Positions 1-64,000 of a stretch of 64,000 nucleotides of DNA are shown here, one piece after another. The position numbers were made by a program, and so were the translations under genes. The stretch covers positions 186,001 through 250,000 of the forward strand of contig NZ_PNFB01000001.1 of assembly GCF_003347015.1 (NCBI RefSeq), written 5' to 3'. The number at the start of each line of letters is the position of its first letter. Positions within the stretch are counted from its first letter, which is position 1. Below the pieces are notes generated by a model. The model saw only the letters and a program-made list of their open reading frames with translations, did not search any database and was not told the DNA's origin. This stretch comes from Brachybacterium sp. YJGR34 (GTDB lineage: Bacteria > Actinomycetota > Actinomycetes > Actinomycetales > Dermabacteraceae).

Positions 1-578
1 AGGTCCGCGACGAAGGACCACAGGAAGCCGGCAGCCATCACCACCAGGGGGCGCTTGACGAGGATCGCCAGCGGCAGGCACACCGCCAGTTTCGCGGCCA
101 TCAGCAGCGCGCTGGCCAGGGTCACCGCGATGATGGTTCCGGCCCCGGCGCTCTCCGCGGCGAGCAGCTGCGAGAAGGCGGTGGGCAGCGCCGCGGCGAA
201 CTCGGCGCCCGTGGCCCGGCCGATCAGCACCGCGACTCCGTAGGGCAGCGACAGCGCCGTGACCAGCAGTGCGCCGATCAGCGTGGTCGAGGCGATGAAG
301 GCGCCCCGCCCGGAGGACAGCAGCGCGTCGTGCACGGACCGGGTCTCGAAGGGCTGGGAGACCACCACGCCGTACAGCAGCGGCCCCAGCAGCGAGACCA
401 GCAGGATGTCGCTGAGCCCCTGCACGCCGCTGGCAGCGTTGGCGCTGAGATCGCCGACGGCCAGGCTGTGCTGCAGGGCGGTGTATCCCGTGGCGGCGAG
501 CACGGCGGCCAGCAGGCACAGCGCCGCGGTGCCGCTGTGCCGCAGGACGTAGAGATCAGCACGCAGCTGGTTGATCAT
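1..578 (-). CDS. ABC-2 type transporter permease (partial, cut by window start)
   Basis: This is the membrane subunit of an ABC exporter; it pairs with the ATPase encoded just upstream. The visible 192 residues begin MINQLRADLYVLRHSG and contain four or more hydrophobic segments, as in ABC-2/BcrB-like permeases. The start ATG overlaps the ATPase stop codon in an ATGA, so the two subunits are translationally coupled. The C-terminus lies beyond the window. The substrate cannot be told from sequence; bacitracin-type or lantibiotic-type exporters share this two-gene layout. Membrane-subunit role is well supported, substrate unknown. Confidence 0.8.
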   Translation of the reverse strand, partial: MINQLRADLYVLRHSGTAALCLLAAVLAATGYTALQHSLAVGDLSANAASGVQGLSDILLVSLLGPLLYGVVVSQPFETRSVHDALLSSGRGAFIASTTLIGALLVTALSLPYGVAVLIGRATGAEFAAALPTAFSQLLAAESAGAGTIIAVTLASALLMAAKLAVCLPLAILVKRPLVVMAAGFLWSFVAD

Positions 579-1495
579 GACCGGTCACCTCCGACGACGG
601 ACAGGAAGAAGGACTCGAGGCTCTCGCCCTCGCGGGCCAGGCGGGTGGGCCAGACCTCGGCGCCGACGAGAGCGCGCAGCACCTGCTCGGCGCGGTCGGC
701 GTGATGGGGGAGCCGCACGGTGCCGTCCGGCATCAGCCGGGCGTCGGCCCCGGGGAAGGTCTGCTCGAGGACGGTCAGCAGGCGTGCCGAGTCCTCGGCG
801 GCGACCTCGAGGTACTGCTGGGTCCGCGCCTCCAGCTCCTCGAGCGTGAGGGTGGCCCGGACCTCGCCGGCCTCGACGATCAGGTAGTCGGTCGCGGTCT
901 GGAACAGCTCGGGCAGGTTGTGGCTCGAGATCAGCACGGTCATGCCGTGCTCGGCGGCGAGCTCGCGCACCAGCGTGCGGACCTCGACCACGCCGAGGGG
1001 GTCCAGGCCGTTGACCGGCTCGTCGAGGACCAGCAGCTCGGGCCCCGCCAGCAGCGCCAGTGCGATGCCGAGCCGCTGCCGCATGCCCAGCGAGAAGTTC
1101 CGGACCTTCTTGGTGCCGGTGTCGCCGAGTCCCACCTGCTCCAGCAGTCGCTGCTCGATCCCCGCGTCGGGCACCCCGCGCAGCAGCCGATGCAGGTGCA
1201 TGTTCTGCCGGGCGGTCATCGCGCCGTGGAGGCTGGGGGACTCGATGAGAGTGCCGATGCGGGCGAGATCCTGCTGGCGGGGGGCGTCGGCCCCGGAGCC
1301 GAACAGCGCGATGCGGCCGGACGTGGGGATCGAGAGCCCGGAGATCAGCCGCATGAGCGTCGTCTTGCCGGCGCCGTTGCGGCCGATCAGCCCGTAGATC
1401 CGCCCGCGCTGCAGGCGGAGGCTCATCGAGCGCACCGCGGCGTGGCCGCCGTAGCGCTTGGTGAGATCCTCTGTGACCAGGATGTCCTCGTTCAT
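575..1495 (-). CDS. ABC transporter ATP-binding protein
   Basis: This cytoplasmic ATPase drives the adjacent ABC-2 permease. Visible motifs are Walker A (GRNGAGKTT), the signature region (NFSLGMRQRLG), Walker B (LLVLDEPVNGLD) and a switch histidine (LISSHN). At 306 residues it is the size of BcrA-type exporter ATPases, with the usual C-terminal extension. An upstream in-frame ATG at 1534 is rejected: a -10-like TAGCGT at 1508-1503 sits 7 bases before the ATG at 1495, so the transcript probably starts at the initiation codon. The orphan response regulator ends 73 bp upstream and may control this exporter, as in BceRS-like systems; that link is inference. Confidence 0.9.
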   Translation of the reverse strand: MNEDILVTEDLTKRYGGHAAVRSMSLRLQRGRIYGLIGRNGAGKTTLMRLISGLSIPTSGRIALFGSGADAPRQQDLARIGTLIESPSLHGAMTARQNMHLHRLLRGVPDAGIEQRLLEQVGLGDTGTKKVRNFSLGMRQRLGIALALLAGPELLVLDEPVNGLDPLGVVEVRTLVRELAAEHGMTVLISSHNLPELFQTATDYLIVEAGEVRATLTLEELEARTQQYLEVAAEDSARLLTVLEQTFPGADARLMPDGTVRLPHHADRAEQVLRALVGAEVWPTRLAREGESLESFFLSVVGGDRS

Positions 1496-1502
1496 GACCC
1501 TG

Positions 1503-1508
1503 ACGCTA
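1503..1508 (-). promoter_or_regulatory. -10 box of leaderless promoter for the ABC exporter
   Basis: TAGCGT on the minus strand, 7 bases before the ATG at 1495. This fits the TAnnNT-(6-7)-RTG arrangement repeated in this window. Confidence 0.55.
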
Positions 1509-1568
1509 CGGGCCGATGGTCCAGCACCGGTCAAGGGTGGGCGGGGAGAGGTCAGGAAAGTGTGGAGA

Positions 1569-2264
1569 TCACGGGACCTTCGGTGCGCGCAGCCGATAGC
1601 CCAGCCCCCACACGGTCTCCACCACGTCCTGCTCCGGCGCGGCCTCGCGCAGCTTGGCGCGCAGGTTGGACAGGTGGGTCTTGACCGCCGCGTCGTCGCC
1701 GACGAAGGGCTCCTCCCACACCTCCTCGTAGATCCGCGGGCGGGAGAACACCTGGCCGGGCCGCTGCAGGAGCAGCTGCAGGATGCGCAGCTCGGTCGCG
1801 GTGAGCGGCACCTCCTGCCCGGCCAGGACGACGCGCGCGCTCGCCGGCTCGAGGGTCAGGTCGCCATGGGTGAGCACCGCCGGAGCCGCGGCCGCGGGGG
1901 CGGAGCGGCGCAGCAGCGCCTCGACGCGGGCGGTGAGCTCGGTGAGGTCGAAGGGCTTGGTGACGTAGTCGTCGGCGCCCAGACGCAGCAGGTCGACCTT
2001 CGTGAACACCGCATCCTTCGCTGAGAGCACCACCACCGGGACCTGGCTGGTCCGGCGCAGCTCCGCCAGCAGCACCGAGCCGTCGACATGGGGGAGCATC
2101 AGGTCCAGCACCACCAGGTCCGCGTCCAGCTGCGGATCGGCGAGCAGCCGTCGCCCCTCGATCCCGTCGTGGGCACCGGTCACCGTGTGCCCCTCGGCCT
2201 GCAGGGTCTCGCGCAGCAGGGCATGGACGTCCGGGGAGTCCTCGATGACCAGGAGGTGCGCCAT
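1569..2264 (-). CDS. OmpR/PhoB-family response regulator (orphan)
   Basis: A two-component transcription regulator of 231 residues. The receiver domain spans about 1-120, with acidic residues in VIEDS, the phospho-acceptor Asp54 in VVLDLMLP and a conserved Lys in YVTKPFD. The winged-helix DNA-binding domain spans about 130-228 (LTATELRILQLLL, VKTHLSNLRAKL, VWGLGYRL). Only 3 bp separate it from the upstream kinase/methyltransferase fusion, so the two are probably co-transcribed. No histidine kinase is adjacent. The histidine kinase at 4942-6180 is of a different class and has its own LuxR-type partner, so this regulator looks orphaned. The ABC exporter directly downstream is the likeliest target. 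Confidence 0.9.
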   Translation of the reverse strand: MAHLLVIEDSPDVHALLRETLQAEGHTVTGAHDGIEGRRLLADPQLDADLVVLDLMLPHVDGSVLLAELRRTSQVPVVVLSAKDAVFTKVDLLRLGADDYVTKPFDLTELTARVEALLRRSAPAAAAPAVLTHGDLTLEPASARVVLAGQEVPLTATELRILQLLLQRPGQVFSRPRIYEEVWEEPFVGDDAAVKTHLSNLRAKLREAAPEQDVVETVWGLGYRLRAPKVP

Positions 2265-2267
2265 GGG

Positions 2268-3692
2268 TCAGGCTCTCGCGCGCAGCAGGTGCCGGGTGGA
2301 GTGGGCGACGAAGGAGCCCTCGCGCCGGATCAGCGCGTCCATCGCCAGCAGCTCCTCGCTGTACCGCTCGACGGAGAAGTCCGGGACCCACCACACGCAC
2401 TTGCGCAGGATCCACACCACGGCGCCCACGTCGAAGAACTCCATCCGCAGCCGGGCGGTGCGCAGCTCGACGATCTCGAGCCCCGCGGCCCGGGCACCCT
2501 CGGCCTCGTCCTCGGGATGGCGGCCGCGCCGCTGCGCCGCGGTGGTGGGGCCGATGAAGTGCTCGATGAGCTCGAAGGCGGAGGCGGGGCCGACGTGCTG
2601 GCCCAGGTACTCCCCGCCCGGGGCGAGCACCCGCGCGATCTCCGGCCAGTCCGGGGCGACAGGATGCCGGGAGGTCACCAGGTCCGCGGTGCCGTCCTCC
2701 ACGGGGATCCGGGCGCCGGGCGCGACCTCGTGCACGATGACGCCGCGAGGACCGAGCCGCTCCCGGGCGCGGGCGGCGTTGGGCGCCCAGCCCTCGGTGA
2801 CGTGCTGCTGGGCGGCCAGGCGCGGGCACCGATCGAGCACCTCGCCGCCGCCGGTGTCGAGGTCGATGGCGACCTGTGCCGCGGCGACGGCGCCGGCGAG
2901 CAGGCGGGAGTAGCCCCACGGCGGGCGCTCCTCGGTGGCCCGGCCCTCGAGCCAGCCGAAGCCCCAGCCGTCCACATCGGCCGCCGCGGCCTCGGCCATG
3001 AGCTGCTGCGCCGGGACGCGGCGGCGGTCCGCCTGCTCCAGCCGTTCGCGCAGCGTGTTCCTCTCCGCGGCCGGCCAGGGGCCCGATTCCGTCAGCGGGA
3101 TCTCGGTGAGGAAGCGCCGCTGATGCTCGGGGATCGTGGCGACGAAGAGGTCGGGGGAGCGCTCGGCCATCGCGTAGAGGTTCGGGCCGTCGGCGTAGAA
3201 GGGGTCGATGAGCACCAGGTGCCCGTCGGCGGCGCGCATGACGTTGGACGGATTGGTGTCCAGCGGCCCGCACCAGGGCAGCTCGCGCAGCGCCGCGTCG
3301 TGGACGTGCCGGACCACCTCGGCGAGCGGGGCCAGGGCGGGATCGGGACGGGAGAGGCTCTCCAGGAAGGCCTCCGCCTCCTTCGGTGGGGCCTCCGTCA
3401 ATCGCTCCATGACCTGCAGGTCCCCGCCACCGGCGAGGCGCCGATGGGCGAGCAGTCGGGGCACCGGATCGCTGGGGGCGGCGAGGTCGTACAGGCGCGC
3501 GGTGAAGGGGCCCACGGGATCGAAGGGGCTGATCCGCGCCGCGAGCTCGCCATCGGGGGAGGCCAGGGCGATCGCCCAGTCACCCGCGCCGCAGCGGCTC
3601 CACCCCGCCGCGAGCAGCAGCTCCTCGACCTCGCGATGCGTGGCCTCGGGGTCGAGCGTCGCGAGCACCGGGGGCAGGGGAGGGGCGGACAT
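2268..3692 (-). CDS. Kinase-like / SAM-dependent methyltransferase fusion protein
   Basis: A 474-residue protein that looks like two domains in one frame. Residues 1-230 resemble the aminoglycoside phosphotransferase/kinase fold: LDTNPSN at 144-150 in place of the usual catalytic HxDxxxxN, and LVLIDPF at 159-165 in place of the DFD-type metal site. The usual catalytic Asp context is altered. Residues 235-474 are a class I methyltransferase with SAM motif I (AIDLDTGGGEVL, 275-286) and EIARVLAPGGEYLGQHVG typical of small-molecule methyltransferases. A stand-alone methyltransferase would start near residue 232, but no stop separates the halves. Leaderless start: TACGGT lies 6 bases before the ATG. 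The substrate is unknown; a resistance-type small-molecule modification is a guess. Confidence 0.7.
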   Translation of the reverse strand: MSAPPLPPVLATLDPEATHREVEELLLAAGWSRCGAGDWAIALASPDGELAARISPFDPVGPFTARLYDLAAPSDPVPRLLAHRRLAGGGDLQVMERLTEAPPKEAEAFLESLSRPDPALAPLAEVVRHVHDAALRELPWCGPLDTNPSNVMRAADGHLVLIDPFYADGPNLYAMAERSPDLFVATIPEHQRRFLTEIPLTESGPWPAAERNTLRERLEQADRRRVPAQQLMAEAAAADVDGWGFGWLEGRATEERPPWGYSRLLAGAVAAAQVAIDLDTGGGEVLDRCPRLAAQQHVTEGWAPNAARARERLGPRGVIVHEVAPGARIPVEDGTADLVTSRHPVAPDWPEIARVLAPGGEYLGQHVGPASAFELIEHFIGPTTAAQRRGRHPEDEAEGARAAGLEIVELRTARLRMEFFDVGAVVWILRKCVWWVPDFSVERYSEELLAMDALIRREGSFVAHSTRHLLRARA

Positions 3693-3698
3693 GCTGGG

Positions 3699-3704
3699 AC
3701 CGTA
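3699..3704 (-). promoter_or_regulatory. -10 box of leaderless promoter for the fusion gene
   Basis: TACGGT on the minus strand, exactly 6 bases before the ATG at 3692. It supports this start codon. Confidence 0.55.
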
Positions 3705-3751
3705 CCGCGGAGCCGGCAACGGGGCCACGGGATATGCCCGGCCGGCCGTGA

Positions 3752-4282
3752 TCACCGCCGCGCCCGCGGGAGCACGGCACGGATCCGGCGGACGCTCTCG
3801 TCGATCGGCGTGGCGGTGGTGTCGAGGTCGAGGTCGACGGGCAGGTGGGACCGTTCCGCGCGCCATGCCTCGTGGGCGCTGCGGAGGAATCCCTCGTCGC
3901 GGGAGAGCCCGCGCGTGGGGTCCGCCAGCGCGCGCTCGAGCGCGACCTCGACGTCGCAGGCGAGTGCGACGGTGAGGACGGGCGTTCCCGCGGGAACGCC
4001 GCGGAGGACCAGGTCCAGCTCCGCCCGGCCGCTCACGGACTCGGCGATCACCAGGTCCAGATCCGCGTGCAGCCACTGAGCGGTGACCTGGGCGAAGATC
4101 CGGTGGGCTGCCGCCCAGTCGGGCAGCGTGGGGCGGGCCATGTCGGCGATGGCGTCGAGCTCCACCAGCGCCAGCTGGATGCCGTCGGCGCGCAGCTGTT
4201 CGGCGAGGGCGCGCGTCACGGCGCTCTTCCCGGCCGCGAGAGGGCCGGTGATCAGCACCAGCGCGGTCAGATGCGGTGCCAT
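3752..4282 (-). CDS. P-loop nucleotide kinase-like protein (AAA_33 type)
   Basis: A 176-residue soluble P-loop protein. Walker A is GPLAAGKS at residues 13-20. A DE-like Walker B lies in DLVIAES, and a lid with several Arg residues (ALADPTRGLSRDEGFLRSAH) resembles small gluconate/shikimate-kinase-like or zeta-toxin-like phosphotransferases. The substrate is not evident. It is the third gene of a histidine kinase - response regulator - kinase operon, 3 bp after the LuxR-type regulator. A link to the sensor pathway is possible but unproven. A toxin role is unlikely, because no antitoxin-sized gene adjoins it. Confidence 0.7.
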   Translation of the reverse strand: MAPHLTALVLITGPLAAGKSAVTRALAEQLRADGIQLALVELDAIADMARPTLPDWAAAHRIFAQVTAQWLHADLDLVIAESVSGRAELDLVLRGVPAGTPVLTVALACDVEVALERALADPTRGLSRDEGFLRSAHEAWRAERSHLPVDLDLDTTATPIDESVRRIRAVLPRARR

Positions 4283-4285
4283 CGC

Positions 4286-4957
4286 TCAGCCGCCCAGCTC
4301 GAGCACGCGGATCGCCAGCTGCACCCGGTTGCCGACCTGCAGCTTGTGGTAGAGCCTGCCCAGGTGGGTCTTCACCGTCGCCACGGACATGAACAGCGCC
4401 TCGCCGATCTCGGGATTCGCGAGGCCCTGCGCGACGAGCCGTCCCACCTCCCACTCGCGCTCGGTGATGCCCGCGGGGGCGGCCGACGGGGCGGCGTGGG
4501 GTTCCTCGGCGACCTCGGCGCCGGCGGGACCGGCCGCGGCGAGGGCGACCAGGCGGGTGAGCACGTCGGGCGAGAAGCGGGGACGGTCCTCCGCCGCATC
4601 GAGCACGGCCTGGACCACCTCCTGAGGCGGGGCGTCCTTGAGCAGGAAGCCCACCGCCCCGGCCCGCAGGGCGTCGAGCAGGAACTCCTCGGTGTCGAAG
4701 GCGGTCAGCACCACCACTCGCGCGGGAAGGCCCTCCTCCTGCAGCGCGCGCAGGGCCTCGAGGCCGGTCATGCGCGGCATGCGGATGTCCAGCAGCACCA
4801 CATCCGGGGCCAGGGCCCGGATCTGCTCCAGCGCGGCCCGGCCGTCGGCCGCCTCGCCCACCACCTCGATGCCGTGCGCGCCGTCGATCATCAGCGCGAG
4901 CCCGGCGCGCATCAGCGCCTCGTCGTCGACCAGCAGCACCCTCACCATGGCATCCAT
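4286..4957 (-). CDS. NarL/LuxR-family response regulator
   Basis: The transcription regulator of the adjacent sensor kinase. The receiver domain carries VLLVDDE near the N-terminus, phospho-acceptor Asp57 in VVLLDIRMP and Lys in GFLLKDAPP. The C-terminal LuxR helix-turn-helix includes ITEREWEVGRLVAQGLAN and SVATVKTHLGRLYHKL. The start at 4957 is preferred because GAGGTG lies 5-6 bases before it; an ATG three codons later is possible. It overlaps the histidine kinase 3' end by 16 bp, so expression is coupled. The linker between domains is rich in Ala and Pro. Confidence 0.93.
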   Translation of the reverse strand: MDAMVRVLLVDDEALMRAGLALMIDGAHGIEVVGEAADGRAALEQIRALAPDVVLLDIRMPRMTGLEALRALQEEGLPARVVVLTAFDTEEFLLDALRAGAVGFLLKDAPPQEVVQAVLDAAEDRPRFSPDVLTRLVALAAAGPAGAEVAEEPHAAPSAAPAGITEREWEVGRLVAQGLANPEIGEALFMSVATVKTHLGRLYHKLQVGNRVQLAIRVLELGG

Positions 4958-6180
4958 GCTGTCACCTCGAAGGCGTCCCCGTCGCGGCCGTGGACGGCGT
5001 CCCCGCCCAGCAGCCGCGCCCGCTCCTGCACGCCGATCAGGCCGTGCCCGGTCGAGGTGGGCGTGGTGGTCTGCTCGGGCAGCGGGTTCCGGGCCCGCAG
5101 CTCGACCCGGTCCCCGGCGCGGGCGAGGCGGACCCGCAGCGGCTCGCCCGGGGCGTGCTTGGCGGCGTTGGTGGTCACCTCGGCGAGGATGCGGGCGAGC
5201 GTCACGACGGTCGAGCGGTCGCGCTCGGCGAGCTGCGCGGCGTCGAGCCCGTCCCACACGAGCTCCACCTCCTGGCCCTCCTCCTGGCAGCGCTCGACGA
5301 TCGCCCCCAGAGTGGGGGCCGTGGCCAGCGGGGCGTCGCCGTCCCCGGTGCGCAGGGTGACCAGCACCGTGCGCAGCTCGCGATTGGCCTGCTGGGCCGC
5401 GTCGCGCACGATGCCGGCGCTGCGCCGCAGCGTCTCGGGCGGGAGATCCTCCCGGTAGGTCATCGCCCCGGCGTGCATGGCGATCGTGGCCAGGTGATGG
5501 GAGATGCTGTCGTGCATGTCGCGGGCCAGCGCCGCGCGCTCCTCGGCCCGAGCCCGGGCCGCCTCCGCGCCCCGCTCCCGCATCAGCGCCGAGGCCTCCC
5601 GCTCGGCGGAGGCGGCCCGCCCGCGCAGCGTCTCGACCAGCTGATGGCGGGTCCCCACGACATGGCCCATGAGCAGCGGGATCAGGCCGCCGGCGGCCGT
5701 CACGGCGAGGGCCGCGGCCAGCTCCCACTCCCACACCGTGCCGGTGATCGTCGCCTCGACGGCCATGGCGGCGGTGGACGTGGCGAGGAGCAGGGCGATC
5801 GCGAGGACGTCGAGCGGGACCCGACGCCGCAGTCCCAGTCGGTACAGGGCGATCGCCCCAGCGGGCAGCGACCAGACGCTGCCGCCCCCGACGGCTGCGA
5901 TCAGCAGATGCGCGGCGCTGCTCACGCGGCCGGGCCGCAGGAAGCGCAGCGGGCCGATGGCCGTGGTCGCGGCGATCCCCAGCAGGGCGTCGAGACCGAA
6001 CATCGCGACGGTCAGGTCAGGAGGGTCGTCGGCGTGCTCCTCGAGCGTGAAGCCGAAGACGATGAGGAACAGCAGCAGTCCCACGGCGAGGCAGGCGAGG
6101 GACTGCCCCGCCGCGATCGCCCACTGCCGGAGGCTGCGCACGGAGGGCGGAGCGACGGCGACGGGAGCGGGGGCGGTCAT
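4942..6180 (-). CDS. Sensor histidine kinase (HisKA_3 / NarX-like)
   Basis: A membrane sensor kinase of 412 residues. About five hydrophobic segments fill residues 18-175, with very short loops, so there is no large extracellular sensor domain. The dimerisation and phospho-acceptor site is ARDMHDSISHHL, with His223. The ATP-binding domain has ILAEVTTNAAKHAPG (N-box) and TSTGHGLIGVQERARLLGG (G-box). This is the class that partners LuxR-type regulators, encoded directly downstream with a 16-bp overlap. The start is fixed by TACGCT 6 bases before the ATG; longer upstream in-frame starts are rejected. The signal sensed is unknown. Intramembrane sensing of envelope stress would fit the topology. 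Confidence 0.92.
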   Translation of the reverse strand: MTAPAPVAVAPPSVRSLRQWAIAAGQSLACLAVGLLLFLIVFGFTLEEHADDPPDLTVAMFGLDALLGIAATTAIGPLRFLRPGRVSSAAHLLIAAVGGGSVWSLPAGAIALYRLGLRRRVPLDVLAIALLLATSTAAMAVEATITGTVWEWELAAALAVTAAGGLIPLLMGHVVGTRHQLVETLRGRAASAEREASALMRERGAEAARARAEERAALARDMHDSISHHLATIAMHAGAMTYREDLPPETLRRSAGIVRDAAQQANRELRTVLVTLRTGDGDAPLATAPTLGAIVERCQEEGQEVELVWDGLDAAQLAERDRSTVVTLARILAEVTTNAAKHAPGEPLRVRLARAGDRVELRARNPLPEQTTTPTSTGHGLIGVQERARLLGGDAVHGRDGDAFEVTAWMPW

Positions 6181-6186
6181 GGGGTC

Positions 6187-6192
6187 AGCGTA
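6187..6192 (-). promoter_or_regulatory. -10 box of leaderless promoter for the histidine kinase operon
   Basis: TACGCT on the minus strand, exactly 6 bases before the ATG at 6180. Confidence 0.55.
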
Positions 6193-6272
6193 GGGACGCG
6201 GCGCGGATCCCGGATCGTCCGTGCGGTTGACCTCCGGATGCTGTGCATCGTCCGCGCGATGGGGGCGGGACT

Positions 6273-6887
6273 CTATGGCGCGTGACGGTGCCGGTCCGGT
6301 GATGGGGGCGATCCGCAGAGTCCACGGAGGACGAACGCCGTCCGGCGGTCGTAGTCCTCCCGGGGTGGCCGGCCCCCGTGCTTGAGGACGAGCGCAGTGT
6401 CGATGGTCAGAGCGTGGAGATCCTCCGGCGTGACGTCCCGGGCGAGGACGCCGGCAGCGCGTCCGTCCTCGATCAGCTCCGCGTGGATGGCCTCTCCGCG
6501 GTGGCACAGGGCCATGAGCTGCTTCGAGTCCGGGAACTCCTGGAGCAGGACGTCGTTGACCGCGGGGATCCGGTACTGCAGATCGCGGAGGGCACAGACG
6601 TAGTCGGTGATCCGCTCGAACGGGTCGGGAACGGATCGCGTGGACTCGATGACGTCCAGCAGCTCCGCCGCGACGACCTCGTCGACCACGGCGTCGATCA
6701 GCCCGATCCGTCCCCCGAACCGGTTGAAGATGGTCGCTTTGCTCACCTGGGCGGCGGCGGCCACCGTCTCCAGGGATGCCGAGAGGCCCTGTGCGCGGAA
6801 CACCTCCACCGCGGCGGCACGGATCCGGTCGACGTTCCGCCGCGCGTCCGTGCGCAGTCTCGGCGCAGTCCCGGCCTCGGACACCAT
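6273..6887 (-). CDS. TetR-family transcriptional repressor
   Basis: A 204-residue TetR-type regulator. The N-terminal helix-turn-helix covers about residues 20-65 (RNVDRIRAAAVEVFRAQG, then ETVAAAAQVSKATIFNRFGG), followed by a divergent ligand-binding C-terminus. The in-frame ATG at 6974 is rejected: it would begin inside an operator-like palindrome, while the ATG at 6887 has GGAGGAGA upstream. It is transcribed away from an NmrA-like gene. The gap holds two copies of TTGACC-N5-GGTCA(A/G), so it probably represses both itself and the neighbour. The inducer is unknown, perhaps a redox-active or aromatic compound. Confidence 0.92.
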   Translation of the reverse strand: MVSEAGTAPRLRTDARRNVDRIRAAAVEVFRAQGLSASLETVAAAAQVSKATIFNRFGGRIGLIDAVVDEVVAAELLDVIESTRSVPDPFERITDYVCALRDLQYRIPAVNDVLLQEFPDSKQLMALCHRGEAIHAELIEDGRAAGVLARDVTPEDLHALTIDTALVLKHGGRPPREDYDRRTAFVLRGLCGSPPSPDRHRHAP

Positions 6888-6912
6888 CTCTCCTCCGTGC
6901 TCGACGAAAAAC

Positions 6913-6929
6913 TTGACCACCCGGGTCAG
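6913..6929. promoter_or_regulatory. Operator-like inverted repeat O1 (TetR site)
   Basis: TTGACC-ACCCG-GGTCAG, an inverted repeat with one mismatch. It covers a -35-like TTGACC for the NmrA gene (CAGGCT follows after 18 bases, at 6937-6942). It also abuts a minus-strand -10-like TAAGCT at 6933-6928 for tetR. Promoter assignments are inference. Confidence 0.7.
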
Positions 6930-6957
6930 CTTAGTGCAGGCTGGCGCCCTCGAGAAG

Positions 6958-6974
6958 TTGACCATCGGGGTCAA
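6958..6974. promoter_or_regulatory. Operator-like inverted repeat O2 (TetR site)
   Basis: TTGACC-ATCGG-GGTCAA, a perfect 6-bp inverted repeat with a 5-bp spacer. It is the same sequence type as O1, centred 45 bp away and just downstream of the inferred NmrA transcription start. Confidence 0.75.
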
Positions 6975-7038
6975 GTTCTGGCCGGGGGTCTCCCGTCAGC
7001 GCAGAAGGCCCTGGCCGCCGCGACGAAAGGGCAGCACC

Positions 7039-7911
7039 ATGATCATCGTGACCGGAGCGACCGGTGTGCTCAACGGAGCCACCGTCGACCACCTCCTCGC
7101 GCGCGTCCCGCCATCCCGCATCGGTGTCAGCGTCCGCGACCCCGCACGCGCCGAGCACCTGGCCGCCCGAGGGGTCCGCGTGCGCCAGGGCAGCTACGAC
7201 GACCCGGAGGCGCTGCGGCACTCGTTCGAGGGCGCCGAGCAGGTGCTCCTGGTCTCCTCCAACGACGTCACCGCCGACGTCGTCGCGCAGCACCGGACCG
7301 CCATCGACGCGGCGGTCCAGGCCGGGGCCGGGCGGATCTTGTACACCAGCGCCCACGGGGCCGGCGTCGACACGCCGTATCCGCCGCTGGCGATCCATGC
7401 CGCCACCGAGCAGCACCTCGCGGAAGCCGACGTCGCCTGGACCGCCCTGCGCAACGGCTTCTACGGGGACCTCGGCCAGCTGCTCGGATTGTGGCAGGAG
7501 ACGGGGGTGATCGCGAAGCCCGCCGATGGTCCCTTCTCCTGGATCGACCGCCGCGACGCCGCCGAGGCGGCCGCGGTGATCCTCACCGGTGAGTCGCCCG
7601 TCGACGGCCCGGTCGACATGACGCTGGCGTCCCCGGTCACGCTGGCCGACATCGCCGCGGCGGCCTCGGCGCTCACCGGGCGCCGCATCGACCGCGTCGT
7701 CGTCGACGACGAGGAATGGGTGGCCTCCGAGGTGGCGCACGGCATGCCCGAGGCGGTCGCACGCTTCACCCTCTCGATGTTCCGGGCGACGCGGAGCGGC
7801 CACTTCGCGGGGACCGATCCCGCACTGTCCGAGCTGCTGGGACGCGAGCCCCGCAGCGTTGCCGATCAGCTCGCGGACCACGTCGCCGGTTCGGCGAGGG
7901 CCCGCGGCTGA
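7039..7911 (+). CDS. NmrA-like NAD(P)-binding protein (SDR family)
   Basis: A 290-residue atypical short-chain dehydrogenase of the NmrA/QorB type. The N-terminal nucleotide-binding motif is IVTGATGVLNGATVDHLL. A WTALRNGFYGDL segment and the absence of a clear YxxxK pair fit QorB-like quinone reductases or NmrA-like sensors. The start at 7039 follows GAAAGG; an open frame upstream crosses the operators and is rejected. It is divergent from tetR and very probably repressed by it. The likely role is reduction of quinones or electrophiles, or redox sensing, in the cytoplasm; the exact substrate is unknown. Confidence 0.85.
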   Translation: MIIVTGATGVLNGATVDHLLARVPPSRIGVSVRDPARAEHLAARGVRVRQGSYDDPEALRHSFEGAEQVLLVSSNDVTADVVAQHRTAIDAAVQAGAGRILYTSAHGAGVDTPYPPLAIHAATEQHLAEADVAWTALRNGFYGDLGQLLGLWQETGVIAKPADGPFSWIDRRDAAEAAAVILTGESPVDGPVDMTLASPVTLADIAAAASALTGRRIDRVVVDDEEWVASEVAHGMPEAVARFTLSMFRATRSGHFAGTDPALSELLGREPRSVADQLADHVAGSARARG

Positions 7912-7920
7912 CCAGCCTGC

Positions 7921-8337
7921 TCAGGCAGGGCTCACGTCGACCTGGAAGAGGACGCCGAAGCGATCCTTGACCTGGCCGTAGTGGCTGCCCCAGGGCGAGG
8001 GCTCGAAGGGCATCTCGACGCTCCCGCCGGACGCGGTGATCTTCTCGATCAGCGCCTTCGCCTCCTCGACCGTGCCGGGCATGACCAGGAGCGAGTAGGC
8101 GGTGCCGTCCAGCGACTGCGGGGACTCGCCGATGTCGTCCCCGCCGGCGAGGGTGAGCAGACCGCCGTCGAGCTGGGCATGGGCGACGGCCTCCGGCGGC
8201 GGCGTGAAGGGCATGCCCTCCATGGGGTTGTCCCCGTAGGTCATGAGGTCGAGCGTGCCGCCGAAGACGTCCCGGTAGTACTCGAGGGCTTCCTTGGCGT
8301 TGCCGGGGAACGAGATGTAGGGGGTGGAGCCGGTCAT
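7921..8337 (-). CDS. VOC-family (PhnB/glyoxalase-like) protein
   Basis: A 138-residue single-domain protein of the vicinal-oxygen-chelate superfamily. The N-terminus (YISFPGNAKEALEYYRDVFGG) and C-terminus (WGSHYGQVKDRFGVLFQVDV) match the PhnB-like subgroup, often annotated 3-demethylubiquinone-9 methyltransferase-like. No enzyme activity is proven for this subgroup. A strong AGGAGG lies just before the ATG. It is convergent with the NmrA gene, 9 bp away. A related copy lies at 8442-8873. Confidence 0.88.
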   Translation of the reverse strand: MTGSTPYISFPGNAKEALEYYRDVFGGTLDLMTYGDNPMEGMPFTPPPEAVAHAQLDGGLLTLAGGDDIGESPQSLDGTAYSLLVMPGTVEEAKALIEKITASGGSVEMPFEPSPWGSHYGQVKDRFGVLFQVDVSPA

Positions 8338-8422
8338 GATTCCTCCTGGGGGGTGGGGGCCCGGTGCCGGGCCCTGTGTCGCCCATCATGGCGGCGGGTG
8401 CCGACAGACGAGGCGCGGTTCT

Positions 8423-8439
8423 GGGGGGGGGGGCGGGGG
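8423..8439 (+). repeat. Poly-G tract (G11-C-G5)
   Basis: An uninterrupted run of 11 G, then C and 5 G, between the two VOC genes and 2 bp beyond the stop of the 8442-8873 gene. It is non-coding by my reading. It is a likely site of length variation or sequencing error, and may fold as a G-quadruplex. Confidence 0.8.
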
Positions 8440-8441
8440 TC

Positions 8442-8873
8442 TCAGGCGGTGCCGGGCGGGACCTCGACGGCCCAGAGCACGCCGAAGCGGTCCCGGACCG
8501 CGCCGTGGAGGTGGCCCTCGGGCGTCGCCCGGAGCGTCCGCTCCGCGGTGCCGCCCTCCTCGAGCAGGCGGTCCATGAGGGTGTCGGCCTCGTCGGGGGT
8601 GTCCAGGGTGAGGACGAGGTGAAAGGGGGCGTCGTCCAGGGGGCGGGGTGGATCGGCCCGTTCGTCGCCGCCGTGGAGGGCGACGTAGCCGCCGCTCAGC
8701 TCGGCGTGCGCGACAGAGCCCGGAGGGATGTCCGCGGGGAGGTCCTCGAGGACGGGCGGGGAGACCTGTCCATGGCTCCAGAGCATCAGCTCGCCGCCGA
8801 AGATCTGCTGGTACAGCGTGAAGGCTTCCGGGGTGCAGCCCGGGAAGGTCAGGTACGCAGAGAATCCGGCCAT
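8442..8873 (-). CDS. VOC-family (PhnB/glyoxalase-like) protein, second copy
   Basis: A 143-residue paralogue of the 7921-8337 product. Shared pattern: FSAYLTFPGCTPEAFTLYQ at the N-terminus, a central HAELSGGYVALHGGD, and a C-terminal VRDRFGVLWAVEVPPG. It has a single betaalphabetabetabeta-type domain pair, cytoplasmic. The start is supported by AGGACCTCC before the ATG. Divergence from its neighbour is considerable, so the duplication is not recent. The function is unassigned; these proteins are often found without known substrates. Confidence 0.87.
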   Translation of the reverse strand: MAGFSAYLTFPGCTPEAFTLYQQIFGGELMLWSHGQVSPPVLEDLPADIPPGSVAHAELSGGYVALHGGDERADPPRPLDDAPFHLVLTLDTPDEADTLMDRLLEEGGTAERTLRATPEGHLHGAVRDRFGVLWAVEVPPGTA

Positions 8874-8961
8874 GGAGGTCCTCTCGACGGGGAGCGCGGC
8901 CGCGCCCGCCCGAGCGCCATGCTTCCACGCCCACGGCGTGAGGGGAACAGCCCGGGCGCTC

Positions 8962-8967
8962 TAGAGT
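8962..8967 (+). promoter_or_regulatory. -10 box (TAGAGT) before the CPBP-like gene
   Basis: TAGAGT ends 9 bases before the ATG at 8977, so the transcript would have a leader of only a few bases at most. Confidence 0.4.
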
Positions 8968-8976
8968 GGGGGTGCC

Positions 8977-10008
8977 ATGCCACGACGCTCTGCCCTCCCC
9001 ACCCCGTACCACCGCCTCGCGACGCTCCGGCCCGCCTGGTCGGCCTGGTCGAAGCCGCTGCTCACCCTGGGGTCGGCGTTCGTCGCCTACGTGCTCCTCG
9101 CCTCGGTGCTGCTGGTCCTGGTGATCCTCGTCCTCGCCCTGCTGCCCGGGGTGAACATCGCCCTGGGCGTGACCAGCGGTGACCCCCGCAGCGGGCTCGA
9201 CGTGCTGCTCGCCCTCGCGATGGGCGCCCTCTGGCTGCCGGCCGGGATGGTCGGCGTGCGCGTGGGCGGTTGGCGGCCGCTCGGACCCACCTGGTCCGTC
9301 GCCGCCCGTCTCCGCCGTGAGCTGCTGCGGCCGGCGGGGCTCCGGGGCGCCGCGGCCGGCGGCATCGTCGTGGTCGCGGCGAGCCTCGCCGGCGCGATCG
9401 CCGGCGGTGGGGCCGACGGGGCCGGGGCGGGCGCCACGCTCCCACAGCTCCTGCTCATCGCGCTGATCGTGGTGGTGCTCGCGCCGTTGCAGGCCGCAGG
9501 CCTCGAGCTCGCACTGCGCGGGGTGGTGCTGCAGGCGCTGGGCACCTGGCTGCGCCGGCCGCTCGTGCCCGTGCTGAGTGCGACGGCCCTCGCGCTGGTG
9601 GGGCGCGAGCTCAGCGCCCCGGTGCTGCTCCCCGCCCTCGCGCTCGCGCTGTGCGCGGCAGTGCTCGCCTGGAAGAGCGGCGGGCTCGAGCTCCCGATCA
9701 CTCTGACCTTCATGATCACGGCGCTGACGGCCCTGGTCTCCGCGGCCGGCGCGGGGACGGGAGCAGGGGCCGGGGCGGCCGCGCTGAATGCCGGGGCCGC
9801 CGCCCCCGGTACCTCCGCGGCCGCACTCGCCGCCACCGCAGCCGGGGCCGAGCAGGCGGCGCTCGCCGGGGGGATCGCGGCGGCCGTCGCTCTGCTGCTG
9901 GTCACAGCGGCGCTCTGCGCGCTGATCGGTCGGCGCGAGGGCGTCCGGCCGCTCGAGGCCGTCGGCCGCCCGGCGAACGCGCCCGTCCCCGAGGCCGTGC
10001 CCTTCTAG
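8977..10008 (+). CDS. CPBP-like intramembrane protein with degenerate protease motifs
   Basis: A 343-residue multi-pass membrane protein with about eight hydrophobic segments. Its core resembles the CPBP/Abi (CAAX protease-like) family: GLELALRGVVLQALGTWL aligns with motif EExxxR, but the first Glu is Leu. The segment that normally carries the catalytic His (FMITAL) has none. It is therefore probably a non-catalytic member or a distant relative. Residues about 245-290 are a low-complexity Ala/Gly linker. Its stop codon overlaps that of the convergent xylanase by 3 bp. The function is unknown. Confidence 0.6.
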   Translation: MPRRSALPTPYHRLATLRPAWSAWSKPLLTLGSAFVAYVLLASVLLVLVILVLALLPGVNIALGVTSGDPRSGLDVLLALAMGALWLPAGMVGVRVGGWRPLGPTWSVAARLRRELLRPAGLRGAAAGGIVVVAASLAGAIAGGGADGAGAGATLPQLLLIALIVVVLAPLQAAGLELALRGVVLQALGTWLRRPLVPVLSATALALVGRELSAPVLLPALALALCAAVLAWKSGGLELPITLTFMITALTALVSAAGAGTGAGAGAAALNAGAAAPGTSAAALAATAAGAEQAALAGGIAAAVALLLVTAALCALIGRREGVRPLEAVGRPANAPVPEAVPF

Positions 10009-11033
10009 CGGTCGCCGTCCGGCCGCCCCGCGACCAGGGCGTCGCGCACCGCGAAGTAGGCGGGCTTGCGGGTGTACTCCGCATCCAGCAGGGTGGCCGC
10101 GCCCTCGCCGGGGAACTGGTGGGAGATCCAGGAGTGGGCGTCGGTGAAGCCCCACATGGTCAGCGACTCGCAGCCCGGGACCGACAGCGCCGCCTCGGTC
10201 ACGCGGCGGTAGTACTCGGCCTGCTGCGCGAGCTGCTCCTCGGTGGGCTCCGCGCCGCCGGGCAGCTCGATGCGCACGTCCAGCTCGGTGATCGCCGTCG
10301 CCAACCCCAGGTCCGCGAAGCGCTGCAGGTTCTCCGCCAGGGAATCGGGGAAGGGGTGCGCGGTCGAGAGGTGCGCCTGCGTGGAGAAGCCGTCCACGGG
10401 GACGCCGTCGGCGAGCAGGTCCTGGACGAGCTGGTAGTAGGCATCGGACTTGGGGCCGAGGGCGTCGACGTTGAAGTCGTTGAGGAACAGCTGGGCCTGC
10501 GGGTCCGCCGCGCGCGCCCAGCGGAAGGCGTCGGCGACGATCTTGATCCCCAGCTCCCGGATCCAGAGGTTCTGCTCGGCGCGCAGCGAGCCGTCCTCCT
10601 CGAGGATCTCGTTGGCGACGTCCCACTGGTGGATGCGTCCGGCATAGCGGCCGACGACGGTCTCGATGTGCTCGCGGAGGATCGCCCGCAGCTCCTCGGC
10701 GCTGAAGCTCCCCTGCTCGAGCCAGTCCGGGTTCTGGTTGTGCCAGAGCAGGGTGTGCCCGCGCACCACCTGGCCGTTCGCCGCGGCGAAGTCCATCACC
10801 GCGTCCGCGCCCTCGACGTCGAAGGTCTCGCGGTCCGGCCGCAGCAGGAGCCACTTCATGTGGTTCTCCGCGGTGAGGGAGCTGAACTCGGAGGCGGCCG
10901 ACTCCCGGTAGGGACCGGCGGCGAGGAAGGGCGCCGGGGTGGACGCCCCTGCGCCGTTCCCGCCGCCGCTCACCGCCGTGCCGATGCGGATCCTCGGACC
11001 GGCGGCGCGGGCCAGGGTGTCACGATGCTCCAT
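10005..11033 (-). CDS. GH10 endo-1,4-beta-xylanase, predicted cytosolic
   Basis: Glycoside hydrolase family 10, cleaving beta-1,4-xylan or xylo-oligosaccharides by retention. The acid/base is Glu142 in WDVANEI and the nucleophile is Glu250 in ITELDVR; substrate-site motifs TAENHMKW and GHTLLWHNQNP are intact. It is 342 residues, a bare catalytic domain. The N-terminus (MEHRDTLARAAG) lacks a signal peptide, and the start has a GGAGA Shine-Dalgarno, so it should stay in the cytoplasm. There it would trim oligosaccharides imported by the nearby ABC system. It is a paralogue of the secreted enzyme at 11130-12281. Upstream it shares a GAAAnTTTC-type element with that gene. Confidence 0.92.
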   Translation of the reverse strand: MEHRDTLARAAGPRIRIGTAVSGGGNGAGASTPAPFLAAGPYRESAASEFSSLTAENHMKWLLLRPDRETFDVEGADAVMDFAAANGQVVRGHTLLWHNQNPDWLEQGSFSAEELRAILREHIETVVGRYAGRIHQWDVANEILEEDGSLRAEQNLWIRELGIKIVADAFRWARAADPQAQLFLNDFNVDALGPKSDAYYQLVQDLLADGVPVDGFSTQAHLSTAHPFPDSLAENLQRFADLGLATAITELDVRIELPGGAEPTEEQLAQQAEYYRRVTEAALSVPGCESLTMWGFTDAHSWISHQFPGEGAATLLDAEYTRKPAYFAVRDALVAGRPDGDR

Positions 11034-11074
11034 GCTGTCTCCTCAGAAGGGGCGGGGACGACGCCCACCGTCGC

Positions 11075-11093
11075 CGAAAGTTTCCGGGAATCT
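11075..11093. promoter_or_regulatory. Operator-like element upstream of the cytosolic xylanase
   Basis: CGAAAGTTTCCGGGAATCT contains the small palindrome GAAA-G-TTTC. It matches the element at 12346-12365 before the second xylanase in 17 of 20 aligned positions, allowing a one-base gap. GAAAnTTTC-type sites are known near xylanase genes in streptomycetes. Confidence 0.55.
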
Positions 11094-11104
11094 CGATCCT
11101 CGGT

Positions 11105-11144
11105 GTCAGTGCGTCAGTGCGTCAGTGCGTCAGTGCGTCAGCGC
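11105..11144. repeat. Tandem octamer repeat, 5 units of GTCAGTGC
   Basis: Four perfect units and a fifth with one change (GTCAGCGC) run head to tail. The repeat contains the stop codon and last codons of the secreted xylanase and reaches into the region upstream of the cytosolic xylanase. The unit length is not a multiple of three, so copy-number change would alter both the protein tail and the promoter spacing. Confidence 0.9.
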
Positions 11145-12281
11145 GTCAGGGCGGGATGGCCGGCGCGGCCGCTCGCCGCCGCGCACTGCGTAGTACGCGG
11201 GCTTGCGCCGGTACTCCTCGTCCAGCAGGGTGGCCGCCCCCTCGCCGGGGAACGTATCGGGGACCCAGGAGTAGGCGTCCGTGAACCCCCAGACCGTCAG
11301 GGACTCGCAGCCCTCCACCGCCAGCGCGGCCTCGGTCGCGCGGCGGTAGTACTCGGCCTGCTGCGCGAGCTGCTCCTCGGTGGGGGCGGCGCCGTCGGGC
11401 AGATCCATGCGCACGTCCAGCTCGGTGATCGCGGTCCTCAGCCCCAGGTCCGCGAAGCGCTGGAGGTTCTCGGCCAGATCGCCGGGGAACCCGTAGCGGG
11501 TCGAGAGGTGCCCCTGGGTCGAGAAGCCGTCGACGGGCACGCCGTCGGCGAGCAGGTCCTGGATCAGTGCGTGGTAGGCATCGGACTTGGGATTGATGCC
11601 GTCGACGTTGTAGTCGTTGAAGAACAGCTGGGCCTGCGGGTCCGCCGCGCGCGCCCAGTGGAAGGCCTCGGCGACGATCCCGATCCCCAGCTCGCGGATC
11701 CAGAGATTCTCCTGCGCCCGCAGCGCGCCGTCCTCGTGGAAGATCTCGTTGGCGACGTCCCACTGGTGGATCCGCCCCGCGTACCGGCCCACCACGGTCT
11801 CGATGTGCTCGCGGAGGATCGCCCGCAGCTCCTCGGCGCTGAAGCTCCCCTCCTCCAACCAGTCCGGGTTCTGGCTGTGCCAGAGCAGGGTGTGCCCCCG
11901 GGCGACCTGCCCGTTGGCGGCGGCGAAGTCCATCATGGAGTCCGCCTCGGTGAAGTCGAAGGTGTCGCGGTCCGGGCGCAGCGGCTGCCACTTCATGTGG
12001 TTCTCCGCGGTGAGCGAGGTGAACTCGCCGCCGGCGATGTCGCGGTACGGGCCCTCCTGGAGGTAGGGCGATGTCTCGGGAGCCCAGGCGCCGCTCAGCG
12101 CCGTGCCGATCCGGATCTCGGAGCCGGCGGCGAAGGCCAGCGTGTCCTTCTTCGCGAGGCCGGGAGCCGCCGGCGGGCGACCCGCCGCCGGCGCCGCCGT
12201 GGCCGTCCCGGTGCCCAGCGTCAGTCCGGCGATCGCTCCGCCGGTCGTCATCGCTGCGGTGAGGATCTCGCGTCGCTTCAT
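11130..12281 (-). CDS. GH10 endo-1,4-beta-xylanase, secreted
   Basis: An exported xylanase of 383 residues. The N-terminus MKRREILTAAMTTGGAIAG has a twin-arginine-like start and a hydrophobic core ending near TATAAPA (residues 26-32); Tat export is likely, Sec possible. The catalytic GH10 domain follows from about residue 52, with acid/base Glu179 (WDVANEI) and nucleophile Glu287 (ITELDVR). No carbohydrate-binding module follows. The start has AGGAGA upstream. The C-terminal residues are encoded in the octamer repeat. A promoter TTGACG-N17-TAGGCT overlaps the end of lacI, followed by an operator-like palindrome. It works with the importer and cytosolic xylanase to degrade xylan. Confidence 0.93.
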   Translation of the reverse strand: MKRREILTAAMTTGGAIAGLTLGTGTATAAPAAGRPPAAPGLAKKDTLAFAAGSEIRIGTALSGAWAPETSPYLQEGPYRDIAGGEFTSLTAENHMKWQPLRPDRDTFDFTEADSMMDFAAANGQVARGHTLLWHSQNPDWLEEGSFSAEELRAILREHIETVVGRYAGRIHQWDVANEIFHEDGALRAQENLWIRELGIGIVAEAFHWARAADPQAQLFFNDYNVDGINPKSDAYHALIQDLLADGVPVDGFSTQGHLSTRYGFPGDLAENLQRFADLGLRTAITELDVRMDLPDGAAPTEEQLAQQAEYYRRATEAALAVEGCESLTVWGFTDAYSWVPDTFPGEGAATLLDEEYRRKPAYYAVRGGERPRRPSRPDALTH

Positions 12282-12345
12282 GTCGTCTCCTGTGACGGGA
12301 AGTCGACCACGACGTCCACGATGACGTCGCGCCTCGACTCCGGTG

Positions 12346-12365
12346 CGAAAGATTTCGGGAATCTT
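12346..12365. promoter_or_regulatory. Operator-like palindrome of the secreted xylanase
   Basis: Contains AAGATT-TCGGG-AATCTT, a perfect 6-bp inverted repeat, overlapping GAAAGATTTC. It sits just downstream of the predicted start of transcription, a repressor-roadblock position. Confidence 0.65.
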
Positions 12366-12378
12366 GCGGTTCGCTCGG

Positions 12379-12407
12379 AGCCTAGAGTGGTGCGTCTCAC
12401 GCGTCAA
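12379..12407 (-). promoter_or_regulatory. Promoter of the secreted xylanase
   Basis: A minus-strand TTGACG at 12407-12402, a 17-bp spacer and TAGGCT at 12384-12379. It is close to the housekeeping sigma consensus and overlaps the last codons of lacI. Confidence 0.65.
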
Positions 12408-13414
12408 GCAGGCGCTGGCCCTGTCGATGCCCGCCAGATCACCCGCGAGAGCGCCCGCTCCTCGGGCAGCGGCTCCGATCGCAGCGCCGCGATCAGCCGG
12501 CTCATCGCGGTACGGCCCAGCTGTCGACGGTCGTCCTTGACGGTGGTGAGCGTCGGCTGCAGGAACGACCCCAGGGACAGATCGTCCCAGCCCGTCAGGC
12601 TCAGATCCTCCGGGATCCGCCACCCCCGCTCCCTCGCCCCGTTCAGTACGCCGGCCGCGAGGGCATCGCTGGCGGCGATCACCGCCGTGGGGCGGTCCCG
12701 CTCGGTCAGTGCGAGGACGGCCCGGTATCCCGATGACGGGGACCAGTCCCCGTCATGGATGTCAGCGCGGGGGAGGGCGAGCCGCTCGGCCGTCTCGAGG
12801 AAGACCCGGCGGCGGTTGCGGGCGGAGGCGTAGGTCTGGTCGCCCGCGACGTGCAGGAAGCGCCGATGCCCCAGTGCGTGCAGGCCCTCCATGAGGTCCG
12901 CGATGCAGGAGCCGTCGGCCATCGCGCCGATGGATCGCGCGTCCTCGTCGTAGTCCGCCGAGGCCACGATCGCCGCTCGGCCCGGGTAGCTGTTCTCGGT
13001 CTCCGGCGGCAGCGGGGCCAGTGCCAGGATGCCGTCCACCTGGCCGGAATCGGCGAGCTGGTGCACCTTCTCGAAGCTCGCCCGTGCGCCGCCGTCGACG
13101 CTGAACACCTCCACGGCGTAGCCCTCCGCGGTGGCGACATCGATCGCGCCGCTGAGGGCGGAGGCCTGGAAGGCGCTGTCGGCGGGCAGCAGCACGCCGA
13201 TGCGCTGGGTGCGTCGAGTGCGCATCGAGCGCGCGGAGAGGTTGGGCTGGTAGCCGAGCTCCGCGACGGCGGCGGACACCTTCTGCTTGGTCACCGGTTT
13301 CATGCCCGGGTCGCCGCGCAGGAAGCGGGAGACCGTCTGGTGCGAGACCCCGGCCCGCTCCGCCACCTGCCAGATGGTGGCTCGACGCTCTCCGGCGGCG
13401 GGCGTCGGCGGCAT
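12404..13414 (-). CDS. LacI-family transcriptional regulator
   Basis: A 336-residue LacI-type repressor. The helix-turn-helix and hinge are at about residues 12-60 (TIWQVAERAGVSHQTVSRFL). The periplasmic-binding-protein-like sugar sensor fills the rest (IGVLLPADSAF, VIAASDALAAGVLNGARERG, SLTGWDDLSLGSFLQPTLTTV). The chosen ATG at 13414 has AGGAG before it; a longer upstream frame is rejected. It lies between the xylanases and the divergent ABC importer. Two GTGATCGATCAC palindromes in the intergenic region are its likely operators. The inducer is probably a xylo-oligosaccharide, which is inference from neighbours. Confidence 0.93.
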   Translation of the reverse strand: MPPTPAAGERRATIWQVAERAGVSHQTVSRFLRGDPGMKPVTKQKVSAAVAELGYQPNLSARSMRTRRTQRIGVLLPADSAFQASALSGAIDVATAEGYAVEVFSVDGGARASFEKVHQLADSGQVDGILALAPLPPETENSYPGRAAIVASADYDEDARSIGAMADGSCIADLMEGLHALGHRRFLHVAGDQTYASARNRRRVFLETAERLALPRADIHDGDWSPSSGYRAVLALTERDRPTAVIAASDALAAGVLNGARERGWRIPEDLSLTGWDDLSLGSFLQPTLTTVKDDRRQLGRTAMSRLIAALRSEPLPEERALSRVIWRASTGPAPA

Positions 13415-13525
13415 CGGCGGCTCCTGTCGTCGGCGGGGCGGGCACGTCCCGTGCTCCGGCTGATCCTGGCACAGTTCCGCTCCGCCGGGAGCGGAGCGGG
13501 GCAACGATCGGATGACGGGGACCCC

Positions 13526-13554
13526 TTGCATAGTGATCGATCACCATCTAGCGT
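13526..13554 (+). promoter_or_regulatory. Promoter of the sugar importer operon
   Basis: TTGCAT (13526-13531), a 17-bp spacer, then TAGCGT (13549-13554). The spacer contains operator 1 and operator 2 follows the start point, giving textbook double-operator repression. Confidence 0.65.
13533..13544. promoter_or_regulatory. LacI operator 1
   Basis: A perfect 12-bp palindrome GTGATCGATCAC located between the -35 and -10 boxes of the importer promoter. The central CG is typical of LacI-family sites. Confidence 0.8.
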
Positions 13555-13564
13555 CTCCCTTCGA

Positions 13565-13576
13565 GTGATCGATCAC
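13565..13576. promoter_or_regulatory. LacI operator 2
   Basis: An identical 12-bp palindrome GTGATCGATCAC, 32 bp (three helical turns) from operator 1, immediately downstream of the predicted transcription start. Confidence 0.8.
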
Positions 13577-13672
13577 AAAGTTGTGGACATCGGCACGAGG
13601 TCTGGGACCTCCGGCCCGCACCGACGCACCGCAGCGTCCCTCCGCCCCCTCCTGTCCGAGAGGACCCCTCCC

Positions 13673-14647
13673 ATGGCAGTCATCGAGGCGTCGCCGCGCG
13701 CCGCCGAGAACACTCCGCGGCTCGCACGACGACAAAGACCCTCCCTCTGGCGACGCATCCTGCGCGATCGCACGGTCCTGCTGCTCGCCCTGCCCGGCAT
13801 GCTGGTGCTCATCGGCTTCCAGTACTACCCGCTGCTGGGCAACGTCATCGCCTTCCAGGACTTCCAGCCCTATCTCGGGATCAAGGAGAGCCTGTGGGTG
13901 GGGTTCGAGAACTTCTCCATCCTGGTCACCGGCGATCCCGAGTTCCTCAACGCCCTGAAGAACACGCTGATCCTCACGCTGATCCAGGCCGTGCTCGTGT
14001 TCCCGCTGCCCATCATCCTGGCGCTCATCCTCAACAGCCTGATGTCGAATCGGATGCGGCAGATCGTCCAATCGGTCCTCTACCTGCCGCACTTCCTCTC
14101 GTGGGTGATCGTGGTGGCCGTCTTCCAGCAGATGCTGGGCGGATCGGGCCTCGTCAACAACTTCCTGCGCTCCCATGACATGGCGACCCTGGACATCATC
14201 GGCAATGCCGAGGTGTTCCGGGCGCTGCTGACCAGCCAGGTGATCTGGAAGGACACCGGCTGGGCCACGATCCTGTTCCTCGCCGTGCTCGCCGGGATCG
14301 ACAAGTCCCTGTACGAGGCCGCCGCGGTCGACGGCGCCACGCGGTTCCGTCAGATGTGGCACGTGACGCTGCCGGGCATGCGCCCCATCATCATCCTGCT
14401 GTTCATCCTGCAGCTGGGCAGCTCCCTGACCGTCGGCTTCGAGCAGATCATCCTCCAGCAGCAGGCCGTCGGGATCGAGGCCAGCGAGGTGCTGGACACC
14501 TACGTCTACAACGAGGGCATCTCCGGCGGCCAATGGGGCACGGCGGCCGCCGTGGGCCTGGTCAAGAGCGTCGTCGGACTGGTGCTCGTCCTCACCGCGA
14601 ACAAGATCGCTCACGCCTTCGGTGAGCAGGGGGTGTACAAGGCATGA
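13673..14647 (+). CDS. Sugar ABC transporter permease (LplB-like)
   Basis: The first membrane subunit of a carbohydrate importer, 324 residues with about six transmembrane segments. The EAA loop (YEAAAVDGATRFRQMWHVTLPG) docks the ATPase. The sequence YYPLLGNVIAFQDFQPYLGI is typical of the LplB/YtcQ-associated group of oligosaccharide importers. The start codon is the first ATG after the operator-controlled promoter. The stop overlaps the next gene in an ATGA. No ATPase gene is present; these systems usually borrow a shared MsmK-like ATPase from elsewhere. The substrate is probably a xylo-oligosaccharide, by context. Confidence 0.93.
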   Translation: MAVIEASPRAAENTPRLARRQRPSLWRRILRDRTVLLLALPGMLVLIGFQYYPLLGNVIAFQDFQPYLGIKESLWVGFENFSILVTGDPEFLNALKNTLILTLIQAVLVFPLPIILALILNSLMSNRMRQIVQSVLYLPHFLSWVIVVAVFQQMLGGSGLVNNFLRSHDMATLDIIGNAEVFRALLTSQVIWKDTGWATILFLAVLAGIDKSLYEAAAVDGATRFRQMWHVTLPGMRPIIILLFILQLGSSLTVGFEQIILQQQAVGIEASEVLDTYVYNEGISGGQWGTAAAVGLVKSVVGLVLVLTANKIAHAFGEQGVYKA

Positions 14648-15573
14648 CCGCGACCACCGACCGCGCCGCCCGCCCGTCCCGCAGCGCCCGCGCCGCCAGC
14701 CTCGGCGACACCGCAGGACCCTTCGAGAGGGCATTCAAGGGCATCGTCCTGACGATCGCCTGCGCGCTGGTGATCATCCCGTTCATCGGGATCGTCTCGA
14801 CCAGCCTGGCTCCCGCGGACCAGGTCAACAGCGCCGGCGGCTTCGTCCTGTTCCCGCGCGAGATCGACCTGACCGCCTACCGCTCGATCCTCTCCGGCGG
14901 CGTCGTCGCCCGTGCTCTGCTCATCAGCATCGGTGTCACCGCTGTCGGCACCGCGCTGAGCCTCGCGCTGACCACCACTCTCGCCTGGGCGCTGTCCCGC
15001 CGCGGCACCGTGGGCAACAGGCAGATGCTCCTCCTGGTGCTCATCAGCCTGCTCTTCGCCCCGGGTCTGATCCCGACGTATCTGGTGGTGAAGCAGTTCG
15101 ACCTCATCGACAGCCTCTGGGCGCTGATCATCCCCACCTCGGTGAGCGCCTTCAACGTGATCGTGGTCCGGGCCTTCTTCGCGAACATCCCCGCGGAGCT
15201 CATCGACGCCGCGAGCATCGACGGCGCCACGGAGTGGCAGATCTTCCGGCGCATCGGGCTCCCGCTGTCGAAGGCGGTGCTCGCGGTGGTCGGGCTGTTC
15301 TACGGCGTCGGCTACTGGAACGCCTTCTTCAACGCGCTGCTCTACCTCAACGACGCCGCGAAGTGGCCGCTGCAGATGGTGCTGCGCACCTACGTCGTCA
15401 ACGGCACCGAGATGGGCGCTGCGGACATGGGGCAGGTCGTCGAGGCGGCGCCGCCGCAGTCGACGATCCAGATGGCGATCCTCGTCATCTCCATCATCCC
15501 GATCCTCGTGGTCTACCCGTTCCTCCAGAAGCACTTCGCCAAGGGGATGCTCACCGGGGCGGTGAAGGGATGA
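14644..15573 (+). CDS. Sugar ABC transporter permease (YtcP/LplC-like)
   Basis: The second membrane subunit, 309 residues with six transmembrane segments. It carries the EAA loop (IDAASIDGATEWQIFRRIGLPL) and FAPGLIPTYLVVKQFDLIDS, characteristic of the CUT1 permease group paired with LplB-like partners. It is coupled to the upstream permease through a 4-bp overlap and followed after 55 bp by the binding protein. Together these form the inner-membrane channel of the importer. The cytoplasmic N-terminus is rich in Arg and Ala, as is common here. Confidence 0.93.
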   Translation: MTATTDRAARPSRSARAASLGDTAGPFERAFKGIVLTIACALVIIPFIGIVSTSLAPADQVNSAGGFVLFPREIDLTAYRSILSGGVVARALLISIGVTAVGTALSLALTTTLAWALSRRGTVGNRQMLLLVLISLLFAPGLIPTYLVVKQFDLIDSLWALIIPTSVSAFNVIVVRAFFANIPAELIDAASIDGATEWQIFRRIGLPLSKAVLAVVGLFYGVGYWNAFFNALLYLNDAAKWPLQMVLRTYVVNGTEMGAADMGQVVEAAPPQSTIQMAILVISIIPILVVYPFLQKHFAKGMLTGAVKG

Positions 15574-15628
15574 CCCGCTCCCTGCCCTCCGTCCCCGCCC
15601 CGACGTCCCACCTCCCGGAGGCCCACCG

Positions 15629-17269
15629 ATGAGCCCGAAGCACCTCCTCTCCCGTCGATCCGCCCTCGCCGCCGGTGCCGCCGGCTCCGCGGCCCTCCTG
15701 GCCGCCTGCAGCAACGAGGGGCGAGGGGGCGTCCCGGCCGAGTTCGCGAACGCCCCGGTCGAGCTGCCCGAATACCTGCCCTACGAGGGCGTCGCCCCGG
15801 ATCTACCCGGGGACCCCGAGACGGGGCTGATGGACGCCTTCTTCGAGTACCCGGCGGAGCCGGTCGCGGCGACGTCCTCGGCCCCCGGCGACGGGAAGGA
15901 GATCGTCTCCCTGGTGCGCACCGACTCCCCGGTCCCGCCGGGCGAGCGGCGCAACAGCTTCTGGCAGGAGCTGAACCGCCGGCTCGGCTCGGACCTGCGG
16001 ATCAACATCGTCCCCGGTGCCGACTGGGGGCAGAAGTTCGCGACCACCGTCGCCGGGGACGTGCTCCCGGAGCTGTTCTGCGTGGACGGCGGCATGCCGC
16101 AGCTGCCGCAGTTCATGGACGCATCGGCGCTGGATCTGACGCCCTACCTCTCCGGCTCCCGGATCGCGGACTACCCGTTCCTGGCGAACATCCCCACCGA
16201 GACCTGGGGCCCCACCGCCCTGAACGGCAAGATCATGGGGGTCCCGATCCCCCGCGGCGTCATGAGCACGTCCCTCTTCTACAAGCGGGTGGACCTGCTG
16301 GAGGCGAAGGGCATCACCGAGGATCCGTCCAGCTTCGAGGAGTTCCTCGACCTCTGCAAGGAGCTCACGTCACCGCGAGAGAACGTCTTCGCCCTGGGGT
16401 CGCTGCCGCTGGACTTCATGCGCCAGATGCTCGGCATCCCCAACGGCTGGGTGGAGAAGGACGGCTCCCTGACCCGGAACTTCGAGCTCGACGAGCAGAC
16501 CGAGGCGCTCGAGGCCGCCCGGCGGCTCGTGGAGGCCGAGGTGCTCAACCCCGACACCTTCGCGGCCAAGGGCAACGACGTGAAGAACTGGTTCGGCGCG
16601 GGCCGTTCCTACTTCACCTTCGACACCTTCTCCGCCTGGCCGCAGTTCCACCGCGAGCAGTCATCGGGCGAGGATTTCGCGATGGCGATGATGCGCACGC
16701 CGGACTTCGACGGCACCGCGGGGACAGCCTGCTCCTGGCTCGGCAACCCCACCTACGGGATCTCCGCGATCCGGCAGGACGCCGAGGACCGGGCCGAGGC
16801 GCTGCTGCAGGTCCTCAACTGGCTCGCCGCCCCCTTCGGGACCGAGGAGTACCTGTTCCGCGTCTACGGGAACGAAGGGGTCCACTACGACCTCGCCGGC
16901 ACGGACCCGGTGCCCACCGACCGCGGCGTCAGCGAGACCCCGCTGGGCTTCCGCTACCTCACCGACGCCCCGTGGCCGATCTACGTCCCCGGCAATCCGG
17001 ACTCCACCCGGGCCTGGTACGACGGGCAGAAGATCGCCGTCGAGTACGGCAGCGCCGATCCCACCCTCGGGCTCTACTCCGAGACGAAGTCGCAGGTGGG
17101 CGGAAGCATCGACGGGAGGATCGACGACCTCACCAACGACATCCTGCAGGGCCGAGCGCCGGTCTCCGACTGGCCGGCCGGGGTGGCCCGGTGGAAGGCC
17201 GACGGCGGCGACCGGATCCGCGACGAGCTGGAGCAGGCGCTCGCGGACCGCGAGGGGTCGCTCACCTGA
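15629..17269 (+). CDS. Extracellular sugar-binding lipoprotein of the ABC importer
   Basis: The substrate-capture subunit of 546 residues, large, like other LplA/YtcQ-type proteins. The signal peptide (HLLSRRSALAAGAAGSAALL) ends in a lipobox LLAAC with Cys27 as the lipidated residue. The SRRSALAAG start could be Tat-compatible. The mature protein would be anchored to the outer face of the membrane and hand oligosaccharides to the two permeases. No complete family motif beyond the general solute-binding fold can be listed. Its 3' end overlaps the convergent lysR gene by 8 bp. Substrate inferred from the xylanase context. Confidence 0.9.
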   Translation: MSPKHLLSRRSALAAGAAGSAALLAACSNEGRGGVPAEFANAPVELPEYLPYEGVAPDLPGDPETGLMDAFFEYPAEPVAATSSAPGDGKEIVSLVRTDSPVPPGERRNSFWQELNRRLGSDLRINIVPGADWGQKFATTVAGDVLPELFCVDGGMPQLPQFMDASALDLTPYLSGSRIADYPFLANIPTETWGPTALNGKIMGVPIPRGVMSTSLFYKRVDLLEAKGITEDPSSFEEFLDLCKELTSPRENVFALGSLPLDFMRQMLGIPNGWVEKDGSLTRNFELDEQTEALEAARRLVEAEVLNPDTFAAKGNDVKNWFGAGRSYFTFDTFSAWPQFHREQSSGEDFAMAMMRTPDFDGTAGTACSWLGNPTYGISAIRQDAEDRAEALLQVLNWLAAPFGTEEYLFRVYGNEGVHYDLAGTDPVPTDRGVSETPLGFRYLTDAPWPIYVPGNPDSTRAWYDGQKIAVEYGSADPTLGLYSETKSQVGGSIDGRIDDLTNDILQGRAPVSDWPAGVARWKADGGDRIRDELEQALADREGSLT

Positions 17270-18185
17270 GGTCCGCCGCGGCGACGAGGTCCTGATGCAG
17301 CGGTGACGCGTGGCCAGGAGGCTCGAGGAGCTCCAGCAGACGGCTCGCCGAGGCGTCGGCGTCGTGGGCGGTGACGGCGGAGACCACCCATTCGGGGGTG
17401 GTCTCGCGCGGGAGCCGGATCGTGGCGAGGCCCGCGGCCTGCGGCTTCTCGGCGACGTGCTGGGGGACGAGGGCGATGCCGAGCCTGCGGTGGATGAGGT
17501 CGAGCAGGGTGTGGATGTCGTCGACGGTGCAGCGCACGCGCCGCGATGCTCCGCGCGCCGAGCAGGCCGCCTCGTTGAGCGATCGCACGCCCCAGGAGTC
17601 CCGGAAGTCGATGAACTCGTGATCCCGCAGCTCCGCCCACTCCACGGTCGGTCCCGCCGCGAGCGGATGGCCGGGCGGGGCGAGCAGCACGACCGGCCGC
17701 CGGCCGAGCTCCCTGCTGTGCACGGTCGAGAGATGCTCGGTGGTGGCGACGAACGCGACGTCGAGCGCGCCCGCGTGGATCTGCGTGACGAGGTCGTGCG
17801 ATCCGGCCTGGGTGAAGTGGATGTCGACGAGCGGGTAGCGGCGGTGGAACCGTTCCAGCAGCGGCGGCACGTCCACGACGCCGAGGCACTGCTCCGCCCC
17901 GACATGGAGGCGGCCCGACAGCGAGGCGGTGGCACGGACCACCGCGTCTCGGCCCGCCGCCGCCTGGGCGAGAGACGCCCGCGCGAAGGGGAGCAGGGCG
18001 AGCCCGGCGTCGGTGAGGTCCACCCGGCGGGTGGTGCGGGTGAACAGCGGCGTGCCGAGCTCGTCCTCGAGGCTGCGGATCGCGGCGGAGAGCCCGGACT
18101 GCGAGACGCGGCAGACGGCGGCCGCGCGGGTGAACTGCTGCTCGTCCGCGAGGGCGACCACGTACTCCATCTGTCGCAGATCCAT
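17262..18185 (-). CDS. LysR-family transcriptional regulator
   Basis: A 307-residue regulator. The N-terminal winged helix is MDLRQMEYVVALADEQQF followed by RVSQSGLSAAIRSLEDELG, typical of LysR. The effector-binding domain starts about residue 90 (GRLHVGAEQCLG). It is transcribed away from two aldo/keto reductase genes. The 108-bp gap holds an inverted ACGGGC/GCCCGT pair and the reductase promoter, so it probably activates those genes in response to a small molecule. GAGGT precedes the ATG. Confidence 0.92.
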   Translation of the reverse strand: MDLRQMEYVVALADEQQFTRAAAVCRVSQSGLSAAIRSLEDELGTPLFTRTTRRVDLTDAGLALLPFARASLAQAAAGRDAVVRATASLSGRLHVGAEQCLGVVDVPPLLERFHRRYPLVDIHFTQAGSHDLVTQIHAGALDVAFVATTEHLSTVHSRELGRRPVVLLAPPGHPLAAGPTVEWAELRDHEFIDFRDSWGVRSLNEAACSARGASRRVRCTVDDIHTLLDLIHRRLGIALVPQHVAEKPQAAGLATIRLPRETTPEWVVSAVTAHDADASASRLLELLEPPGHASPLHQDLVAAADLR

Positions 18186-18212
18186 TGATCGACCTCATTT
18201 CTCAATCGCATG

Positions 18213-18244
18213 ACGGGCAGTTGTTTTACTTATAGCACGCCCGT
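18213..18244. promoter_or_regulatory. Inverted repeat in the lysR/reductase gap
   Basis: ACGGGC (18213-18218) and GCCCGT (18239-18244) flank an A/T-rich 20-bp centre that includes the -35 region of the reductase promoter. A possible LysR binding site. Confidence 0.35.
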
Positions 18245-18253
18245 GTCTAGCGT
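18225..18253 (+). promoter_or_regulatory. Promoter of the aldo/keto reductase genes
   Basis: TTTACT (18225-18230), a 17-bp spacer, then TAGCGT (18248-18253). The weak -35 is consistent with dependence on an activator. Confidence 0.5.
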
Positions 18254-18293
18254 GACGGCACGTCCCCGAGAGCCCTGGAAAGGACCATCCCCC

Positions 18294-19229
18294 ATGAAGA
18301 CCTTCACCCTGCCCGGAACCCAGATCCTCGCCCCGAACGTCGTGCTCGGCCTGATGCGCATCGCCGAGAAGACCGACGACGAGGTGCGCGAGCTGGTCCG
18401 CACCGCCCGCGATGCCGGCATCGACTTCGTCGACCACGCGGACGTCTACGGCGCGGACCTGCACGGCTGTGAGCGCCGCTTCGCCGAGGCGATGCAGCTG
18501 ACCCCTGCGCAGCGCGACGAGATCACGATCCAGACCAAGGCGGGGATCGTGGGGGACGGCCCGTACTTCGACTTCTCCTACGAGCACCTCATCGAGTCCG
18601 TCGAGGGGTCTCTCGCGGCCCTGGGGACGGACCGCATCGACATCCTGCTGCTGCACCGCCCCGATGCGCTCGTCGAGCCCGAGGAGGTCGCCCGTGCCTT
18701 CGACGAGCTCGAGGCCTCCGGCAAGGTCCGCGCCTTCGGCGTCTCGAACCACACGCCGTACCAGATCGAGCTGCTGCGCAAGCACGTGCGGCAGCCGATC
18801 GTCGCCAACCAGCTGCAGCTGTCCGTCACCCATCAGCCGATCATCGCCCAGGGCGTCGCGGCGAACATGCTCGACCAGCAGCAGTCCATCACCCGTGACG
18901 GCGGCGGGATCCTCGACTACTGCCGCCTGCACGACATCACCGTGCAGGCCTGGTCCCCGTTCCAGGCCGGGTTCTTCAACGGCACCTTCCTGGGATCCCC
19001 CGACCATGTGGAGCTCAACGCGGTGATCGACCGCCTCGCCGCGAAGTACGACGTCCCCGCGATCGCGATCGCCACCGCCTGGATCACGCGCCATCCGGCC
19101 CAGATGCAGGTCGTGCTCGGCACGACGACCCCCGAGCGGGTCGCCGGCGCGGCCCTCGGATCCGAGGTGCCGCTCACCCGCCCCGAGTGGTACGAGCTCT
19201 TCCGCGCCGCCGGGCACCTCGTGCCCTGA
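18294..19229 (+). CDS. Aldo/keto reductase (YdhF-like)
   Basis: An NADPH-dependent carbonyl reductase, 311 residues, TIM barrel. The catalytic tetrad is visible as Asp47, Tyr52, Lys82 and His121 (FVDHADVYG, QTKAG, LLLHRPD). The LHRPD and AFGVSNHTPYQIELL patterns match YdhF-type oxidoreductases. The start has GGAAAGGA upstream. It is the first gene after the promoter opposite lysR, 36 bp before a second reductase of a different subgroup. The physiological substrate is unknown. Confidence 0.93.
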   Translation: MKTFTLPGTQILAPNVVLGLMRIAEKTDDEVRELVRTARDAGIDFVDHADVYGADLHGCERRFAEAMQLTPAQRDEITIQTKAGIVGDGPYFDFSYEHLIESVEGSLAALGTDRIDILLLHRPDALVEPEEVARAFDELEASGKVRAFGVSNHTPYQIELLRKHVRQPIVANQLQLSVTHQPIIAQGVAANMLDQQQSITRDGGGILDYCRLHDITVQAWSPFQAGFFNGTFLGSPDHVELNAVIDRLAAKYDVPAIAIATAWITRHPAQMQVVLGTTTPERVAGAALGSEVPLTRPEWYELFRAAGHLVP

Positions 19230-19265
19230 CCCCGTCCCCGCCCACCCCTCCCAGGAGAACCCCTC

Positions 19266-20312
19266 ATGACCCAGCACACCCTCACCCACCGCACCCTCGG
19301 CCGCAGCGGCGCCGTGGTGTCCACCCTGGCTCTCGGCACGATGACCTTCGGGTCCGAGGCCGATGAAGCCACCTCCCACGCCCTCCTGGATGCGTACGTC
19401 GGCGCGGGCGGCACCTTCCTCGACACCGCCGACGTCTACAGCGGAGGCGCCAGCGAGGAGATCATCGGACGCTGGCTGGCCGCGCATCCCGCCGAGGCCC
19501 AGCAGATCGTCCTCGCCACGAAGGGCCGCTTCCCGATGGGGGACGGTCCCAATGACCTCGGCACCTCGCGCCGCCACCTGCGCACGGCCCTCGACGCCTC
19601 GCTGCGACGGCTCGGGGTCGAGCACATCGACCTCTACCAGCTCCATGCCTGGGACGCCTTCACCCCGCTGGAGGAGACCCTGCGCTTCCTCGACGACGCC
19701 GTCTCCGCCGGGAAGATCGGCTACTACGGCTTCTCGAACTTCACGGGATGGCAGCTCACCAAGGCGGTCCACGTCGCGCAGCAGCACGGCTGGGAGCTGC
19801 CGGTGACCCTGCAGCCCCAGTACAACCTCCTCGTGCGCGGGATCGAGCACGAGATCGTCCCGGCGTCCCGCGACGCCGGGATCGGCCTGCTGCCCTGGTC
19901 GCCGCTGGGCGGCGGCTGGCTCAGCGGGAAGTACCGCCGCGATCAGCGACCCACCGGGGCGACCCGCCTGGGGGAGAACCCGGAGCGCGGCATGGAGGCG
20001 TGGGCCGGGCGCAACGCGGACGAGCGCACCTGGCGGGTCCTCGACGCCGTCGCCGCGGTCGCGGAGCAGCAGGAGGCCAGCTTCTCGCAGGTGGCCCTGG
20101 CCTGGCTGACCGCGCAGCCGGCCGTCACCTCCGTCATCCTCGGGGTCCGGACCCTCGAGCAGCTCAGCGACAACCTGGGCGCCGCCGGCCTCACGCTGAC
20201 CCCGGAGCAGCTGGAGCTGCTGACGACCGCGAGCGAGCCGGTGGTCGAGGACTACCCCTACGGCCCCGGCGGCGTGCAGCAGCGCCACCGCAGGCTCTCC
20301 GGGGGTCGCTGA
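19266..20312 (+). CDS. Aldo/keto reductase (Tas/YajO-like)
   Basis: A second NAD(P)H-dependent reductase, 348 residues. The tetrad is Asp53, Tyr58, Lys86 and His127 (FLDTADVYSGG, LATKGRF, DLYQLHAWD). The sequences LPWSPLGGGWLSGKYRR and SVILGVRTLEQLSDNL match the AKR12/YajO-like group. AGGAGA lies 9 bases before the ATG, and the gene follows the YdhF-like gene closely enough to share its transcript. It may reduce the same metabolite class; this is not shown by sequence. Confidence 0.93.
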   Translation: MTQHTLTHRTLGRSGAVVSTLALGTMTFGSEADEATSHALLDAYVGAGGTFLDTADVYSGGASEEIIGRWLAAHPAEAQQIVLATKGRFPMGDGPNDLGTSRRHLRTALDASLRRLGVEHIDLYQLHAWDAFTPLEETLRFLDDAVSAGKIGYYGFSNFTGWQLTKAVHVAQQHGWELPVTLQPQYNLLVRGIEHEIVPASRDAGIGLLPWSPLGGGWLSGKYRRDQRPTGATRLGENPERGMEAWAGRNADERTWRVLDAVAAVAEQQEASFSQVALAWLTAQPAVTSVILGVRTLEQLSDNLGAAGLTLTPEQLELLTTASEPVVEDYPYGPGGVQQRHRRLSGGR

Positions 20313-20355
20313 GCTCGCCGGGCGGACCGGGCGGGAGGCGGCGGGCGGTGCGCGC

Positions 20356-20361
20356 TACGGT
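20356..20361 (+). promoter_or_regulatory. -10 box of leaderless promoter for the beta-lactamase-like gene
   Basis: TACGGT, exactly 6 bases before the ATG at 20368. Confidence 0.55.
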
Positions 20362-20367
20362 CGGCGC

Positions 20368-21300
20368 ATGAGCACCGTCGCCCCCGCCGCCGTCCCGGAC
20401 CACCTCCTCCTGCTCCCGCTGCGCCAGCGGATCCTCGAGAAGGACCTCGGCGTGCGGGCGCTGCACCTGCACCGCCGCGGTCACGAGGAGATCAGCCACC
20501 GCTTCGTCGACGACACGACGGAGAACGTCTGGTCGGTCTCCAAGACGGTGACCGCGCTCGCCGTCGGCATCGCCGCGAGCGAGGGACTGCTGGACGTCGA
20601 GGACCGCGTGGTCGACCACCTGAGCGCCCCCGAGGGCGGCTACGGGCAGGGCGTCGACCAGGTGCGCCTGCGGCACCTGCTGACCATGACCTCCGGCTCC
20701 CCGGTGCTCGGCTTCCTCGACGAGGAGCGCGATCACGAGGACCTCACCGCCCTGATCCTGAGCACCGACCTCACCGCTGCGCCGGGAGAGCGGTGGGAGT
20801 ACTCCAACGGTTCGATCTTCCTGCTCTCCCGGATCATCGCCGAGCGCACCGGGCAGTCGATGCGCGACTGGCTCCTGCCCCGTCTGTTCGAGCCGCTGGG
20901 GATCCTCAATCCCCAGTGGCACACCACCCGCGACGGGCACACCTGGGGCGCGACCGGCCTGCACCTCAGGAGCGGGCAGCTCGCGCGCATCGGTCGGCTG
21001 CTGCTGGACCGCGGCGAGCACGAGGGCGACCAGCTGGTGCCCGCGACCTGGGTCGATGCCCTGCACGCGGACAGCACCTGGATCGCGACCGGGGACGGCG
21101 AGCCCGAGGGCGCCCGGTACGGGTACGGCGTGTGGCGGTGCACCCCCGAGGGTGCCTGGCGGGCCGACGGCGCCTACGGCCAGCTCCTGCTGGTCCTGCC
21201 CGAGCAGGAGGCGGTGCTCACCGTGACCTCGCGTCTCGAGGGCCGCTCCGCCGCGGAGATCATGCGGGCCGTGTGGGAGGAGCTGCTGCCGCTGCTGTGA
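20368..21300 (+). CDS. Serine hydrolase, class C beta-lactamase-like
   Basis: A 310-residue member of the serine beta-lactamase/penicillin-binding-protein-like hydrolases. The active-site SxxK motif is SVSK at 56-59, with the YxN motif at 145-147 (EYSNGS). A third KTG-like motif is unclear near the C-terminus. There is no signal peptide and the transcript is probably leaderless, so the enzyme should be cytoplasmic. That argues for an esterase or peptidase role rather than antibiotic resistance. Surrounding genes give no substrate clue. Confidence 0.85.
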   Translation: MSTVAPAAVPDHLLLLPLRQRILEKDLGVRALHLHRRGHEEISHRFVDDTTENVWSVSKTVTALAVGIAASEGLLDVEDRVVDHLSAPEGGYGQGVDQVRLRHLLTMTSGSPVLGFLDEERDHEDLTALILSTDLTAAPGERWEYSNGSIFLLSRIIAERTGQSMRDWLLPRLFEPLGILNPQWHTTRDGHTWGATGLHLRSGQLARIGRLLLDRGEHEGDQLVPATWVDALHADSTWIATGDGEPEGARYGYGVWRCTPEGAWRADGAYGQLLLVLPEQEAVLTVTSRLEGRSAAEIMRAVWEELLPLL

Positions 21301-21311
21301 CAGCGGTGCCG

Positions 21312-21317
21312 TAGCGT
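21312..21317 (+). promoter_or_regulatory. -10 box of leaderless promoter for the CBS/CNNM gene
   Basis: TAGCGT, exactly 6 bases before the ATG at 21324. Confidence 0.55.
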
Positions 21318-21323
21318 AGGTCC

Positions 21324-22661
21324 ATGGACTGGACCGCGCTCGCCAATCTCGCCCTGGTGCTGCTGTTCGTGCTGATCGGAGGCCTGTTCGCCGGCACGGA
21401 GATGGCGATCGTGAACCTGCGCGAGGCGCAGATCCGGCAGCTGGAGGAGTCCGGCAGCAGCGGCGAGAAGACCGCCCGCCTGGTGCGCGACCCCAATCAG
21501 TTCCTCTCCGCCGTGCAGATCGGGGTGACGGTCGCGGGCTTCTTCTCCTCCGCCTACGGCGCCTCGACGATCGCGCCGTCCCTGGTCCCCGTGCTGGTCG
21601 GGGCGGGAGTGCCGGAGAGCTCGGCGTCCACCGTCGCCCTGATCGGCATGACGCTGGTGATCGCCTATCTCTCCCTGGTGCTCGGCGAGCTGGTCCCCAA
21701 ACGGCTGGCGATGCAGAACGCCCTGGGCATGACGAGGATCGTGGGCCCGCCGCTGCGCCTGTTCGGCGCGCTCATGCGGCCCGCGATCTGGCTGCTGTCG
21801 ACCTCCACCAACCTGGTGGTGCGCCTGCTGGGCGGGGATCCCCACGCCAACACGGAGGCGGTCTCCGCGGAGGAGATCAAGTCGATGGTGCGCCATTCCG
21901 AGGCGCTCGACCAGGCCGAGTCCCGGGTGCTCGCCGACGTCTTCGACGCCTCCGAGCGCACCGTCGTCGAGGTCATGCAGCCCCGCCACCAGGTGCTCTT
22001 CCTCGCCGGCGACCAGACGGTGGTCGGCGCCCGCGAGCAGATCCGCGACTCCGGCTTCTCCCGCTATCCGGTCATCGGCGAGGATGTCGACGACGTGCTG
22101 GGGTTCGTCCACGTGCGGGACCTGCTGCTGGTCGAGGAGCCGGGCACCACGCCCCTGTCCGCCCTGGTGCGGTCCATCGAGCACATCCCCGGCACCGTCC
22201 AGGTGCTGCAGGCGCTGAACCGGATGCGCGCCCATGCGGACCAGATCGCGGTGGTCGTCGACGAGTACGGGGGCACCGACGGCATCGTCACCCTCGAGGA
22301 CCTGCTCGAGGAGCTGGTGGGCGAGATCTACGACGAGTTCGACCGCGACACCGTGCGCGAGCCCGGCGACCTGGACCGGATCGTCGAGGACGACGGCACC
22401 GTCGACGGCGGCCTCATCCTCCAGGAGTTCGAGGCCGCCACGGGCATCGCCCTGCCGGACACGGGTGGCTACGAGACGGTGGGCGGCTTCCTCATGGCGC
22501 ACCTGGCCCGGATCCCGGAGGCGGGGGACGCGGTCGAGGTCGAGGGGGCGCGCCTCGAGGTGGTGGAGGTCGACGAGCGCCGTGTGCAGCGGGTCCGTCT
22601 GGTGCCGGCCCTCGACCAGGAGACCGCGGAGGCGCCGGCCGAGGGGTCGCGGGAGGCGTAG
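21324..22661 (+). CDS. CNNM/CorC-like transporter with CBS domains
   Basis: A 445-residue membrane protein of the hemolysin-C/CNNM family. The N-terminal DUF21 domain (about 1-195) has three to four membrane segments ([30 protein letters not shown]). A CBS pair follows (about 205-330; [30 protein letters not shown]). A C-terminal CorC/HlyC domain ends it. Family members are implicated in Mg2+/Co2+ efflux; hemolysin naming is historical. Probably monocistronic with a leaderless transcript. Confidence 0.94.
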
Positions 22662-22738
22662 CCGGCGGAGAGGAGCACGGCCACGGCCACGCTCGACGAC
22701 TGAGGGCCGCAGGACTCCCGCACCTCACCTCCCGGGGC

Positions 22739-22744
22739 TAGGCT
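22739..22744 (+). promoter_or_regulatory. -10 box (TAGGCT) of poxB
   Basis: TAGGCT lies 63 bases before the poxB ATG. The implied leader of about 55 bases ends with GGGAGG. No clear -35 is seen. Confidence 0.4.
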
Positions 22745-22807
22745 CGGAGGGACGCCCCGCGCCGGGACCGCGCTCCCGGCGCTCCACATCCCCCGGGAGG
22801 CACACCG

Positions 22808-24556
22808 ATGGCCCGCACCAGCTTCGCCCAGCTCCTCGTCACCCAGCTCCGCGACCTCGGCGTCGAGCGCATCTACGGCGTGGTCGGCGACTCGCTCAAC
22901 CCCGTCGTCGACGCCATCCGCACCACCGAGGGCATCGAGTGGGTGCACGTGCGCAACGAGGAGGCCGCCGCCTTCGCCGCCGGCGCCGAGGCCCGCCTGA
23001 CCGGGAAGCTCGCCGTCTGCGCCGGTTCCTGCGGCCCGGGCAACACCCACCTGATCCAGGGCCTGTTCGACGCCCACCGCGACAACGCGCCCGTGCTCGC
23101 GATCGCCTCCCACATCCCCTCGGGGAACATCGGCACCGGCTTCTTCCAGGAGACCCATCCCGAGATCCTGTTCCGCGAGTGCTCGCACTTCTGCGAGATG
23201 GTCACCTCCGGCGACCACGGCGCGCGGCTGCTCCACATCGCCGTGCAGACCGCGATCGCCCGGCAGGGCGTCTCCGTGCTCGTGCTGCCCGGCGACGTCG
23301 CCGACGAGCAGGCCGACGGCCCGCTGACCCGCGATCTCGCCACCGACCTGGGTCGCGTGCAGCCCGCCGCGGCGCCCGTCGGCCGCCTCGCCGAGCTGCT
23401 CGACGAGGCGGGCACCGTCATGCTGTTCGCCGGCGCCGGGGTGCGCGACGCCCGCGAGGAGGTGCTCCAGCTCGCCGAACGGGTCAAGGCACCGGTGGGC
23501 CACGCCTTCGGCGGCAAGGAGTGGATCCAGTACGACAACCCCTACGACGTGGGCATGAGCGGCCTGCTGGGCTACGGCGCCTGCTACGACGCGATGCACG
23601 AGGCGGACCTCGTGGTGCTGCTGGGCACCGACTTCCCGTACACCGATTTCCTGCCCACCGGCGGCAAGCGGCCCCCGAAGATCGTGCAGATCGACGCCGA
23701 CGCCGCGCGGCTGGGTCGCCGCATCCCGCTGGACCTCGCGATCCACGGCGACGTCGCCCTCACCCTGCAGGCCGTGCTGCCGCTGCTGAGCAGCACGAAG
23801 AGCCACCGCTTCCTGCACCGCATGCTCAAGGCGCACCACAAGGCGCTCTCCGGCGTGGTCGCCGCCTACACCCGCAATGTCGAGCGGATGACGCCCATCC
23901 ATCCGGAGTTCGTGGCCGCCACCCTCGACGAGCTCGCCGACGACGACGCCGTATTCACCGTGGACACCGGCATGTGCAACGTGTGGGGCGCCCGCTACAT
24001 CACGCCCAACGGCTCACGGCGCGTGTTCGGCTCCTGGCACCACGGCACCATGGCCAACGCCCTCCCGCAGGCCATCGGCGCCTCGATGGCCCACCCGGAG
24101 CGCCAGGTGATCGCGATGAGCGGCGACGGCGGGCTGGGGATGCTGATGGGCGAGCTGCTCACCGTGAAGCTCCACGACCTCAACGCGAAGATCCTCGTCT
24201 TCAACAACTCCAGCCTGGGCATGGTCAAGCTCGAGATGCTCGTCGAGGGCCTGCCGGACCACGGCACCGACCACGAGCAGGTGGACTTCGCGGCGATCGC
24301 GGAGGGCGTGGGCCTCCCGGCGGTGCGGATCACGGATCCCAAGCGGCTGCGCAAGGACCTCGAGAAGGCCCTGGCCGCCCCGGGCCCGATGCTCATCGAC
24401 GTCGTCACCGATCCCGATGCGCTCTCGATGCCGCCGCACATCAGCGGCGAGCAGATCCGCGGTTTCGCGTCCGCCTCGACCAAGATCGTCCTCGACGGCG
24501 GCGTCGGGAAGATGCTCGACATGGCGGCCTCGAACCTGCGCAACATGCCCCGCTGA
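22808..24556 (+). CDS. poxB: Pyruvate:quinone oxidoreductase (pyruvate dehydrogenase, quinone)
   Basis: A thiamine-diphosphate and FAD enzyme converting pyruvate to acetate and CO2 with electrons passed to quinone at the membrane. At 582 residues it is the normal length. Seen: the TPP-activating Glu region (VRNEEAAAFAAGAEARLTG), CGPGNTHLIQGLFDAHRD, SGNIGTGFFQETHPE, and the TPP/Mg motif (MSGDGGLGMLMGELLT to NNSSLGMVKLE). All are typical of PoxB rather than acetolactate synthase, whose sequence differs at these sites. GGGAGG precedes the ATG. It likely supports overflow or stationary-phase metabolism. Confidence 0.93.
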   Translation: MARTSFAQLLVTQLRDLGVERIYGVVGDSLNPVVDAIRTTEGIEWVHVRNEEAAAFAAGAEARLTGKLAVCAGSCGPGNTHLIQGLFDAHRDNAPVLAIASHIPSGNIGTGFFQETHPEILFRECSHFCEMVTSGDHGARLLHIAVQTAIARQGVSVLVLPGDVADEQADGPLTRDLATDLGRVQPAAAPVGRLAELLDEAGTVMLFAGAGVRDAREEVLQLAERVKAPVGHAFGGKEWIQYDNPYDVGMSGLLGYGACYDAMHEADLVVLLGTDFPYTDFLPTGGKRPPKIVQIDADAARLGRRIPLDLAIHGDVALTLQAVLPLLSSTKSHRFLHRMLKAHHKALSGVVAAYTRNVERMTPIHPEFVAATLDELADDDAVFTVDTGMCNVWGARYITPNGSRRVFGSWHHGTMANALPQAIGASMAHPERQVIAMSGDGGLGMLMGELLTVKLHDLNAKILVFNNSSLGMVKLEMLVEGLPDHGTDHEQVDFAAIAEGVGLPAVRITDPKRLRKDLEKALAAPGPMLIDVVTDPDALSMPPHISGEQIRGFASASTKIVLDGGVGKMLDMAASNLRNMPR

Positions 24557-24592
24557 GACCTGCCCTCACCGTCCCGGCCGGCCGCGCTCGCC

Positions 24593-24598
24593 TAGGAT
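24593..24598 (+). promoter_or_regulatory. -10 box (TAGGAT) of the polysaccharide operon
   Basis: TAGGAT, 38 bases before the GTG that opens the 11-gene run. No good -35 is visible, so activation may be needed. Confidence 0.45.
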
Positions 24599-24636
24599 GA
24601 GCGAGCCCCTCGGACCGACATGATTGGTGACCCTTC

Positions 24637-26199
24637 GTGACGATCGAAGACTTCCTCAGGATGCTCCTGCGCCACCTGCTCCTGCTGGTGGTGGTCACAG
24701 CGGCGGGGGCCGGCGGCGGGTACGGCCTGTCCTACACCCAGCCGGAGGTCTACGCCGCGGACGCCCTGGGCTACGTCTCCTCCACCGGGCAGAGCGACGA
24801 GGACGGCAACCCCATCGCCCAGGCGAACGGCAACATGGAGCTGCAGTACACCAAGGCGCAGAGCTACCTGCCGCTGTTCAGCACCCGCGCGGTCGGGCAG
24901 CGGGTGGTGGACGATCTGGGGCTCGAGGCCGCCCCCGACGACGTGGCCGGATCCCTCCAGGCCTCCCTGGACCCCAACGCCCCGATCATCACCGTCACCG
25001 CGCAGGCGGGGAGTCCGCAGGAGGCCTCGGACATCGCGAACGCGGCCGTGGCCGCCGTCGCGGAGGAGGCCGCCTCGCTCGAGACCGGCGGCACCGAGGG
25101 CGCCACCCCGCCCGTGCAGCTGGTGCCGTACCAGAGCGCGCTGGTGCCCAGCGGTCCGGTCTCCCCGGACCGCATGAAGTACCTCGCCGCCGGCGGCGCG
25201 GCAGGCCTGCTCATCGCGCTCGCGCTGGCCTGGATGCGCGATCGCAACGACTCCCGGATCCGGACGGCGCAGGACGTCGCCGCCGCCGCGGACACCGCGC
25301 TGCTGGGCACCCTGCCGGACCACAAGCAGCTGGTGCGGCGCAAGGACGGCACGCTCCCGGAGCCGCGGGCCTTCGCCCCCCGCGAGGGCTTCCGCACGCT
25401 GCGCACCAACCTGCGCTACGCCGACGTCGACAGCCCGCCGCGCTCGATCGTGGTCACCTCGAGCGCGCCCGGCGAGGGCAAGACCACCGTGGCCTCGAAC
25501 CTCGCGCGGGTCATGGCCCGTGCCGGACAGCCCACGATCCTCATCGACGCGGACCTGCGCCGCCCGATGATCGCCGGCGAGTTCGCCGTCGACGGCGAGG
25601 TGGGCCTCTCCCAGCTGCTCGCCGCGGCGGTGAGCCTCGAGGACGCCCTCCAGCCCACCGACATCCCGCACCTGACGCTGCTGCCCTCGGGCCAGGTGCC
25701 GCCGAACCCCTCGGAGCTGCTGGGCTCGCGGCGGATGCAGGAGCTCGTCGAGGAGCTCTCGCGCACCCACTTCCTGCTCATCGACGCCCCGCCGGTGCTC
25801 GCCGTGACCGACGCCCAGCTGCTGGCCCGCCACGCCGACGGGGCGCTGCTGGTGATCCGCGCCGGCGCCACGCGCCGCCTCGCGCTCTCCCGCGCGGTCG
25901 ACGCGCTGCGCGGCGTGGGCGCGACGCTCTACGGCGCCGTGATGAACGGCGTCTCCGGCAGCCGCTTCACCCGCCTGGCCTACGGCGATGGGGCCTACGG
26001 CTACGGGGCCTACGGCTATGGGGCCTCGACCGAGTACCGGGCGGCGGTGGAGCGGGCGCTGGGCGAGGAGGTCGACGTGGACGACGCCGGCGGCCCCGCC
26101 GAGGTCCACACCGGGCACGAGACGGATCGCCCCGGGAGCGGGCCGTCCCCCGACGGCGGACGCGGACGTCGCGCCGGCCCGTCGCAGGGCGAGGGATGA
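24637..26199 (+). CDS. Polysaccharide co-polymerase / tyrosine autokinase (Wzc/CapAB-like)
   Basis: Controls chain length and export of the surface polysaccharide. Two membrane segments (about 7-30 and 182-202) flank a short Wzz-like extracellular domain. The cytoplasmic BY-kinase domain has Walker A (SSAPGEGKTTVASNLA), Walker A' (ILIDADLRRP) and Walker B (FLLIDAPPVLAV). Downstream, about residues 448-466, lies a Tyr-rich tail (YGDGAYGYGAYGYGASTEY), the usual autophosphorylation cluster, made of a short repeat. The start is GTG. It heads the polysaccharide operon and overlaps the next gene by ATGA. The low-molecular-weight phosphatase at 48733-49266 is a candidate partner. Confidence 0.92.
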   Translation: MTIEDFLRMLLRHLLLLVVVTAAGAGGGYGLSYTQPEVYAADALGYVSSTGQSDEDGNPIAQANGNMELQYTKAQSYLPLFSTRAVGQRVVDDLGLEAAPDDVAGSLQASLDPNAPIITVTAQAGSPQEASDIANAAVAAVAEEAASLETGGTEGATPPVQLVPYQSALVPSGPVSPDRMKYLAAGGAAGLLIALALAWMRDRNDSRIRTAQDVAAAADTALLGTLPDHKQLVRRKDGTLPEPRAFAPREGFRTLRTNLRYADVDSPPRSIVVTSSAPGEGKTTVASNLARVMARAGQPTILIDADLRRPMIAGEFAVDGEVGLSQLLAAAVSLEDALQPTDIPHLTLLPSGQVPPNPSELLGSRRMQELVEELSRTHFLLIDAPPVLAVTDAQLLARHADGALLVIRAGATRRLALSRAVDALRGVGATLYGAVMNGVSGSRFTRLAYGDGAYGYGAYGYGASTEYRAAVERALGEEVDVDDAGGPAEVHTGHETDRPGSGPSPDGGRGRRAGPSQGEG

Positions 26200-27134
26200 G
26201 GCGCCGGCGGCTGGGCGCGATCGTCCCGGTCCATGGCGGGATCACCCCGGTGCTGCCGCTGCTGGAGATGCTCTGCGGCGACGAGGACGGGGCGCCCGCA
26301 CGGGTGATCGTGGTCGACGACGCGAGCCCGCGGCCGGTCCCGGCCCCCGCCCTCCCCGCCGGTGTCGAGCTGCTGCGCCGCGAGCGCAACGGCGGCTTCG
26401 GGGCCGCCGTGAACACGGGCCTGGCCGCGCTCGCCGGGGACGGGGAGATCGACCTGGCCCTGGTGCTGAACTCGGACCTCGAGATCCCGCCGGGCCTCTG
26501 CCGGGACCTCGTGGAGCACGCCGCGCCCTGGATGCCGGCGGTGGTGGGCTGTCGCAGCGTCGGGGCGGACGGTGCCTCCGGCCACGCCGCGCGGCGCTTC
26601 CCGACCATCGGCCACCAGGTCGTCGAATGGCTCGTCCCGCTGGCCTCCCAGCGGCACCGGGACCTGCTGCACCGCGCCGTCGGCCACGATCTCGCCGCCG
26701 AGCGCGGCACGGGGATGATCCCCGTGGACTGGGTCTCCGGGGCGGTGCTGCTCCTGCCCCTGGCCGCGGTGCGCGCCGCCGGCGGCTTCGACGAGGGGTA
26801 CTTCATGTACACCGAGGAGGTGGACCTGCAGCGGCGCCTGCGCCGGGCCGGCATCCCCTCCCTGCTCGACGCCGACCTCACGGTCCGTCACGCCGGCGGC
26901 GGCTCCGCCGGCTCGGAGGCCCGACGGCGCCGCTGGCTGGTGGGCGCCCGGATGCGCTACGCCCGCCGGCACGGCCACGTGCACCTGCTGCGCGCCGCGA
27001 TGACCGCCGCGACGGGCGCGAACCTGGTGTGGAACACCGGCCGTCGCGCCGCCGGCCGGGAGGTGCACCCCCTGGCCGTGGCCCGCGAGGAGCTGCACCT
27101 CATCCACCGCGCCGGGGCGGAGCTGCCGCGATGA
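26196..27134 (+). CDS. Family 2-like glycosyltransferase
   Basis: A 312-residue cytoplasmic GT-A fold sugar transferase. Seen: GAIVPVHGG at the N-terminus, nucleotide-binding VVDDAS, DxD-like LVLNSDLE, and EGYFMYTEEVDLQRRLRRAG, the acceptor-side ED motif of rhamnosyl-type GT2 enzymes. The C-terminus has a short hydrophobic patch, perhaps for membrane association. Both ends overlap neighbouring genes by 4 bp. It probably adds one sugar to a lipid-linked repeat unit; donor and acceptor are unknown. Confidence 0.9.
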   Translation: MRRRRLGAIVPVHGGITPVLPLLEMLCGDEDGAPARVIVVDDASPRPVPAPALPAGVELLRRERNGGFGAAVNTGLAALAGDGEIDLALVLNSDLEIPPGLCRDLVEHAAPWMPAVVGCRSVGADGASGHAARRFPTIGHQVVEWLVPLASQRHRDLLHRAVGHDLAAERGTGMIPVDWVSGAVLLLPLAAVRAAGGFDEGYFMYTEEVDLQRRLRRAGIPSLLDADLTVRHAGGGSAGSEARRRRWLVGARMRYARRHGHVHLLRAAMTAATGANLVWNTGRRAAGREVHPLAVAREELHLIHRAGAELPR

Positions 27135-28147
27135 GCGCGCGGACCGAGACCCTGCTGCTGGTCACCCCGGCGTTCCACGGCTACTGGCGGAGCATCGCCG
27201 ACGCCCTCGAGCGGCGCGGCTACACGGTGCGCACCATCCGCTACGACGCCTACGACACCCTGCCCCGGAAGGCGTGGCTCAAGGCGCGGGTGGAGCTCCC
27301 CGAGCGTCTGCACCTTCCGGGCGACCCCCGGGCGGGGGAGCGGGCGCGCCTGACCGATCGGTTGCTCGCACAGATGCGCGAGATCCGGCCCGACCGGGTG
27401 ATCGTCATCAAGGGCGACGGACTGGACGCCCGGTTCTGGGAGGCGCTGGGGGCACGGCCGCGGATCCTCTGGCTCTACGACGACCTGCACCGTCACGACT
27501 ACACCGACGACTTCCTGCGCGCGGTGGGGCCGGTGGTCGACTACTCCCGCACGGAGACCGCGGCGCTGCGCGCGCGCGGCGTGGACGCCCACTTCGTGCC
27601 CAACGCCTTCGATCCGCACCGGGCCGTGCCCACCGGACGGCGCCGTGACGAGCTGGTCTTCATCGGCGCCGGCTATCCGGAGCGGTCCGCGACCCTGATG
27701 GAGCTCGCCCGGCGCGGTCTGCCCGTCCATGCCTGGGGCCGGGACTTCTCCCGGCACCCGGTGGACCGCGCCCGCACCTTCTCCTGGCGTCGCCCTCCGA
27801 TCGCCGCCTCCCGCGAGGTCCCCCTCGAGCGCGCGTACCAGATCCACGCCGAGGGAGCGGCGGCGATCTCCCTGCACGGCCGGCAGAATGGCCTGGCCAT
27901 GCGCACCTTCGAGATCCCCGGGATGGGCGGCGTGCAGCTCGTGGACCGGGAGGACGTGGCATCGTTCTACGAGGTGGGCACCGAGGTGGCCCACTTCCGC
28001 GATCTCGACGAGCTCGAGGATCTCGCGCGCCGTGCCCTCGTCGACCCCGCCTGGGGCGAGAGGATGAGGGAGGCGGGCCGGGCCCGCACCCTGGCCGAGC
28101 ACACCTTCGATCATCGCCTCGAGGAGGTCGACGCACTGTGGCACTGA
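27131..28147 (+). CDS. CgeB-like / family 1 glycosyltransferase
   Basis: A 338-residue GT-B type protein. The N-terminal half contains LLLVTPAFHGYWRSIADALE and RVIVIKGDGLD. The C-terminal half holds the donor-site pattern (AAAISLHGRQNGLAMRTFEIPGMGG), the E-rich signature of the CgeB/Glyco_trans_1_2 group. It ends 10 bp inside the next gene. It is cytoplasmic, with no membrane segments. Sugar donor unknown. Confidence 0.82.
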   Translation: MSARTETLLLVTPAFHGYWRSIADALERRGYTVRTIRYDAYDTLPRKAWLKARVELPERLHLPGDPRAGERARLTDRLLAQMREIRPDRVIVIKGDGLDARFWEALGARPRILWLYDDLHRHDYTDDFLRAVGPVVDYSRTETAALRARGVDAHFVPNAFDPHRAVPTGRRRDELVFIGAGYPERSATLMELARRGLPVHAWGRDFSRHPVDRARTFSWRRPPIAASREVPLERAYQIHAEGAAAISLHGRQNGLAMRTFEIPGMGGVQLVDREDVASFYEVGTEVAHFRDLDELEDLARRALVDPAWGERMREAGRARTLAEHTFDHRLEEVDALWH

Positions 28148-29211
28148 TCCACCCCCGCAGCCTGGAGCGCTGGCAGCACTGGCAGAACTCCCGCCACCGG
28201 CCCCGGCAGGTGAAGCAGGCGGTCGCCGGTGCCGTGCGCTCGCGGCGCGGCGGCGAGGAGCCCGGTGCCGATCTGGTCCTCCACGCGCGGGAGGGGGAGG
28301 GGCCCCGCCTGCTGGTCGCCCTCGACACCGCGACCCCCACCTCCCGGGCGGCGCTGCTCACCGCGCTGCCGTACCTGCGCATCGGCGTGGACGTGCTCGC
28401 CCCCGCCGGCCTCGCCCCGCCGGAGCTCGCCGGCGCCGAGTGGGAGCGCGAGGACGTCGAGGACCTCCCGGCGACCCTCGACGGCCGCGGCATCACCTCG
28501 GTGATCAGCGCGGGCTGGCACCTGCGGGTGGGACGCCGCGTGCACGACTGGGCGCACGAGGCCGACGTCGCGGCCGCGGTGGTCCAGCACGGGGCCCTGA
28601 CCCCCTACGCACCCCCGCTGCCGCCGGACACCACGCTGCTGGCCTGGAGCGACGCCGACGCCGCGTTCTACCGCTCCGGGCGGGAGGACGTGGTCACCCG
28701 CACCGTCGGCTCCCAGCTGCTGTGGCAGGCCGCCCACGACGCCGCCGGCCCCGAGGACGACGGCCGGCCCGTCGTCGAGCCCGGCGCCGGACCCGTCTTC
28801 CTCGGCCAGATGCACGGCGCCGAGCTGCCGCGCCGGACCAGCGCCCGCACCGCCTACCGCTTCTGCCGCGAGCAGGGGGCGCAGTACCGGCCCCACCCCG
28901 CGGAGACCGATGCCCTCTCGCGCGCCGCCCATGCGCTGATGCGGCGCCGCGGCATCACCCTCGCGGATCCCGCGCTGCCGCTGCGGGACCTGCGCGCCCC
29001 GGTGGTGGGGATCTTCTCCACCGGGGTGCTCGAGGCCGCCGTCCGCGGGTTGCCGGCCTACGTGTACGGCCCCTCGGTCCCGGCCTGGGTCCACGAGCTG
29101 TGGGACCGCTACGACCTCCGGCGCTGGGGCGGGGATCCGACGCCCGCTCCTGCCATGCGGCCCGACGAGCCGGCCCGCCTGCTGGCCCAGATCCTCGAGG
29201 GCGCCTCATGA
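28138..29211 (+). CDS. Putative capsule glycosyltransferase, family unclear
   Basis: A 357-residue soluble protein that I cannot place firmly. The C-terminal part (VVGIFSTGVLEAAVRGLPAY) resembles the donor-binding Rossmann half of GT-B enzymes such as polysialyl- or CDP-glycerol transferases. The N-terminus is basic (RWQHWQNSRHRPRQVKQAV), possibly membrane-associating. GTG start, overlapping the preceding gene by 10 bp. It sits directly before neuA- and neuB-like genes, so a sialyltransferase-like role using a CMP-nonulosonate is attractive but is inference. Confidence 0.55.
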   Translation: MALIHPRSLERWQHWQNSRHRPRQVKQAVAGAVRSRRGGEEPGADLVLHAREGEGPRLLVALDTATPTSRAALLTALPYLRIGVDVLAPAGLAPPELAGAEWEREDVEDLPATLDGRGITSVISAGWHLRVGRRVHDWAHEADVAAAVVQHGALTPYAPPLPPDTTLLAWSDADAAFYRSGREDVVTRTVGSQLLWQAAHDAAGPEDDGRPVVEPGAGPVFLGQMHGAELPRRTSARTAYRFCREQGAQYRPHPAETDALSRAAHALMRRRGITLADPALPLRDLRAPVVGIFSTGVLEAAVRGLPAYVYGPSVPAWVHELWDRYDLRRWGGDPTPAPAMRPDEPARLLAQILEGAS

Positions 29212-29924
29212 GCGTGCTCGCCGTGATCCCCGCCCGCGGCGGCTCCAAGGGGATCCCCCGCAAGAACCTGCTGCCCGTCGGCGGCAAGCCGCTGATCGCC
29301 TGGACCATCGCCCAGGCCCTCGCCGCCCGCGGCACGGAGGACGTGCTGGTCACGGTCTCCACCGAGGATCCGGAGATCGCGGCCGTGGCCCGCGAGCACG
29401 GCGCCCGCGTCATCGAGCGCCCCGCCGAGCTCGCCACCGACACCGCCCCCACGGAGCCCACGGTGCTGCACGCGATGGACGTGCTCGAGGCCGAGGGCGC
29501 CCGCCTCGACGCCGTGGTGCTGCTGCAGGCCACCTCCCCGGTGCGTCGTCCCGGGACCATCGCGCGCGCGATCGCGCAGTTCCGGGAGGGCGGGGCGGAC
29601 TCCCTGGTGGGCGTGGTGCCCCTCGCGCCCTTCCTGTGGCGCCTGCCCGCGGCGCCGGGGGAGAGCGCGGCCGCCGACTACGACGTCGCCGCCCGGCCCC
29701 GCCGCCAGGAGCTGCGGCCCGAGCAGCGCCGCTACTTCGAGAACGGCTCCCTGTACGTCACGGCCCCGCACGTCTACCGCGCCCTGGGCAACCGCCTGGG
29801 CGGGAGAACGGACCTCTTCGTGCTCGACGAGGTGGAGGGCGTGGACATCGACACCCTCACCGATGTCTCCCGCGCCGAGTCCATGCTCGCGACGCTCGCG
29901 GCGACCGAGGAGGGCGGCGCATGA
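29208..29924 (+). CDS. neuA: CMP-nonulosonate (sialic-acid-type) cytidylyltransferase
   Basis: Activates a nine-carbon sugar with CTP. At 238 residues it is normal for NeuA/LegF/PseF catalytic domains. The nucleotide-binding signature is VIPARGGSKGIPRKNLLPVGGK (seen in two parts: IPARGGSKGIPRKN and PLIAWTI). STEDPEIAAVAREHGA, LLQATSPVRRPGTIARAI, and DTLTDVSRAESML with its metal-site Asp also fit. It lies immediately before the neuB-like gene with an ATGA overlap, as expected for consecutive steps. The sequence does not show whether the sugar is sialic, legionaminic or another nonulosonic acid. Confidence 0.9.
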   Translation: MSVLAVIPARGGSKGIPRKNLLPVGGKPLIAWTIAQALAARGTEDVLVTVSTEDPEIAAVAREHGARVIERPAELATDTAPTEPTVLHAMDVLEAEGARLDAVVLLQATSPVRRPGTIARAIAQFREGGADSLVGVVPLAPFLWRLPAAPGESAAADYDVAARPRRQELRPEQRRYFENGSLYVTAPHVYRALGNRLGGRTDLFVLDEVEGVDIDTLTDVSRAESMLATLAATEEGGA

Positions 29925-31846
29925 GCCCCGAGGCCGGCACGCTGAGCATCGGCCGCCGCACCGTGGGCGCGGGGCACCCGGCCCTGATCGTCGGCGAGAT
30001 CGGGAACAACCACCAGGGGGACGTGGAGCTCGCGCGGCAGCTGGTCGACCACTGCGTCGAGGCCGGGGTGGACGCCGTGAAGTTCCAGCTGCGCGACCTC
30101 GGGGCGCTGTACCGCTCCGGCGGCGCTGCCTCCGCCGCCGAGGACCTCGGCCCCCAGTACACGATGGCGCTGCTGGCCAAGTACTCGCTCTCGGTCCCGG
30201 ACATGTTCCGGGTGTTCGACCACTGCGCCGCCCGCGGCGTCGACGTGCTGTGCACCCCCTGGGACCTGCCCAGCGCGGACGCCCTGCACCGCTACGGCCT
30301 GGTGGGCTACAAGATCGCCTCCGCGGACCTCACCCATCACGACCTGCTCGCGCACGTGGCCGGCTTCGGCGCGCCGATGATCGTCTCCACCGGGATGAGC
30401 ACCGAGCAGGAGATCGTCTCCGCCGTCCGGGTGCTGCGCGAGCACGAGGCGCGCTTCGCGCTGCTGCAGACCCAGTCCACCTACCCGGCGCCCTACAAGG
30501 ACCTCCACCTCGCCCAGATGGACCGCCTCGCGGCGCTCGGCGACTGCCCCGTGGGGTACTCCGGGCACGAGCGCGGCTGGCACGTGCCGATCGCGGCGGT
30601 GGCCCGCGGTGCCTCGATCATCGAGAAGCACGTCACCGTGGACCGGACGCTCGAGGGCAACGACCACCCCGTCTCTCTGCTGCCCGAGGAGCTGGCCGCC
30701 ATGGTGCGCCAGATCCGGGAGGTGGAGGAGGCCCTGGGCGGCGACGGCCCCCGCGAGCTGTCCACGGGCGAGCGGATGAACCGGGTGAACCTCGCCCCTT
30801 CGCTGGTGGCGACCCGCGCCCTGCACGTCGGGGACCGGGTGGCGCCCGAGGACGTCGAGATCAGGAGCCCCGGCCGCGGCCTGCAGCCGGACCGGCGCGA
30901 CGAGCTGCTGGGCGCGGTGCTGACCCGCGACGTGCCCGCCGGGGACTTCTTCTATCCCGGCGACCTCGAGGAGCGCACCCGTCGCCGCCGCGCGTACCGC
31001 TTCCGCCGCCCCTGGGGCCTGCCGGTGCGCTTCCACGACGCCGCCGCCCTGGTGGAGGCCTCCGGGGCGGAGCCGGACTTCCTCGAGTTCCACCAGTCCG
31101 CGCAGGACATGGACCTCGACCCCGCGGACTTCCTCGACACCGGCCGCCGCCTGCCGCAGTTCCACACCGTCCACGCCCCGGACCTCTACCCGGGGGACTT
31201 CCTCATCGACCTCGCGGCGGAGGATCCGGCGATCTGGGAGCGCTCGATCCACGAGGTCCAGCGGGTGGTGGACCTCGCCCGCCGCCTGCGCGAGCACTGC
31301 ACCACCGAGCAGGACCCGATCGTGGTGGTCACCTTGGGCGGATTCCTCGCCGAGGGGCACCTGCGCCCCGAGCAGCGCTACCCGCTGTACGAGCGCGTCC
31401 AGCAGGGCCTCGAGCGCGTCGACGAGGAGGGGGTGCGCCTGACCGCCCAGACCCTCCCGCCCTTCCCCTGGCTGAAGGGCGGTCAGCACCACCACAACCT
31501 GTTCGTGGACCCCGAGGACACGGTGTGGTTCTGCGAGCAGACCGGACGCCGCCTGACCTTCGACGTGTCCCACACGCAGCTCGCCGCGACCTTCGCGGGC
31601 CGTCCCCTCTCCGAGTACGTCGAGGCGATGGGCCCGCACATCGAGCACCTCCACCTGGTGGACGCCACGGGCGTGGACGGCGAGGGCGTGCAGATCGGTG
31701 AGGGGGACGTGGACTTCGCGGATCTCGCCGCGCGCCTGGACCGCCTCGCCCCCGAGGCCCCGTTCATCCCGGAGATCTGGATGGGGCACGTGGACCGCGG
31801 CGCCGGCTTCCTCACCGCGCTCGACCGGCTCCAGGAATGGTTCTGA
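29921..31846 (+). CDS. neuB: Nonulosonic acid synthase fused to a xylose-isomerase-like TIM barrel
   Basis: A 641-residue two-part enzyme. Residues about 18-265 are a NeuB-type synthase condensing phosphoenolpyruvate with a six-carbon sugar (VGEIGNNHQGDVELARQLV, GVDAVKFQLRD, GVDVLCTPWD, TQSTYPAPYKD, EKHVTVDRTLEGNDHPVSL). Residues about 290-350 are the antifreeze/SAF-like domain (VATRALHVGDRVAPEDVEIR). Residues about 370-641 are a sugar-isomerase/AP-endonuclease-2-like barrel with metal-ligand patterns TFDVSHTQ, EHLHLVDATG and IPEIWMGH. Usual NeuB proteins stop near residue 350. The added barrel may act on the sugar precursor. No stand-alone hydrolysing epimerase (NeuC) is seen in the window. 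Confidence 0.88.
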   Translation: MSPEAGTLSIGRRTVGAGHPALIVGEIGNNHQGDVELARQLVDHCVEAGVDAVKFQLRDLGALYRSGGAASAAEDLGPQYTMALLAKYSLSVPDMFRVFDHCAARGVDVLCTPWDLPSADALHRYGLVGYKIASADLTHHDLLAHVAGFGAPMIVSTGMSTEQEIVSAVRVLREHEARFALLQTQSTYPAPYKDLHLAQMDRLAALGDCPVGYSGHERGWHVPIAAVARGASIIEKHVTVDRTLEGNDHPVSLLPEELAAMVRQIREVEEALGGDGPRELSTGERMNRVNLAPSLVATRALHVGDRVAPEDVEIRSPGRGLQPDRRDELLGAVLTRDVPAGDFFYPGDLEERTRRRRAYRFRRPWGLPVRFHDAAALVEASGAEPDFLEFHQSAQDMDLDPADFLDTGRRLPQFHTVHAPDLYPGDFLIDLAAEDPAIWERSIHEVQRVVDLARRLREHCTTEQDPIVVVTLGGFLAEGHLRPEQRYPLYERVQQGLERVDEEGVRLTAQTLPPFPWLKGGQHHHNLFVDPEDTVWFCEQTGRRLTFDVSHTQLAATFAGRPLSEYVEAMGPHIEHLHLVDATGVDGEGVQIGEGDVDFADLAARLDRLAPEAPFIPEIWMGHVDRGAGFLTALDRLQEWF

Positions 31847-32946
31847 GCCCGCCCGCGGCACCCGCCGTCCTGCCCGCGGCGCCGCTCGCGCTGTGGGCGG
31901 TGCCGGTCGCGGAGCTCGGCGGCGTCGCCCGCCACGTGCTCGACGCGACCGCTGCGGGGGTGCCCGGCTGGCGGGTGGCGGTGCTGTGCCCGCCCGGCCC
32001 TCTCGCCGAGCGCCTGCGCGAGCGCGGCGTCCCGGTCGTCGTCGGCCCCGTCTCCCCGGCCGACGGCGCGGCCGTCGCGCGGTCCGCCCTCCGGCGCACC
32101 CTCCGGGCGCTGCGCGCGGACCTGCTGCACACCCATCTCGCCTTCGCCGACCTCACCGGCGTCGCCGCGGCGGCCGGCCTGCGGTCGGCCCGCGGGGCGC
32201 GGCTGCGGGTGGTCTCCACCGAGCACGGCATCTCCGGCGTCCGCGGCCTCTACCGCTCCGGCGCCCTCGAGCAGCGGGCGCTCGCCGCCGCGCACCGCGC
32301 CCGGCTGGGGCGCACCGACCGCGTCATCGCGGTCAGCGCGTCCACCGCCGGGCAGGTCGCCGCGCAGTGGGGGAGCCGGGAGCGGATCACCGTGGTCCGC
32401 AACGGCGTGGACCGTCCCGAGCCGGCGCCCGACCCGCGCGCGGGGCTGCGGATCCTGTCCCTGTCCCGCCTCGCCCCGGAGAAGCGGATCGACCGGGTGC
32501 TGCGCGCCTTCGCGGAGGTGGCCGCCGCGCACCCCGCGGCCCATCTGACCCTCGCCGGCACCGGCCCCGAGGAGCCGGCCCTGCGGCACCTGCGCGCCGC
32601 GCTGGAGCTCGAGGACCGGGTGAGCCTGCCCGGCCATCTCGAGCCCGAGCAGGCGCTGCGCGCGCACGACGTGGTGGTCCAGCTCTCCGCCTGGGAGAAC
32701 CTCTCCTACACCCTGCTCGACGCCGTCGCCCACGGGCTCGGGGCGGTCGCCACCGACGTGGGCGGCACGCCGGAGATCCTCCCGCCGCGCTGCCTGGTGG
32801 ACCCCGAGGACCTGCCGGCCGTCGCCGCCGCGATGGTGGCCCAGGGCACCTCGCTGCCGGCTCGACCGCTCCCGGCGGCGCAGGGAGAATCGGTCGCGTC
32901 GATGTGCCAGGGCATCGCGCGGGTCTACGGGGAGGTCATGAGGTGA
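31837..32946 (+). CDS. Family 4 glycosyltransferase
   Basis: A 369-residue GT-B enzyme. N-terminal acceptor half: VAELGGVARHVLDATAAG and DLLHTHLAFADLTG. C-terminal donor half: RILSLSRLAPEKRIDRVLRA, LAGTGPEEPALR and the family motif region VVVQLSAWENLSYTLLDAVA, where the second Glu of EX7E is replaced by Asp. It overlaps the neuB-like gene by 10 bp. Soluble; it probably extends the lipid-linked repeat unit. Donor unknown. Confidence 0.88.
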   Translation: MVLSPPAAPAVLPAAPLALWAVPVAELGGVARHVLDATAAGVPGWRVAVLCPPGPLAERLRERGVPVVVGPVSPADGAAVARSALRRTLRALRADLLHTHLAFADLTGVAAAAGLRSARGARLRVVSTEHGISGVRGLYRSGALEQRALAAAHRARLGRTDRVIAVSASTAGQVAAQWGSRERITVVRNGVDRPEPAPDPRAGLRILSLSRLAPEKRIDRVLRAFAEVAAAHPAAHLTLAGTGPEEPALRHLRAALELEDRVSLPGHLEPEQALRAHDVVVQLSAWENLSYTLLDAVAHGLGAVATDVGGTPEILPPRCLVDPEDLPAVAAAMVAQGTSLPARPLPAAQGESVASMCQGIARVYGEVMR

Positions 32947-34121
32947 GCACGCACGGACTGCGCGCGCCCGCGCCCGGCGGGGTCGGCGGGAGCGCCCACG
33001 CGGCCGTCCGCACCGTCGGCGCGCTCCGCCTCCCGGAGTTCGTGCTCTTCGCGCTGCTGATCATGGAGGGCTCCTGGTTCTCGCTCCCGCTGCCGCTGAA
33101 CCAGGTGGCGATGATGGGGATCATCGCGCTGGCGGTGACGCGCCGCCCGCAGGTGCGGCCGGTGGGGATGGAGCTGCTGGTCCCCGCGCTGGCCATCGGG
33201 CTGTTCTACCTCGGCATGATCTCGATGTTCACCGACACCAGCGAGTTCGCCTCGGACTGGACGCGGCGGCTGATCCGGCTGGCCCTGACCTCGCTGCTGA
33301 TCCTCGTGCTCGCCTCCGGCCGCATCGACTGGCGCTCCGGTCTCGCAGGGCTCGGCACGGCGATGATCGGCAATGCCGTCGCGTTCTACGCCGGGCTCGC
33401 GCCGGACACCTACGGCGGCGCGCTGTCGGGATTCTTCGAGGACAAGAACGTCGCCGGGCTGACGTACTCCGTGATCGGCGTGCTGATGATCGGGGCGGTG
33501 GATCGGCGGTGGCTGAAGGTCGCGCTGGTGATCACCTTCGCCGCGCTCGTGTGGCTGACGGGATCACGCACCTCCATCACCGCCTTCGCCGCCGGGGTGC
33601 TGTGGCTGGTGGCGGCCCCGCGTCTGGCGGTGCTGGGGCGCATCGTCCTGGGGCTCCTCATCTACTTCGGGGTGGGCCTGCTCGCCGAGGACTACGCCCG
33701 GATCGGGACCTTCTCCGACCGGGAGGGCTCGGACCTGCTCCGCCACCGGATCGATGCCGCCTCGCAGCTCAAGGTCGAGGAGGCCGGCTTCTTCGGCACC
33801 GGTCTCGGTGAGGCGTACGTGGTCTTCGAGGACCAGCCCGGCCGGATCTGGTACTTCCACAACTCCTTCTGGACCGCGCTGGTCGAGGGCGGCTGGCCGT
33901 GGCTGCTCCTGGTGCTGGGCATCACGGTGATCGTCGCCCTCCGCCCCCTGACCCGGACCCTGGGGAGCCGGGAGATCGCCGCCCAGGCCGCGGCGGTCGC
34001 GCTGCTCATCTGCGCCTGGCGGCTCGGCGAGGTGCTGTTCACGATCCAGTGGGCGCTGGTCATCGCCTTCGCCCTGTACGCCAGGGCGCGCGCGGAGGCC
34101 CCGCCGGGAGGGTCCGGATGA
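32943..34121 (+). CDS. O-antigen ligase / Wzy-like polysaccharide polymerase
   Basis: A 392-residue integral membrane protein with ten or more hydrophobic segments. It has a large loop containing DREGSDLLRHRIDA and a HNSFWTALVEGGWP motif characteristic of the Wzy_C/O-antigen ligase superfamily. It would polymerise undecaprenyl-linked repeat units at the outer face of the membrane. The start is GTG, in a GTGA overlap with the preceding gene. It acts with the Wzx-like flippase at 39715-41235 and the co-polymerase kinase at 24637-26199. Confidence 0.88.
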   Translation: MSTHGLRAPAPGGVGGSAHAAVRTVGALRLPEFVLFALLIMEGSWFSLPLPLNQVAMMGIIALAVTRRPQVRPVGMELLVPALAIGLFYLGMISMFTDTSEFASDWTRRLIRLALTSLLILVLASGRIDWRSGLAGLGTAMIGNAVAFYAGLAPDTYGGALSGFFEDKNVAGLTYSVIGVLMIGAVDRRWLKVALVITFAALVWLTGSRTSITAFAAGVLWLVAAPRLAVLGRIVLGLLIYFGVGLLAEDYARIGTFSDREGSDLLRHRIDAASQLKVEEAGFFGTGLGEAYVVFEDQPGRIWYFHNSFWTALVEGGWPWLLLVLGITVIVALRPLTRTLGSREIAAQAAAVALLICAWRLGEVLFTIQWALVIAFALYARARAEAPPGGSG

Positions 34122-35185
34122 GCGGGCCGACGATCGCGATCGCGACGAATCAGGGCACCCTCGGCGGCGGCGAGGTGATGCTCCTGAGCATCGCCGCGGC
34201 CCTCGAGGAGCTGGGCCACGAGGTGCTGGTCATCGGCCCGGCCGTCCCCGGCGACCTGCTCGATCAGGCCCGCTCGCGCGGGCTGCGCATCCTCGCGCTG
34301 CCCGGAGCGTCCCGTCGCCGCTACGCCGCCGCGCTGCTGGCCTGGCGGCTGCGGCACCGGGGAATCCCCCTGTGGTGCAACGGGCTGCTGCCGTCCCTGG
34401 CGACCGCCGGGCTCGGACCGCGCATCGTCCACCTGCACCGCCGGCCGACCGGCGCCGGCTCCGCCGCGGCGCGTCTCGCCGGTCGGGGCGCGCGGTGGGT
34501 CCTGGTGCCCTCCGAGGACCTCGCCCGGGCCGTCCCCGGCGCGAGGGTGCTGCCGAACTGGACGGAGGAGATCCCCCGCCGCGCGCCCCGCGACGCGGGC
34601 GACGGCCCGCTCCGGGTGGGGTTCCTGGGCCGCCTCACCCGGGAGAAGGGGGCGGATCTCCTGCTGCGCGCGATGGCGCCCGTCATCGCCCGGTCCGAGC
34701 GCGGGATCACCGTGGTCCTGGCGGGGGAGAACCGCTTCGGCCGGGCCCGGGACGACGCGGCGCTCGCGGCGGCGCTCGCGCCCGTCGCCGCGCACGTCGA
34801 GCGTCCGGGGTGGATCGCCCGCGACGCCTTCCTCGCCGATGTCGACCTGGTGGTGGTCCCCTCGCGGGGCCCGGAATCCTTCGGCCTGGTCGTCGCCGAG
34901 GCGATGGCCGCAGGGGTGCCCGTCGTGGTGACCGATGCGGGGGCGCTCGGTGAGGTGGTCGGGCCCGAGCACCCATGGATCGCCCGCCGGGACGACGCCG
35001 CGGACCTCGCCGCCGTGATCGAGCGGGCGCTGTCCGAGATCGCCGCGGGGGACGAGCAGCGCGCGGCGCGGGCCCGCCGCCGCTGGGAGGCCGAGTACTC
35101 TCCCGCCGCGGGCTCCGGGCGGGTCGCGGCGCTGCTGGGCAGCGCCCCGGCCGTCGCCCGACCCACCGGCGAAGAGGCGCCATGA
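34118..35185 (+). CDS. Family 4 glycosyltransferase
   Basis: A 355-residue GT-B enzyme. N-terminal NQGTLGGGEVMLLSIAAALE is a typical glycine-rich acceptor motif. The C-terminal RVGFLGRLTREKGADLLLRA and SRGPESFGLVVAEAMAAGVP hold the EX7E-type donor site (EsFGLVVAE). It overlaps both neighbours by 4 bp. It differs enough from the GT4 at 31837-32946 to serve a different linkage. Confidence 0.9.
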   Translation: MSGPTIAIATNQGTLGGGEVMLLSIAAALEELGHEVLVIGPAVPGDLLDQARSRGLRILALPGASRRRYAAALLAWRLRHRGIPLWCNGLLPSLATAGLGPRIVHLHRRPTGAGSAAARLAGRGARWVLVPSEDLARAVPGARVLPNWTEEIPRRAPRDAGDGPLRVGFLGRLTREKGADLLLRAMAPVIARSERGITVVLAGENRFGRARDDAALAAALAPVAAHVERPGWIARDAFLADVDLVVVPSRGPESFGLVVAEAMAAGVPVVVTDAGALGEVVGPEHPWIARRDDAADLAAVIERALSEIAAGDEQRAARARRRWEAEYSPAAGSGRVAALLGSAPAVARPTGEEAP

Positions 35186-36126
35186 TCCCGGCGGCGAGCA
35201 TCGTCGTGCCCTCCTACCGGGGCGCGGCGCGCCTTCCCGCCCTGCTCGACTCCCTCGCCGCGCAGGAGGCGGGCGGGCCGGAGTTCGAGGTGATCGTGGT
35301 GCTGGACGGCGAGGACGACGGCTCCGGCGCGCTGCTCGCCGCGGAGGACCGCGTCCCGGTCCGCATTCTGACGCTGCCGGAGAACCGCGGGCGCGCCGGG
35401 GCGCTCAACGCCGGCTTCGCGCAGGCGCGCGGGCGCGTGCTCATGCGCTGCGACGACGACCTGGTGCTGCCCGCCGTCGCGGTCCGTGCACAGGTCGCAG
35501 CCCACGCGGGGGAGCAGCCGGTGGGGGTCGTGGCGCCCACCCGGGACGTCCACACCCCGAGCCCCTATGCCCGGGCCTACGGCGAGGACGCCGCGGCCCG
35601 CTCGCTCGCCCACGCGCTCAGCCGACCCGCCGCACAGCGCTGGCGGCTGTGGGCGGCCTGCTGCTCGATCACCCGGGACACCTGGGAGCGGATCGGCCCC
35701 TACGACACCCGCTACCGCGGCTACGGCTGGGAGGACGTCGACTACGGGTACCGCCTCCACGCCGCCGGGATCGACCTCGTGGTCCTCGCCGAGGCGGTCG
35801 CCGAGCACCACGGGCCCGCCCGCTCCGCTCGGGAACGGGCCCGCCGGGCCTATGCCTCGGGCGCGGCCCGCGCCCGCTTCCGCCGCCTCCACCCCCGCGC
35901 CCCGCTGCCGGAGACCACCCCGGGGACGGGACCCTGGGGCACCGCGGTCGGCGCGGCCGCGCGGGCGATGCGCTCGCCGGACGCGGCGGCGCGCCTCGGC
36001 GGCGCCGCCGACGCGCTGCTGCCGCGGGTGCCGCGGCCCGTCGGCCGCAAGCTCGTGGCGCTCGCCGTCGAGGGCGCCGGGATCGCCGGTGACCGCGCCG
36101 CCGCGCGGGACGGGGCGGACGGATGA
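35182..36126 (+). CDS. Family 2 glycosyltransferase
   Basis: A 314-residue GT-A enzyme. Seen: SIVVPSYRGAARLPALLDSL, VVLDGEDDGS, NRGRAGALNAGFAQARG, the DxD metal site in MRCDDDLVL, and YGWEDVDYGYRLHAAGID for the catalytic base region. It has no predicted membrane span. Both junctions are 4-bp overlaps within the operon. Confidence 0.91.
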   Translation: MIPAASIVVPSYRGAARLPALLDSLAAQEAGGPEFEVIVVLDGEDDGSGALLAAEDRVPVRILTLPENRGRAGALNAGFAQARGRVLMRCDDDLVLPAVAVRAQVAAHAGEQPVGVVAPTRDVHTPSPYARAYGEDAAARSLAHALSRPAAQRWRLWAACCSITRDTWERIGPYDTRYRGYGWEDVDYGYRLHAAGIDLVVLAEAVAEHHGPARSARERARRAYASGAARARFRRLHPRAPLPETTPGTGPWGTAVGAAARAMRSPDAAARLGGAADALLPRVPRPVGRKLVALAVEGAGIAGDRAAARDGADG

Positions 36127-37253
36127 GAGAGCCCCGCATCGCGATCGCCCACGACTACCTCACCCAGCGCGGCGGGGCCGAGCGGGTGGTGCTCTCCCTG
36201 GCCCGCGCCTTCCCGGAGGCGGAGATCCACACCCTCGTCCACGCCCCCGAGCAGACCTACCCGGAGTTCGGGGACCGCACGATCCGCACCAGCCCGCTGC
36301 AGCGGATCGGTCCCTTCCGGCGCGATCCGCGGCTCGCCCTGCCCCTGCTCGCCGCCGCCGCCTCGCGGATGCGGATCGAGGCGGACGTGGTCCTCGCCTC
36401 CTCCTCCGGCTGGGCCCACGCCGTCCCCACCACCGGGCGGAAGATCGTCTACTGCCATTCCCCGGCACGCTGGCTGTACCTCCCGGACGACTACCTCGGC
36501 GAGGCCGGGCCGCTCTCCCCGCAGCGCCTCGCGCTCGCCGTGCTGGGACCCTCCCTGCGGCGTTGGGACCGCCGGGCGGCCGCCACCGCCCAGCAGTACC
36601 TCGCGAACTCGACGGTGGTGCGCGAGCGGATCGAGCAGGTCTACGGGATCGACGCGCCCACCCTGTTCCCCCCGTTCAGCCCCGATCTCGCCCACGGGCC
36701 GCAGGCACCGATCCCCGCCCTCGCCGGCTGGGCGGGGTCCGACGGCACCGACGGCGGCCACCACCTGGTGGTCTCCCGCCTGCAGCCCTACAAGCACGTG
36801 GACCGTGTCATCGAGGCCTTCCGCGACCTGCCCGAGGAGCGCCTGCTGGTGGTGGGCCGCGGGCCCGAAAGGGAGCGGCTGCGCACCCTGGCCGGACCGA
36901 ACGTGCGCCTGGTCGAGGGGCTCGACGACGCCCAGATGCGCTGGGCCTACGGCCATGCGCGCGCCCTCGTCGCCGCCAGCCACGAGGACTTCGGGCTCAC
37001 CCCGCTCGAGGCCGGTGCGCACGGCGTCCCGACCCTCGCGCTGCGGGCCGGCGGGTACCTCGATACCGTCAGCGAGGGCGTGAACGGGCTGTTCTTCGCG
37101 GCGCCGACCGCCGCCGCGATCCGTGACGGCGTCGCGCAGAACCGACGCGCGACCTGGGATGCCGCCGCGATCCGGGGCCACGTCCAGGCGTTCTCCGAGG
37201 AGCGGTTCATCGCGCAGCTGCACCAGGTGGTCGAGGACGCCCGGCCCCGCTGA
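36123..37253 (+). CDS. Family 4 glycosyltransferase (WbaZ-like)
   Basis: A 376-residue GT-B enzyme. N-terminal RIAIAHDYLTQRGGAERVVL and YCHSPARWLY are typical of the mannosyltransferase WbaZ-like group. The donor half carries VVSRLQPYKHVDRVIEAF and SHEDFGLTPLEAGAHGVPTL, with the EX7E motif as EDFGLTPLE. It is the last gene of the overlapping 11-gene run and ends 11 bp before a convergent gene. Confidence 0.91.
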   Translation: MREPRIAIAHDYLTQRGGAERVVLSLARAFPEAEIHTLVHAPEQTYPEFGDRTIRTSPLQRIGPFRRDPRLALPLLAAAASRMRIEADVVLASSSGWAHAVPTTGRKIVYCHSPARWLYLPDDYLGEAGPLSPQRLALAVLGPSLRRWDRRAAATAQQYLANSTVVRERIEQVYGIDAPTLFPPFSPDLAHGPQAPIPALAGWAGSDGTDGGHHLVVSRLQPYKHVDRVIEAFRDLPEERLLVVGRGPERERLRTLAGPNVRLVEGLDDAQMRWAYGHARALVAASHEDFGLTPLEAGAHGVPTLALRAGGYLDTVSEGVNGLFFAAPTAAAIRDGVAQNRRATWDAAAIRGHVQAFSEERFIAQLHQVVEDARPR

Positions 37254-37264
37254 GCTCCTCGCGC

Positions 37265-38518
37265 TCAGCTGCGGAAGCCGCGGCGCCGGCGGTCGCGGAT
37301 CCGGGTGATCGTCCCCCGCAGCTCCCGCCAGGTCGCCCGCGGGGCGCGCAGCGCCGATCCCAGCAGGCCGAAGCCGCGGTAGGACGGGACGCGTCCCACC
37401 AGCAGGCGGGTGCCCAGGAGGCGGCCGAGGAGCAGGCGGCGGCGGGCGCTCTGGTACGGCTGCCGCGCGACCGCGGAGCGTGCGCTCACGGGCTCGAGGG
37501 CGATCACGCCGGCGGCCGCGGCGCGCAGGACGATGTCCCGTCCCCGGGCGGTCCGGGCGACGAGCACGCTGCGCCCCGGGCGCTCCGCGAAGTCCGGGTC
37601 GCCCTGTGCGTCGAGCTCCCAGTAGTCGCCGGCGGAGATGTCGGCGGACTCGCCCACACCGTCGGCGCAGACCCGGCAGCGCCACTGGACGGTGGGACCG
37701 AGCGCGGCGCCCCAGGAGGCGCTGTAGCCCGTGCGGACCCGCCGGCCGTCCCGGGCGACGGCCGTGAACTCTCCCGGCCAGCCGCGACCGCGGTACCACA
37801 GGTCCTCCAACGGGGCCCCCTCCGGCAGACCCAGCTCCTCGACGAGGGCGTCCGTGGCCCCCTGCTGCGGGGTGCCGGCGCAGAAGAAGCTCAGGATCAC
37901 GGGGGCGTCCGTGCCGGCAGCCCGGGCATGCGCCCGCAGCGCCGAGGCCTCGCAGGGCTTCCCGGTCACGGCCTGATCGGCGCGCAGCGGCGCCGCCTGC
38001 GCCGAGAGGGTCGCGGTGGGTCCGTAGCGGGACCCCGCCGCCTGCAGCGCCTGCTCGCGGGACATGATCGTCACCGGCACCGTGCGCCGGGGGTCAGCGG
38101 CATCGGCCCGGGCTCCGAGCACGCTCGTGGCCTCGCCCTCGGCGAGCAAGAAGGTGTTCAGCGCGGTCAGCACCCCGCCGCTGCTGCCGCGGAAGCGGGT
38201 CGCGGGATCCGTCGCGTGCGCGGCCCAGAGGCCCTGGACCGGCCCCAGCGTCGCATCGCGGTGGGAGCCGGCGGGCCGCTGGGCCCGCACCTGCACACCC
38301 GGGCAGGCGGCATGGAACTGCCGCGCGAGCTCGCGGTCCCGCGCCGGGGGCAGCGGCTCGTCCGTGACGCGGACCGGGCGCTGGAAGCCGTTCACCTCGC
38401 GCATCCGCAGACGCGGGTCCATCGCGGCGCACAGCCCGCACCCCGAGCACATCTGGGCCCGCACCACCGCGTCCACGGCACCCAGGAAGCGCTCCCCGTC
38501 CTGCCCCGTCCTGTTCAC
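37265..38518 (-). CDS. FrhB-like iron-sulfur protein (coenzyme F420 hydrogenase beta-subunit family)
   Basis: A 417-residue soluble protein. An N-terminal CxxCxxC cluster (MCSGCGLC, Cys24/27/30) and a further CRVC pair suggest iron-sulfur binding. The core (GSSGGVLTALNTFLLAEG, VTGKPCEASALR, FFCAGTP) matches the FrhB N- and C-terminal domains. Such proteins recur beside polysaccharide pyruvyltransferases; their role may be sugar reduction, but is unproven. The GTG at 38518 is chosen because TACCGT lies 7 bases upstream. It is divergent from a pyruvyltransferase gene. Confidence 0.83.
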   Translation of the reverse strand: MNRTGQDGERFLGAVDAVVRAQMCSGCGLCAAMDPRLRMREVNGFQRPVRVTDEPLPPARDRELARQFHAACPGVQVRAQRPAGSHRDATLGPVQGLWAAHATDPATRFRGSSGGVLTALNTFLLAEGEATSVLGARADAADPRRTVPVTIMSREQALQAAGSRYGPTATLSAQAAPLRADQAVTGKPCEASALRAHARAAGTDAPVILSFFCAGTPQQGATDALVEELGLPEGAPLEDLWYRGRGWPGEFTAVARDGRRVRTGYSASWGAALGPTVQWRCRVCADGVGESADISAGDYWELDAQGDPDFAERPGRSVLVARTARGRDIVLRAAAAGVIALEPVSARSAVARQPYQSARRRLLLGRLLGTRLLVGRVPSYRGFGLLGSALRAPRATWRELRGTITRIRDRRRRGFRS

Positions 38519-38525
38519 CCGGTGC

Positions 38526-38531
38526 ACGGTA
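38526..38531 (-). promoter_or_regulatory. -10 box of leaderless promoter for the FrhB-like gene
   Basis: TACCGT on the minus strand, 7 bases before the GTG at 38518. Confidence 0.5.
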
Positions 38532-38560
38532 CAGGCCGCGCCGCGACCGGGGTGCCCCGG

Positions 38561-38566
38561 TACCCT
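38561..38566 (+). promoter_or_regulatory. -10 box (TACCCT) of the pyruvyltransferase/flippase genes
   Basis: TACCCT, 54 bases before the ATG at 38621, divergent from the FrhB-like promoter 30 bp away. Confidence 0.4.
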
Positions 38567-38620
38567 GGCGGAGCGCCGGTCCGGGACACCCGGCGGCCCC
38601 GTCCCGAGGAGAGAGCGTCG

Positions 38621-39718
38621 ATGCGTGCACTGGTGCTGTGGGCCCGGCCCGATCACCCCAATCTGGGGGTCGCCGCTCTCGCGACCGGCTCCGCGGCACT
38701 GCTGCGCCGGGCCTTCGGCGAGGATCTCGACGTGCGCTTCCACGCGACCGGCGGCGCCGATCTGCCCGGGAACGACGGGCCGGTCAACCTCTCCCATGCC
38801 GGACCGCTGCTGCGGACCCGGATCCGCGATCCGCGGCCGCTGCGCGAGTGGCTGCGTGGCTTCGACCTCGTCCTGGACACCCGGGCGGGGGACAGCTTCA
38901 CCGACATCTACACCCTCAAGCAGCTGGCCAAGATGACGCAGGCGGGCCTCTATGCGCGGCAGTGGGGCGTCCCCCTCGTGCTCGGCCCGCAGACCGTCGG
39001 CCCCTTCGGCACGCGCCGTGGTCGGGCGCTGGCGAGACTCTCGCTGCGCGCCGCGACGGGTCTGATGGTCCGTGACACGGCCAGCGCGGACGCCGCCCGG
39101 GCGCTGGGACGACCGGCCGACGTGGTCTCCACCGACGTCGTCTTCGCGCTCGCCGAGGTGCCCCGCGAGCAGCGGCACGACGTGCTGCTCAACGTCTCCG
39201 GACTCCTCTGGCACCCGAACCCCCACGTCGACCACCGGCACTATCGCGACGTGGTGCACGGCCTGCTCGACGGTCTCGCCGCGCAGGGGAGGACCGTCTC
39301 GCTGCTGGCACACGTGGCGCGCGGCAGCGGCCGCGGGACGGACAGCGACGCGGCCGTCGTCGCCGCGCTCGCCGATCGCGTCTCCGGCGAGGCGGTGATC
39401 CCGGACGATCTCACCGAGGTCCGCGCAGCGGTGGCCGCATCGCGCCTGGTCATCGGGTCGCGGATGCACGCCTGCCTCAACGCGCTCTCGACCGGGACCC
39501 CGGCGGTGGCCCTCGCCTACTCGCGGAAGTTCGCACCCCTCCTGGAGCAGGTGGGGTGGCGGCACACGATCGATCTGCGCCCCGGCGACGTCCGGCCCGC
39601 CGATCTGCTCGCCCTCGCCGAGCAGCAGGACCTGCTCACGTCCGAGGCGACGGCGGTCCGCGCGCGGGCGGACGTGCTCGTCGAGCGGGCCGTGCGCGGT
39701 CTGCGCGGGATGCCGTGA
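38621..39718 (+). CDS. Polysaccharide pyruvyltransferase
   Basis: Transfers a pyruvate ketal from phosphoenolpyruvate to a sugar of the surface polymer. A 365-residue GT-B-like protein with WARPDHPNLGVAALATGSAALL, LVLGPQTVGPFGTRRGRAL, VIGSRMHACLNALSTGTP and ALAYSRKF, the conserved PS_pyruv_trans signatures. GAGGAGAGA precedes the ATG. It is coupled to the flippase by a GTGA overlap and divergent from the FrhB-like gene. A second, shorter pyruvyltransferase lies at 42298-43140. Confidence 0.91.
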   Translation: MRALVLWARPDHPNLGVAALATGSAALLRRAFGEDLDVRFHATGGADLPGNDGPVNLSHAGPLLRTRIRDPRPLREWLRGFDLVLDTRAGDSFTDIYTLKQLAKMTQAGLYARQWGVPLVLGPQTVGPFGTRRGRALARLSLRAATGLMVRDTASADAARALGRPADVVSTDVVFALAEVPREQRHDVLLNVSGLLWHPNPHVDHRHYRDVVHGLLDGLAAQGRTVSLLAHVARGSGRGTDSDAAVVAALADRVSGEAVIPDDLTEVRAAVAASRLVIGSRMHACLNALSTGTPAVALAYSRKFAPLLEQVGWRHTIDLRPGDVRPADLLALAEQQDLLTSEATAVRARADVLVERAVRGLRGMP

Positions 39719-41235
39719 CCGAGCCGGAGGCACCGCAGGAGGAGCTCGCGCCGGACGGGCTGGGAGCACGCGGCGGGCGCGGGGCGCTGCTGGGGGTGGC
39801 CGGGAAGCTTGCGAAGCTCGCGGTCAACCTGCTTTCGCTGATCGTCTTCGCGCGACTGCTCACCCCGGCGGACTTCGGCCTGGTCGCCATGATCACCGCG
39901 GTGGTCGGCGCGGCCGAGCTCGTGCGGGACCTGGGACTCTCGACCGCCGCGGTGCGGGCACCGTCCCTGTCCCGTGCCCAGCGGGACAACCTCTGGTGGG
40001 TCAACACGGCTCTCGGCGCCGGAGCCGCCGCCGTGGTCTGCGCCCTGGCGCCCCTGCTCGCATGGTTCTACGGCGATCCCCGGCTGGTGGCGCTGACCCT
40101 CGTGTACTCCACGGTGTTCCTCCTCAGCGGCATGGCGACCCAGTACTCGGCGGACCTCATGCGCTCGATGCGGTTCGGGCGGCTGGCCCTCGCGCAGATC
40201 GTGGCCGCACTCGCCGCCTTCGGCGTCGCGCTGCTCGCCGCGCTCGGCGGCTGGGGGTACTGGGCGCTCGCCCTGCAGCAGGTCCTCGGCGGCGCGCTGA
40301 CCCTGATCCTGCTGGCGGCCGTCGCGGGCTGGCTGCCGCGGCGGTTCCGGCGCGGTGTCCCGCTGCGGGAGTTCTTCCGCTTCGGCCTGCCGCTGTTCGG
40401 GTCCCAGCTGCTGACCTACGCGAGCGGGAACCTCGACCAGGTGCTCGTCGGCCGGTTCTTCGGAGCCGCCGACCTCGGCCACTACAGCCGCGGCATCCAG
40501 CTGGTGAGGATGCCGATGAACCAGGTGCGCGGTCCGCTGTCGAACGCGGCCCTCAGCACGCTGGCGAAGGTCCGGGAGGACCGGGAGAGCTATGCCCGAC
40601 TGCTGGCGAAGGCACAGCTGGGGATGCTGTATCCCCTCGCGATCCTCTCCACCGCCGTCGCGGTCGTGGCCCCTGACCTCGTGCCCTTCCTGCTGGGCCC
40701 CGAGTGGACGGCGGTCGCGGCGTTCGTGACGATCTTCGCGCTCGGCGACATGATCTCCTCGCTCGCGGCCGCGGGCGGATGGCTGTACCTGTCCGAGGGG
40801 AAGAGCGCCGCGCTGCTGCGCTACACCGCGCTCTCGGCGGCCGTGCGGATCGTGATGTTCCTCGTCGCGGTGCCGCTCGGGATCCACGCGGTGGCCGCGG
40901 TGTACGTCCTCGCTCCGCTGCTGCTGTGGCCGTTCTCGCTCTGGTACTGCCAGCGCGCGACGGGGCGGCCCACCCTGCCGCTGCTGCGCGGATCGCTGCG
41001 GGTGTTCGTGGTGACCATGCTCAGCTTCGTCGCCGGGTACGGCGTCCAGCTGGCGATGGACGCGCCGGGACCGGGACGACTCTTCGCCTCGGCGGGAGCG
41101 TACCTGGTGGTCCTCGGCCTGCTCGCGCTGATCCCGGCGATCCGCCGCGATCTGCGGGAGGTGCTCGGCATGGTCCGCACGGTGCTGGGCCGACGCCCGG
41201 CTGCTTCAGGCGCCGGGACCGGCCAGGAGGCCTAG
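39715..41235 (+). CDS. Wzx-like lipid-linked oligosaccharide flippase
   Basis: Moves undecaprenyl-linked repeat units across the membrane. 506 residues with about 12-14 hydrophobic segments. LLSLIVFARLLTPADFGLVA and RFFGAADLGHYSRGIQL are typical of the polysaccharide_synt MVF/MATE superfamily. The GTG start overlaps the preceding stop. The 3' end overlaps a convergent glycosyltransferase by 30 bp. It is the expected partner of the Wzy-like polymerase. Confidence 0.91.
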   Translation: MTEPEAPQEELAPDGLGARGGRGALLGVAGKLAKLAVNLLSLIVFARLLTPADFGLVAMITAVVGAAELVRDLGLSTAAVRAPSLSRAQRDNLWWVNTALGAGAAAVVCALAPLLAWFYGDPRLVALTLVYSTVFLLSGMATQYSADLMRSMRFGRLALAQIVAALAAFGVALLAALGGWGYWALALQQVLGGALTLILLAAVAGWLPRRFRRGVPLREFFRFGLPLFGSQLLTYASGNLDQVLVGRFFGAADLGHYSRGIQLVRMPMNQVRGPLSNAALSTLAKVREDRESYARLLAKAQLGMLYPLAILSTAVAVVAPDLVPFLLGPEWTAVAAFVTIFALGDMISSLAAAGGWLYLSEGKSAALLRYTALSAAVRIVMFLVAVPLGIHAVAAVYVLAPLLLWPFSLWYCQRATGRPTLPLLRGSLRVFVVTMLSFVAGYGVQLAMDAPGPGRLFASAGAYLVVLGLLALIPAIRRDLREVLGMVRTVLGRRPAASGAGTGQEA

Positions 41236-42207
41236 CTCCGCCTCGAGCGCGGGGAACGGGCCGGCCTCCAGCACCTCCGCGATCCCCGCGATCCGATGGC
41301 GCCAGTCCAGCCGCTCGCGCGCCAGGGCGCGGTGACGCGCCGCCGTCGCAGGGCGCCACGCCGCCACGTGCTCCTGCAGCTGCGTCAGTCCCGCCCTCAG
41401 GTCCTCGGGGTCCAGGTCCACCGTCGCCCCGGGCCAGAGGATCTGCGCGGCAGAGGGCGGGGCGACCCCGGCGACGGTGGCGCCCTGGGCGAGGGCGTCG
41501 GTCCAGCGCCCCGTGAGGTACTCGCGCGTGGGATGGGTGTACGGGGCGGGGGAGACCCGGTTGGTGAAGGCGAGGGCGAACTTGGAGCGCCCCAGGGCGC
41601 GGCGCACGGCGGCCTGGTTCTGCGCCGGATCCCGTGCCAGGGGCGGTCGCCCCTCGACGACCAGGCCGAGCTCCGCGGCCGCGGCACGGGTGTCGGCGTC
41701 GTCGGCCCAGGCCGCGGGCTGGCGGCCGATCCGCACCAGATCCGTGGGTCGCTCGGCCGTCGGAGCGGTCGCGGCGAGGGTGTCGGCGCCCCACGGCGCC
41801 CAGTGCACCGGCGCGCCGGTGAGCGCGGACCATTCCTCGATCAGCTCGGGGTCGGTGATGAAGACGTGGTCGAAGTGCCCGCGGTGCGCCGCCATCCCCG
41901 AGAGGCGATCGGTCCAGAAGGAGTCGATCACCCAGGCCGCGGTGCGGTGATAGCCGGGCATCCAGTGCGCGCGCCGCGCGGCGTAGGCGAGATGCGCCGG
42001 GCTGGGGGCCAGCACCAGGAGGGCGCGCCGCCGTGCCCGTCGCCGCGGCGCGCGGCCGGCGAGCTTGCGCGGCAGCGACACCTCGCCGCGGTCGTCGACG
42101 GTGAGCAGCCGAGCTCCCAGCAGGCGGGCGCAGAGCGTGGCGAGCTCGTCGATCGGGCCCCATCCGAGGCCTGCGGCGCGCACGTGGAGGAGATCGACAG
42201 CGGTCAC
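41206..42207 (-). CDS. Glycosyltransferase-like protein (family unclear)
   Basis: A 333-residue soluble protein. VIDSFWTDRLSG, HVFITDPELIEEW and LAFTNRVSPAPYTHPTREYL resemble CgeB-like or GT1-like proteins in polysaccharide clusters. The region about residues 205-265 ends in a donor-site-like WPGATVDLDPEDL. I cannot name the family with certainty. The GTG start is fixed by TAGTCT 6 bases upstream. Divergent from the second pyruvyltransferase; convergent, with overlap, with the flippase. Confidence 0.6.
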   Translation of the reverse strand: MTAVDLLHVRAAGLGWGPIDELATLCARLLGARLLTVDDRGEVSLPRKLAGRAPRRRARRRALLVLAPSPAHLAYAARRAHWMPGYHRTAAWVIDSFWTDRLSGMAAHRGHFDHVFITDPELIEEWSALTGAPVHWAPWGADTLAATAPTAERPTDLVRIGRQPAAWADDADTRAAAAELGLVVEGRPPLARDPAQNQAAVRRALGRSKFALAFTNRVSPAPYTHPTREYLTGRWTDALAQGATVAGVAPPSAAQILWPGATVDLDPEDLRAGLTQLQEHVAAWRPATAARHRALARERLDWRHRIAGIAEVLEAGPFPALEAELGLLAGPGA

Positions 42208-42213
42208 CGGTCC

Positions 42214-42219
42214 AGACTA
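42214..42219 (-). promoter_or_regulatory. -10 box of leaderless promoter for the 41206-42207 gene
   Basis: TAGTCT on the minus strand, exactly 6 bases before the GTG at 42207. Confidence 0.55.
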
Positions 42220-42245
42220 GGCGCCGAGGGAGCCCCGGGGATCCC

Positions 42246-42251
42246 TAGGAT
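42246..42251 (+). promoter_or_regulatory. -10 box (TAGGAT) of the second pyruvyltransferase
   Basis: TAGGAT overlaps an in-frame ATG at 42250. This argues that translation starts at the GTG at 42298 instead. Confidence 0.45.
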
Positions 42252-42297
42252 GAGGGCCGGCCCGCGCGGAGGCCGGGACAGCGGACGGGGGAGCGCG

Positions 42298-43140
42298 GTG
42301 CTGCAGTCGGTGGACGTCGCCGGGGTCGAGGTCCTGCACTGGAACCCTCGCACGCCCCTCCCGCTGCGGCCGCGCCGCGCCTTCCGCTGGACGCGGCACC
42401 TGCCGCTGGCGCCGCGCGTCGACAACGTCGGCGACCTGCTGGGGCCGGAGGTCGTCCGGCAGCAGGTCCGCGCGCGCGGCCTGCGCGCCGCTGACGGCTC
42501 GTCCGTCGCACCCCTGGGCGCCGTCGGCTCCGTGCTGCACATGCTCCCGCCCGGTGCGGTGGTGTGGGGAGCCGGGGTGAACGGCAAGCACCGGGACCTC
42601 GAGCTGCCGGCGGACCTCGACCTGCGTGCCGTGCGCGGGCCGCTGACCGGTCGGTATCTCACGGAGAACGGCCGCACCGATCCGGGCGTCTACGGCGATC
42701 CCGCCCTGCTCCTCGACCTCGGCCCCCTGCGAGGGCGCGGCGCGCCGGGACCGGCCGCGCCGGGGGAGCGCAGCGGCGTCCTGTGGATCGACAACCTCAA
42801 CGAGAGGCGTCCCGGGGTGCCGCCTCCCGGCGTCCGGAGCCGATCCCCGAGGGAGCGCATCGCAACGCTGATCGAGGCCATCGACCGCAGCGAGCTGGTG
42901 ATCGGCTCGAGCCTCCACGCCCTCGTCCTCGCCGAGGTCCTCGGCGTGCCGGCGCGCGGGATCCTCTCGGAGGCGGAGCCGCCCCTGAAATACCTCGACT
43001 ACTACGAGGGGTCCGGACGTGCCGGGGTGCGACTCGCGCACGACGTCGAGGAGGCGCTCTCGCTGGGCGGCGTCCCACGCGGCCCGACGATCGATCCTGC
43101 GCTGCGGGAGAGCTTCCCGGCGGATCTGTGGCGTCGGTGA
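42298..43140 (+). CDS. Polysaccharide pyruvyltransferase, short form
   Basis: A 280-residue member of the pyruvyltransferase family. NVGDLLGPEVVRQQV at the N-terminus, VVWGAGVNGKHRDLELP, RGPLTGRYL and VIGSSLHALVLAEVLGVPA are the family's conserved blocks; the last is the PEP-site motif. The GTG start has GGGGGAG 5 bases before it. The TAGGAT promoter element covers the only upstream ATG. It probably decorates a different sugar of the polymer from the 38621-39718 enzyme. Confidence 0.88.
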   Translation: MLQSVDVAGVEVLHWNPRTPLPLRPRRAFRWTRHLPLAPRVDNVGDLLGPEVVRQQVRARGLRAADGSSVAPLGAVGSVLHMLPPGAVVWGAGVNGKHRDLELPADLDLRAVRGPLTGRYLTENGRTDPGVYGDPALLLDLGPLRGRGAPGPAAPGERSGVLWIDNLNERRPGVPPPGVRSRSPRERIATLIEAIDRSELVIGSSLHALVLAEVLGVPARGILSEAEPPLKYLDYYEGSGRAGVRLAHDVEEALSLGGVPRGPTIDPALRESFPADLWRR

Positions 43141-43141
43141 G

Positions 43142-43155
43142 GCCGTCGCGACGGC
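43142..43155. promoter_or_regulatory. Perfect palindrome before the WbaP-type gene
   Basis: GCCGTCGCGACGGC, a perfect 14-bp palindrome directly after a stop codon and about 20 bp before the -10 box TACGGT. A possible operator, but such sequences also arise by chance in GC-rich DNA. Confidence 0.35.
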
Positions 43156-43174
43156 GGAGCTCGGCGACGGACGC

Positions 43175-43180
43175 TACGGT
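43175..43180 (+). promoter_or_regulatory. -10 box (TACGGT) of the WbaP-type gene
   Basis: TACGGT, 80 bases before the ATG. The predicted leader ends with GAGGAGCAG immediately before the start. Confidence 0.45.
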
Positions 43181-43260
43181 GTGATCAGCACCCGCTGCGC
43201 CGAGGCCGGGCGCGGGAACTCCCGCCGCGCGCGACGCGCGGGTCGACCATCGAGGAGCAG

Positions 43261-44769
43261 ATGTCGCTGTCAGAGGAAGCGAGGCAGGCCCGCCGGGACG
43301 CGGCCGGGCACGGGACCGCCGTGCCCCGGGACCTGCCCGCGGGCGGCATCGGCATCAGGAGACTGCGGCATCTCGGCGTCGCGGCGATGGTGGCCGGGGA
43401 CATGCTCGCGGTCGGGCTGGCCATGCTCGGCGCCTACCTCTTCCGACAGTCGGTCCTGAGCGCCGCCGGTGACCTCAGCGGCTACGTCCTGGACGCCGCC
43501 TGGATCATCGCGATCGGGTGGATCCTCGCGATCTACCTGTGGGGCGGATACAACCCGCGCCTGCTGCCTGCCGGCACCGAGCTCTACAGCAACCTGCTGC
43601 ACGCCTCCGTCGCGGCGGCGGGCATCGTGGGCACCGTCGTGTACCTCGTGGACATCGAGCTCTCCCGTGCCTTCTTCCTCGCCTTCTTCCTGCTGGGGCC
43701 CCCACTGCTGCTGGGGGTCCGCCTGCTGCTGCGGCGGTCCCTCGGCGCCGCCCGGCTGCGCGGGCATCTGCGCGAGGGCGTGATCGCGATCGGGTCCCTC
43801 GCCTCCGTGGAGGGCATCGCCCGGACCCTGCACCGCGAGCGCTGGCTGGGCTACGACGTCATCGGCGCGGTGACCCCACCGGGCAGCGGGGCCACGGAGA
43901 CCGCGGACGGGATCCCCGTGCTGGGCACCGAGGAGGAGCTGCTGCGGATCGCGGCGGAGGTGCGGCCGGCGGTGCTGCTGTTCACCGCCGGCGCCTCCGC
44001 CAGCGCGGAGGAGTTCCGCCGCACCGCCTGGAAGCTCGAGCAGGAGGACGTCCACGTGATCGTGGTGCCCGCGCTCACCGAGATCTCCGCGGATCGGGTG
44101 GAGATGCGTCCCGTCGCCGGGCTGCCGCTGGTCCACATGGACCTGCCCCGCTCCCGCGGGGCGCTGCGCTGGACGAAGCGGGCCTTCGATCTCGTCGCCT
44201 CGGCGCTCGCCCTGGTCCTGCTCGCCCCGGTGCTCGCCGCCATCGCCCTGCGCATCCGGCTCCACGACGGCGGCCCCGTGATCTTCCGTCAGCAGCGGAT
44301 CGGCCGTGACGAGCGCCCCTTCGAGTTCCTGAAGTTCCGCTCCATGGTGACCGACGCGGAGGCGGAGTCCGTGGAGCTGGTCGAGCGGGCCGTCCAGGAC
44401 CGCGGCAACGACGTCATGTTCAAGATGCGCGACGACCCGCGCATCACCCGCCCCGGACGGTTCCTGCGCCGCTACTCCCTCGACGAGCTGCCGCAGCTGT
44501 GGAACGTGCTGCGCGGCGACATGAGCCTGGTGGGACCGCGCCCCGCCCTGCCCCGTGAGGCGGCGCGGTACGACGAGGACGCCCGGCGCCGGCTCAGCGT
44601 GCGCCCCGGCATCACGGGCCTGTGGCAGGTCTCCGGGCGCAGCGACCTGGCCTGGGAGGACACCGTCCGCCTGGATCTCTACTACGTCGACAACTGGTCC
44701 TTCCTCCGGGACCTCCAGATCCTGCTGCGTACCGTCCGCGCCGTCCTGGCCGCCTCCGGGGCGTACTGA
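43261..44769 (+). CDS. Undecaprenyl-phosphate sugar phosphotransferase (WbaP/CpsE-like)
   Basis: Starts repeat-unit synthesis by placing a sugar-1-phosphate on undecaprenyl phosphate. 502 residues. Four N-terminal membrane segments lie at about 38-165, a CoA-binding-like Rossmann domain at about 170-285, and the catalytic domain from about 295. Catalytic hallmarks: WTKRAFDLVASALALVLLAP, FEFLKFRSM, RYSLDELPQLWNVLRGDMS, LVGPRPALP and PGITGLWQVSGRSDL. The donor (galactose, glucose or an N-acetyl sugar) cannot be told. It is the only priming enzyme of this family in the window. Confidence 0.95.
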   Translation: MSLSEEARQARRDAAGHGTAVPRDLPAGGIGIRRLRHLGVAAMVAGDMLAVGLAMLGAYLFRQSVLSAAGDLSGYVLDAAWIIAIGWILAIYLWGGYNPRLLPAGTELYSNLLHASVAAAGIVGTVVYLVDIELSRAFFLAFFLLGPPLLLGVRLLLRRSLGAARLRGHLREGVIAIGSLASVEGIARTLHRERWLGYDVIGAVTPPGSGATETADGIPVLGTEEELLRIAAEVRPAVLLFTAGASASAEEFRRTAWKLEQEDVHVIVVPALTEISADRVEMRPVAGLPLVHMDLPRSRGALRWTKRAFDLVASALALVLLAPVLAAIALRIRLHDGGPVIFRQQRIGRDERPFEFLKFRSMVTDAEAESVELVERAVQDRGNDVMFKMRDDPRITRPGRFLRRYSLDELPQLWNVLRGDMSLVGPRPALPREAARYDEDARRRLSVRPGITGLWQVSGRSDLAWEDTVRLDLYYVDNWSFLRDLQILLRTVRAVLAASGAY

Positions 44770-44771
44770 GG

Positions 44772-45302
44772 ATGGCGCCTCGACCCTCGGAGCGCGCCGA
44801 GCGCCTGCCGTGGCCGCTGACCGTGCTCGCCGCCGTGGTGCTGGTGGGGATGCCGATCGCGGCCGGTGCCCTGCTGCTGACGGCCGACGGCTGGTCCGTC
44901 AACCGTGCCAACGTGCTGGTCTGGAACGCGGTCGCGGGAACGCTCGGCCTGCGCGGCGCGATCACGCCGGAGCAGTTCGCGGTGGTCGCGAACGTGCTGC
45001 TGTTCGTCCCCTTCTTCGCCGCCCTCGCCCTGCTGGTGCCCCGCTGGTGGTGGGTGGTGCTGGGGGCGGCGCTGTCCGCGGCGGTGGAGCTCCACCAGGG
45101 CACCCTGGGCTCGCGGGAGGCGTCCCTCGGCGACGTCGCCGCGAACACCGCGGGGGCCGCGATCGGGGTGGCGCTGGGCCTCGGGGTGCGGCGGCGCGCG
45201 CTCAGGGCCGCAGCAGCCGGCCCCAGCGCGCGAACCACTCCCGGCGGAGCTCTCGACGGGTCGGCGTCCGGCCCAGGCGGAGGCTCAGATGATCGCGATT
45301 GA
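44772..45302 (+). CDS. VanZ-like membrane protein
   Basis: A 176-residue small membrane protein with four hydrophobic segments. NVLLFVPFFAALALLVP and SLGDVAANTAGAAIG are the conserved VanZ-family blocks. The function of most VanZ homologues is unknown; some affect teicoplanin susceptibility. It starts 2 bp after the priming transferase, so it is co-transcribed. The soluble C-terminal tail (about 140-176) overlaps 101 bp of the convergent nucleotidyltransferase gene. Confidence 0.85.
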   Translation: MAPRPSERAERLPWPLTVLAAVVLVGMPIAAGALLLTADGWSVNRANVLVWNAVAGTLGLRGAITPEQFAVVANVLLFVPFFAALALLVPRWWWVVLGAALSAAVELHQGTLGSREASLGDVAANTAGAAIGVALGLGVRRRALRAAAAGPSARTTPGGALDGSASGPGGGSDDRD

Positions 45303-46035
45303 CCGCCGCGGCCTCCGCGAGGATCCGCACCCGCGCCCGCGGCGAGCGGGCGTCGCGCCAGCGGGCTCGCCACACCTGCCGCGGCGGGGCACCGGCGTGC
45401 AGCGCGCGCCACAGATGCTCGTCCGGACCGCCGCGGGCGCGCTCGGGCCGGCCCGCGACGAGCGCCAGCGGCACCGTCCCTCCGAGCTCGCCGGCGAGGT
45501 CCTCCAGCCGCGCCCGCTCGGCGGCGTCGGCCCGGGTCCAGGACTCGCGGACGTCGTGCGCCGCGCGCGCCGAGCGATCCCGGGCGGCGTGGACCAGGAG
45601 CAGCAGGCGCTGGCCCAGCAGGTCCGGCACCGGGCAGGGGACGCCGCCCAGCACCCGCTCCTCCCGCGCCCGCCACAGCCGCGCGAAGGTGGTCTCCGGC
45701 GAGCGGTCCACGCCCGGGAACGCGCGGTGGACGTCGGCCGTCCCCCAGCGGGGGTGGTGGAAGGCCGCCGCGTGACCGAACACGCTGCCGCGATCGAAGG
45801 TGGTGATCTGCTCCCAGCCGTGCGCAGCCAGCACCTCCCGCAGCTCCTCCACCTGGTCGGGGGCCACCAGCAGGTCGCAGTCGCTCGAGCCGCCGCGCCC
45901 CGCGGCGAGCCGCGGGTCCAGGGCGACGCCCTTGAGATGCAGGATCCGCAGCCCGGCACCCTCGGCCAGGAGCTGCAGGCACCCGTGGGCCATCCGCAGT
46001 CGGACCGCGGTCGGCACCTGCACGGGGGAGTCCAT
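45202..46035 (-). CDS. Nucleotidyltransferase-family protein (NTP_transf_5-like)
   Basis: A 277-residue protein of the uncharacterised nucleotidyltransferase family. LRILHLKGVALDPRLAAGRG, SSDCDLLVAPDQVEELREVL (GS-x-D-x-D-like metal site SSDCD) and WGTADVHRAFPG are the recognisable blocks. Such proteins recur with PqqD-like and HPr-kinase-like genes, as here. The reaction is unknown. The start at 46035 is chosen over an upstream ATG because TAGACT lies 7 bases before it. Convergent overlap with the VanZ-like gene. Confidence 0.75.
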   Translation of the reverse strand: MDSPVQVPTAVRLRMAHGCLQLLAEGAGLRILHLKGVALDPRLAAGRGGSSDCDLLVAPDQVEELREVLAAHGWEQITTFDRGSVFGHAAAFHHPRWGTADVHRAFPGVDRSPETTFARLWRAREERVLGGVPCPVPDLLGQRLLLLVHAARDRSARAAHDVRESWTRADAAERARLEDLAGELGGTVPLALVAGRPERARGGPDEHLWRALHAGAPPRQVWRARWRDARSPRARVRILAEAAAVNRDHLSLRLGRTPTRRELRREWFARWGRLLRP

Positions 46036-46042
46036 AGGGTGG

Positions 46043-46048
46043 AGTCTA
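46043..46048 (-). promoter_or_regulatory. -10 box of leaderless promoter for the nucleotidyltransferase
   Basis: TAGACT on the minus strand, 7 bases before the ATG at 46035. Confidence 0.5.
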
Positions 46049-46093
46049 GGAGAGCGCCCCTGGTCGGGGCCCGACGGCGAGGAAGGATGCGGC

Positions 46094-47293
46094 ATGTGGC
46101 AGCTCGATAGCCGGATCCACCACTACGGCTGGGGGTCCGAGACCGCCCTGCCGGCGTTCCTGGGCCGCGAGGCCGACGGCCGTCCCTGGGCCGAGGCCTG
46201 GTACGGCGCGCACCCGCTGGCCCCCTCCACGCTGGAGACCGGGCAGGGTCTCGACGCGGCGATCGCCGCGGATCCCCGGGCCCTGCTGGGCGACGCGGTG
46301 GCGCGCACCTTCGAGGGCCGCCTGCCGTACCTGCTGAAGGTCATCGCCCCGCAGCGGCCGCTCTCCCTGCAGGTGCACCCCACCCGGGAGCACGCCCGCG
46401 AGTCCTTCGCGGCGGAGGACGCCGCCGGCCTCGCGCTGGACTCGCCGCTGCGCAACTACCGCGACGACAACCACAAGCCGGAGATGCTCATCGCGCTGAC
46501 GCGGTTCACCGCGCTGTGCGGCTTCCGCACGCCCCGGCGCGCGGCCGGGCTGCTCGAGGGGCTGGGCACGGATCTCACCGACCGCCTCCACCACCTGCTG
46601 GTCCACAACCCCACCGCGCACGGCATGCGCGCCGCCTTCCGCACCCTGGTCTCCTCCTCGATGCGGCCCTCCGCCGGCGCGGTCGCCGAGGTGGTCGCCG
46701 CCTGCCGGGCCCGCGGGGACTCCGGCGCCTCCCCGTCCCCGCGCATCGACCACATCGTCACCCTGCTCGCCGACCATCACCCCGCGGATCCGGGCGTGGT
46801 GGCCGCGCTGCTGCTGAACCCCGTCACCCTGCAGCCGGGGGAGGCGATGTTCGTCCCCGCGGGGGCGCTGCACGCCTACCTCCACGGGGTGGGGCTGGAG
46901 GTCATGGCCTCGAGCGACAACGTGCTGCGCGCCGGGCTGACGGACAAGCGCATCGACGCCGAGGAGATGCTCCAGTGCGTCAGCGTCGCGGCAGCCCCGC
47001 CGCTGCGGGTGGCGCCCGAGCACCAGAGCACCGCCACCGTCGCCTACTACGCCCCGGTGGACGACTTCGAGCTGTCGATCACCACTCTCGAGGACCGTCC
47101 CGGCATCCCGCCGCGTCACCGCCTGCGCGGCGGCGGACCGCGCACCCTGCTGGGCCTGTCCGGCGAGGTCCGGGTCGAGAGCGAGAGGAGCCGGCACCTG
47201 CTTCCCGCCGGGAGGGCGCTCTTCGTCCCGGCGTCCGACGGGCAGCTCCGCGCCGGCGGGACCGGGCGCTTCGCCCAGGCGAGCGTCCCGTGA
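46094..47293 (+). CDS. manA: Mannose-6-phosphate isomerase, class I
   Basis: Interconverts fructose-6-phosphate and mannose-6-phosphate, feeding GDP-mannose for glycosylation. 399 residues, type I PMI cupin. Zinc-site and catalytic blocks: SLQVHPTREHA, NYRDDNHKPEMLIALT, FVPAGALHAYLHGVGLEVMASSDNVLRAGLTDK. Length and motifs are complete. GGAAGGA lies before the ATG. Its stop overlaps the PqqD-like GTG, coupling mannose metabolism to the downstream pair, which is unusual. Confidence 0.94.
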   Translation: MWQLDSRIHHYGWGSETALPAFLGREADGRPWAEAWYGAHPLAPSTLETGQGLDAAIAADPRALLGDAVARTFEGRLPYLLKVIAPQRPLSLQVHPTREHARESFAAEDAAGLALDSPLRNYRDDNHKPEMLIALTRFTALCGFRTPRRAAGLLEGLGTDLTDRLHHLLVHNPTAHGMRAAFRTLVSSSMRPSAGAVAEVVAACRARGDSGASPSPRIDHIVTLLADHHPADPGVVAALLLNPVTLQPGEAMFVPAGALHAYLHGVGLEVMASSDNVLRAGLTDKRIDAEEMLQCVSVAAAPPLRVAPEHQSTATVAYYAPVDDFELSITTLEDRPGIPPRHRLRGGGPRTLLGLSGEVRVESERSRHLLPAGRALFVPASDGQLRAGGTGRFAQASVP

Positions 47294-47652
47294 CGCGCCT
47301 CCGCCTCGCCCGCATCGTCCGCGAGGTCGACGGGGACGACCTCTGGATCGGCGCGGTGCCCCACGGGCCGATCCTGCACGTGGAGGGCGCCGGCGCGATG
47401 GTGCTCGCCGTGCTCGAGGGAAGGGATCCGCTGACCGTGACGGACCCCGCCGTCGGGGCGCTCCGGGAGGCACCCCTGCCCGCTCCCGGGGACCGTCCCG
47501 TCCTGACCGCCGCGCAGATCGTGGACGCGCTGGCGGCCGACATCCCCGACCTGCCCGAGGAGGCGGACGCGTCGATCCGGGACTTCCTCGCCCAGCTCCG
47601 CGCCGCCGGGATCCTCGAGGTGCTCGTCGAGGCCGACGGCGGCCGCGCATGA
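47290..47652 (+). CDS. PqqD-like winged-helix protein
   Basis: A 120-residue protein. The pattern RIVREVDGDDLWIG, HVEGAGAMVLAVLEG, VLTAAQIVDALAADIP and IRDFLAQLRAAGIL follows the PqqD fold, known as the peptide-recognition element in several peptide-maturation systems. No radical-SAM enzyme, precursor peptide or lasso cyclase is adjacent. It is read with manA and an HPr-kinase-like gene through 4-bp overlaps and starts with GTG. In polysaccharide settings these PqqD-like proteins have no known role. Confidence 0.72.
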   Translation: MTRLRLARIVREVDGDDLWIGAVPHGPILHVEGAGAMVLAVLEGRDPLTVTDPAVGALREAPLPAPGDRPVLTAAQIVDALAADIPDLPEEADASIRDFLAQLRAAGILEVLVEADGGRA

Positions 47653-48755
47653 GCGGCGGCCACCGGCCCCGTCCCCTGGTGCTCGAGCTCCCCGGGGTGG
47701 GCCTCGAGCTGAGCTTCGGGCCCGGCCACGAGGCGCTCGCCGCGGAGGCCGCCGCCCTCTGGGCGCATCGCGCGGATCCCGCGGCGACGGTCACCGCCCG
47801 CCGCGCGGTGCGCGTCCCGGGGGACACGCCGGACCCGGGCGCGCTGGTGATCCCACCCGGCCCGTCGGCCGCCTACCAGCTGTCCGGGCGGATCACCCGC
47901 GTGGTCATCGAGGCGCTGATCGGCACGCGGGTGCTGCTGCACGCCGGGGCGGTCGACCACGAGGAGCTCGGTCCGGTGCTGCTGGTGGGGCCCAGCGGGG
48001 CCGGGAAGTCCACGGCGGTCGCGGTGCTCGGCCACGGGGGTGGCTACCTCTCCGACGAGCTCGCGATCATCGACCCGACCTCCCGGGCCGTCACCGGATT
48101 CCCCAAGCCCGTCTCCCGCATCGGGCCGGACGGCGTGAAGCGGGACGCGGCGCCGGCCGCGCTCGGCCTCCGCCCCACGGTCTCCGCGGACGCCCCGGAG
48201 CGGATCGTGCTGCTGGACCGCGGGCCGACGGCGACCGGGACCGTCCGGCGGCTGCCGCTGGGGGAGGCGATGCCGCGCCTCATCGAGCAGACCTCCTCGC
48301 TGTGCCGGGTCCCCGGAGGCCTGGCCGCCCTCGCCGCGCTCGTCACCCGCAGCGGCGGCGCGCTGCAGGTGGGCTACCGCGAGGCCGAGGAGCTCCCCGC
48401 TCTGCTGGCCGACCCGCCCGCCGCGCACGACGAGGACTGGGAGGAGCTCCCCGCGGGGCCGGCGCGCCCGGCGGCGGAGCCGGCGGGGGCCCTCACGGCC
48501 GCCCCGTACGACCAGGCGCTCGTGCTGGAGAACGGGGTGCTGGTCCTCGCCAGCACCCGCGCCGGCCACCTGCCCGGACTGGCCGGGCTGGTGTGGGAGC
48601 GACTGCGGGACGCCGGCGGGCTGGATCCGGACCAGCTCGAGAGCGTTGTCGCCGCCGAGCTCGGCGCGCACCCGCAGAGTCGCACGCTGCTGGCCAGCAC
48701 CGTGGACGCGCTGGTGCGCGGGGGATGGGTGGTCAGCGCTCCCCGGTCGCCGTGA
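47649..48755 (+). CDS. HPr-kinase-like P-loop protein with C-terminal PqqD-like region
   Basis: A 368-residue protein. The central HPr-kinase-like fold (about 75-210) has VLLHAGAVDHEELGPVLLVG then Walker A GPSGAGKS at 114-121, a YLSDELAIID acidic segment, and FPKPVSRIGPDGVKR. It lacks the full HprK family signature, so it is a relative, not HprK itself. Residues about 283-360 (DQALVLENGVLVLASTRA, VWERLRDAGGLD, VDALVRGGWVV) again resemble a PqqD-like winged helix. Substrate unknown. Overlaps the convergent phosphatase gene by 23 bp. Confidence 0.72.
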   Translation: MSGGHRPRPLVLELPGVGLELSFGPGHEALAAEAAALWAHRADPAATVTARRAVRVPGDTPDPGALVIPPGPSAAYQLSGRITRVVIEALIGTRVLLHAGAVDHEELGPVLLVGPSGAGKSTAVAVLGHGGGYLSDELAIIDPTSRAVTGFPKPVSRIGPDGVKRDAAPAALGLRPTVSADAPERIVLLDRGPTATGTVRRLPLGEAMPRLIEQTSSLCRVPGGLAALAALVTRSGGALQVGYREAEELPALLADPPAAHDEDWEELPAGPARPAAEPAGALTAAPYDQALVLENGVLVLASTRAGHLPGLAGLVWERLRDAGGLDPDQLESVVAAELGAHPQSRTLLASTVDALVRGGWVVSAPRSP

Positions 48756-49266
48756 GCAGCACCGCGAGCTGGTCCACGAGGCTCTCGATCCGCCGCGCCG
48801 TGGCCGCGGCGACCTCCGGCGGCCGGCGGTAGGGGTCCGGCACGTCCCGCCCCGGCGGCAGGGCCTGCCGCGTCCACCGGTCGACGGCGCCGGAGTCCAG
48901 CCCCGGACCCTGCCGGGCCGCGATCGCCGCCAGCTCGGGGACGTGACCCAGCAGCCCCAGCCGGCGGACCACGGAGGGATCCTCCTCGCGGAGATGGCTG
49001 CGCTGGCGCTCGGACATCACCAGGACGAGATCCGCCGCGAGGTCCTCGCCCCTCACCTGCCGCGCCCGGAAGCCCGCCGGGTCCGCACCGCGCCGCCGGG
49101 CCTCCTCGGCCATCCGGTGCTCCATGGGATCTCCCCCCAGCGCGTCGATGCCGGCGCTGGCCACGGTGATCCCCGGGACGCGGGTGCGCAGCAGCAGCTC
49201 GGCGAAGGGGGAGCGGCACACATTGCCCGTGCACACCAGCAGCACCGAGGAGACGGGCCGCGTCAT
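48733..49266 (-). CDS. Low-molecular-weight protein-tyrosine phosphatase
   Basis: A 177-residue cysteine phosphatase. The P-loop CTGNVCRSP has nucleophile Cys12 and Arg18; a DPYRRP segment supplies the general-acid Asp region near the C-terminus. It is slightly longer than typical 150-residue members. The ATG overlaps the stop of the MauE-thioredoxin gene, so the two are made together. A likely substrate is the tyrosine autokinase at 24637-26199, as in Wzb/Wzc or CpsB pairs; this is inference. Confidence 0.9.
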   Translation of the reverse strand: MTRPVSSVLLVCTGNVCRSPFAELLLRTRVPGITVASAGIDALGGDPMEHRMAEEARRRGADPAGFRARQVRGEDLAADLVLVMSERQRSHLREEDPSVVRRLGLLGHVPELAAIAARQGPGLDSGAVDRWTRQALPPGRDVPDPYRRPPEVAAATARRIESLVDQLAVLLTATGER

Positions 49267-50312
49267 GGCGCCTCCGGCAGCTCGCCCTCGGCGCGGGCGA
49301 TCCGCAGCTGCTCCTGGATCTCCTCGACGAATCCGATCACGGCATCGCCGCCGGTGACCGGCCCGCCCGCGAGCAGCCCGTCGGCCCCCAGCAGCACCGC
49401 CGAGGGTGCGCCCCGGCCGCCGAGCGCGGAGCGGGCCACGAACTGCAGGTCGTGCAGGGCGCTGTCGCCCACCCGGGCGATGGTGCGCTCGCGCAGCTGA
49501 TCCAGCGGGCGGGAGAAGACCGGTATGACCTGCAGGGAGGGGGAGAGCGTCTCGAGCCAGCCGGGGATCTCGTCGAGCACCCGCTCGCACGGTCCGCAGC
49601 CCTCGGTGACGAAGATCAGCAGCGCCGCCTGCTGGGCGGTCAGCTGGTTCAGCGTGATCAGGCGGCCGCCCGGCCGCTGCAGCACCGCCCCCGGGATCGG
49701 GTCCCGCTCGTAGTCCAGCAGCTCCTCGTCCTCGGCGGAGTCGGCCTCGGAGGGGAGGCCGGGGACGCCCTCCCCGTCGGCGGGATTCGGGGTCGCCGTC
49801 GAGGCACCGCCGAGCGTGAGCACCGTCAGCACGATCGTCAGCCCCAGCGCGATCCCGAGCCCCACCAGGGCCAGCGGGGTCAGCTCGAGCGTCCTGGCCA
49901 GCAGCCCGGCGCTCGCGGCGGGCACCGTCAGCAGGGCGAGCAGGGCGAGCACGAGGTTGCGGGCCAGGGTGCGGCGGGAGACCGTCGGCGAGGCGAGGGA
50001 GCCGAAGCAGGAGCATTCCACCGGCTCCTCGAAGGTCAGGGCGCGGGCGATGATCACCAGGTACACGATCATCAGGGCCGCGATCAGAGCGGACACCGCG
50101 ACCTGCAGGGGCACCACGGGCACCCACAGCACCAGGGCCAGGACGATCTCGAGCACGGGCAGAGCGTTCGCGACGGCGCGATGCAGACCGCGGCCGGGCA
50201 GGCGCAGCGAGGTCATCGCGTCCACCGTTCCCCGGCGCGCACCGAGCTTCGCGAGCCCGGAGACCAGCAGCGTCAGCGACAGCAGGATCGGGGCGGTCAG
50301 CAGCACCATCAT
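49263..50312 (-). CDS. MauE-like membrane protein fused to a thioredoxin-like domain
   Basis: A 349-residue protein. Residues 1-170 hold five hydrophobic segments of the MauE/DoxX redox-associated family, with a CxC pair (Cys100, Cys102 in VECSCFGS). Residues about 205-345 form a thioredoxin-like domain with CGPC at 239-242 (FVTEGCGPCERVLDEIPGW). The layout resembles a disulfide electron-transfer unit passing thiols across the membrane. It is the second gene of a leaderless operon after a 25-residue reading frame, and overlaps the phosphatase gene by 4 bp. The redox partner is unknown. Confidence 0.85.
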   Translation of the reverse strand: MMVLLTAPILLSLTLLVSGLAKLGARRGTVDAMTSLRLPGRGLHRAVANALPVLEIVLALVLWVPVVPLQVAVSALIAALMIVYLVIIARALTFEEPVECSCFGSLASPTVSRRTLARNLVLALLALLTVPAASAGLLARTLELTPLALVGLGIALGLTIVLTVLTLGGASTATPNPADGEGVPGLPSEADSAEDEELLDYERDPIPGAVLQRPGGRLITLNQLTAQQAALLIFVTEGCGPCERVLDEIPGWLETLSPSLQVIPVFSRPLDQLRERTIARVGDSALHDLQFVARSALGGRGAPSAVLLGADGLLAGGPVTGGDAVIGFVEEIQEQLRIARAEGELPEAP

Positions 50313-50386
50313 CGCGCGGCGGCCTCCGGGCCGGCGCCGGCCCTCGCGCGCGGGGCCGTCCGGTCGGGGAGATGCGCTGTGTCCAT
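50309..50386 (-). CDS. Small leaderless reading frame (25 residues) coupled to the MauE-thioredoxin gene
   Basis: Begins MDTAHLPDRTAPRA, is rich in Ala, Arg and Pro, and ends with a TGA that overlaps the MauE ATG in an ATGA. TACTCT lies 6 bases before its ATG, so it would be the first thing translated on a leaderless mRNA. Too short for homology. It could be a leader peptide that delivers ribosomes to the next start, since that gene has no Shine-Dalgarno that I can see. A peptide substrate for the nearby PqqD-like proteins is only a speculation. Confidence 0.5.
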   Translation of the reverse strand: MDTAHLPDRTAPRARAGAGPEAAAR

Positions 50387-50392
50387 GCCCCG

Positions 50393-50398
50393 AGAGTA
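50393..50398 (-). promoter_or_regulatory. -10 box of leaderless promoter for the MauE-thioredoxin operon
   Basis: TACTCT on the minus strand, exactly 6 bases before the ATG of the 25-residue frame. Confidence 0.5.
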
Positions 50399-50455
50399 GT
50401 CACCGCGACGAGATGGTGGGCGACAGCGGCCGCGACGGGGACCGGGCGCGGGACC

Positions 50456-50461
50456 TACGCT
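50456..50461 (+). promoter_or_regulatory. -10 box of leaderless promoter for the aldehyde dehydrogenase
   Basis: TACGCT, exactly 6 bases before the ATG at 50468. Confidence 0.55.
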
Positions 50462-50467
50462 GGGCGC

Positions 50468-51880
50468 ATGCCGACCCCTCCCGCCGACGACGCGCTGCGC
50501 GCGCACCTCCAGGCCGACGTCTCCGCACTCCGCGACTCCTTCGACGCCGGCACCACCCGCGGCCTCGACGCGCGCCGCGCCCAGCTCGAGGCGCTCCGGC
50601 GCGGCCTGCGGCACGAGGAGCCGGCCCTGGTCCGCGCCCTCGCCGAGGACCTCGGCAAATCCCGCACCGAGAGCCTGCTGACCGAGATCGGCGTGGCGCG
50701 CCAGGAGATCACCGAGGCCCTGAAGCACCTGCGGTCCTGGCTGCGCCCGCAGCCGCTGCGCCTGGGTCCCCTGCTCGCCCCGTCCACCGGTCGCCTGCAC
50801 CGCGAGCCCCTGGGCACCACGCTGATCATCGCGCCCTGGAACTACCCGGTGAACCTCACCCTCGCCCCGCTCGTCGCCGCGATCGCCGGCGGCAACACCG
50901 CGGTGCTGAAGCCCAGCGAGGTGGCGCCGGCGACCTCCGCGGCGCTCGCCCACCTGGTGCGCACCCACCTCGACCCCGCCTGGGTGCGGGTGGTCGAGGG
51001 CGGCGTGGAGGAGACCACGATCCTCCTCGAGCAGCGCTTCGACCTGATCTTCTACACCGGCAGCGCCCGGGTGGGGCGGATCGTGGCGCGCGCCGCCGCC
51101 GAGCACCTCACGCCGACGATCCTCGAGCTGGGCGGGAAGTCCCCCGTGTTCGTCGACGACGGGGTGGACCTCGCCGCGGCCGCTCGCCGGATCGTCTGGG
51201 GGAAGTTCACCAACGCCGGGCAGACCTGCATCGCGCCGGACTACCTCATGGCCACCCCGGAGACGGCGAGGGCGCTGGTCCCGCACCTGCTGCGCGCCGT
51301 GCGCTCGCTGTACGGCCGGTCCCCGCGGCGCGCGGCCGACTACGGGCGGATGGTGTCCCGGCGGCACCTCGAGCGGGTGCTCGCCCTGATCGACGACGAG
51401 CGGTGCGTGCTGGGCGGCACCGCCGAGGCCGATCCCGACGCGCGGTACCTCCCGCCGACGATCATGACCGACGTGGACTGGGATGATCCGGTGATGGCCG
51501 AGGAGATCTTCGGCCCCGTGCTGCCGATCCTCACCGTCGACGGCCCCGACGAGGCGATCGCCCGGATCCGCGCGGGGGATCAGCCCCTGACTCTGTACCT
51601 GTTCTCGCGGGACGCCGACCTCGAGGAGCGCTTCGCCGCGGAGACCTCCTCCGGGTCCCTCGCGCTGGGCCTGACCCTCGCGCACATCGGGACCCCGGGG
51701 ATGCCCTTCGGCGGAGTGGGGGAGTCCGGGACGGGCGCCTATCACGGCCGCGCGGGCCTCGAGGCCTTCACCCATGCCAAGCCCGTGGTGCGCAAGCCGC
51801 TGCGGCCGGACACGCTGCGCCTGGTCTACCCGCCGTACACCCGTCCCCGCAGCGCCCTGCTGCGGCGCCTGCTGCGCTGA
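50468..51880 (+). CDS. NAD(P)-dependent aldehyde dehydrogenase (class 3-like)
   Basis: Oxidises an aldehyde to the acid. 470 residues. NAD-site IAPWNYPVNLTLAPLVAAIA, catalytic Glu in LELGGKSP (about 220), catalytic Cys in NAGQTCIAPDY (about 255), and EEIFGPVLPI near the C-terminus. The length, lacking about 30 N-terminal residues versus betaine-aldehyde types, and the sequence SFDAGTTRGLDARRAQLEAL match the class 3/fatty aldehyde group such as YwdH or coniferyl aldehyde dehydrogenase. Soluble; substrate unknown. Confidence 0.93.
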   Translation: MPTPPADDALRAHLQADVSALRDSFDAGTTRGLDARRAQLEALRRGLRHEEPALVRALAEDLGKSRTESLLTEIGVARQEITEALKHLRSWLRPQPLRLGPLLAPSTGRLHREPLGTTLIIAPWNYPVNLTLAPLVAAIAGGNTAVLKPSEVAPATSAALAHLVRTHLDPAWVRVVEGGVEETTILLEQRFDLIFYTGSARVGRIVARAAAEHLTPTILELGGKSPVFVDDGVDLAAAARRIVWGKFTNAGQTCIAPDYLMATPETARALVPHLLRAVRSLYGRSPRRAADYGRMVSRRHLERVLALIDDERCVLGGTAEADPDARYLPPTIMTDVDWDDPVMAEEIFGPVLPILTVDGPDEAIARIRAGDQPLTLYLFSRDADLEERFAAETSSGSLALGLTLAHIGTPGMPFGGVGESGTGAYHGRAGLEAFTHAKPVVRKPLRPDTLRLVYPPYTRPRSALLRRLLR

Positions 51881-51895
51881 GGCCGGGGCGCCGCG

Positions 51896-53125
51896 CTACC
51901 GCGGCGCCGAGGCCGGGACGGAGCCGTCCGCGCTCGGGGTGCTCGCCCCGCGGCGCATCAGCTGCCCCGCGGCCAGCGGGAAGATCAGCACCGTGACCGC
52001 ACCGGCGGTGACCAGCACCGAGGCGATGGTCTCGGAGATCAGCTCCGAGGAGACGGCGATCTGGGTGACGGCGACGATCATCGGCAGTCCGGTGGCGGCG
52101 TAGAGACCCAGTGCCGCGCGCTCGGGCCTCGTGGCGAGCCCCGAGTCCGTGGAGGTCCACTGCTCGCGGAGGAACACCGGCAGACCCCGCACCAGGAGGA
52201 TCGTCGCGGTGAAGGCCAGCAGCATCGGCCACCGGGCGAGGACCGCGGCGACGTCGATCTCCATCCCGCTGGTCACGAAGAACACGGGGATCAGCAGGCT
52301 GAAGCCCACCACCTCGATCTTGTGCATGACCTCCTGGGCGTGCTCGGGGTTCTTCGCCCGCAGCACGGAGCTGACCAGCAGCCCGGCGGTGAAGGCGCCG
52401 AGGGCGACGTCGAGCTCGAGCACCGCCGTGAGCATCATGAGCGTCACGAGGATCAGGAAGGTCACCCGGACGGTGGTCTGCATCGTCGTGTTCGCCGCCG
52501 CGGCGAAGGAGCGCCCCAGCAATGGCACGTGCCGGAAGAAGCGGGAGGGGATCGCCACGGTCGCCACGGCGGCGACGGCGAAGACGATCAGCACGATCGC
52601 CGCCTGCCACGATCCGCGGGTCGAGAGCAGCAGGGACATCGCGACGATCGGCAGCAGCTCGCCGAAGGCCCCGTGCACCATCACCGAGCGTCCCAGCGGT
52701 GACTCGATGACGCCGGAGTCCTTGAGGATCGGCAGCAGGGTCCCCAGCGCCGTCGAGGTGGAGGCGATCGCGAGGACCACCGCGATCTGCACGTCCCCTC
52801 CCACGAAGAGCATCGCCGCGCCGAACCCTAGGGCGGCGCAGAGCAGCCAGGTCAGCGCCGCCTGACGGCCCTGCCGCGAGCGCATGTCCCGGGGGTTCAC
52901 CTCGAAGCCGGCCAACAGGAACAGCAGTCCCAGTCCCAGCTCGCGGAGGAACTCCACCGACTCGGTGGGCTCGGCGAGGCCCAGGGCGTGCGGGCCGATG
53001 AGGGCGCCGAAGGCGAGCAGCCACACCGCGTCCGGCACGGTGCGACGGGTGACCAGGGCGAGGATCGGGGCGAGGACGGCGACCAGCGTGATCCACCACA
53101 TCGAGATCAGGTTCTCCAGCAGCAT
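51896..53125 (-). CDS. Cation/proton antiporter (CPA2, KefB/NapA-like)
   Basis: A 409-residue membrane transporter with 11-13 segments. FLRELGLGLLFLLAGFEVNP, IAVVLAIASTSTALGTLLPIL and LDVALGAFTAGLLVSSVLR are the sodium/hydrogen-exchanger blocks. No TrkA-N or other regulatory domain is attached. The start at 53125 has GGAGA upstream; a longer in-frame start is rejected because the extra 40 residues are low-complexity. The ion (Na+ or K+) cannot be told. Confidence 0.9.
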   Translation of the reverse strand: MLLENLISMWWITLVAVLAPILALVTRRTVPDAVWLLAFGALIGPHALGLAEPTESVEFLRELGLGLLFLLAGFEVNPRDMRSRQGRQAALTWLLCAALGFGAAMLFVGGDVQIAVVLAIASTSTALGTLLPILKDSGVIESPLGRSVMVHGAFGELLPIVAMSLLLSTRGSWQAAIVLIVFAVAAVATVAIPSRFFRHVPLLGRSFAAAANTTMQTTVRVTFLILVTLMMLTAVLELDVALGAFTAGLLVSSVLRAKNPEHAQEVMHKIEVVGFSLLIPVFFVTSGMEIDVAAVLARWPMLLAFTATILLVRGLPVFLREQWTSTDSGLATRPERAALGLYAATGLPMIVAVTQIAVSSELISETIASVLVTAGAVTVLIFPLAAGQLMRRGASTPSADGSVPASAPR

Positions 53126-53283
53126 GCCGTCTCCGTCGTCCCCGGGACCCCGCGCCGGACGGTGCGGGGGAGGGCGGCCCGCTCGCGGGCTCCCGCACGG
53201 AAGATACCAAGACGTCGCGTCCGCGCCCTCGGCTCCCTCGTCCACCGCCGGGACGGGATGAGACGCGGGACACCCTGCAGGGA

Positions 53284-53289
53284 TATCCT
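53284..53289 (+). promoter_or_regulatory. -10 box (TATCCT) of the M48 peptidase gene
   Basis: TATCCT, 45 bases before the ATG; AAGGAG is found in the implied leader. Confidence 0.4.
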
Positions 53290-53334
53290 CTGCGGAGGCC
53301 CGATCCCGGCTGATGGACTCAAGGAGCGCACGAC

Positions 53335-54684
53335 ATGGCCCAACCGCCCTCAGGACCCCCGCAGTTCCCCGGCTCCCCGCCGTCGGGCGGTCTCCCCTCC
53401 GGGCCGGGCTCGCCCGCTCCCGGCGCCCAGCCCGGCGGCGGGCCGAACCCCGCGGGCATGCAGGGACCGACCCTGGTCAACGGTGCCACCACCCACGGCA
53501 TCATGGGCCGCAAGGGCATCCGGCACCCGTGGGAGCTGCCGCTGCTGTGGACCGGCGTGGTGCTGACGATCCTCGCCTACATCGCCTGGGCCGTGCTGAT
53601 GATCTCCACCCTGGTGCTGCGCATCGTCGAGGGTCAGGAGACCGTCGACAGCCTCTACCAGTACGTGGGCATCATCCCGCTGTTCATCCAGCTGGTGCTC
53701 ATCCTGCCGGCGTTCCCGCTGCTCGCCTTCTGGGCGCGCGCCATGATGTACGCGCAGCTGCGCGCCACGTCGGTGCGGATGAGCCCCACCCAGTTTCCCG
53801 AGGGCTACCGGATGGTCGCGGAGGCCGCCCAGCAGTACGGACTGCGGCGCGTTCCCGACGCCTACGTGCAGATGGGCAGCGGCTCGGTCAACGCCTTCGC
53901 CGCCGGCCACGGATTCCGCCGCTTCGTCGTCGTCTACTCGGACCTCTTCGAGGCCGGCGGCGAGAACCGGGATCGCGAGGCGCTGCGGTTCGTCATCGGC
54001 CACGAGGTCGGCCACATCGCCGCCGGCCACGTCTCCTACTTCCGCCTGGTGTTCACCAACGTGCTGAGCTATGTGCCGATCCTCGGGTCGGCGCTCTCCC
54101 GCGCCCAGGAGTACACCGCGGACAACTTCGGCTACACCGTCGCCCCAGGCGGAGCCGCCGGGACGATGGGTCTGCTCTCCGGCGGGAAGTACCTCAACGC
54201 CGAGGTCAACGTCAACGAGCTGGCCGATCGTGCCGCGACCGACCCGAGCTTCTTCGTGCACGTCGTCAACTGGTTCTCCTCCCACCCGGTGACCACCTGG
54301 CGCGCCCATGCCCTGCGTGACCGCTCCAAGCCCGGTGCCCTGTGGATCCGCCCGCAGGGTGCGCTGTTCACCTCGCCCCTGCCCCCGGGCAGCGCCTGGT
54401 CCTCCCAGTACCCGACCCCGAGCGACGCCCTGGCGATGCTCGGTGCGGCGGACCGGATCCGTCCCGCCGGGTTCGCGAACCAGTTCGGGCGCTTCGCCGG
54501 CGCCGACTACAGCGCCCGCCCGGCCACGCGCGAGGTCCAGCTGGCGGCGCCGCTGCTGGCCGAGCGGACGTCCTACGTCATCCCCACCGGTCCGTATCGC
54601 GACGACGCCCGCGGTCCCCTGACCGGGGCCGGGATCAGCCCCTTCGGCGGGCCCCAGCAGCCCCCGCCCCCGCCGCAGAGCTGA
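53335..54684 (+). CDS. M48-family zinc metallopeptidase
   Basis: A membrane-associated peptidase, 449 residues. N-terminal 50 residues are a Pro/Gly-rich low-complexity arm. Two membrane segments follow at about 70-95 and 110-138. The zinc motif HEVGH is at 223-227, the third ligand is Glu259 in AQEYTADNFG. Typical M48 (HtpX/Ste24-like) order. It may act in envelope protein quality control. AAGGAG lies before the ATG. Confidence 0.9.
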   Translation: MAQPPSGPPQFPGSPPSGGLPSGPGSPAPGAQPGGGPNPAGMQGPTLVNGATTHGIMGRKGIRHPWELPLLWTGVVLTILAYIAWAVLMISTLVLRIVEGQETVDSLYQYVGIIPLFIQLVLILPAFPLLAFWARAMMYAQLRATSVRMSPTQFPEGYRMVAEAAQQYGLRRVPDAYVQMGSGSVNAFAAGHGFRRFVVVYSDLFEAGGENRDREALRFVIGHEVGHIAAGHVSYFRLVFTNVLSYVPILGSALSRAQEYTADNFGYTVAPGGAAGTMGLLSGGKYLNAEVNVNELADRAATDPSFFVHVVNWFSSHPVTTWRAHALRDRSKPGALWIRPQGALFTSPLPPGSAWSSQYPTPSDALAMLGAADRIRPAGFANQFGRFAGADYSARPATREVQLAAPLLAERTSYVIPTGPYRDDARGPLTGAGISPFGGPQQPPPPPQS

Positions 54685-54753
54685 GCCCGTCGGGCGCGGC
54701 CCGGCGTGCCCACCGGCACACCGGCGCCGCGCCCGAACTCTGCAGTCCGTGCA

Positions 54754-54759
54754 TATCCT
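54754..54759 (+). promoter_or_regulatory. -10 box of leaderless promoter for the MFS exporter
   Basis: TATCCT, exactly 6 bases before the GTG at 54766. Confidence 0.55.
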
Positions 54760-54765
54760 GCTGAG

Positions 54766-56196
54766 GTGATCCCCGACCCCAGCGCGCCCGCCCCCCAGGT
54801 GCGGCGCCGACCCCTGCTCGCCGTCCTCCTCGCCCCGCTGTTCATGGCGCTCATCGCCGTGAGCGTGATCAACGTGGCGCTCACCGCCATCGGCGAGGGC
54901 CTCGAGGCGGACACCGGCTCCCTGCAGTGGGTGATCTCCGGCTACGCGCTCGCCTTCGGGATGCTGCTGGTGCCCGCAGGGCGGGCCGGAGATGCCACGG
55001 GGCGGCGCCGGATGCTGATCGTGGGCGTCGCCGTGTTCACGGCCGGCTCCCTGCTCAGCGGTCTCGCGCCGAGCGTGGAGGTGCTCAACGTGGCGCGGAT
55101 CCTGCAGGGCATCGGCTCGGGGCTGCTGAATCCGCAGACCGTGGCGCTCATCCAGCAGCACTTCCGCGGCCAGGACCGCGCCCGCGCCTTCGCGCTGCTC
55201 GCCACCACCGTCGCCGTCGCCACCGCGATCGGGCCCGTGATCGGTGGCGCCCTGATCCAGATCCTGGGTCCGGACCAGGGCTGGCGCTGGATGTTCCTCA
55301 TGAACGTCCCGATCGGCGTGGCCGCGATCGTCGGCGCGCTGAAGTACATCCCCGACGACCGGGCGCGCGGGCGCAGCCGGCCCGATCTGGACCCCGTGGG
55401 CACGCTCCTGCTGTGCCTGGCCATCCTCGGGATCATGCTGCCGTTCCTCGAGCGCGGCGCGAGCGCGCTGGTGTGGCTGTCCTTCCCCGCGGGCCTGCTG
55501 GTGCTCGGCGCGTGGTGGGCCTGGGAGCAGCGCTACAAGCGCCACGGCCGCCCGCCGATGGTGGACACCGCCATCTTCACCAACCAGGCGTTCCGCAACG
55601 GCATCCTCATCGTCTCGGTGTACTTCCTCGGGGCCACCAGCGTGTGGATCATCATCCCGCTGTTCCTGCAGATGCACCTGCACCACACGGCCTTCGAGGC
55701 CTCGCTGATGGGCCTGCCCTCCTCGGTCGCCGCCGCGATCACCTCCCAGGTCGCCGGCCGCTACGTGCTGACCATGGGGCGCCGTATGGTGATCATCGGC
55801 TTCGGGGTCTCCTTCGTGGGCCTCGGGGCCACGGGGGTGCTGGCCGGATTCGTGGAGACCGGGGCGGTGCCCTTCTGGCTGCTCGCGGTGCCCCTGACCC
55901 TGATGGGCATCAGCCAGGGCATGACGATCTCCCCGAACCAGACCCTCACCCTGAACTCCGTGGACCCCCGTTTCGGCGGGGTGGCCGGCGGCATCCTGCA
56001 GCTGGGCCAGCGCACCGGCGCGGCGATCGGCACGGCGATGATCCCGGGCATCATCTTCTCCCTCACCGAGGGCGGCCACGCCTGGTACGAGGCGTTCATC
56101 ATCGCGATCACCATCATCATGGCGCTCACCCTGGTCGCGATGGGCGTGAGCGTCGCCGACCGCGCGCGGGAGCGGTCCGCGCCGGGCGCGCGCTGA
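54766..56196 (+). CDS. MFS drug:H+ antiporter, DHA2-like (14-segment)
   Basis: A 476-residue multidrug-type exporter with 14 hydrophobic segments. Motif A-like LVPAGRAGDATGRRRMLI in the first loop and motif C-like AIGPVIGGALIQ in segment 5 are characteristic of EmrB/QacA drug transporters. An ATG at 54706 would add 20 residues but lies upstream of the -10 box; the GTG at 54766 is preferred. No regulator gene is adjacent. Substrates cannot be predicted. Confidence 0.9.
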   Translation: MIPDPSAPAPQVRRRPLLAVLLAPLFMALIAVSVINVALTAIGEGLEADTGSLQWVISGYALAFGMLLVPAGRAGDATGRRRMLIVGVAVFTAGSLLSGLAPSVEVLNVARILQGIGSGLLNPQTVALIQQHFRGQDRARAFALLATTVAVATAIGPVIGGALIQILGPDQGWRWMFLMNVPIGVAAIVGALKYIPDDRARGRSRPDLDPVGTLLLCLAILGIMLPFLERGASALVWLSFPAGLLVLGAWWAWEQRYKRHGRPPMVDTAIFTNQAFRNGILIVSVYFLGATSVWIIIPLFLQMHLHHTAFEASLMGLPSSVAAAITSQVAGRYVLTMGRRMVIIGFGVSFVGLGATGVLAGFVETGAVPFWLLAVPLTLMGISQGMTISPNQTLTLNSVDPRFGGVAGGILQLGQRTGAAIGTAMIPGIIFSLTEGGHAWYEAFIIAITIIMALTLVAMGVSVADRARERSAPGAR

Positions 56197-56238
56197 GGGC
56201 GGGCGCCCGGCGCCTGCCGCTCCGAAGGGCTATGGCCC

Positions 56239-56252
56239 CCGTCGGCCGACGG
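56239..56252. promoter_or_regulatory. Perfect palindrome before the 56310 gene
   Basis: CCGTCGGCCGACGG lies 3 bp upstream of a -10-like TAGCCT (56256-56261). It could be an operator, or part of a terminator after the MFS gene; no T-run follows. Confidence 0.3.
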
Positions 56253-56309
56253 CGGTAGCCTGGTTCCACGGGGCCGCGACGGCGCATCGCCCCTCGGTCC
56301 CGCGCCACC

Positions 56310-57536
56310 ATGAGCCCGTCCCCGCGCAGCCAGGCCGCACGGACCCTCCCCCGGGGATGGTCCGCGGCGCAGCCCGGCACCGCCGAGCTGAGGGCGCCCC
56401 TGGCCGAGCCCCCGCCCGCCGCCGCCGGCCGATCGCGTGCCGCGCGGCCCGCGATCGCGCTCTTGGGGAGCCTCGCCCTGCTCCTGGCGCTGGTGACGAT
56501 CCTGCCCCGGGTGCTCATGACCGGCGGCGGCCCCGAGCAGGCGGTGCGCGACTACCTCGACGCGCTCGTCGCCGGCGACGCGCAGGTGGTGCGCGCGCAC
56601 CTCGAGGCGCGGGACCGGGCCAGCAGCGCCGCGATCACCGACGAGATCCTCGCCGGAGCCACCGAGCGGGTCATCGACTACCGCATCACCGCGGTGGAGC
56701 GCAGCGGCGACGCGGCCGTCGTCACCGCTCTGCTCGAGACCGGCACCGCCGCCCGGACCAGCACCTTCACCCTCACCGCGCGCTCGGCGGGCTCCTTCTC
56801 CCCGGTGACCTGGGAGCTCGATCCCGTCATCATGCCCCTGCAGGTGGTGCTCACCCCCACCGCCCCCGAGGAGCTGATCATCAACGGCGTGACCCTTCCG
56901 GTGGCGGACCTGGCCGGATTCGGCAGCGGCTACGGGCGCTCGGGGGTGCTCCTGCAGCTTCCCCCGGGCGCCTACGTGCTGTCCCTGCCGGAGGCGGACG
57001 CCCTGCGCACCCCGGTGCCGGCACGCCTCGAGGTCCCCCCGACGCTCGAGCACGGCCGCCACGTCGAGACCACGCTGTCCTACGACCTCAGCGCCTCCGG
57101 GCGGAAGGAGGTGATCGCGGACCTCGAGGCCCAGCTCGAGGAGTGCGCCCGCAGCACCTCGCCGCAGCCCGTCGGCTGCCCCTTCGGCGTGGTGGACGAG
57201 CAGGGGGCGGTGATCCGGGCGGGCGAGGGGACCTGGACGGTCACGCCGCCCGACACCTACCGGTTCACCCCCTGGGTGGCCGATGCGTGGTCCGTCGCCG
57301 GCGAGGACGGTCGCGCCGTGTTCACCCCGAAGTCCGCCTCCGCGGGGGAGGAGGTCGAGGCCCGGATCGTCACCTTCCCGATCGGGGCCGTCAGCCGGCC
57401 GGACGGCGGCGGCGCGCTGCGGACCGAGCTGCTGCACGTGGGCCGCGGCGCGGGCAGCGGCTGCCACGGCACGGTGATCGAGGTCGAGGACCCGCAGTCC
57501 GACGGCACGATCAGCGTCTGCGAGATCGCCCGCTGA
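56310..57536 (+). CDS. Single-span membrane protein with extracytoplasmic domain, function unknown
   Basis: A 408-residue protein. The N-terminal 45 residues are cytoplasmic and Pro/Ala/Arg-rich; one membrane span lies at about 48-70 (ALLGSLALLLALVTILPRV). The outside part starts with a short alpha/beta domain (AVRDYLDALVAGDAQVVRAHL) resembling the NTF2-like DUF4878 family, and ends with a Cys-containing tail (GSGCHGTV, ISVCEIAR). Two further Cys in EECARSTSPQPVGCPFG may form disulfides. I do not recognise the family. Its 3' end overlaps the convergent HTTM gene by 26 bp. Confidence 0.65.
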   Translation: MSPSPRSQAARTLPRGWSAAQPGTAELRAPLAEPPPAAAGRSRAARPAIALLGSLALLLALVTILPRVLMTGGGPEQAVRDYLDALVAGDAQVVRAHLEARDRASSAAITDEILAGATERVIDYRITAVERSGDAAVVTALLETGTAARTSTFTLTARSAGSFSPVTWELDPVIMPLQVVLTPTAPEELIINGVTLPVADLAGFGSGYGRSGVLLQLPPGAYVLSLPEADALRTPVPARLEVPPTLEHGRHVETTLSYDLSASGRKEVIADLEAQLEECARSTSPQPVGCPFGVVDEQGAVIRAGEGTWTVTPPDTYRFTPWVADAWSVAGEDGRAVFTPKSASAGEEVEARIVTFPIGAVSRPDGGGALRTELLHVGRGAGSGCHGTVIEVEDPQSDGTISVCEIAR

Positions 57537-58365
57537 CCCGGCGGCGCAGGGCCACCGGGAGCCTCTCGAGCGGCAGGAACGCCGCCCAGCACACGACCGT
57601 GGGCAGGAAGTGGATGCCCAGCAGCACGAGGGTCGCCAGGTGGAAGCCGAGGTACAGGGCGACCGCGACGTACAGCGCCCGGCCCCGCAGCAGCAGCACC
57701 ACGGGCGAGAGCAGCTCGAGAGCCAGGCCCGCCCATTGCGCCGGCACGAAGATCCAGGGCATCGTCTCGACCAGCCAATGCGCCACCACGCTGCCGCGAC
57801 GGATCGACGCCCAGGTGAGGATCGCGCTGTTCCCCCAGGCCGCGAGCGAGCCCGAGTAGAGGATCTTGGGGATCACGGAGAAGAAGTAGGTGCAGACCAC
57901 CGCGATCTGGATCGCCCGCAGCGCCCATCCGGCCGCCTCGCTGGATGCGTCCGGACCGTCGCCGCGGCCGTCGGTGCGGGGGAGGGGGACCGTCGGCAGC
58001 ACCGCGACCGCGACCATCAGCGCCAGGTGGTCGTGGGCGACGTAGCCGTAGGAGTTGCTGTAGAGCATCCAGAGCGTGAAGGCGACCGCGACCACCGCGC
58101 CGGCGGCGCGCGGCCGGCGTCCCGCGAGGGCGACGGCGCAGCCGCCGAGGATCAGCGCCAGCAGCGTGTACGCCACCAGCGGGGTCACCGCCGGCAGGTG
58201 CAGCCACCGTGCGAACAGCACCGGGGCGTAGTACCCGGGATTGCGGGCATGGGAGAGGACGTCGGAGGACAGCGTCAGCACGTCCAGGGCGACCATCGCG
58301 TACACGATCACCCGCATCACCTGCACCCGGGCGAGCGGGAGGGCCGGGAAGAGGAGCGCCCTCAC
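57511..58365 (-). CDS. HTTM-domain membrane protein
   Basis: A 284-residue protein with about seven hydrophobic segments. LYSNSYGYVAHDHLALMVAV, FFSVIPKILYSGSLAAWGNS and FVPAQWAGLALELLSPVVLL match the HTTM (vitamin K-dependent gamma-carboxylase-like) domain. Bacterial members have no proven reaction. The GTG start overlaps the preceding stop (GTGA), so it is coupled to the 58362-58814 gene, its likely partner. Confidence 0.85.
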   Translation of the reverse strand: MRALLFPALPLARVQVMRVIVYAMVALDVLTLSSDVLSHARNPGYYAPVLFARWLHLPAVTPLVAYTLLALILGGCAVALAGRRPRAAGAVVAVAFTLWMLYSNSYGYVAHDHLALMVAVAVLPTVPLPRTDGRGDGPDASSEAAGWALRAIQIAVVCTYFFSVIPKILYSGSLAAWGNSAILTWASIRRGSVVAHWLVETMPWIFVPAQWAGLALELLSPVVLLLRGRALYVAVALYLGFHLATLVLLGIHFLPTVVCWAAFLPLERLPVALRRRVSGRSRRR

Positions 58366-58814
58366 GGCGCGCTCCAGCGGACGACCACCACGAACTCCTC
58401 CTCGCCGGTCGCGGTGCCGTCCTCGAGCGAGGTGATGCGCTGGCACAGGACGAGCTCGGTGAGCGGCTCCTGTCCGGCGTGGCGGCGGTCGTACTCGGCG
58501 GCGAGCGGGGCGAGCAGCTCCGGGTCCTCGCGGATCTGCTCGAGGGTGTTCTCCACCTCGGCCCGGCCGATGCCCACGCTGCGCGAGCCGAAGGGAATGT
58601 CGAACCACTCGCCGGTCCCGCGCCGGCCCTGCAGGCAGGTGTTGACCACCTCGCCGGCCGGATCGGTGCCCTTGGAGAACTGGTCGAGCACGCCGAGCGG
58701 GAAGAGGTCGTTGGAGCGCGTCAGGGCACCGGTCAGCAGAACCCCCAGGCAGAGCAGCACCGCGAGCGTCCGCCAGAGGACGGGGAGGGCGCCGAGGCGA
58801 CGGGGGGTGGGCAC
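58362..58814 (-). CDS. Small membrane-anchored protein paired with the HTTM gene
   Basis: A 150-residue protein with one N-terminal span (about 10-32; LWRTLAVLLCLGVLLTGAL) and an extracytoplasmic remainder containing two Cys (VNTCLQGRRG, LVLCQRITS). This looks like the DUF5819-type proteins that accompany HTTM genes, an assignment I hold loosely. GTG start with TATCCT 6 bases upstream. Probably a structural partner of the HTTM protein. Confidence 0.7.
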   Translation of the reverse strand: MPTPRRLGALPVLWRTLAVLLCLGVLLTGALTRSNDLFPLGVLDQFSKGTDPAGEVVNTCLQGRRGTGEWFDIPFGSRSVGIGRAEVENTLEQIREDPELLAPLAAEYDRRHAGQEPLTELVLCQRITSLEDGTATGEEEFVVVVRWSAP

Positions 58815-58820
58815 CTGGGA

Positions 58821-58826
58821 AGGATA
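58821..58826 (-). promoter_or_regulatory. -10 box of leaderless promoter for the HTTM operon
   Basis: TATCCT on the minus strand, exactly 6 bases before the GTG at 58814. Confidence 0.55.
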
Positions 58827-60226
<1,400 letters not shown>

Positions 60227-60251
60227 CCCACCGCTTCTCCGCAGCACTCCA

Positions 60252-60283
60252 CGACGCGTCGGCCCTTCGGGGCCGGCGCGTCG
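60252..60283 (+). terminator. Strong hairpin terminator after the Rpf-like gene
   Basis: CGACGCGTCGGCCC, loop TTCG, then GGGCCGGCGCGTCG: a 14-bp stem with one G-T pair and a UUCG tetraloop. No T-run follows, as is usual for high-GC actinobacteria. Confidence 0.75.
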
Positions 60284-60318
60284 TCGCGTGTGGGCGCCGC
60301 CCCGGCGACACGGCACTC

Positions 60319-60347
60319 TTTCTAAGCGGGCATATCGTGTGTATAGT
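60319..60347 (+). promoter_or_regulatory. Promoter of the dehydratase/aminotransferase genes
   Basis: TTTCTA (60319-60324), a 17-bp spacer and TATAGT (60342-60347) in an unusually A/T-rich patch. A predicted leader of about 77 bases follows. Confidence 0.5.
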
Positions 60348-60430
60348 CCCAAAGCGTACAGAACGTGCAAAACGGACATACAGGACGCAAGGCCCGGTCG
60401 TCGGGCCGCGCGGCGCCGGGGAAGGACGCC

Positions 60431-62359
60431 ATGACCATCTTCTCGCTGCGGGACTCCTCCCGCGCGGCGAGGCCGGCACCTCCGGCCCAGGCCCCGTCCC
60501 CGCCCGCCGCGCCCCGACGGGAGCTGCAGCCGGTGACGCTGCCCTTCGCCCTGTTCGACGCGCTGCTGTGGTGCTTCGGCCTGTGGATCGCCTCCGGGCT
60601 GCGCCTGGAGACCCCGGCGCTCACCGCAGGCCGCACCCTCGAGGCCGGCGGCACCCCGATCCTCGGCCTGCTGCTCTGCGCCGCCATCGCCGCCGGGGTC
60701 CATGTCCTCGTCGCGCGGCTGTTCGGGCTCCACCAGGGCCGCCATCTGGTGGGCAGCTTCGACGAGCTGCTGCCGCTCGCGCTCGTCGTGGGAGCCACCG
60801 CCCTGGTCCTCACCGCGCTGGGCGCCGTGGCGGGGGAGCGGATGCTCCCGCTCACCGCGCCGCTCATCGCCGCCCCCGTGGTGCTGGTCCTCGCCGGCAT
60901 GCTCCGGTACGCGGTGCGCCGGGCGGCGACCCGCGCGGTGCCGGACCCCCGTTCCGCGTGCACGGCCCGGGCGCTGATCGTCGGCGCCGGCGAGGTGGGC
61001 CGCTCCCTCGCGGACTCCATGCGCCACGACCCGAGCTCGCGCTGGGAGCCGGCGGCCTTCCTCGACGACGACCCGCGCAAGCGGAACCTCCGCCACGCCG
61101 GCGCCCCCGTGCTGGGCGCCACGGGCGACATGCGGGCCGCCGCGATCGCCTCCCGCGCCGACGTCGTCGTGATCGCCACGACGGTCATCAGCGCCGAGGC
61201 CCTGAGCGCCCTGACCGCCCGTGCCGGGGAGATCGGGCTGCCGGTGAGGATCGTCCCGGCCCTCCCCGAGATGCTCGACGGGGATCGCCGCACCATCCAT
61301 GACCTGCGCGAGATCCAGCCGCAGGACCTGCTGGGCCGGCGGGCCGTCGCCACCGACCTCAGCACCATCTCCGCGATGTTGGCCGGGAGGACTGTCCTGG
61401 TGACCGGGGCGGGAGGGTCCATCGGCGCCGAGCTGTGCCGGCAGATCTCGACCTTCGCGCCGCGGGAGCTGGTGATGCTGGACCGCGACGAATCGGCTCT
61501 GCACGCGCTGCTGCTGAGCATGGGCGGCACCGCTGATCTGGGCCGCGAGAACATGGAGCTCGCGGACATCCGCGACGCCGAGCGGCTCGAGGCGGTCTTC
61601 GCCGCCCACCGCCCCGAGGTGGTCTTCCACGCCGCCGCGCTCAAGCACGTCAACATGCTCGAGAGATCCCCGGACGAGGCCTACAAGACCAACGTGCTGG
61701 GCACGCACAACGTGCTCGCCGCGGCCCGGCGCCACGGCGTGGAGCGCTTCGTGAACATCTCGACCGACAAGGCCGCCGATCCCCACAACGTGCTGGGCCT
61801 GAGCAAGCGGATCGCCGAGGGGCTCACGGCCCGGACGGCGCTGACCGCCCCGGGCGGCTCCTGGGTCAGCGTGCGCTTCGGCAACGTGCTCGCCACGCGC
61901 GGCTCGGTGCTGCACACCTTCATCGCGCAGATCGAGCGCGGCGGCCCGGTCACCGTCACCGACCCCGAGGTCACGCGGTACTTCATGACCGTCTCGGAGG
62001 CCGTGCAGCTGGTGCTGCAGGCCGCGGTCGTGGGCCGCAGCGGCACGGCGATGGTGCTGGACATGGGGGAGCCCGTGCCCATCGCCCAGCTGGCCCGGCA
62101 GCTCATCGAGGCCTCGGGCCGCACGGTCGAGATCGTCTACACGGGGCTGCGGCCCGGCGAGAAGCTCCACGAGGTGCTCTTCGCCCCCGGCGAGGACAGC
62201 GCCGCCACGGGGCATCCGCTGATCTCCGGGGTCCCGGTGGCGCCGGTGGACCTCCGGGACGTCCCGGCGCCCGTCGCGCCTCGCCGCGCCTCGGAGTACC
62301 TGACGGCGATGTCCCGCGTCTGCGACGCGATGGACCTCCCCGTGGCCGTGGGGCTCTGA
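60431..62359 (+). CDS. Membrane-anchored NDP-sugar 4,6-dehydratase (CapD/PglF-like)
   Basis: Removes water from a UDP-N-acetyl sugar (C4 oxidation, C6 reduction), first step toward bacillosamine-, FucNAc- or legionaminic-type sugars. 642 residues. Four N-terminal membrane segments, about 35-160; a first Rossmann domain (ALIVGAGEVGRSLADS, about 182); and the catalytic SDR domain with NAD motif LVTGAGGSIGAELCRQI (about 324). VVFHAAALKHVNMLE, STDKAADPHNVLGLSKRIAE and FGNVLATRGSVLHTF are family signatures; the catalytic Tyr position of ordinary SDRs is non-Tyr, as in CapD/PglF. GAAGGA precedes the ATG. Operonic with the aminotransferase. Confidence 0.92.
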   Translation: MTIFSLRDSSRAARPAPPAQAPSPPAAPRRELQPVTLPFALFDALLWCFGLWIASGLRLETPALTAGRTLEAGGTPILGLLLCAAIAAGVHVLVARLFGLHQGRHLVGSFDELLPLALVVGATALVLTALGAVAGERMLPLTAPLIAAPVVLVLAGMLRYAVRRAATRAVPDPRSACTARALIVGAGEVGRSLADSMRHDPSSRWEPAAFLDDDPRKRNLRHAGAPVLGATGDMRAAAIASRADVVVIATTVISAEALSALTARAGEIGLPVRIVPALPEMLDGDRRTIHDLREIQPQDLLGRRAVATDLSTISAMLAGRTVLVTGAGGSIGAELCRQISTFAPRELVMLDRDESALHALLLSMGGTADLGRENMELADIRDAERLEAVFAAHRPEVVFHAAALKHVNMLERSPDEAYKTNVLGTHNVLAAARRHGVERFVNISTDKAADPHNVLGLSKRIAEGLTARTALTAPGGSWVSVRFGNVLATRGSVLHTFIAQIERGGPVTVTDPEVTRYFMTVSEAVQLVLQAAVVGRSGTAMVLDMGEPVPIAQLARQLIEASGRTVEIVYTGLRPGEKLHEVLFAPGEDSAATGHPLISGVPVAPVDLRDVPAPVAPRRASEYLTAMSRVCDAMDLPVAVGL

Positions 62360-62362
62360 GCC

Positions 62363-63544
62363 ATGGCATCGATCCTCCTGTCCGGACCCGACGTGACCGC
62401 GCTCGAGCGCTCGGCGATCTCCGAGGCCTTCGACTCCGGCTGGATCGCGCCTCTCGGCCCTGCCGTGGACGCCTTCGAGCAGGAGATGGCCGCGCGCCTG
62501 GGCCGGCGGCGCGCGGTCGCCCTCAGCTCGGGGACCGCGGCGCTCCACCTGGGCCTGCTGGCCTGGGGCGTCGGTCCCGGGGACGTCGTCCCCACCGCGA
62601 CCATGACCTTCGCGGCGACCGCCAATGCGATCACCTACACCGGGGCCACCCCGTACTTCGTCGACGTCGACCCGGCCACCGGCCAGATGGACCCGGCGCT
62701 GCTCGAGGAGGTCCTCCTCGAGCTCGCGGACGCGGGCCGCTCCGTCCCGGCGATCGTGCCCGTGGACCTGCTGGGGCGCTGCTCCGACCACGGACGCCTG
62801 CGGGAGCTCGCCCGCCACGCCGGGGCCCGTGTGCTCGTCGATTCCGCCGAGTCGCTCGGCGCGCACCATCGCGGCGTCCCGGCCGGGAAGCTGGGCGACG
62901 CCGCGATCCTCTCCTTCAACGGCAACAAGGTGATGACGACCTCCGGGGGCGGCATGTACCTGACCGACGACGAGGCCGCCGCGGACCGCGTGCGCTTCCT
63001 CGCCACCCAGGCCCGCGAGAGCGTCGCCCACTACGAGCATCGCGAGGTCGGGTACAACTACCGGCTCTCGAACCTGCTGGCGGCCGTCGGCCGGGCGCAG
63101 CTCTCGCGGCTGGACGGGATGCTCGAGCGGCGCCGTGCGCGCCGCACCGCCTACGCCGCGATCGTGGCGCCCGTGCCGGGGATCGAGGTGTTCCAGCGCG
63201 CCGGGGACGAGCAGGACAACTGCTGGCTCACGGCCGTCGTCGTCGACGCGCCCATGGCGGGCTTCACCGCCGCGGAGCTCGGCGCCGCCCTGACCGGCGC
63301 CGGCATCGAGTGCCGGCCGCTGTGGAAGCCGATGCATCTCCAGCCCGCCTTCTCCGGCGTCCCGGCACGCGTCACGGGCGCGGCCGAGCAGCTCTTCGCG
63401 ACCGGTCTCGCGCTGCCCAGCGGCTCGGTGCTGACCGCGGAGGAGTGCGCTCGGGTGGATGCGACGCTGGCCGATGCGCTCGAGCGCCTCGGCGGCAGGG
63501 GCGCGGGCGCGGGTCCCGTCCCCTCACGACGGGATCAGCGATGA
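62363..63544 (+). CDS. DegT/DnrJ/EryC1/StrS-type sugar aminotransferase
   Basis: A PLP-dependent aminotransferase, probably acting on the 4-keto sugar made by the upstream dehydratase. 393 residues. ALSSGTAALHLGLLAWGVGPGD, VDSAESLGAHHRG (PLP-ring Asp), FNGNKVMTTSGGGM with the PLP-binding Lys189, and YNYRLSNLLAAVGRAQL. This pairing (PglF-PglE like) is classical. It starts 3 bp after the dehydratase and overlaps the next gene by ATGA. Confidence 0.93.
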   Translation: MASILLSGPDVTALERSAISEAFDSGWIAPLGPAVDAFEQEMAARLGRRRAVALSSGTAALHLGLLAWGVGPGDVVPTATMTFAATANAITYTGATPYFVDVDPATGQMDPALLEEVLLELADAGRSVPAIVPVDLLGRCSDHGRLRELARHAGARVLVDSAESLGAHHRGVPAGKLGDAAILSFNGNKVMTTSGGGMYLTDDEAAADRVRFLATQARESVAHYEHREVGYNYRLSNLLAAVGRAQLSRLDGMLERRRARRTAYAAIVAPVPGIEVFQRAGDEQDNCWLTAVVVDAPMAGFTAAELGAALTGAGIECRPLWKPMHLQPAFSGVPARVTGAAEQLFATGLALPSGSVLTAEECARVDATLADALERLGGRGAGAGPVPSRRDQR

Positions 63545-64000
63545 GCGGGGCGTGCCCGGTGCAGATCGCCCGCGCCTGGATCGAGGACTATCTGACGCGG
63601 GAGCATCCGAGCATGCCGCGACCGGGAGCCGTCTGCCCCTTCGTGCGACCCGCTCTGGCCGCGGACGCGATCGAGGTGCGCGCCGTGCCCGTCGTCGGCA
63701 CCGATCCGGTGGCGGAGGTGCTCGAGGTGGCGCGGCAGGGACTGGCCGACTTCGCCGCGAGCACCACCACCTCGCGGGCGGACTCCCTGCGTGCGCTGGT
63801 CCTCGTCATCCCCTCGGCGACGGGCCGGGTCATCGACGATGCGCACGCGCTGGTGAAGTCCGAGGCGGTGGACGCGGGCCTGATGATCGGCCAGTTCCAC
63901 GAGATGTGCGAGGAGGCCTCGGCGCGCAACGAGGGATTCCCGGTCAACCGTTCGCCGGTGCCGCTGCTGGCCATCCGGCGGATGACCGTCCACGACATCC
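63541..64000 (+). CDS. Uncharacterised protein (partial, cut by window end)
   Basis: The visible 153 residues begin MSGACPVQIARAWIEDYL and contain GAVCPFVRPALAADAIEV, LVLVIPSATGRV and MIGQFHEMCEEASARN. This looks like the uncharacterised DUF6875-type family, an assignment I make only tentatively. It is coupled to the aminotransferase by an ATGA overlap, so it belongs to the sugar operon in expression. No membrane span is visible. Function unknown. Confidence 0.6.
   Translation, partial: MSGACPVQIARAWIEDYLTREHPSMPRPGAVCPFVRPALAADAIEVRAVPVVGTDPVAEVLEVARQGLADFAASTTTSRADSLRALVLVIPSATGRVIDDAHALVKSEAVDAGLMIGQFHEMCEEASARNEGFPVNRSPVPLLAIRRMTVHDI

Follow-up and report, generated by a model that had tools for sequence, protein, structure and literature searches.

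The window analyzed here, a 64,000-nt stretch of the Brachybacterium sp. YJGR34 genome, contains a compact group of genes centered on manA, a class I mannose-6-phosphate isomerase gene (46094–47293, + strand; TIGR00218, 221 bits against a cut-off of 116) that is probably the first gene of an operon and probably serves sugar supply. Behind it on the same strand lie the genes for a stand-alone PqqD-like protein of the predicted peptide-binding RRE type (47290–47652; PF05402) and for a kinase of the HprK/PEPCK fold (herein HprK) that carries a further PqqD-like domain at its C-terminus (47649–48755; TIGR04352). On the minus strand, manA and its followers are flanked on one side by an NTP_transf_5 nucleotidyltransferase (NTase; 45202–46035, with an alternative start at 46095; PF14907) and on the other by a low-molecular-weight protein-tyrosine phosphatase (LMW-PTP; 48733–49266) and a protein that joins a MauE membrane domain to a thioredoxin-like CGPC domain (49263–50312; PF07291, 75.8 bits). 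Profile matches thus bear out all five families that a first-pass annotation had placed around manA. Each of the pairs manA/pqqD, pqqD/hprK and ptp/mauE shares 4 bp in window coordinates (the GTG start of the pqqD-like gene falls within its overlap with manA), and intergenic gaps in the module do not exceed 59 bp.

The neighboring genes encode an exopolysaccharide (EPS) polyprenyl glycosylphosphotransferase (GPT; 43261–44769, + strand; TIGR03025, 423 bits) and a VanZ-like membrane protein (44772–45302, + strand; PF04892, 54.8 bits), and a Wzz/BY-kinase-like chain-length protein is encoded farther away (24637–26199, + strand; PF02706 and AAA_31; Wzz profile E = 6e-125). ManA, the GPT, Wzz and the LMW-PTP are the polysaccharide context of the kinase, NTase and PqqD set. 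Profile scans of the nine proteins encoded at 41206–50312 detected neither a cyclase nor a leader peptidase, the module includes no HPr gene, and no close relative was found on plasmids. The first-pass annotation had suggested a peptide-modifying unit and a search for a conserved small open reading frame; because the gaps at the module junctions leave no room for a short precursor gene, a small-peptide substrate is unsupported.

A Kinase, a Nucleotidyltransferase and Two PqqD-Like Domains

The window kinase is indeed an HPr-kinase relative (TIGR04352, E = 1.7e-9; 37.2 bits, below the cut-off of 200), with the correction that a second PqqD-like domain occupies its C-terminus (about residues 282–364; hhalign against the PqqD profile, probability 95, E = 3.6e-8). 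Profiles of the kinase and of the NTase returned only P-loop or chance matches when searched against PDB sequences, and structure prediction was therefore used. The AF2 model of the kinase (pLDDT 95.7) matches PEPCK (Z 15.7, rmsd 4.0, 249 aligned) and HPrK/P 3tqf (Foldseek E = 8.9e-4), and this predicted fold, together with the P-loop GPSGAGKST, places the protein in the HprK/PEPCK fold superfamily, which is also home to small-molecule enzymes. The predicted fold, the P-loop, and a catalytic His and acidic pair are common to the window kinase, HprK/P and ATP-dependent PEPCK, and H98, K120, D136, E137, K153, K164 and R191 are invariant in 42 relatives. Unlike HprK/P, it scores only 10.5 bits against TIGR00679 (HPr kinase/phosphorylase; cut-off 240), has the C-terminal PqqD-like domain, and is not accompanied by an HPr gene in the module.

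The NTase matches PF14907 with 43.1 bits (gathering score 31.2), and K35-G36, S50, D52, D54, D101, H103 and R104 are invariant in 14 relatives. Its AF2 model (pLDDT 88.6) finds MenT1 as a fold match (Z 14.7, rmsd 3.5, 178 aligned), with further matches to ANT(2'')-Ia (Z 12.5) and FKRP (Z 8.2), the last an NTase-fold enzyme with glycan substrates. Judging from the alignments, both the kinase and the NTase retain their predicted catalytic residues, every active-site position checked being invariant. The stand-alone PqqD-like protein belongs to the PqqD superfamily (PF05402, 26.5 bits against a gathering score of 23.4) and scores below the cut-offs of TIGR04353 (21.4 bits, cut-off 35) and of TIGR03859, the PqqD of PQQ biosynthesis (13.4 bits, cut-off 46); W19, P24 and G26-P27 are invariant in 12 relatives. 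PqqD folds are peptide binders.

By these matches, the window trio is a diverged relative of the NCBIfam "HPr-rel-A system" (TIGR04352 HprK_rel_A, TIGR04353 PqqD_rel_X and PF14907 NTP_transf_5), which brings the same three families together in one locus and whose models are the best named matches for the window kinase and PqqD-like protein. It differs from that system in that both proteins fall far under the curated cut-offs, the kinase has the fused second PqqD-like domain, and the NTase is divergently transcribed. A unit first described as unrecognised had therefore already been named, albeit without a function; the NCBIfam model names examined give none, and we found no mention of them in the literature searched.

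Conservation of the Trio in Actinomycetales

The window kinase used as a single query found two loci only, and family-wide profile searches were therefore used. Across 47 Dermabacteraceae genomes, the presence of the HprK-like kinase is perfectly matched by that of the NTase (both in 20, neither in 27), and the order GPT-VanZ-NTase-manA-(PqqD)-HprK-PTP/MauE is largely conserved in most of the 20 Dermabacteraceae HprK loci examined; the clear exceptions are L046 (a second HprK locus, of genome G022) and L039, where no NTase, PTP or MauE gene lies nearby. The annotation had named accidental grouping as what would refute it, and this pattern argues that the core is no accident. Outside Dermabacteraceae, Wzz (19/38 loci vs. 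0/40 control regions), PTP (14/38 vs. 1/40) and GPT (5/38 vs. 0/40) are found near HprK, as is MauE at 6 of the 38 loci; the NTase, likewise enriched over control regions, is found no more than 10 kb from HprK at only 13 of the 38. The core grouping of kinase, NTase and PqqD is hence beyond chance, and the EPS context of HprK recurs in other actinobacterial families.

A Dedicated Signal Accompanies the Kinase

In Actinomycetales, the kinase is accompanied by secreted proteins that share an N-terminal signal, [ST]RRx[VLI][LVM][KR]GAAW[AST]xP[AV]...AAPAxAxS (simplified, RRxxxxGAAWxxPxxxxxxAAPAxAxS). Among 61 actinobacterial signals, the twin arginines are present in all 61 and Ala at the AxA position in 57; a Ser two residues past the AxA site is near-invariant (54/61), and the residues beyond it are not conserved. 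With the RR motif, a hydrophobic stretch and AxA, these sequences have the features of Tat signals, and Tat export is predicted. The conserved region is the signal itself, the mature parts being diverse in actinobacteria.

The signal profile (A5) detects such proteins in 20/20 HprK-positive versus 4/27 HprK-negative Dermabacteraceae genomes (Fisher 1.3e-9) and, across 297 Actinomycetales genomes, in 53/59 versus 4/238 (Fisher 8e-47), p-values that overstate the evidence because HprK-positive genomes supplied the training sequences of A5 and because related genomes do not count as independent cases. Genera outside the A5 training set behave in the same way. By genus, 20 have both HprK and the signal, two HprK only, none the signal only and 72 neither; the discordant genomes are six with HprK and no detectable signal protein and four with the signal and no HprK. 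Signal-bearing genes also occur in 25 of 60 HprK loci and in none of 40 control regions from the same genome sets (Fisher 2e-7). In the window's own genome, where a strict DNA pattern of the signal matched nothing, the profile search recovered ten signal-bearing proteins, all scattered elsewhere on the chromosome; no signal match lies inside the window, such that any clients of the module are encoded in trans. The link of the trio to signal-bearing proteins is strong.

Proteobacterial Cassettes Encode the Probable Client Beside pqqD

The proteobacterial class sampled has 19 loci that score above the TIGR04352 cut-off; in every one a signal-bearing gene adjoins pqqD, and PqqD, HprK and NTase were recovered with this client gene in 18 (the contig of the 19th ends there). 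A client gene beside pqqD, a feature of HPr-rel-A loci found in this analysis rather than a published criterion, further separates these loci from the window, where clients are in trans, none adjoins pqqD and the locus is a polysaccharide cluster. The proteobacterial client is a secreted protein of ~200 aa whose signal, RRxLxKG/A...P[VIL]...T[LV]xSRPxxA/G (in short, RR..KG...P...SRP.xA), is followed by an S-x3-S-x3-S run. A strict regular expression missed nearly all of these clients, which were found by reading the open reading frames upstream of pqqD; the actinobacterial profile, searched against a set of 19 sequences, matches 10 of the 19 at E < 1e-3. Most cassettes are flanked by unrelated housekeeping genes (metK, ahcY, suf and others), some by polysaccharide-type genes (VanZ, epimerases), and a general EPS link was looked for in the cassette flanks and not found. 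The proposed tie to capsule synthesis is lineage-specific, because most proteobacterial cassettes sit among housekeeping genes.

A Possible System for Tagging Secreted Proteins

The trio almost always accompanies signal-bearing secreted proteins and therefore probably tags them chemically before export. We somewhat favor the view that the kinase, the NTase and the PqqD-like domains form a modification system whose targets are secreted proteins of full length, marked by a twin-arginine-type signal of their own, and the signal-bearing clients are quite likely its substrates. Points against this view are the lack of a client gene in the window, the discordant genomes, the presence of an NTase near HprK at only 13 of 38 loci outside Dermabacteraceae, the small-molecule enzymes that share the kinase fold, and the passage through Tat and signal peptidase that a Ser modified close to the cleavage site would have to make. 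The idea of a post-translational, PqqD-linked modifying unit in a polysaccharide locus is supported, given that the three families co-occur, that the kinase and NTase keep their catalytic residues and that the EPS context recurs in other actinobacterial families, while a small-peptide substrate is not. That secreted proteins with RR-type signals are the probable substrates had not been foreseen in the first-pass annotation.

In such a system, the stand-alone PqqD-like protein and the PqqD-like domain of the kinase would grip the cytoplasmic preprotein at its signal region; the kinase would phosphorylate a hydroxyl residue of the client; the NTase would add a nucleotidyl or sugar group to this phosphate, capping or extending it; and the tagged client would be exported, then join the cell surface or polysaccharide layer. 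Candidate acceptors are the actinobacterial Ser two residues past AxA and the S-x3-S-x3-S run of proteobacterial clients, but the assignment of the exact Ser is doubtful. That the kinase acts first and the NTase second is conceivable at somewhat under even confidence. This serial action is modeled on lasso peptide tailoring, in which, according to two reviews, the kinases PadeK, ThcoK and PsmK, with PsmN, have been shown experimentally to carry out Ser phosphorylation and then glycosylation (PMC9266682; PMC8498205), PsmK phosphorylating pseudomycoidin and PsmN adding one or two hexoses to its phospho-Ser (PMC9266682). More tentatively still, the same chemistry may operate across phyla, with a PqqD-steered kinase and NTase decorating full-length Tat-type clients with a nucleotidyl group or a sugar through a phosphate link and so marking them for, or linking them to, the surface or exopolysaccharide; such a tagging system would be one not recognised before.

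Several other readings must be weighed. The trio might instead modify a sugar, a lipid-linked intermediate or an EPS protein, the clients being merely surface proteins that are frequent among bacteria of shared lifestyle making polysaccharides of this kind. The strong enrichment of EPS genes beside HprK in Actinomycetales, the 4-bp overlaps that tie manA, pqqD and hprK together in the window, and the glycan-acting FKRP among the NTase fold matches are all consistent with this; we nevertheless consider it unlikely, as proteobacterial flanks are mostly unrelated yet the client gene adjoins pqqD at every locus, PqqD folds bind peptides, and what co-occurs with the trio is a single exact signal, not surface proteins generally. 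A role in export or targeting without covalent change, the PqqD-like and P-loop proteins acting as an ATP-driven chaperone or targeting factor for Tat-type preproteins and the NTase being regulatory, would explain why the signal is the conserved part of clients whose actinobacterial mature parts are diverse. This appears less probable again: the phosphotransfer-site His, P-loop Lys, Asp, Glu and further basic residues of the kinase are invariant, as is the metal-binding Asp triad of the NTase, and conservation extends to the Ser immediately beyond the signal, which is nearly invariant, but not to the residues after it.

Tailoring of a small precursor peptide in a lasso-type or other RiPP cluster is brought to mind by the paeninodin and pseudomycoidin clusters, which are reported to combine an HPr-kinase homologue, a nucleotidyltransferase and a PqqD-type (B1) domain as the window does (PMC9266682; PMC8498205); the lasso B1 proteins TbiB1 and TfuB1 match the PqqD profile weakly (E 0.11 and 0.14). 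Unlike those clusters, the window module is without a lasso cyclase, protease or precursor peptide, its junctions are too tight for a precursor gene, and the invariant proteobacterial partner is a full-length secreted protein, as are the exported substrates proposed here, all of which makes a RiPP cluster very improbable.

The tagging reading has a precedent in PEP-CTERM/exosortase protein sorting (PMC1569441), likewise found through a short sorting signal that matches the genome distribution of an enzyme set, with an EPS link. The present signal is N-terminal and twin-arginine-like rather than C-terminal, and the window enzymes are soluble and kinase- and NTase-like, whereas exosortases are membrane transpeptidases. 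What is new here is the probable clients of the trio: one exact secretion signal found with it in both Actinomycetota and Proteobacteria supplies its probable missing substrates. A cassette of unknown function thereby becomes a protein-modification system open to testing, much as happened for exosortases through the PEP-CTERM signal.

The annotation had suggested that all five families may form one unit. A single kinase/phosphatase/redox circuit of this kind would fit the adjacency of PTP and MauE to HprK in most Dermabacteraceae loci and their enrichment near HprK elsewhere, but it is highly unlikely. The MauE-thioredoxin protein occurs in 41 of 47 Dermabacteraceae genomes, and because these include 21 of the 27 HprK-less relatives it is a general neighbor, not specific to the module. 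The LMW-PTP is of the Wzb type (PF01451, 66.7 bits; CX5R-type start CTGNVCRS), which is expected alongside a Wzz/BY-kinase, and is probably an ordinary capsule phosphatase and capsule regulator outside the module core. Both cysteine motifs of the MauE-thioredoxin protein, CxC (C100, C102) and CxxC (C239, C242), are invariant.

Gene Layout and Conservation of the Grouping

Gene models built from ORFs and codon-position G+C place, between 43261 and 51880 of the window, genes for an EPS polyprenyl glycosylphosphotransferase (GPT, +), VanZ (+), a PF14907 nucleotidyltransferase (NTase; 45202-46035 or, in a longer model, 46095, -), ManA (+), a PqqD-like protein (+), an HprK-like kinase (47649-48755, +), an LMW-PTP (PTP, -), a MauE-thioredoxin protein (-) and an aldehyde dehydrogenase (+). 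NTase and manA are transcribed divergently, the shorter NTase model leaving a 58-bp gap to manA, and 4-bp overlaps link manA to pqqD, pqqD to hprK and ptp to mauE. The wider locus also encodes a Wzz/BY-kinase-like protein, NeuB, glycosyltransferases, a FlaA1-type dehydratase and a DegT aminotransferase and is therefore a polysaccharide locus; its NeuB-type sialic/nonulosonic acid synthase (29636-31846), which carries a SAF domain and has an AP_endonuc_2 (TIM-barrel) part in-frame with it, suggests a polysaccharide containing nonulosonic acid. A second GPT/Wzz/LMW-PTP polysaccharide set lies directly downstream of the window (L231, G000:C11:250000-269900).

Pfam and NCBIfam confirmed each of the five families that the first-pass annotation had reported near manA, and their grouping is not accidental. 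The order GPT-VanZ-NTase-manA-PqqD-HprK-PTP/MauE is retained in most Dermabacteraceae HprK loci (n = 20), with the PTP/MauE order variable and other polysaccharide or metabolic genes interposed in several; the kinase occurs in 20/47 Dermabacteraceae genomes and the NTase in exactly those 20. Around 38 HprK loci of other Actinomycetales families, compared with 40 control regions drawn from the same genome sets, neighbors are enriched: NTase (13/38 vs. 0/40), PTP (14/38 vs. 1/40), Wzz (19/38 vs. 0/40), GPT (5/38 vs. 0/40) and MauE (6/38 vs. 0/40). The MauE-thioredoxin gene is present in 41/47 Dermabacteraceae genomes, among them 21 of the 27 kinase-negative ones, and is hence a neighbor rather than part of the system. 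The proposed five-family unit contracts to a core of kinase, NTase and PqqD-like protein, with MauE and the PTP outside it; this trio is likely a modification system, as had been suggested, but one already half-recognized under the NCBIfam name HPr-rel-A.

A Secretion Signal Tracks the Kinase

Secreted proteins in Actinomycetales HprK loci share the signal [ST]RRx[VLI][LVM][KR]GAAW[AST]xP...AAPAxAxS, with RR conserved in 61/61, W in 55/61, P16 in 59/61 and P25 in 59/61. Signal-bearing genes are found in 18/60 HprK loci by regular expression and in 25/60 by profile, compared with 0/40 controls by either search. The profile matches 20/20 kinase-positive and 4/27 kinase-negative Dermabacteraceae genomes and, across Actinomycetales, 53/59 and 4/238, respectively (leaving six kinase-only and four signal-only exceptions), although its training sequences came from kinase-positive genomes and the genomes are related, such that Fisher values for these counts should not be read as probabilities of independent events. 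This concern is lessened, although it persists, given the pattern across genera (20 with kinase and signal, two with kinase only, none with signal only and 72 with neither) and the behavior of genera outside the training set. As kinase and NTase presence so closely tracks one secretion signal, the system most simply acts on the signal-bearing proteins, and its substrates are probably full-length secreted proteins; a limited literature search found no published report of this link.

In the window's own 4.0-Mb genome, the profile search recovered ten signal-bearing proteins, all encoded elsewhere and none inside the window. At another locus (L101, G156:C3), seven different secreted proteins with GAAW-type signals are clustered around the kinase gene in a 20-kb span, five of them also matched by the first regular expression. 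Four Brachybacterium loci (L047, L036, L029 and L027) encode a large signal-bearing secreted protein close to the kinase; a scan of one of these, from L027, identified it as a choice-of-anchor G protein (NF033766, 142 bits). In a signal-positive genome without detected HprK (L220, G143:C8:58500-78400), the signal gene adjoins a fragment matching the kinase C-terminal region, possibly a decayed kinase.

Catalytic Domains and Proposed Chemistry

The kinase residues H98, K120 (P-loop), D136, E137, K153, K164 and R191 are kept in 42/42 relatives, and its predicted model (pLDDT 95.7) resembles ATP-dependent PEPCK (Z 15.7, rmsd 4.0, 249 aligned) and HPr kinase/phosphorylase (Foldseek E 8.9e-4). The domain at the kinase C-terminus is PqqD-like (hhalign probability 95, E 3.6e-8); other genera have a short kinase and, after it, an independent small ORF of this type, one of two scanned matching PF05402 weakly (E 0.0016). 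Counting the PqqD-like gene, each system therefore has two PqqD-like domains. Across all relatives, the NTase retains a KG...SxDxD...D pattern, and its predicted model (pLDDT 88.6) resembles MenT1 (Z 14.7, rmsd 3.5, 178 aligned) and ANT(2'')-Ia (Z 12.5), with FKRP a weaker match (Z 8.2).

Synthesis and folding of Tat-type preproteins take place in the cytoplasm, which would put them within reach of a soluble kinase, NTase and PqqD-like proteins. The Ser two residues past AxA (54/61 actinobacterial signals) is the best-conserved nonsignal position and hence the first candidate for the modified residue. Reviews describe lasso-peptide kinases of HPr-kinase type as needing a His-Lys-Asp-Asp set, and describe PsmK/PsmN, where Ser is phosphorylated and then given one or two hexoses (PMC9266682, PMC8498205). 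In the window's kinase, D136-E137 would be the counterpart of the Asp-Asp pair. By analogy, the lasso precedent points to a phosphorylation step after which the phosphate is capped.

The Module in Proteobacteria

At the first distant locus found (L028, Rhodocyclaceae), a gene for a secreted protein with the signal RRKLVRGG...SRPVLA comes before a canonical TIGR04352 trio. Among 185 genomes of its class, TIGR04352 scored above cut-off in 19, and a signal-bearing gene lies beside pqqD in 19/19 of these loci; PqqD, HprK and NTase were all recovered with it in 18, the remaining locus (L157) being on a short contig that stops after the kinase. Searched against a 19-sequence set, the actinobacterial profile detects 10 of these 19 signals at E<1e-3; the signals of the two phyla therefore appear similar. 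The proteobacterial clients have invariant Cys and Ser residues directly past the signal (C57, S60 and S64 in the L148 client), and those scanned matched no Pfam or NCBIfam family; a client profile matches in 17/19 TIGR04352 genomes and, weakly, in four other genomes. Most proteobacterial cassettes lie away from polysaccharide genes, which makes capsule synthesis an unlikely core function; in actinobacteria, polysaccharide genes form the setting of the module, and tagged proteins may join the polysaccharide layer. In the flanks of the proteobacterial HPr-rel-A loci (L142-L161), trypsin-like (Trypsin_2) domains occur in 6/74 flanking proteins and VanZ in four.
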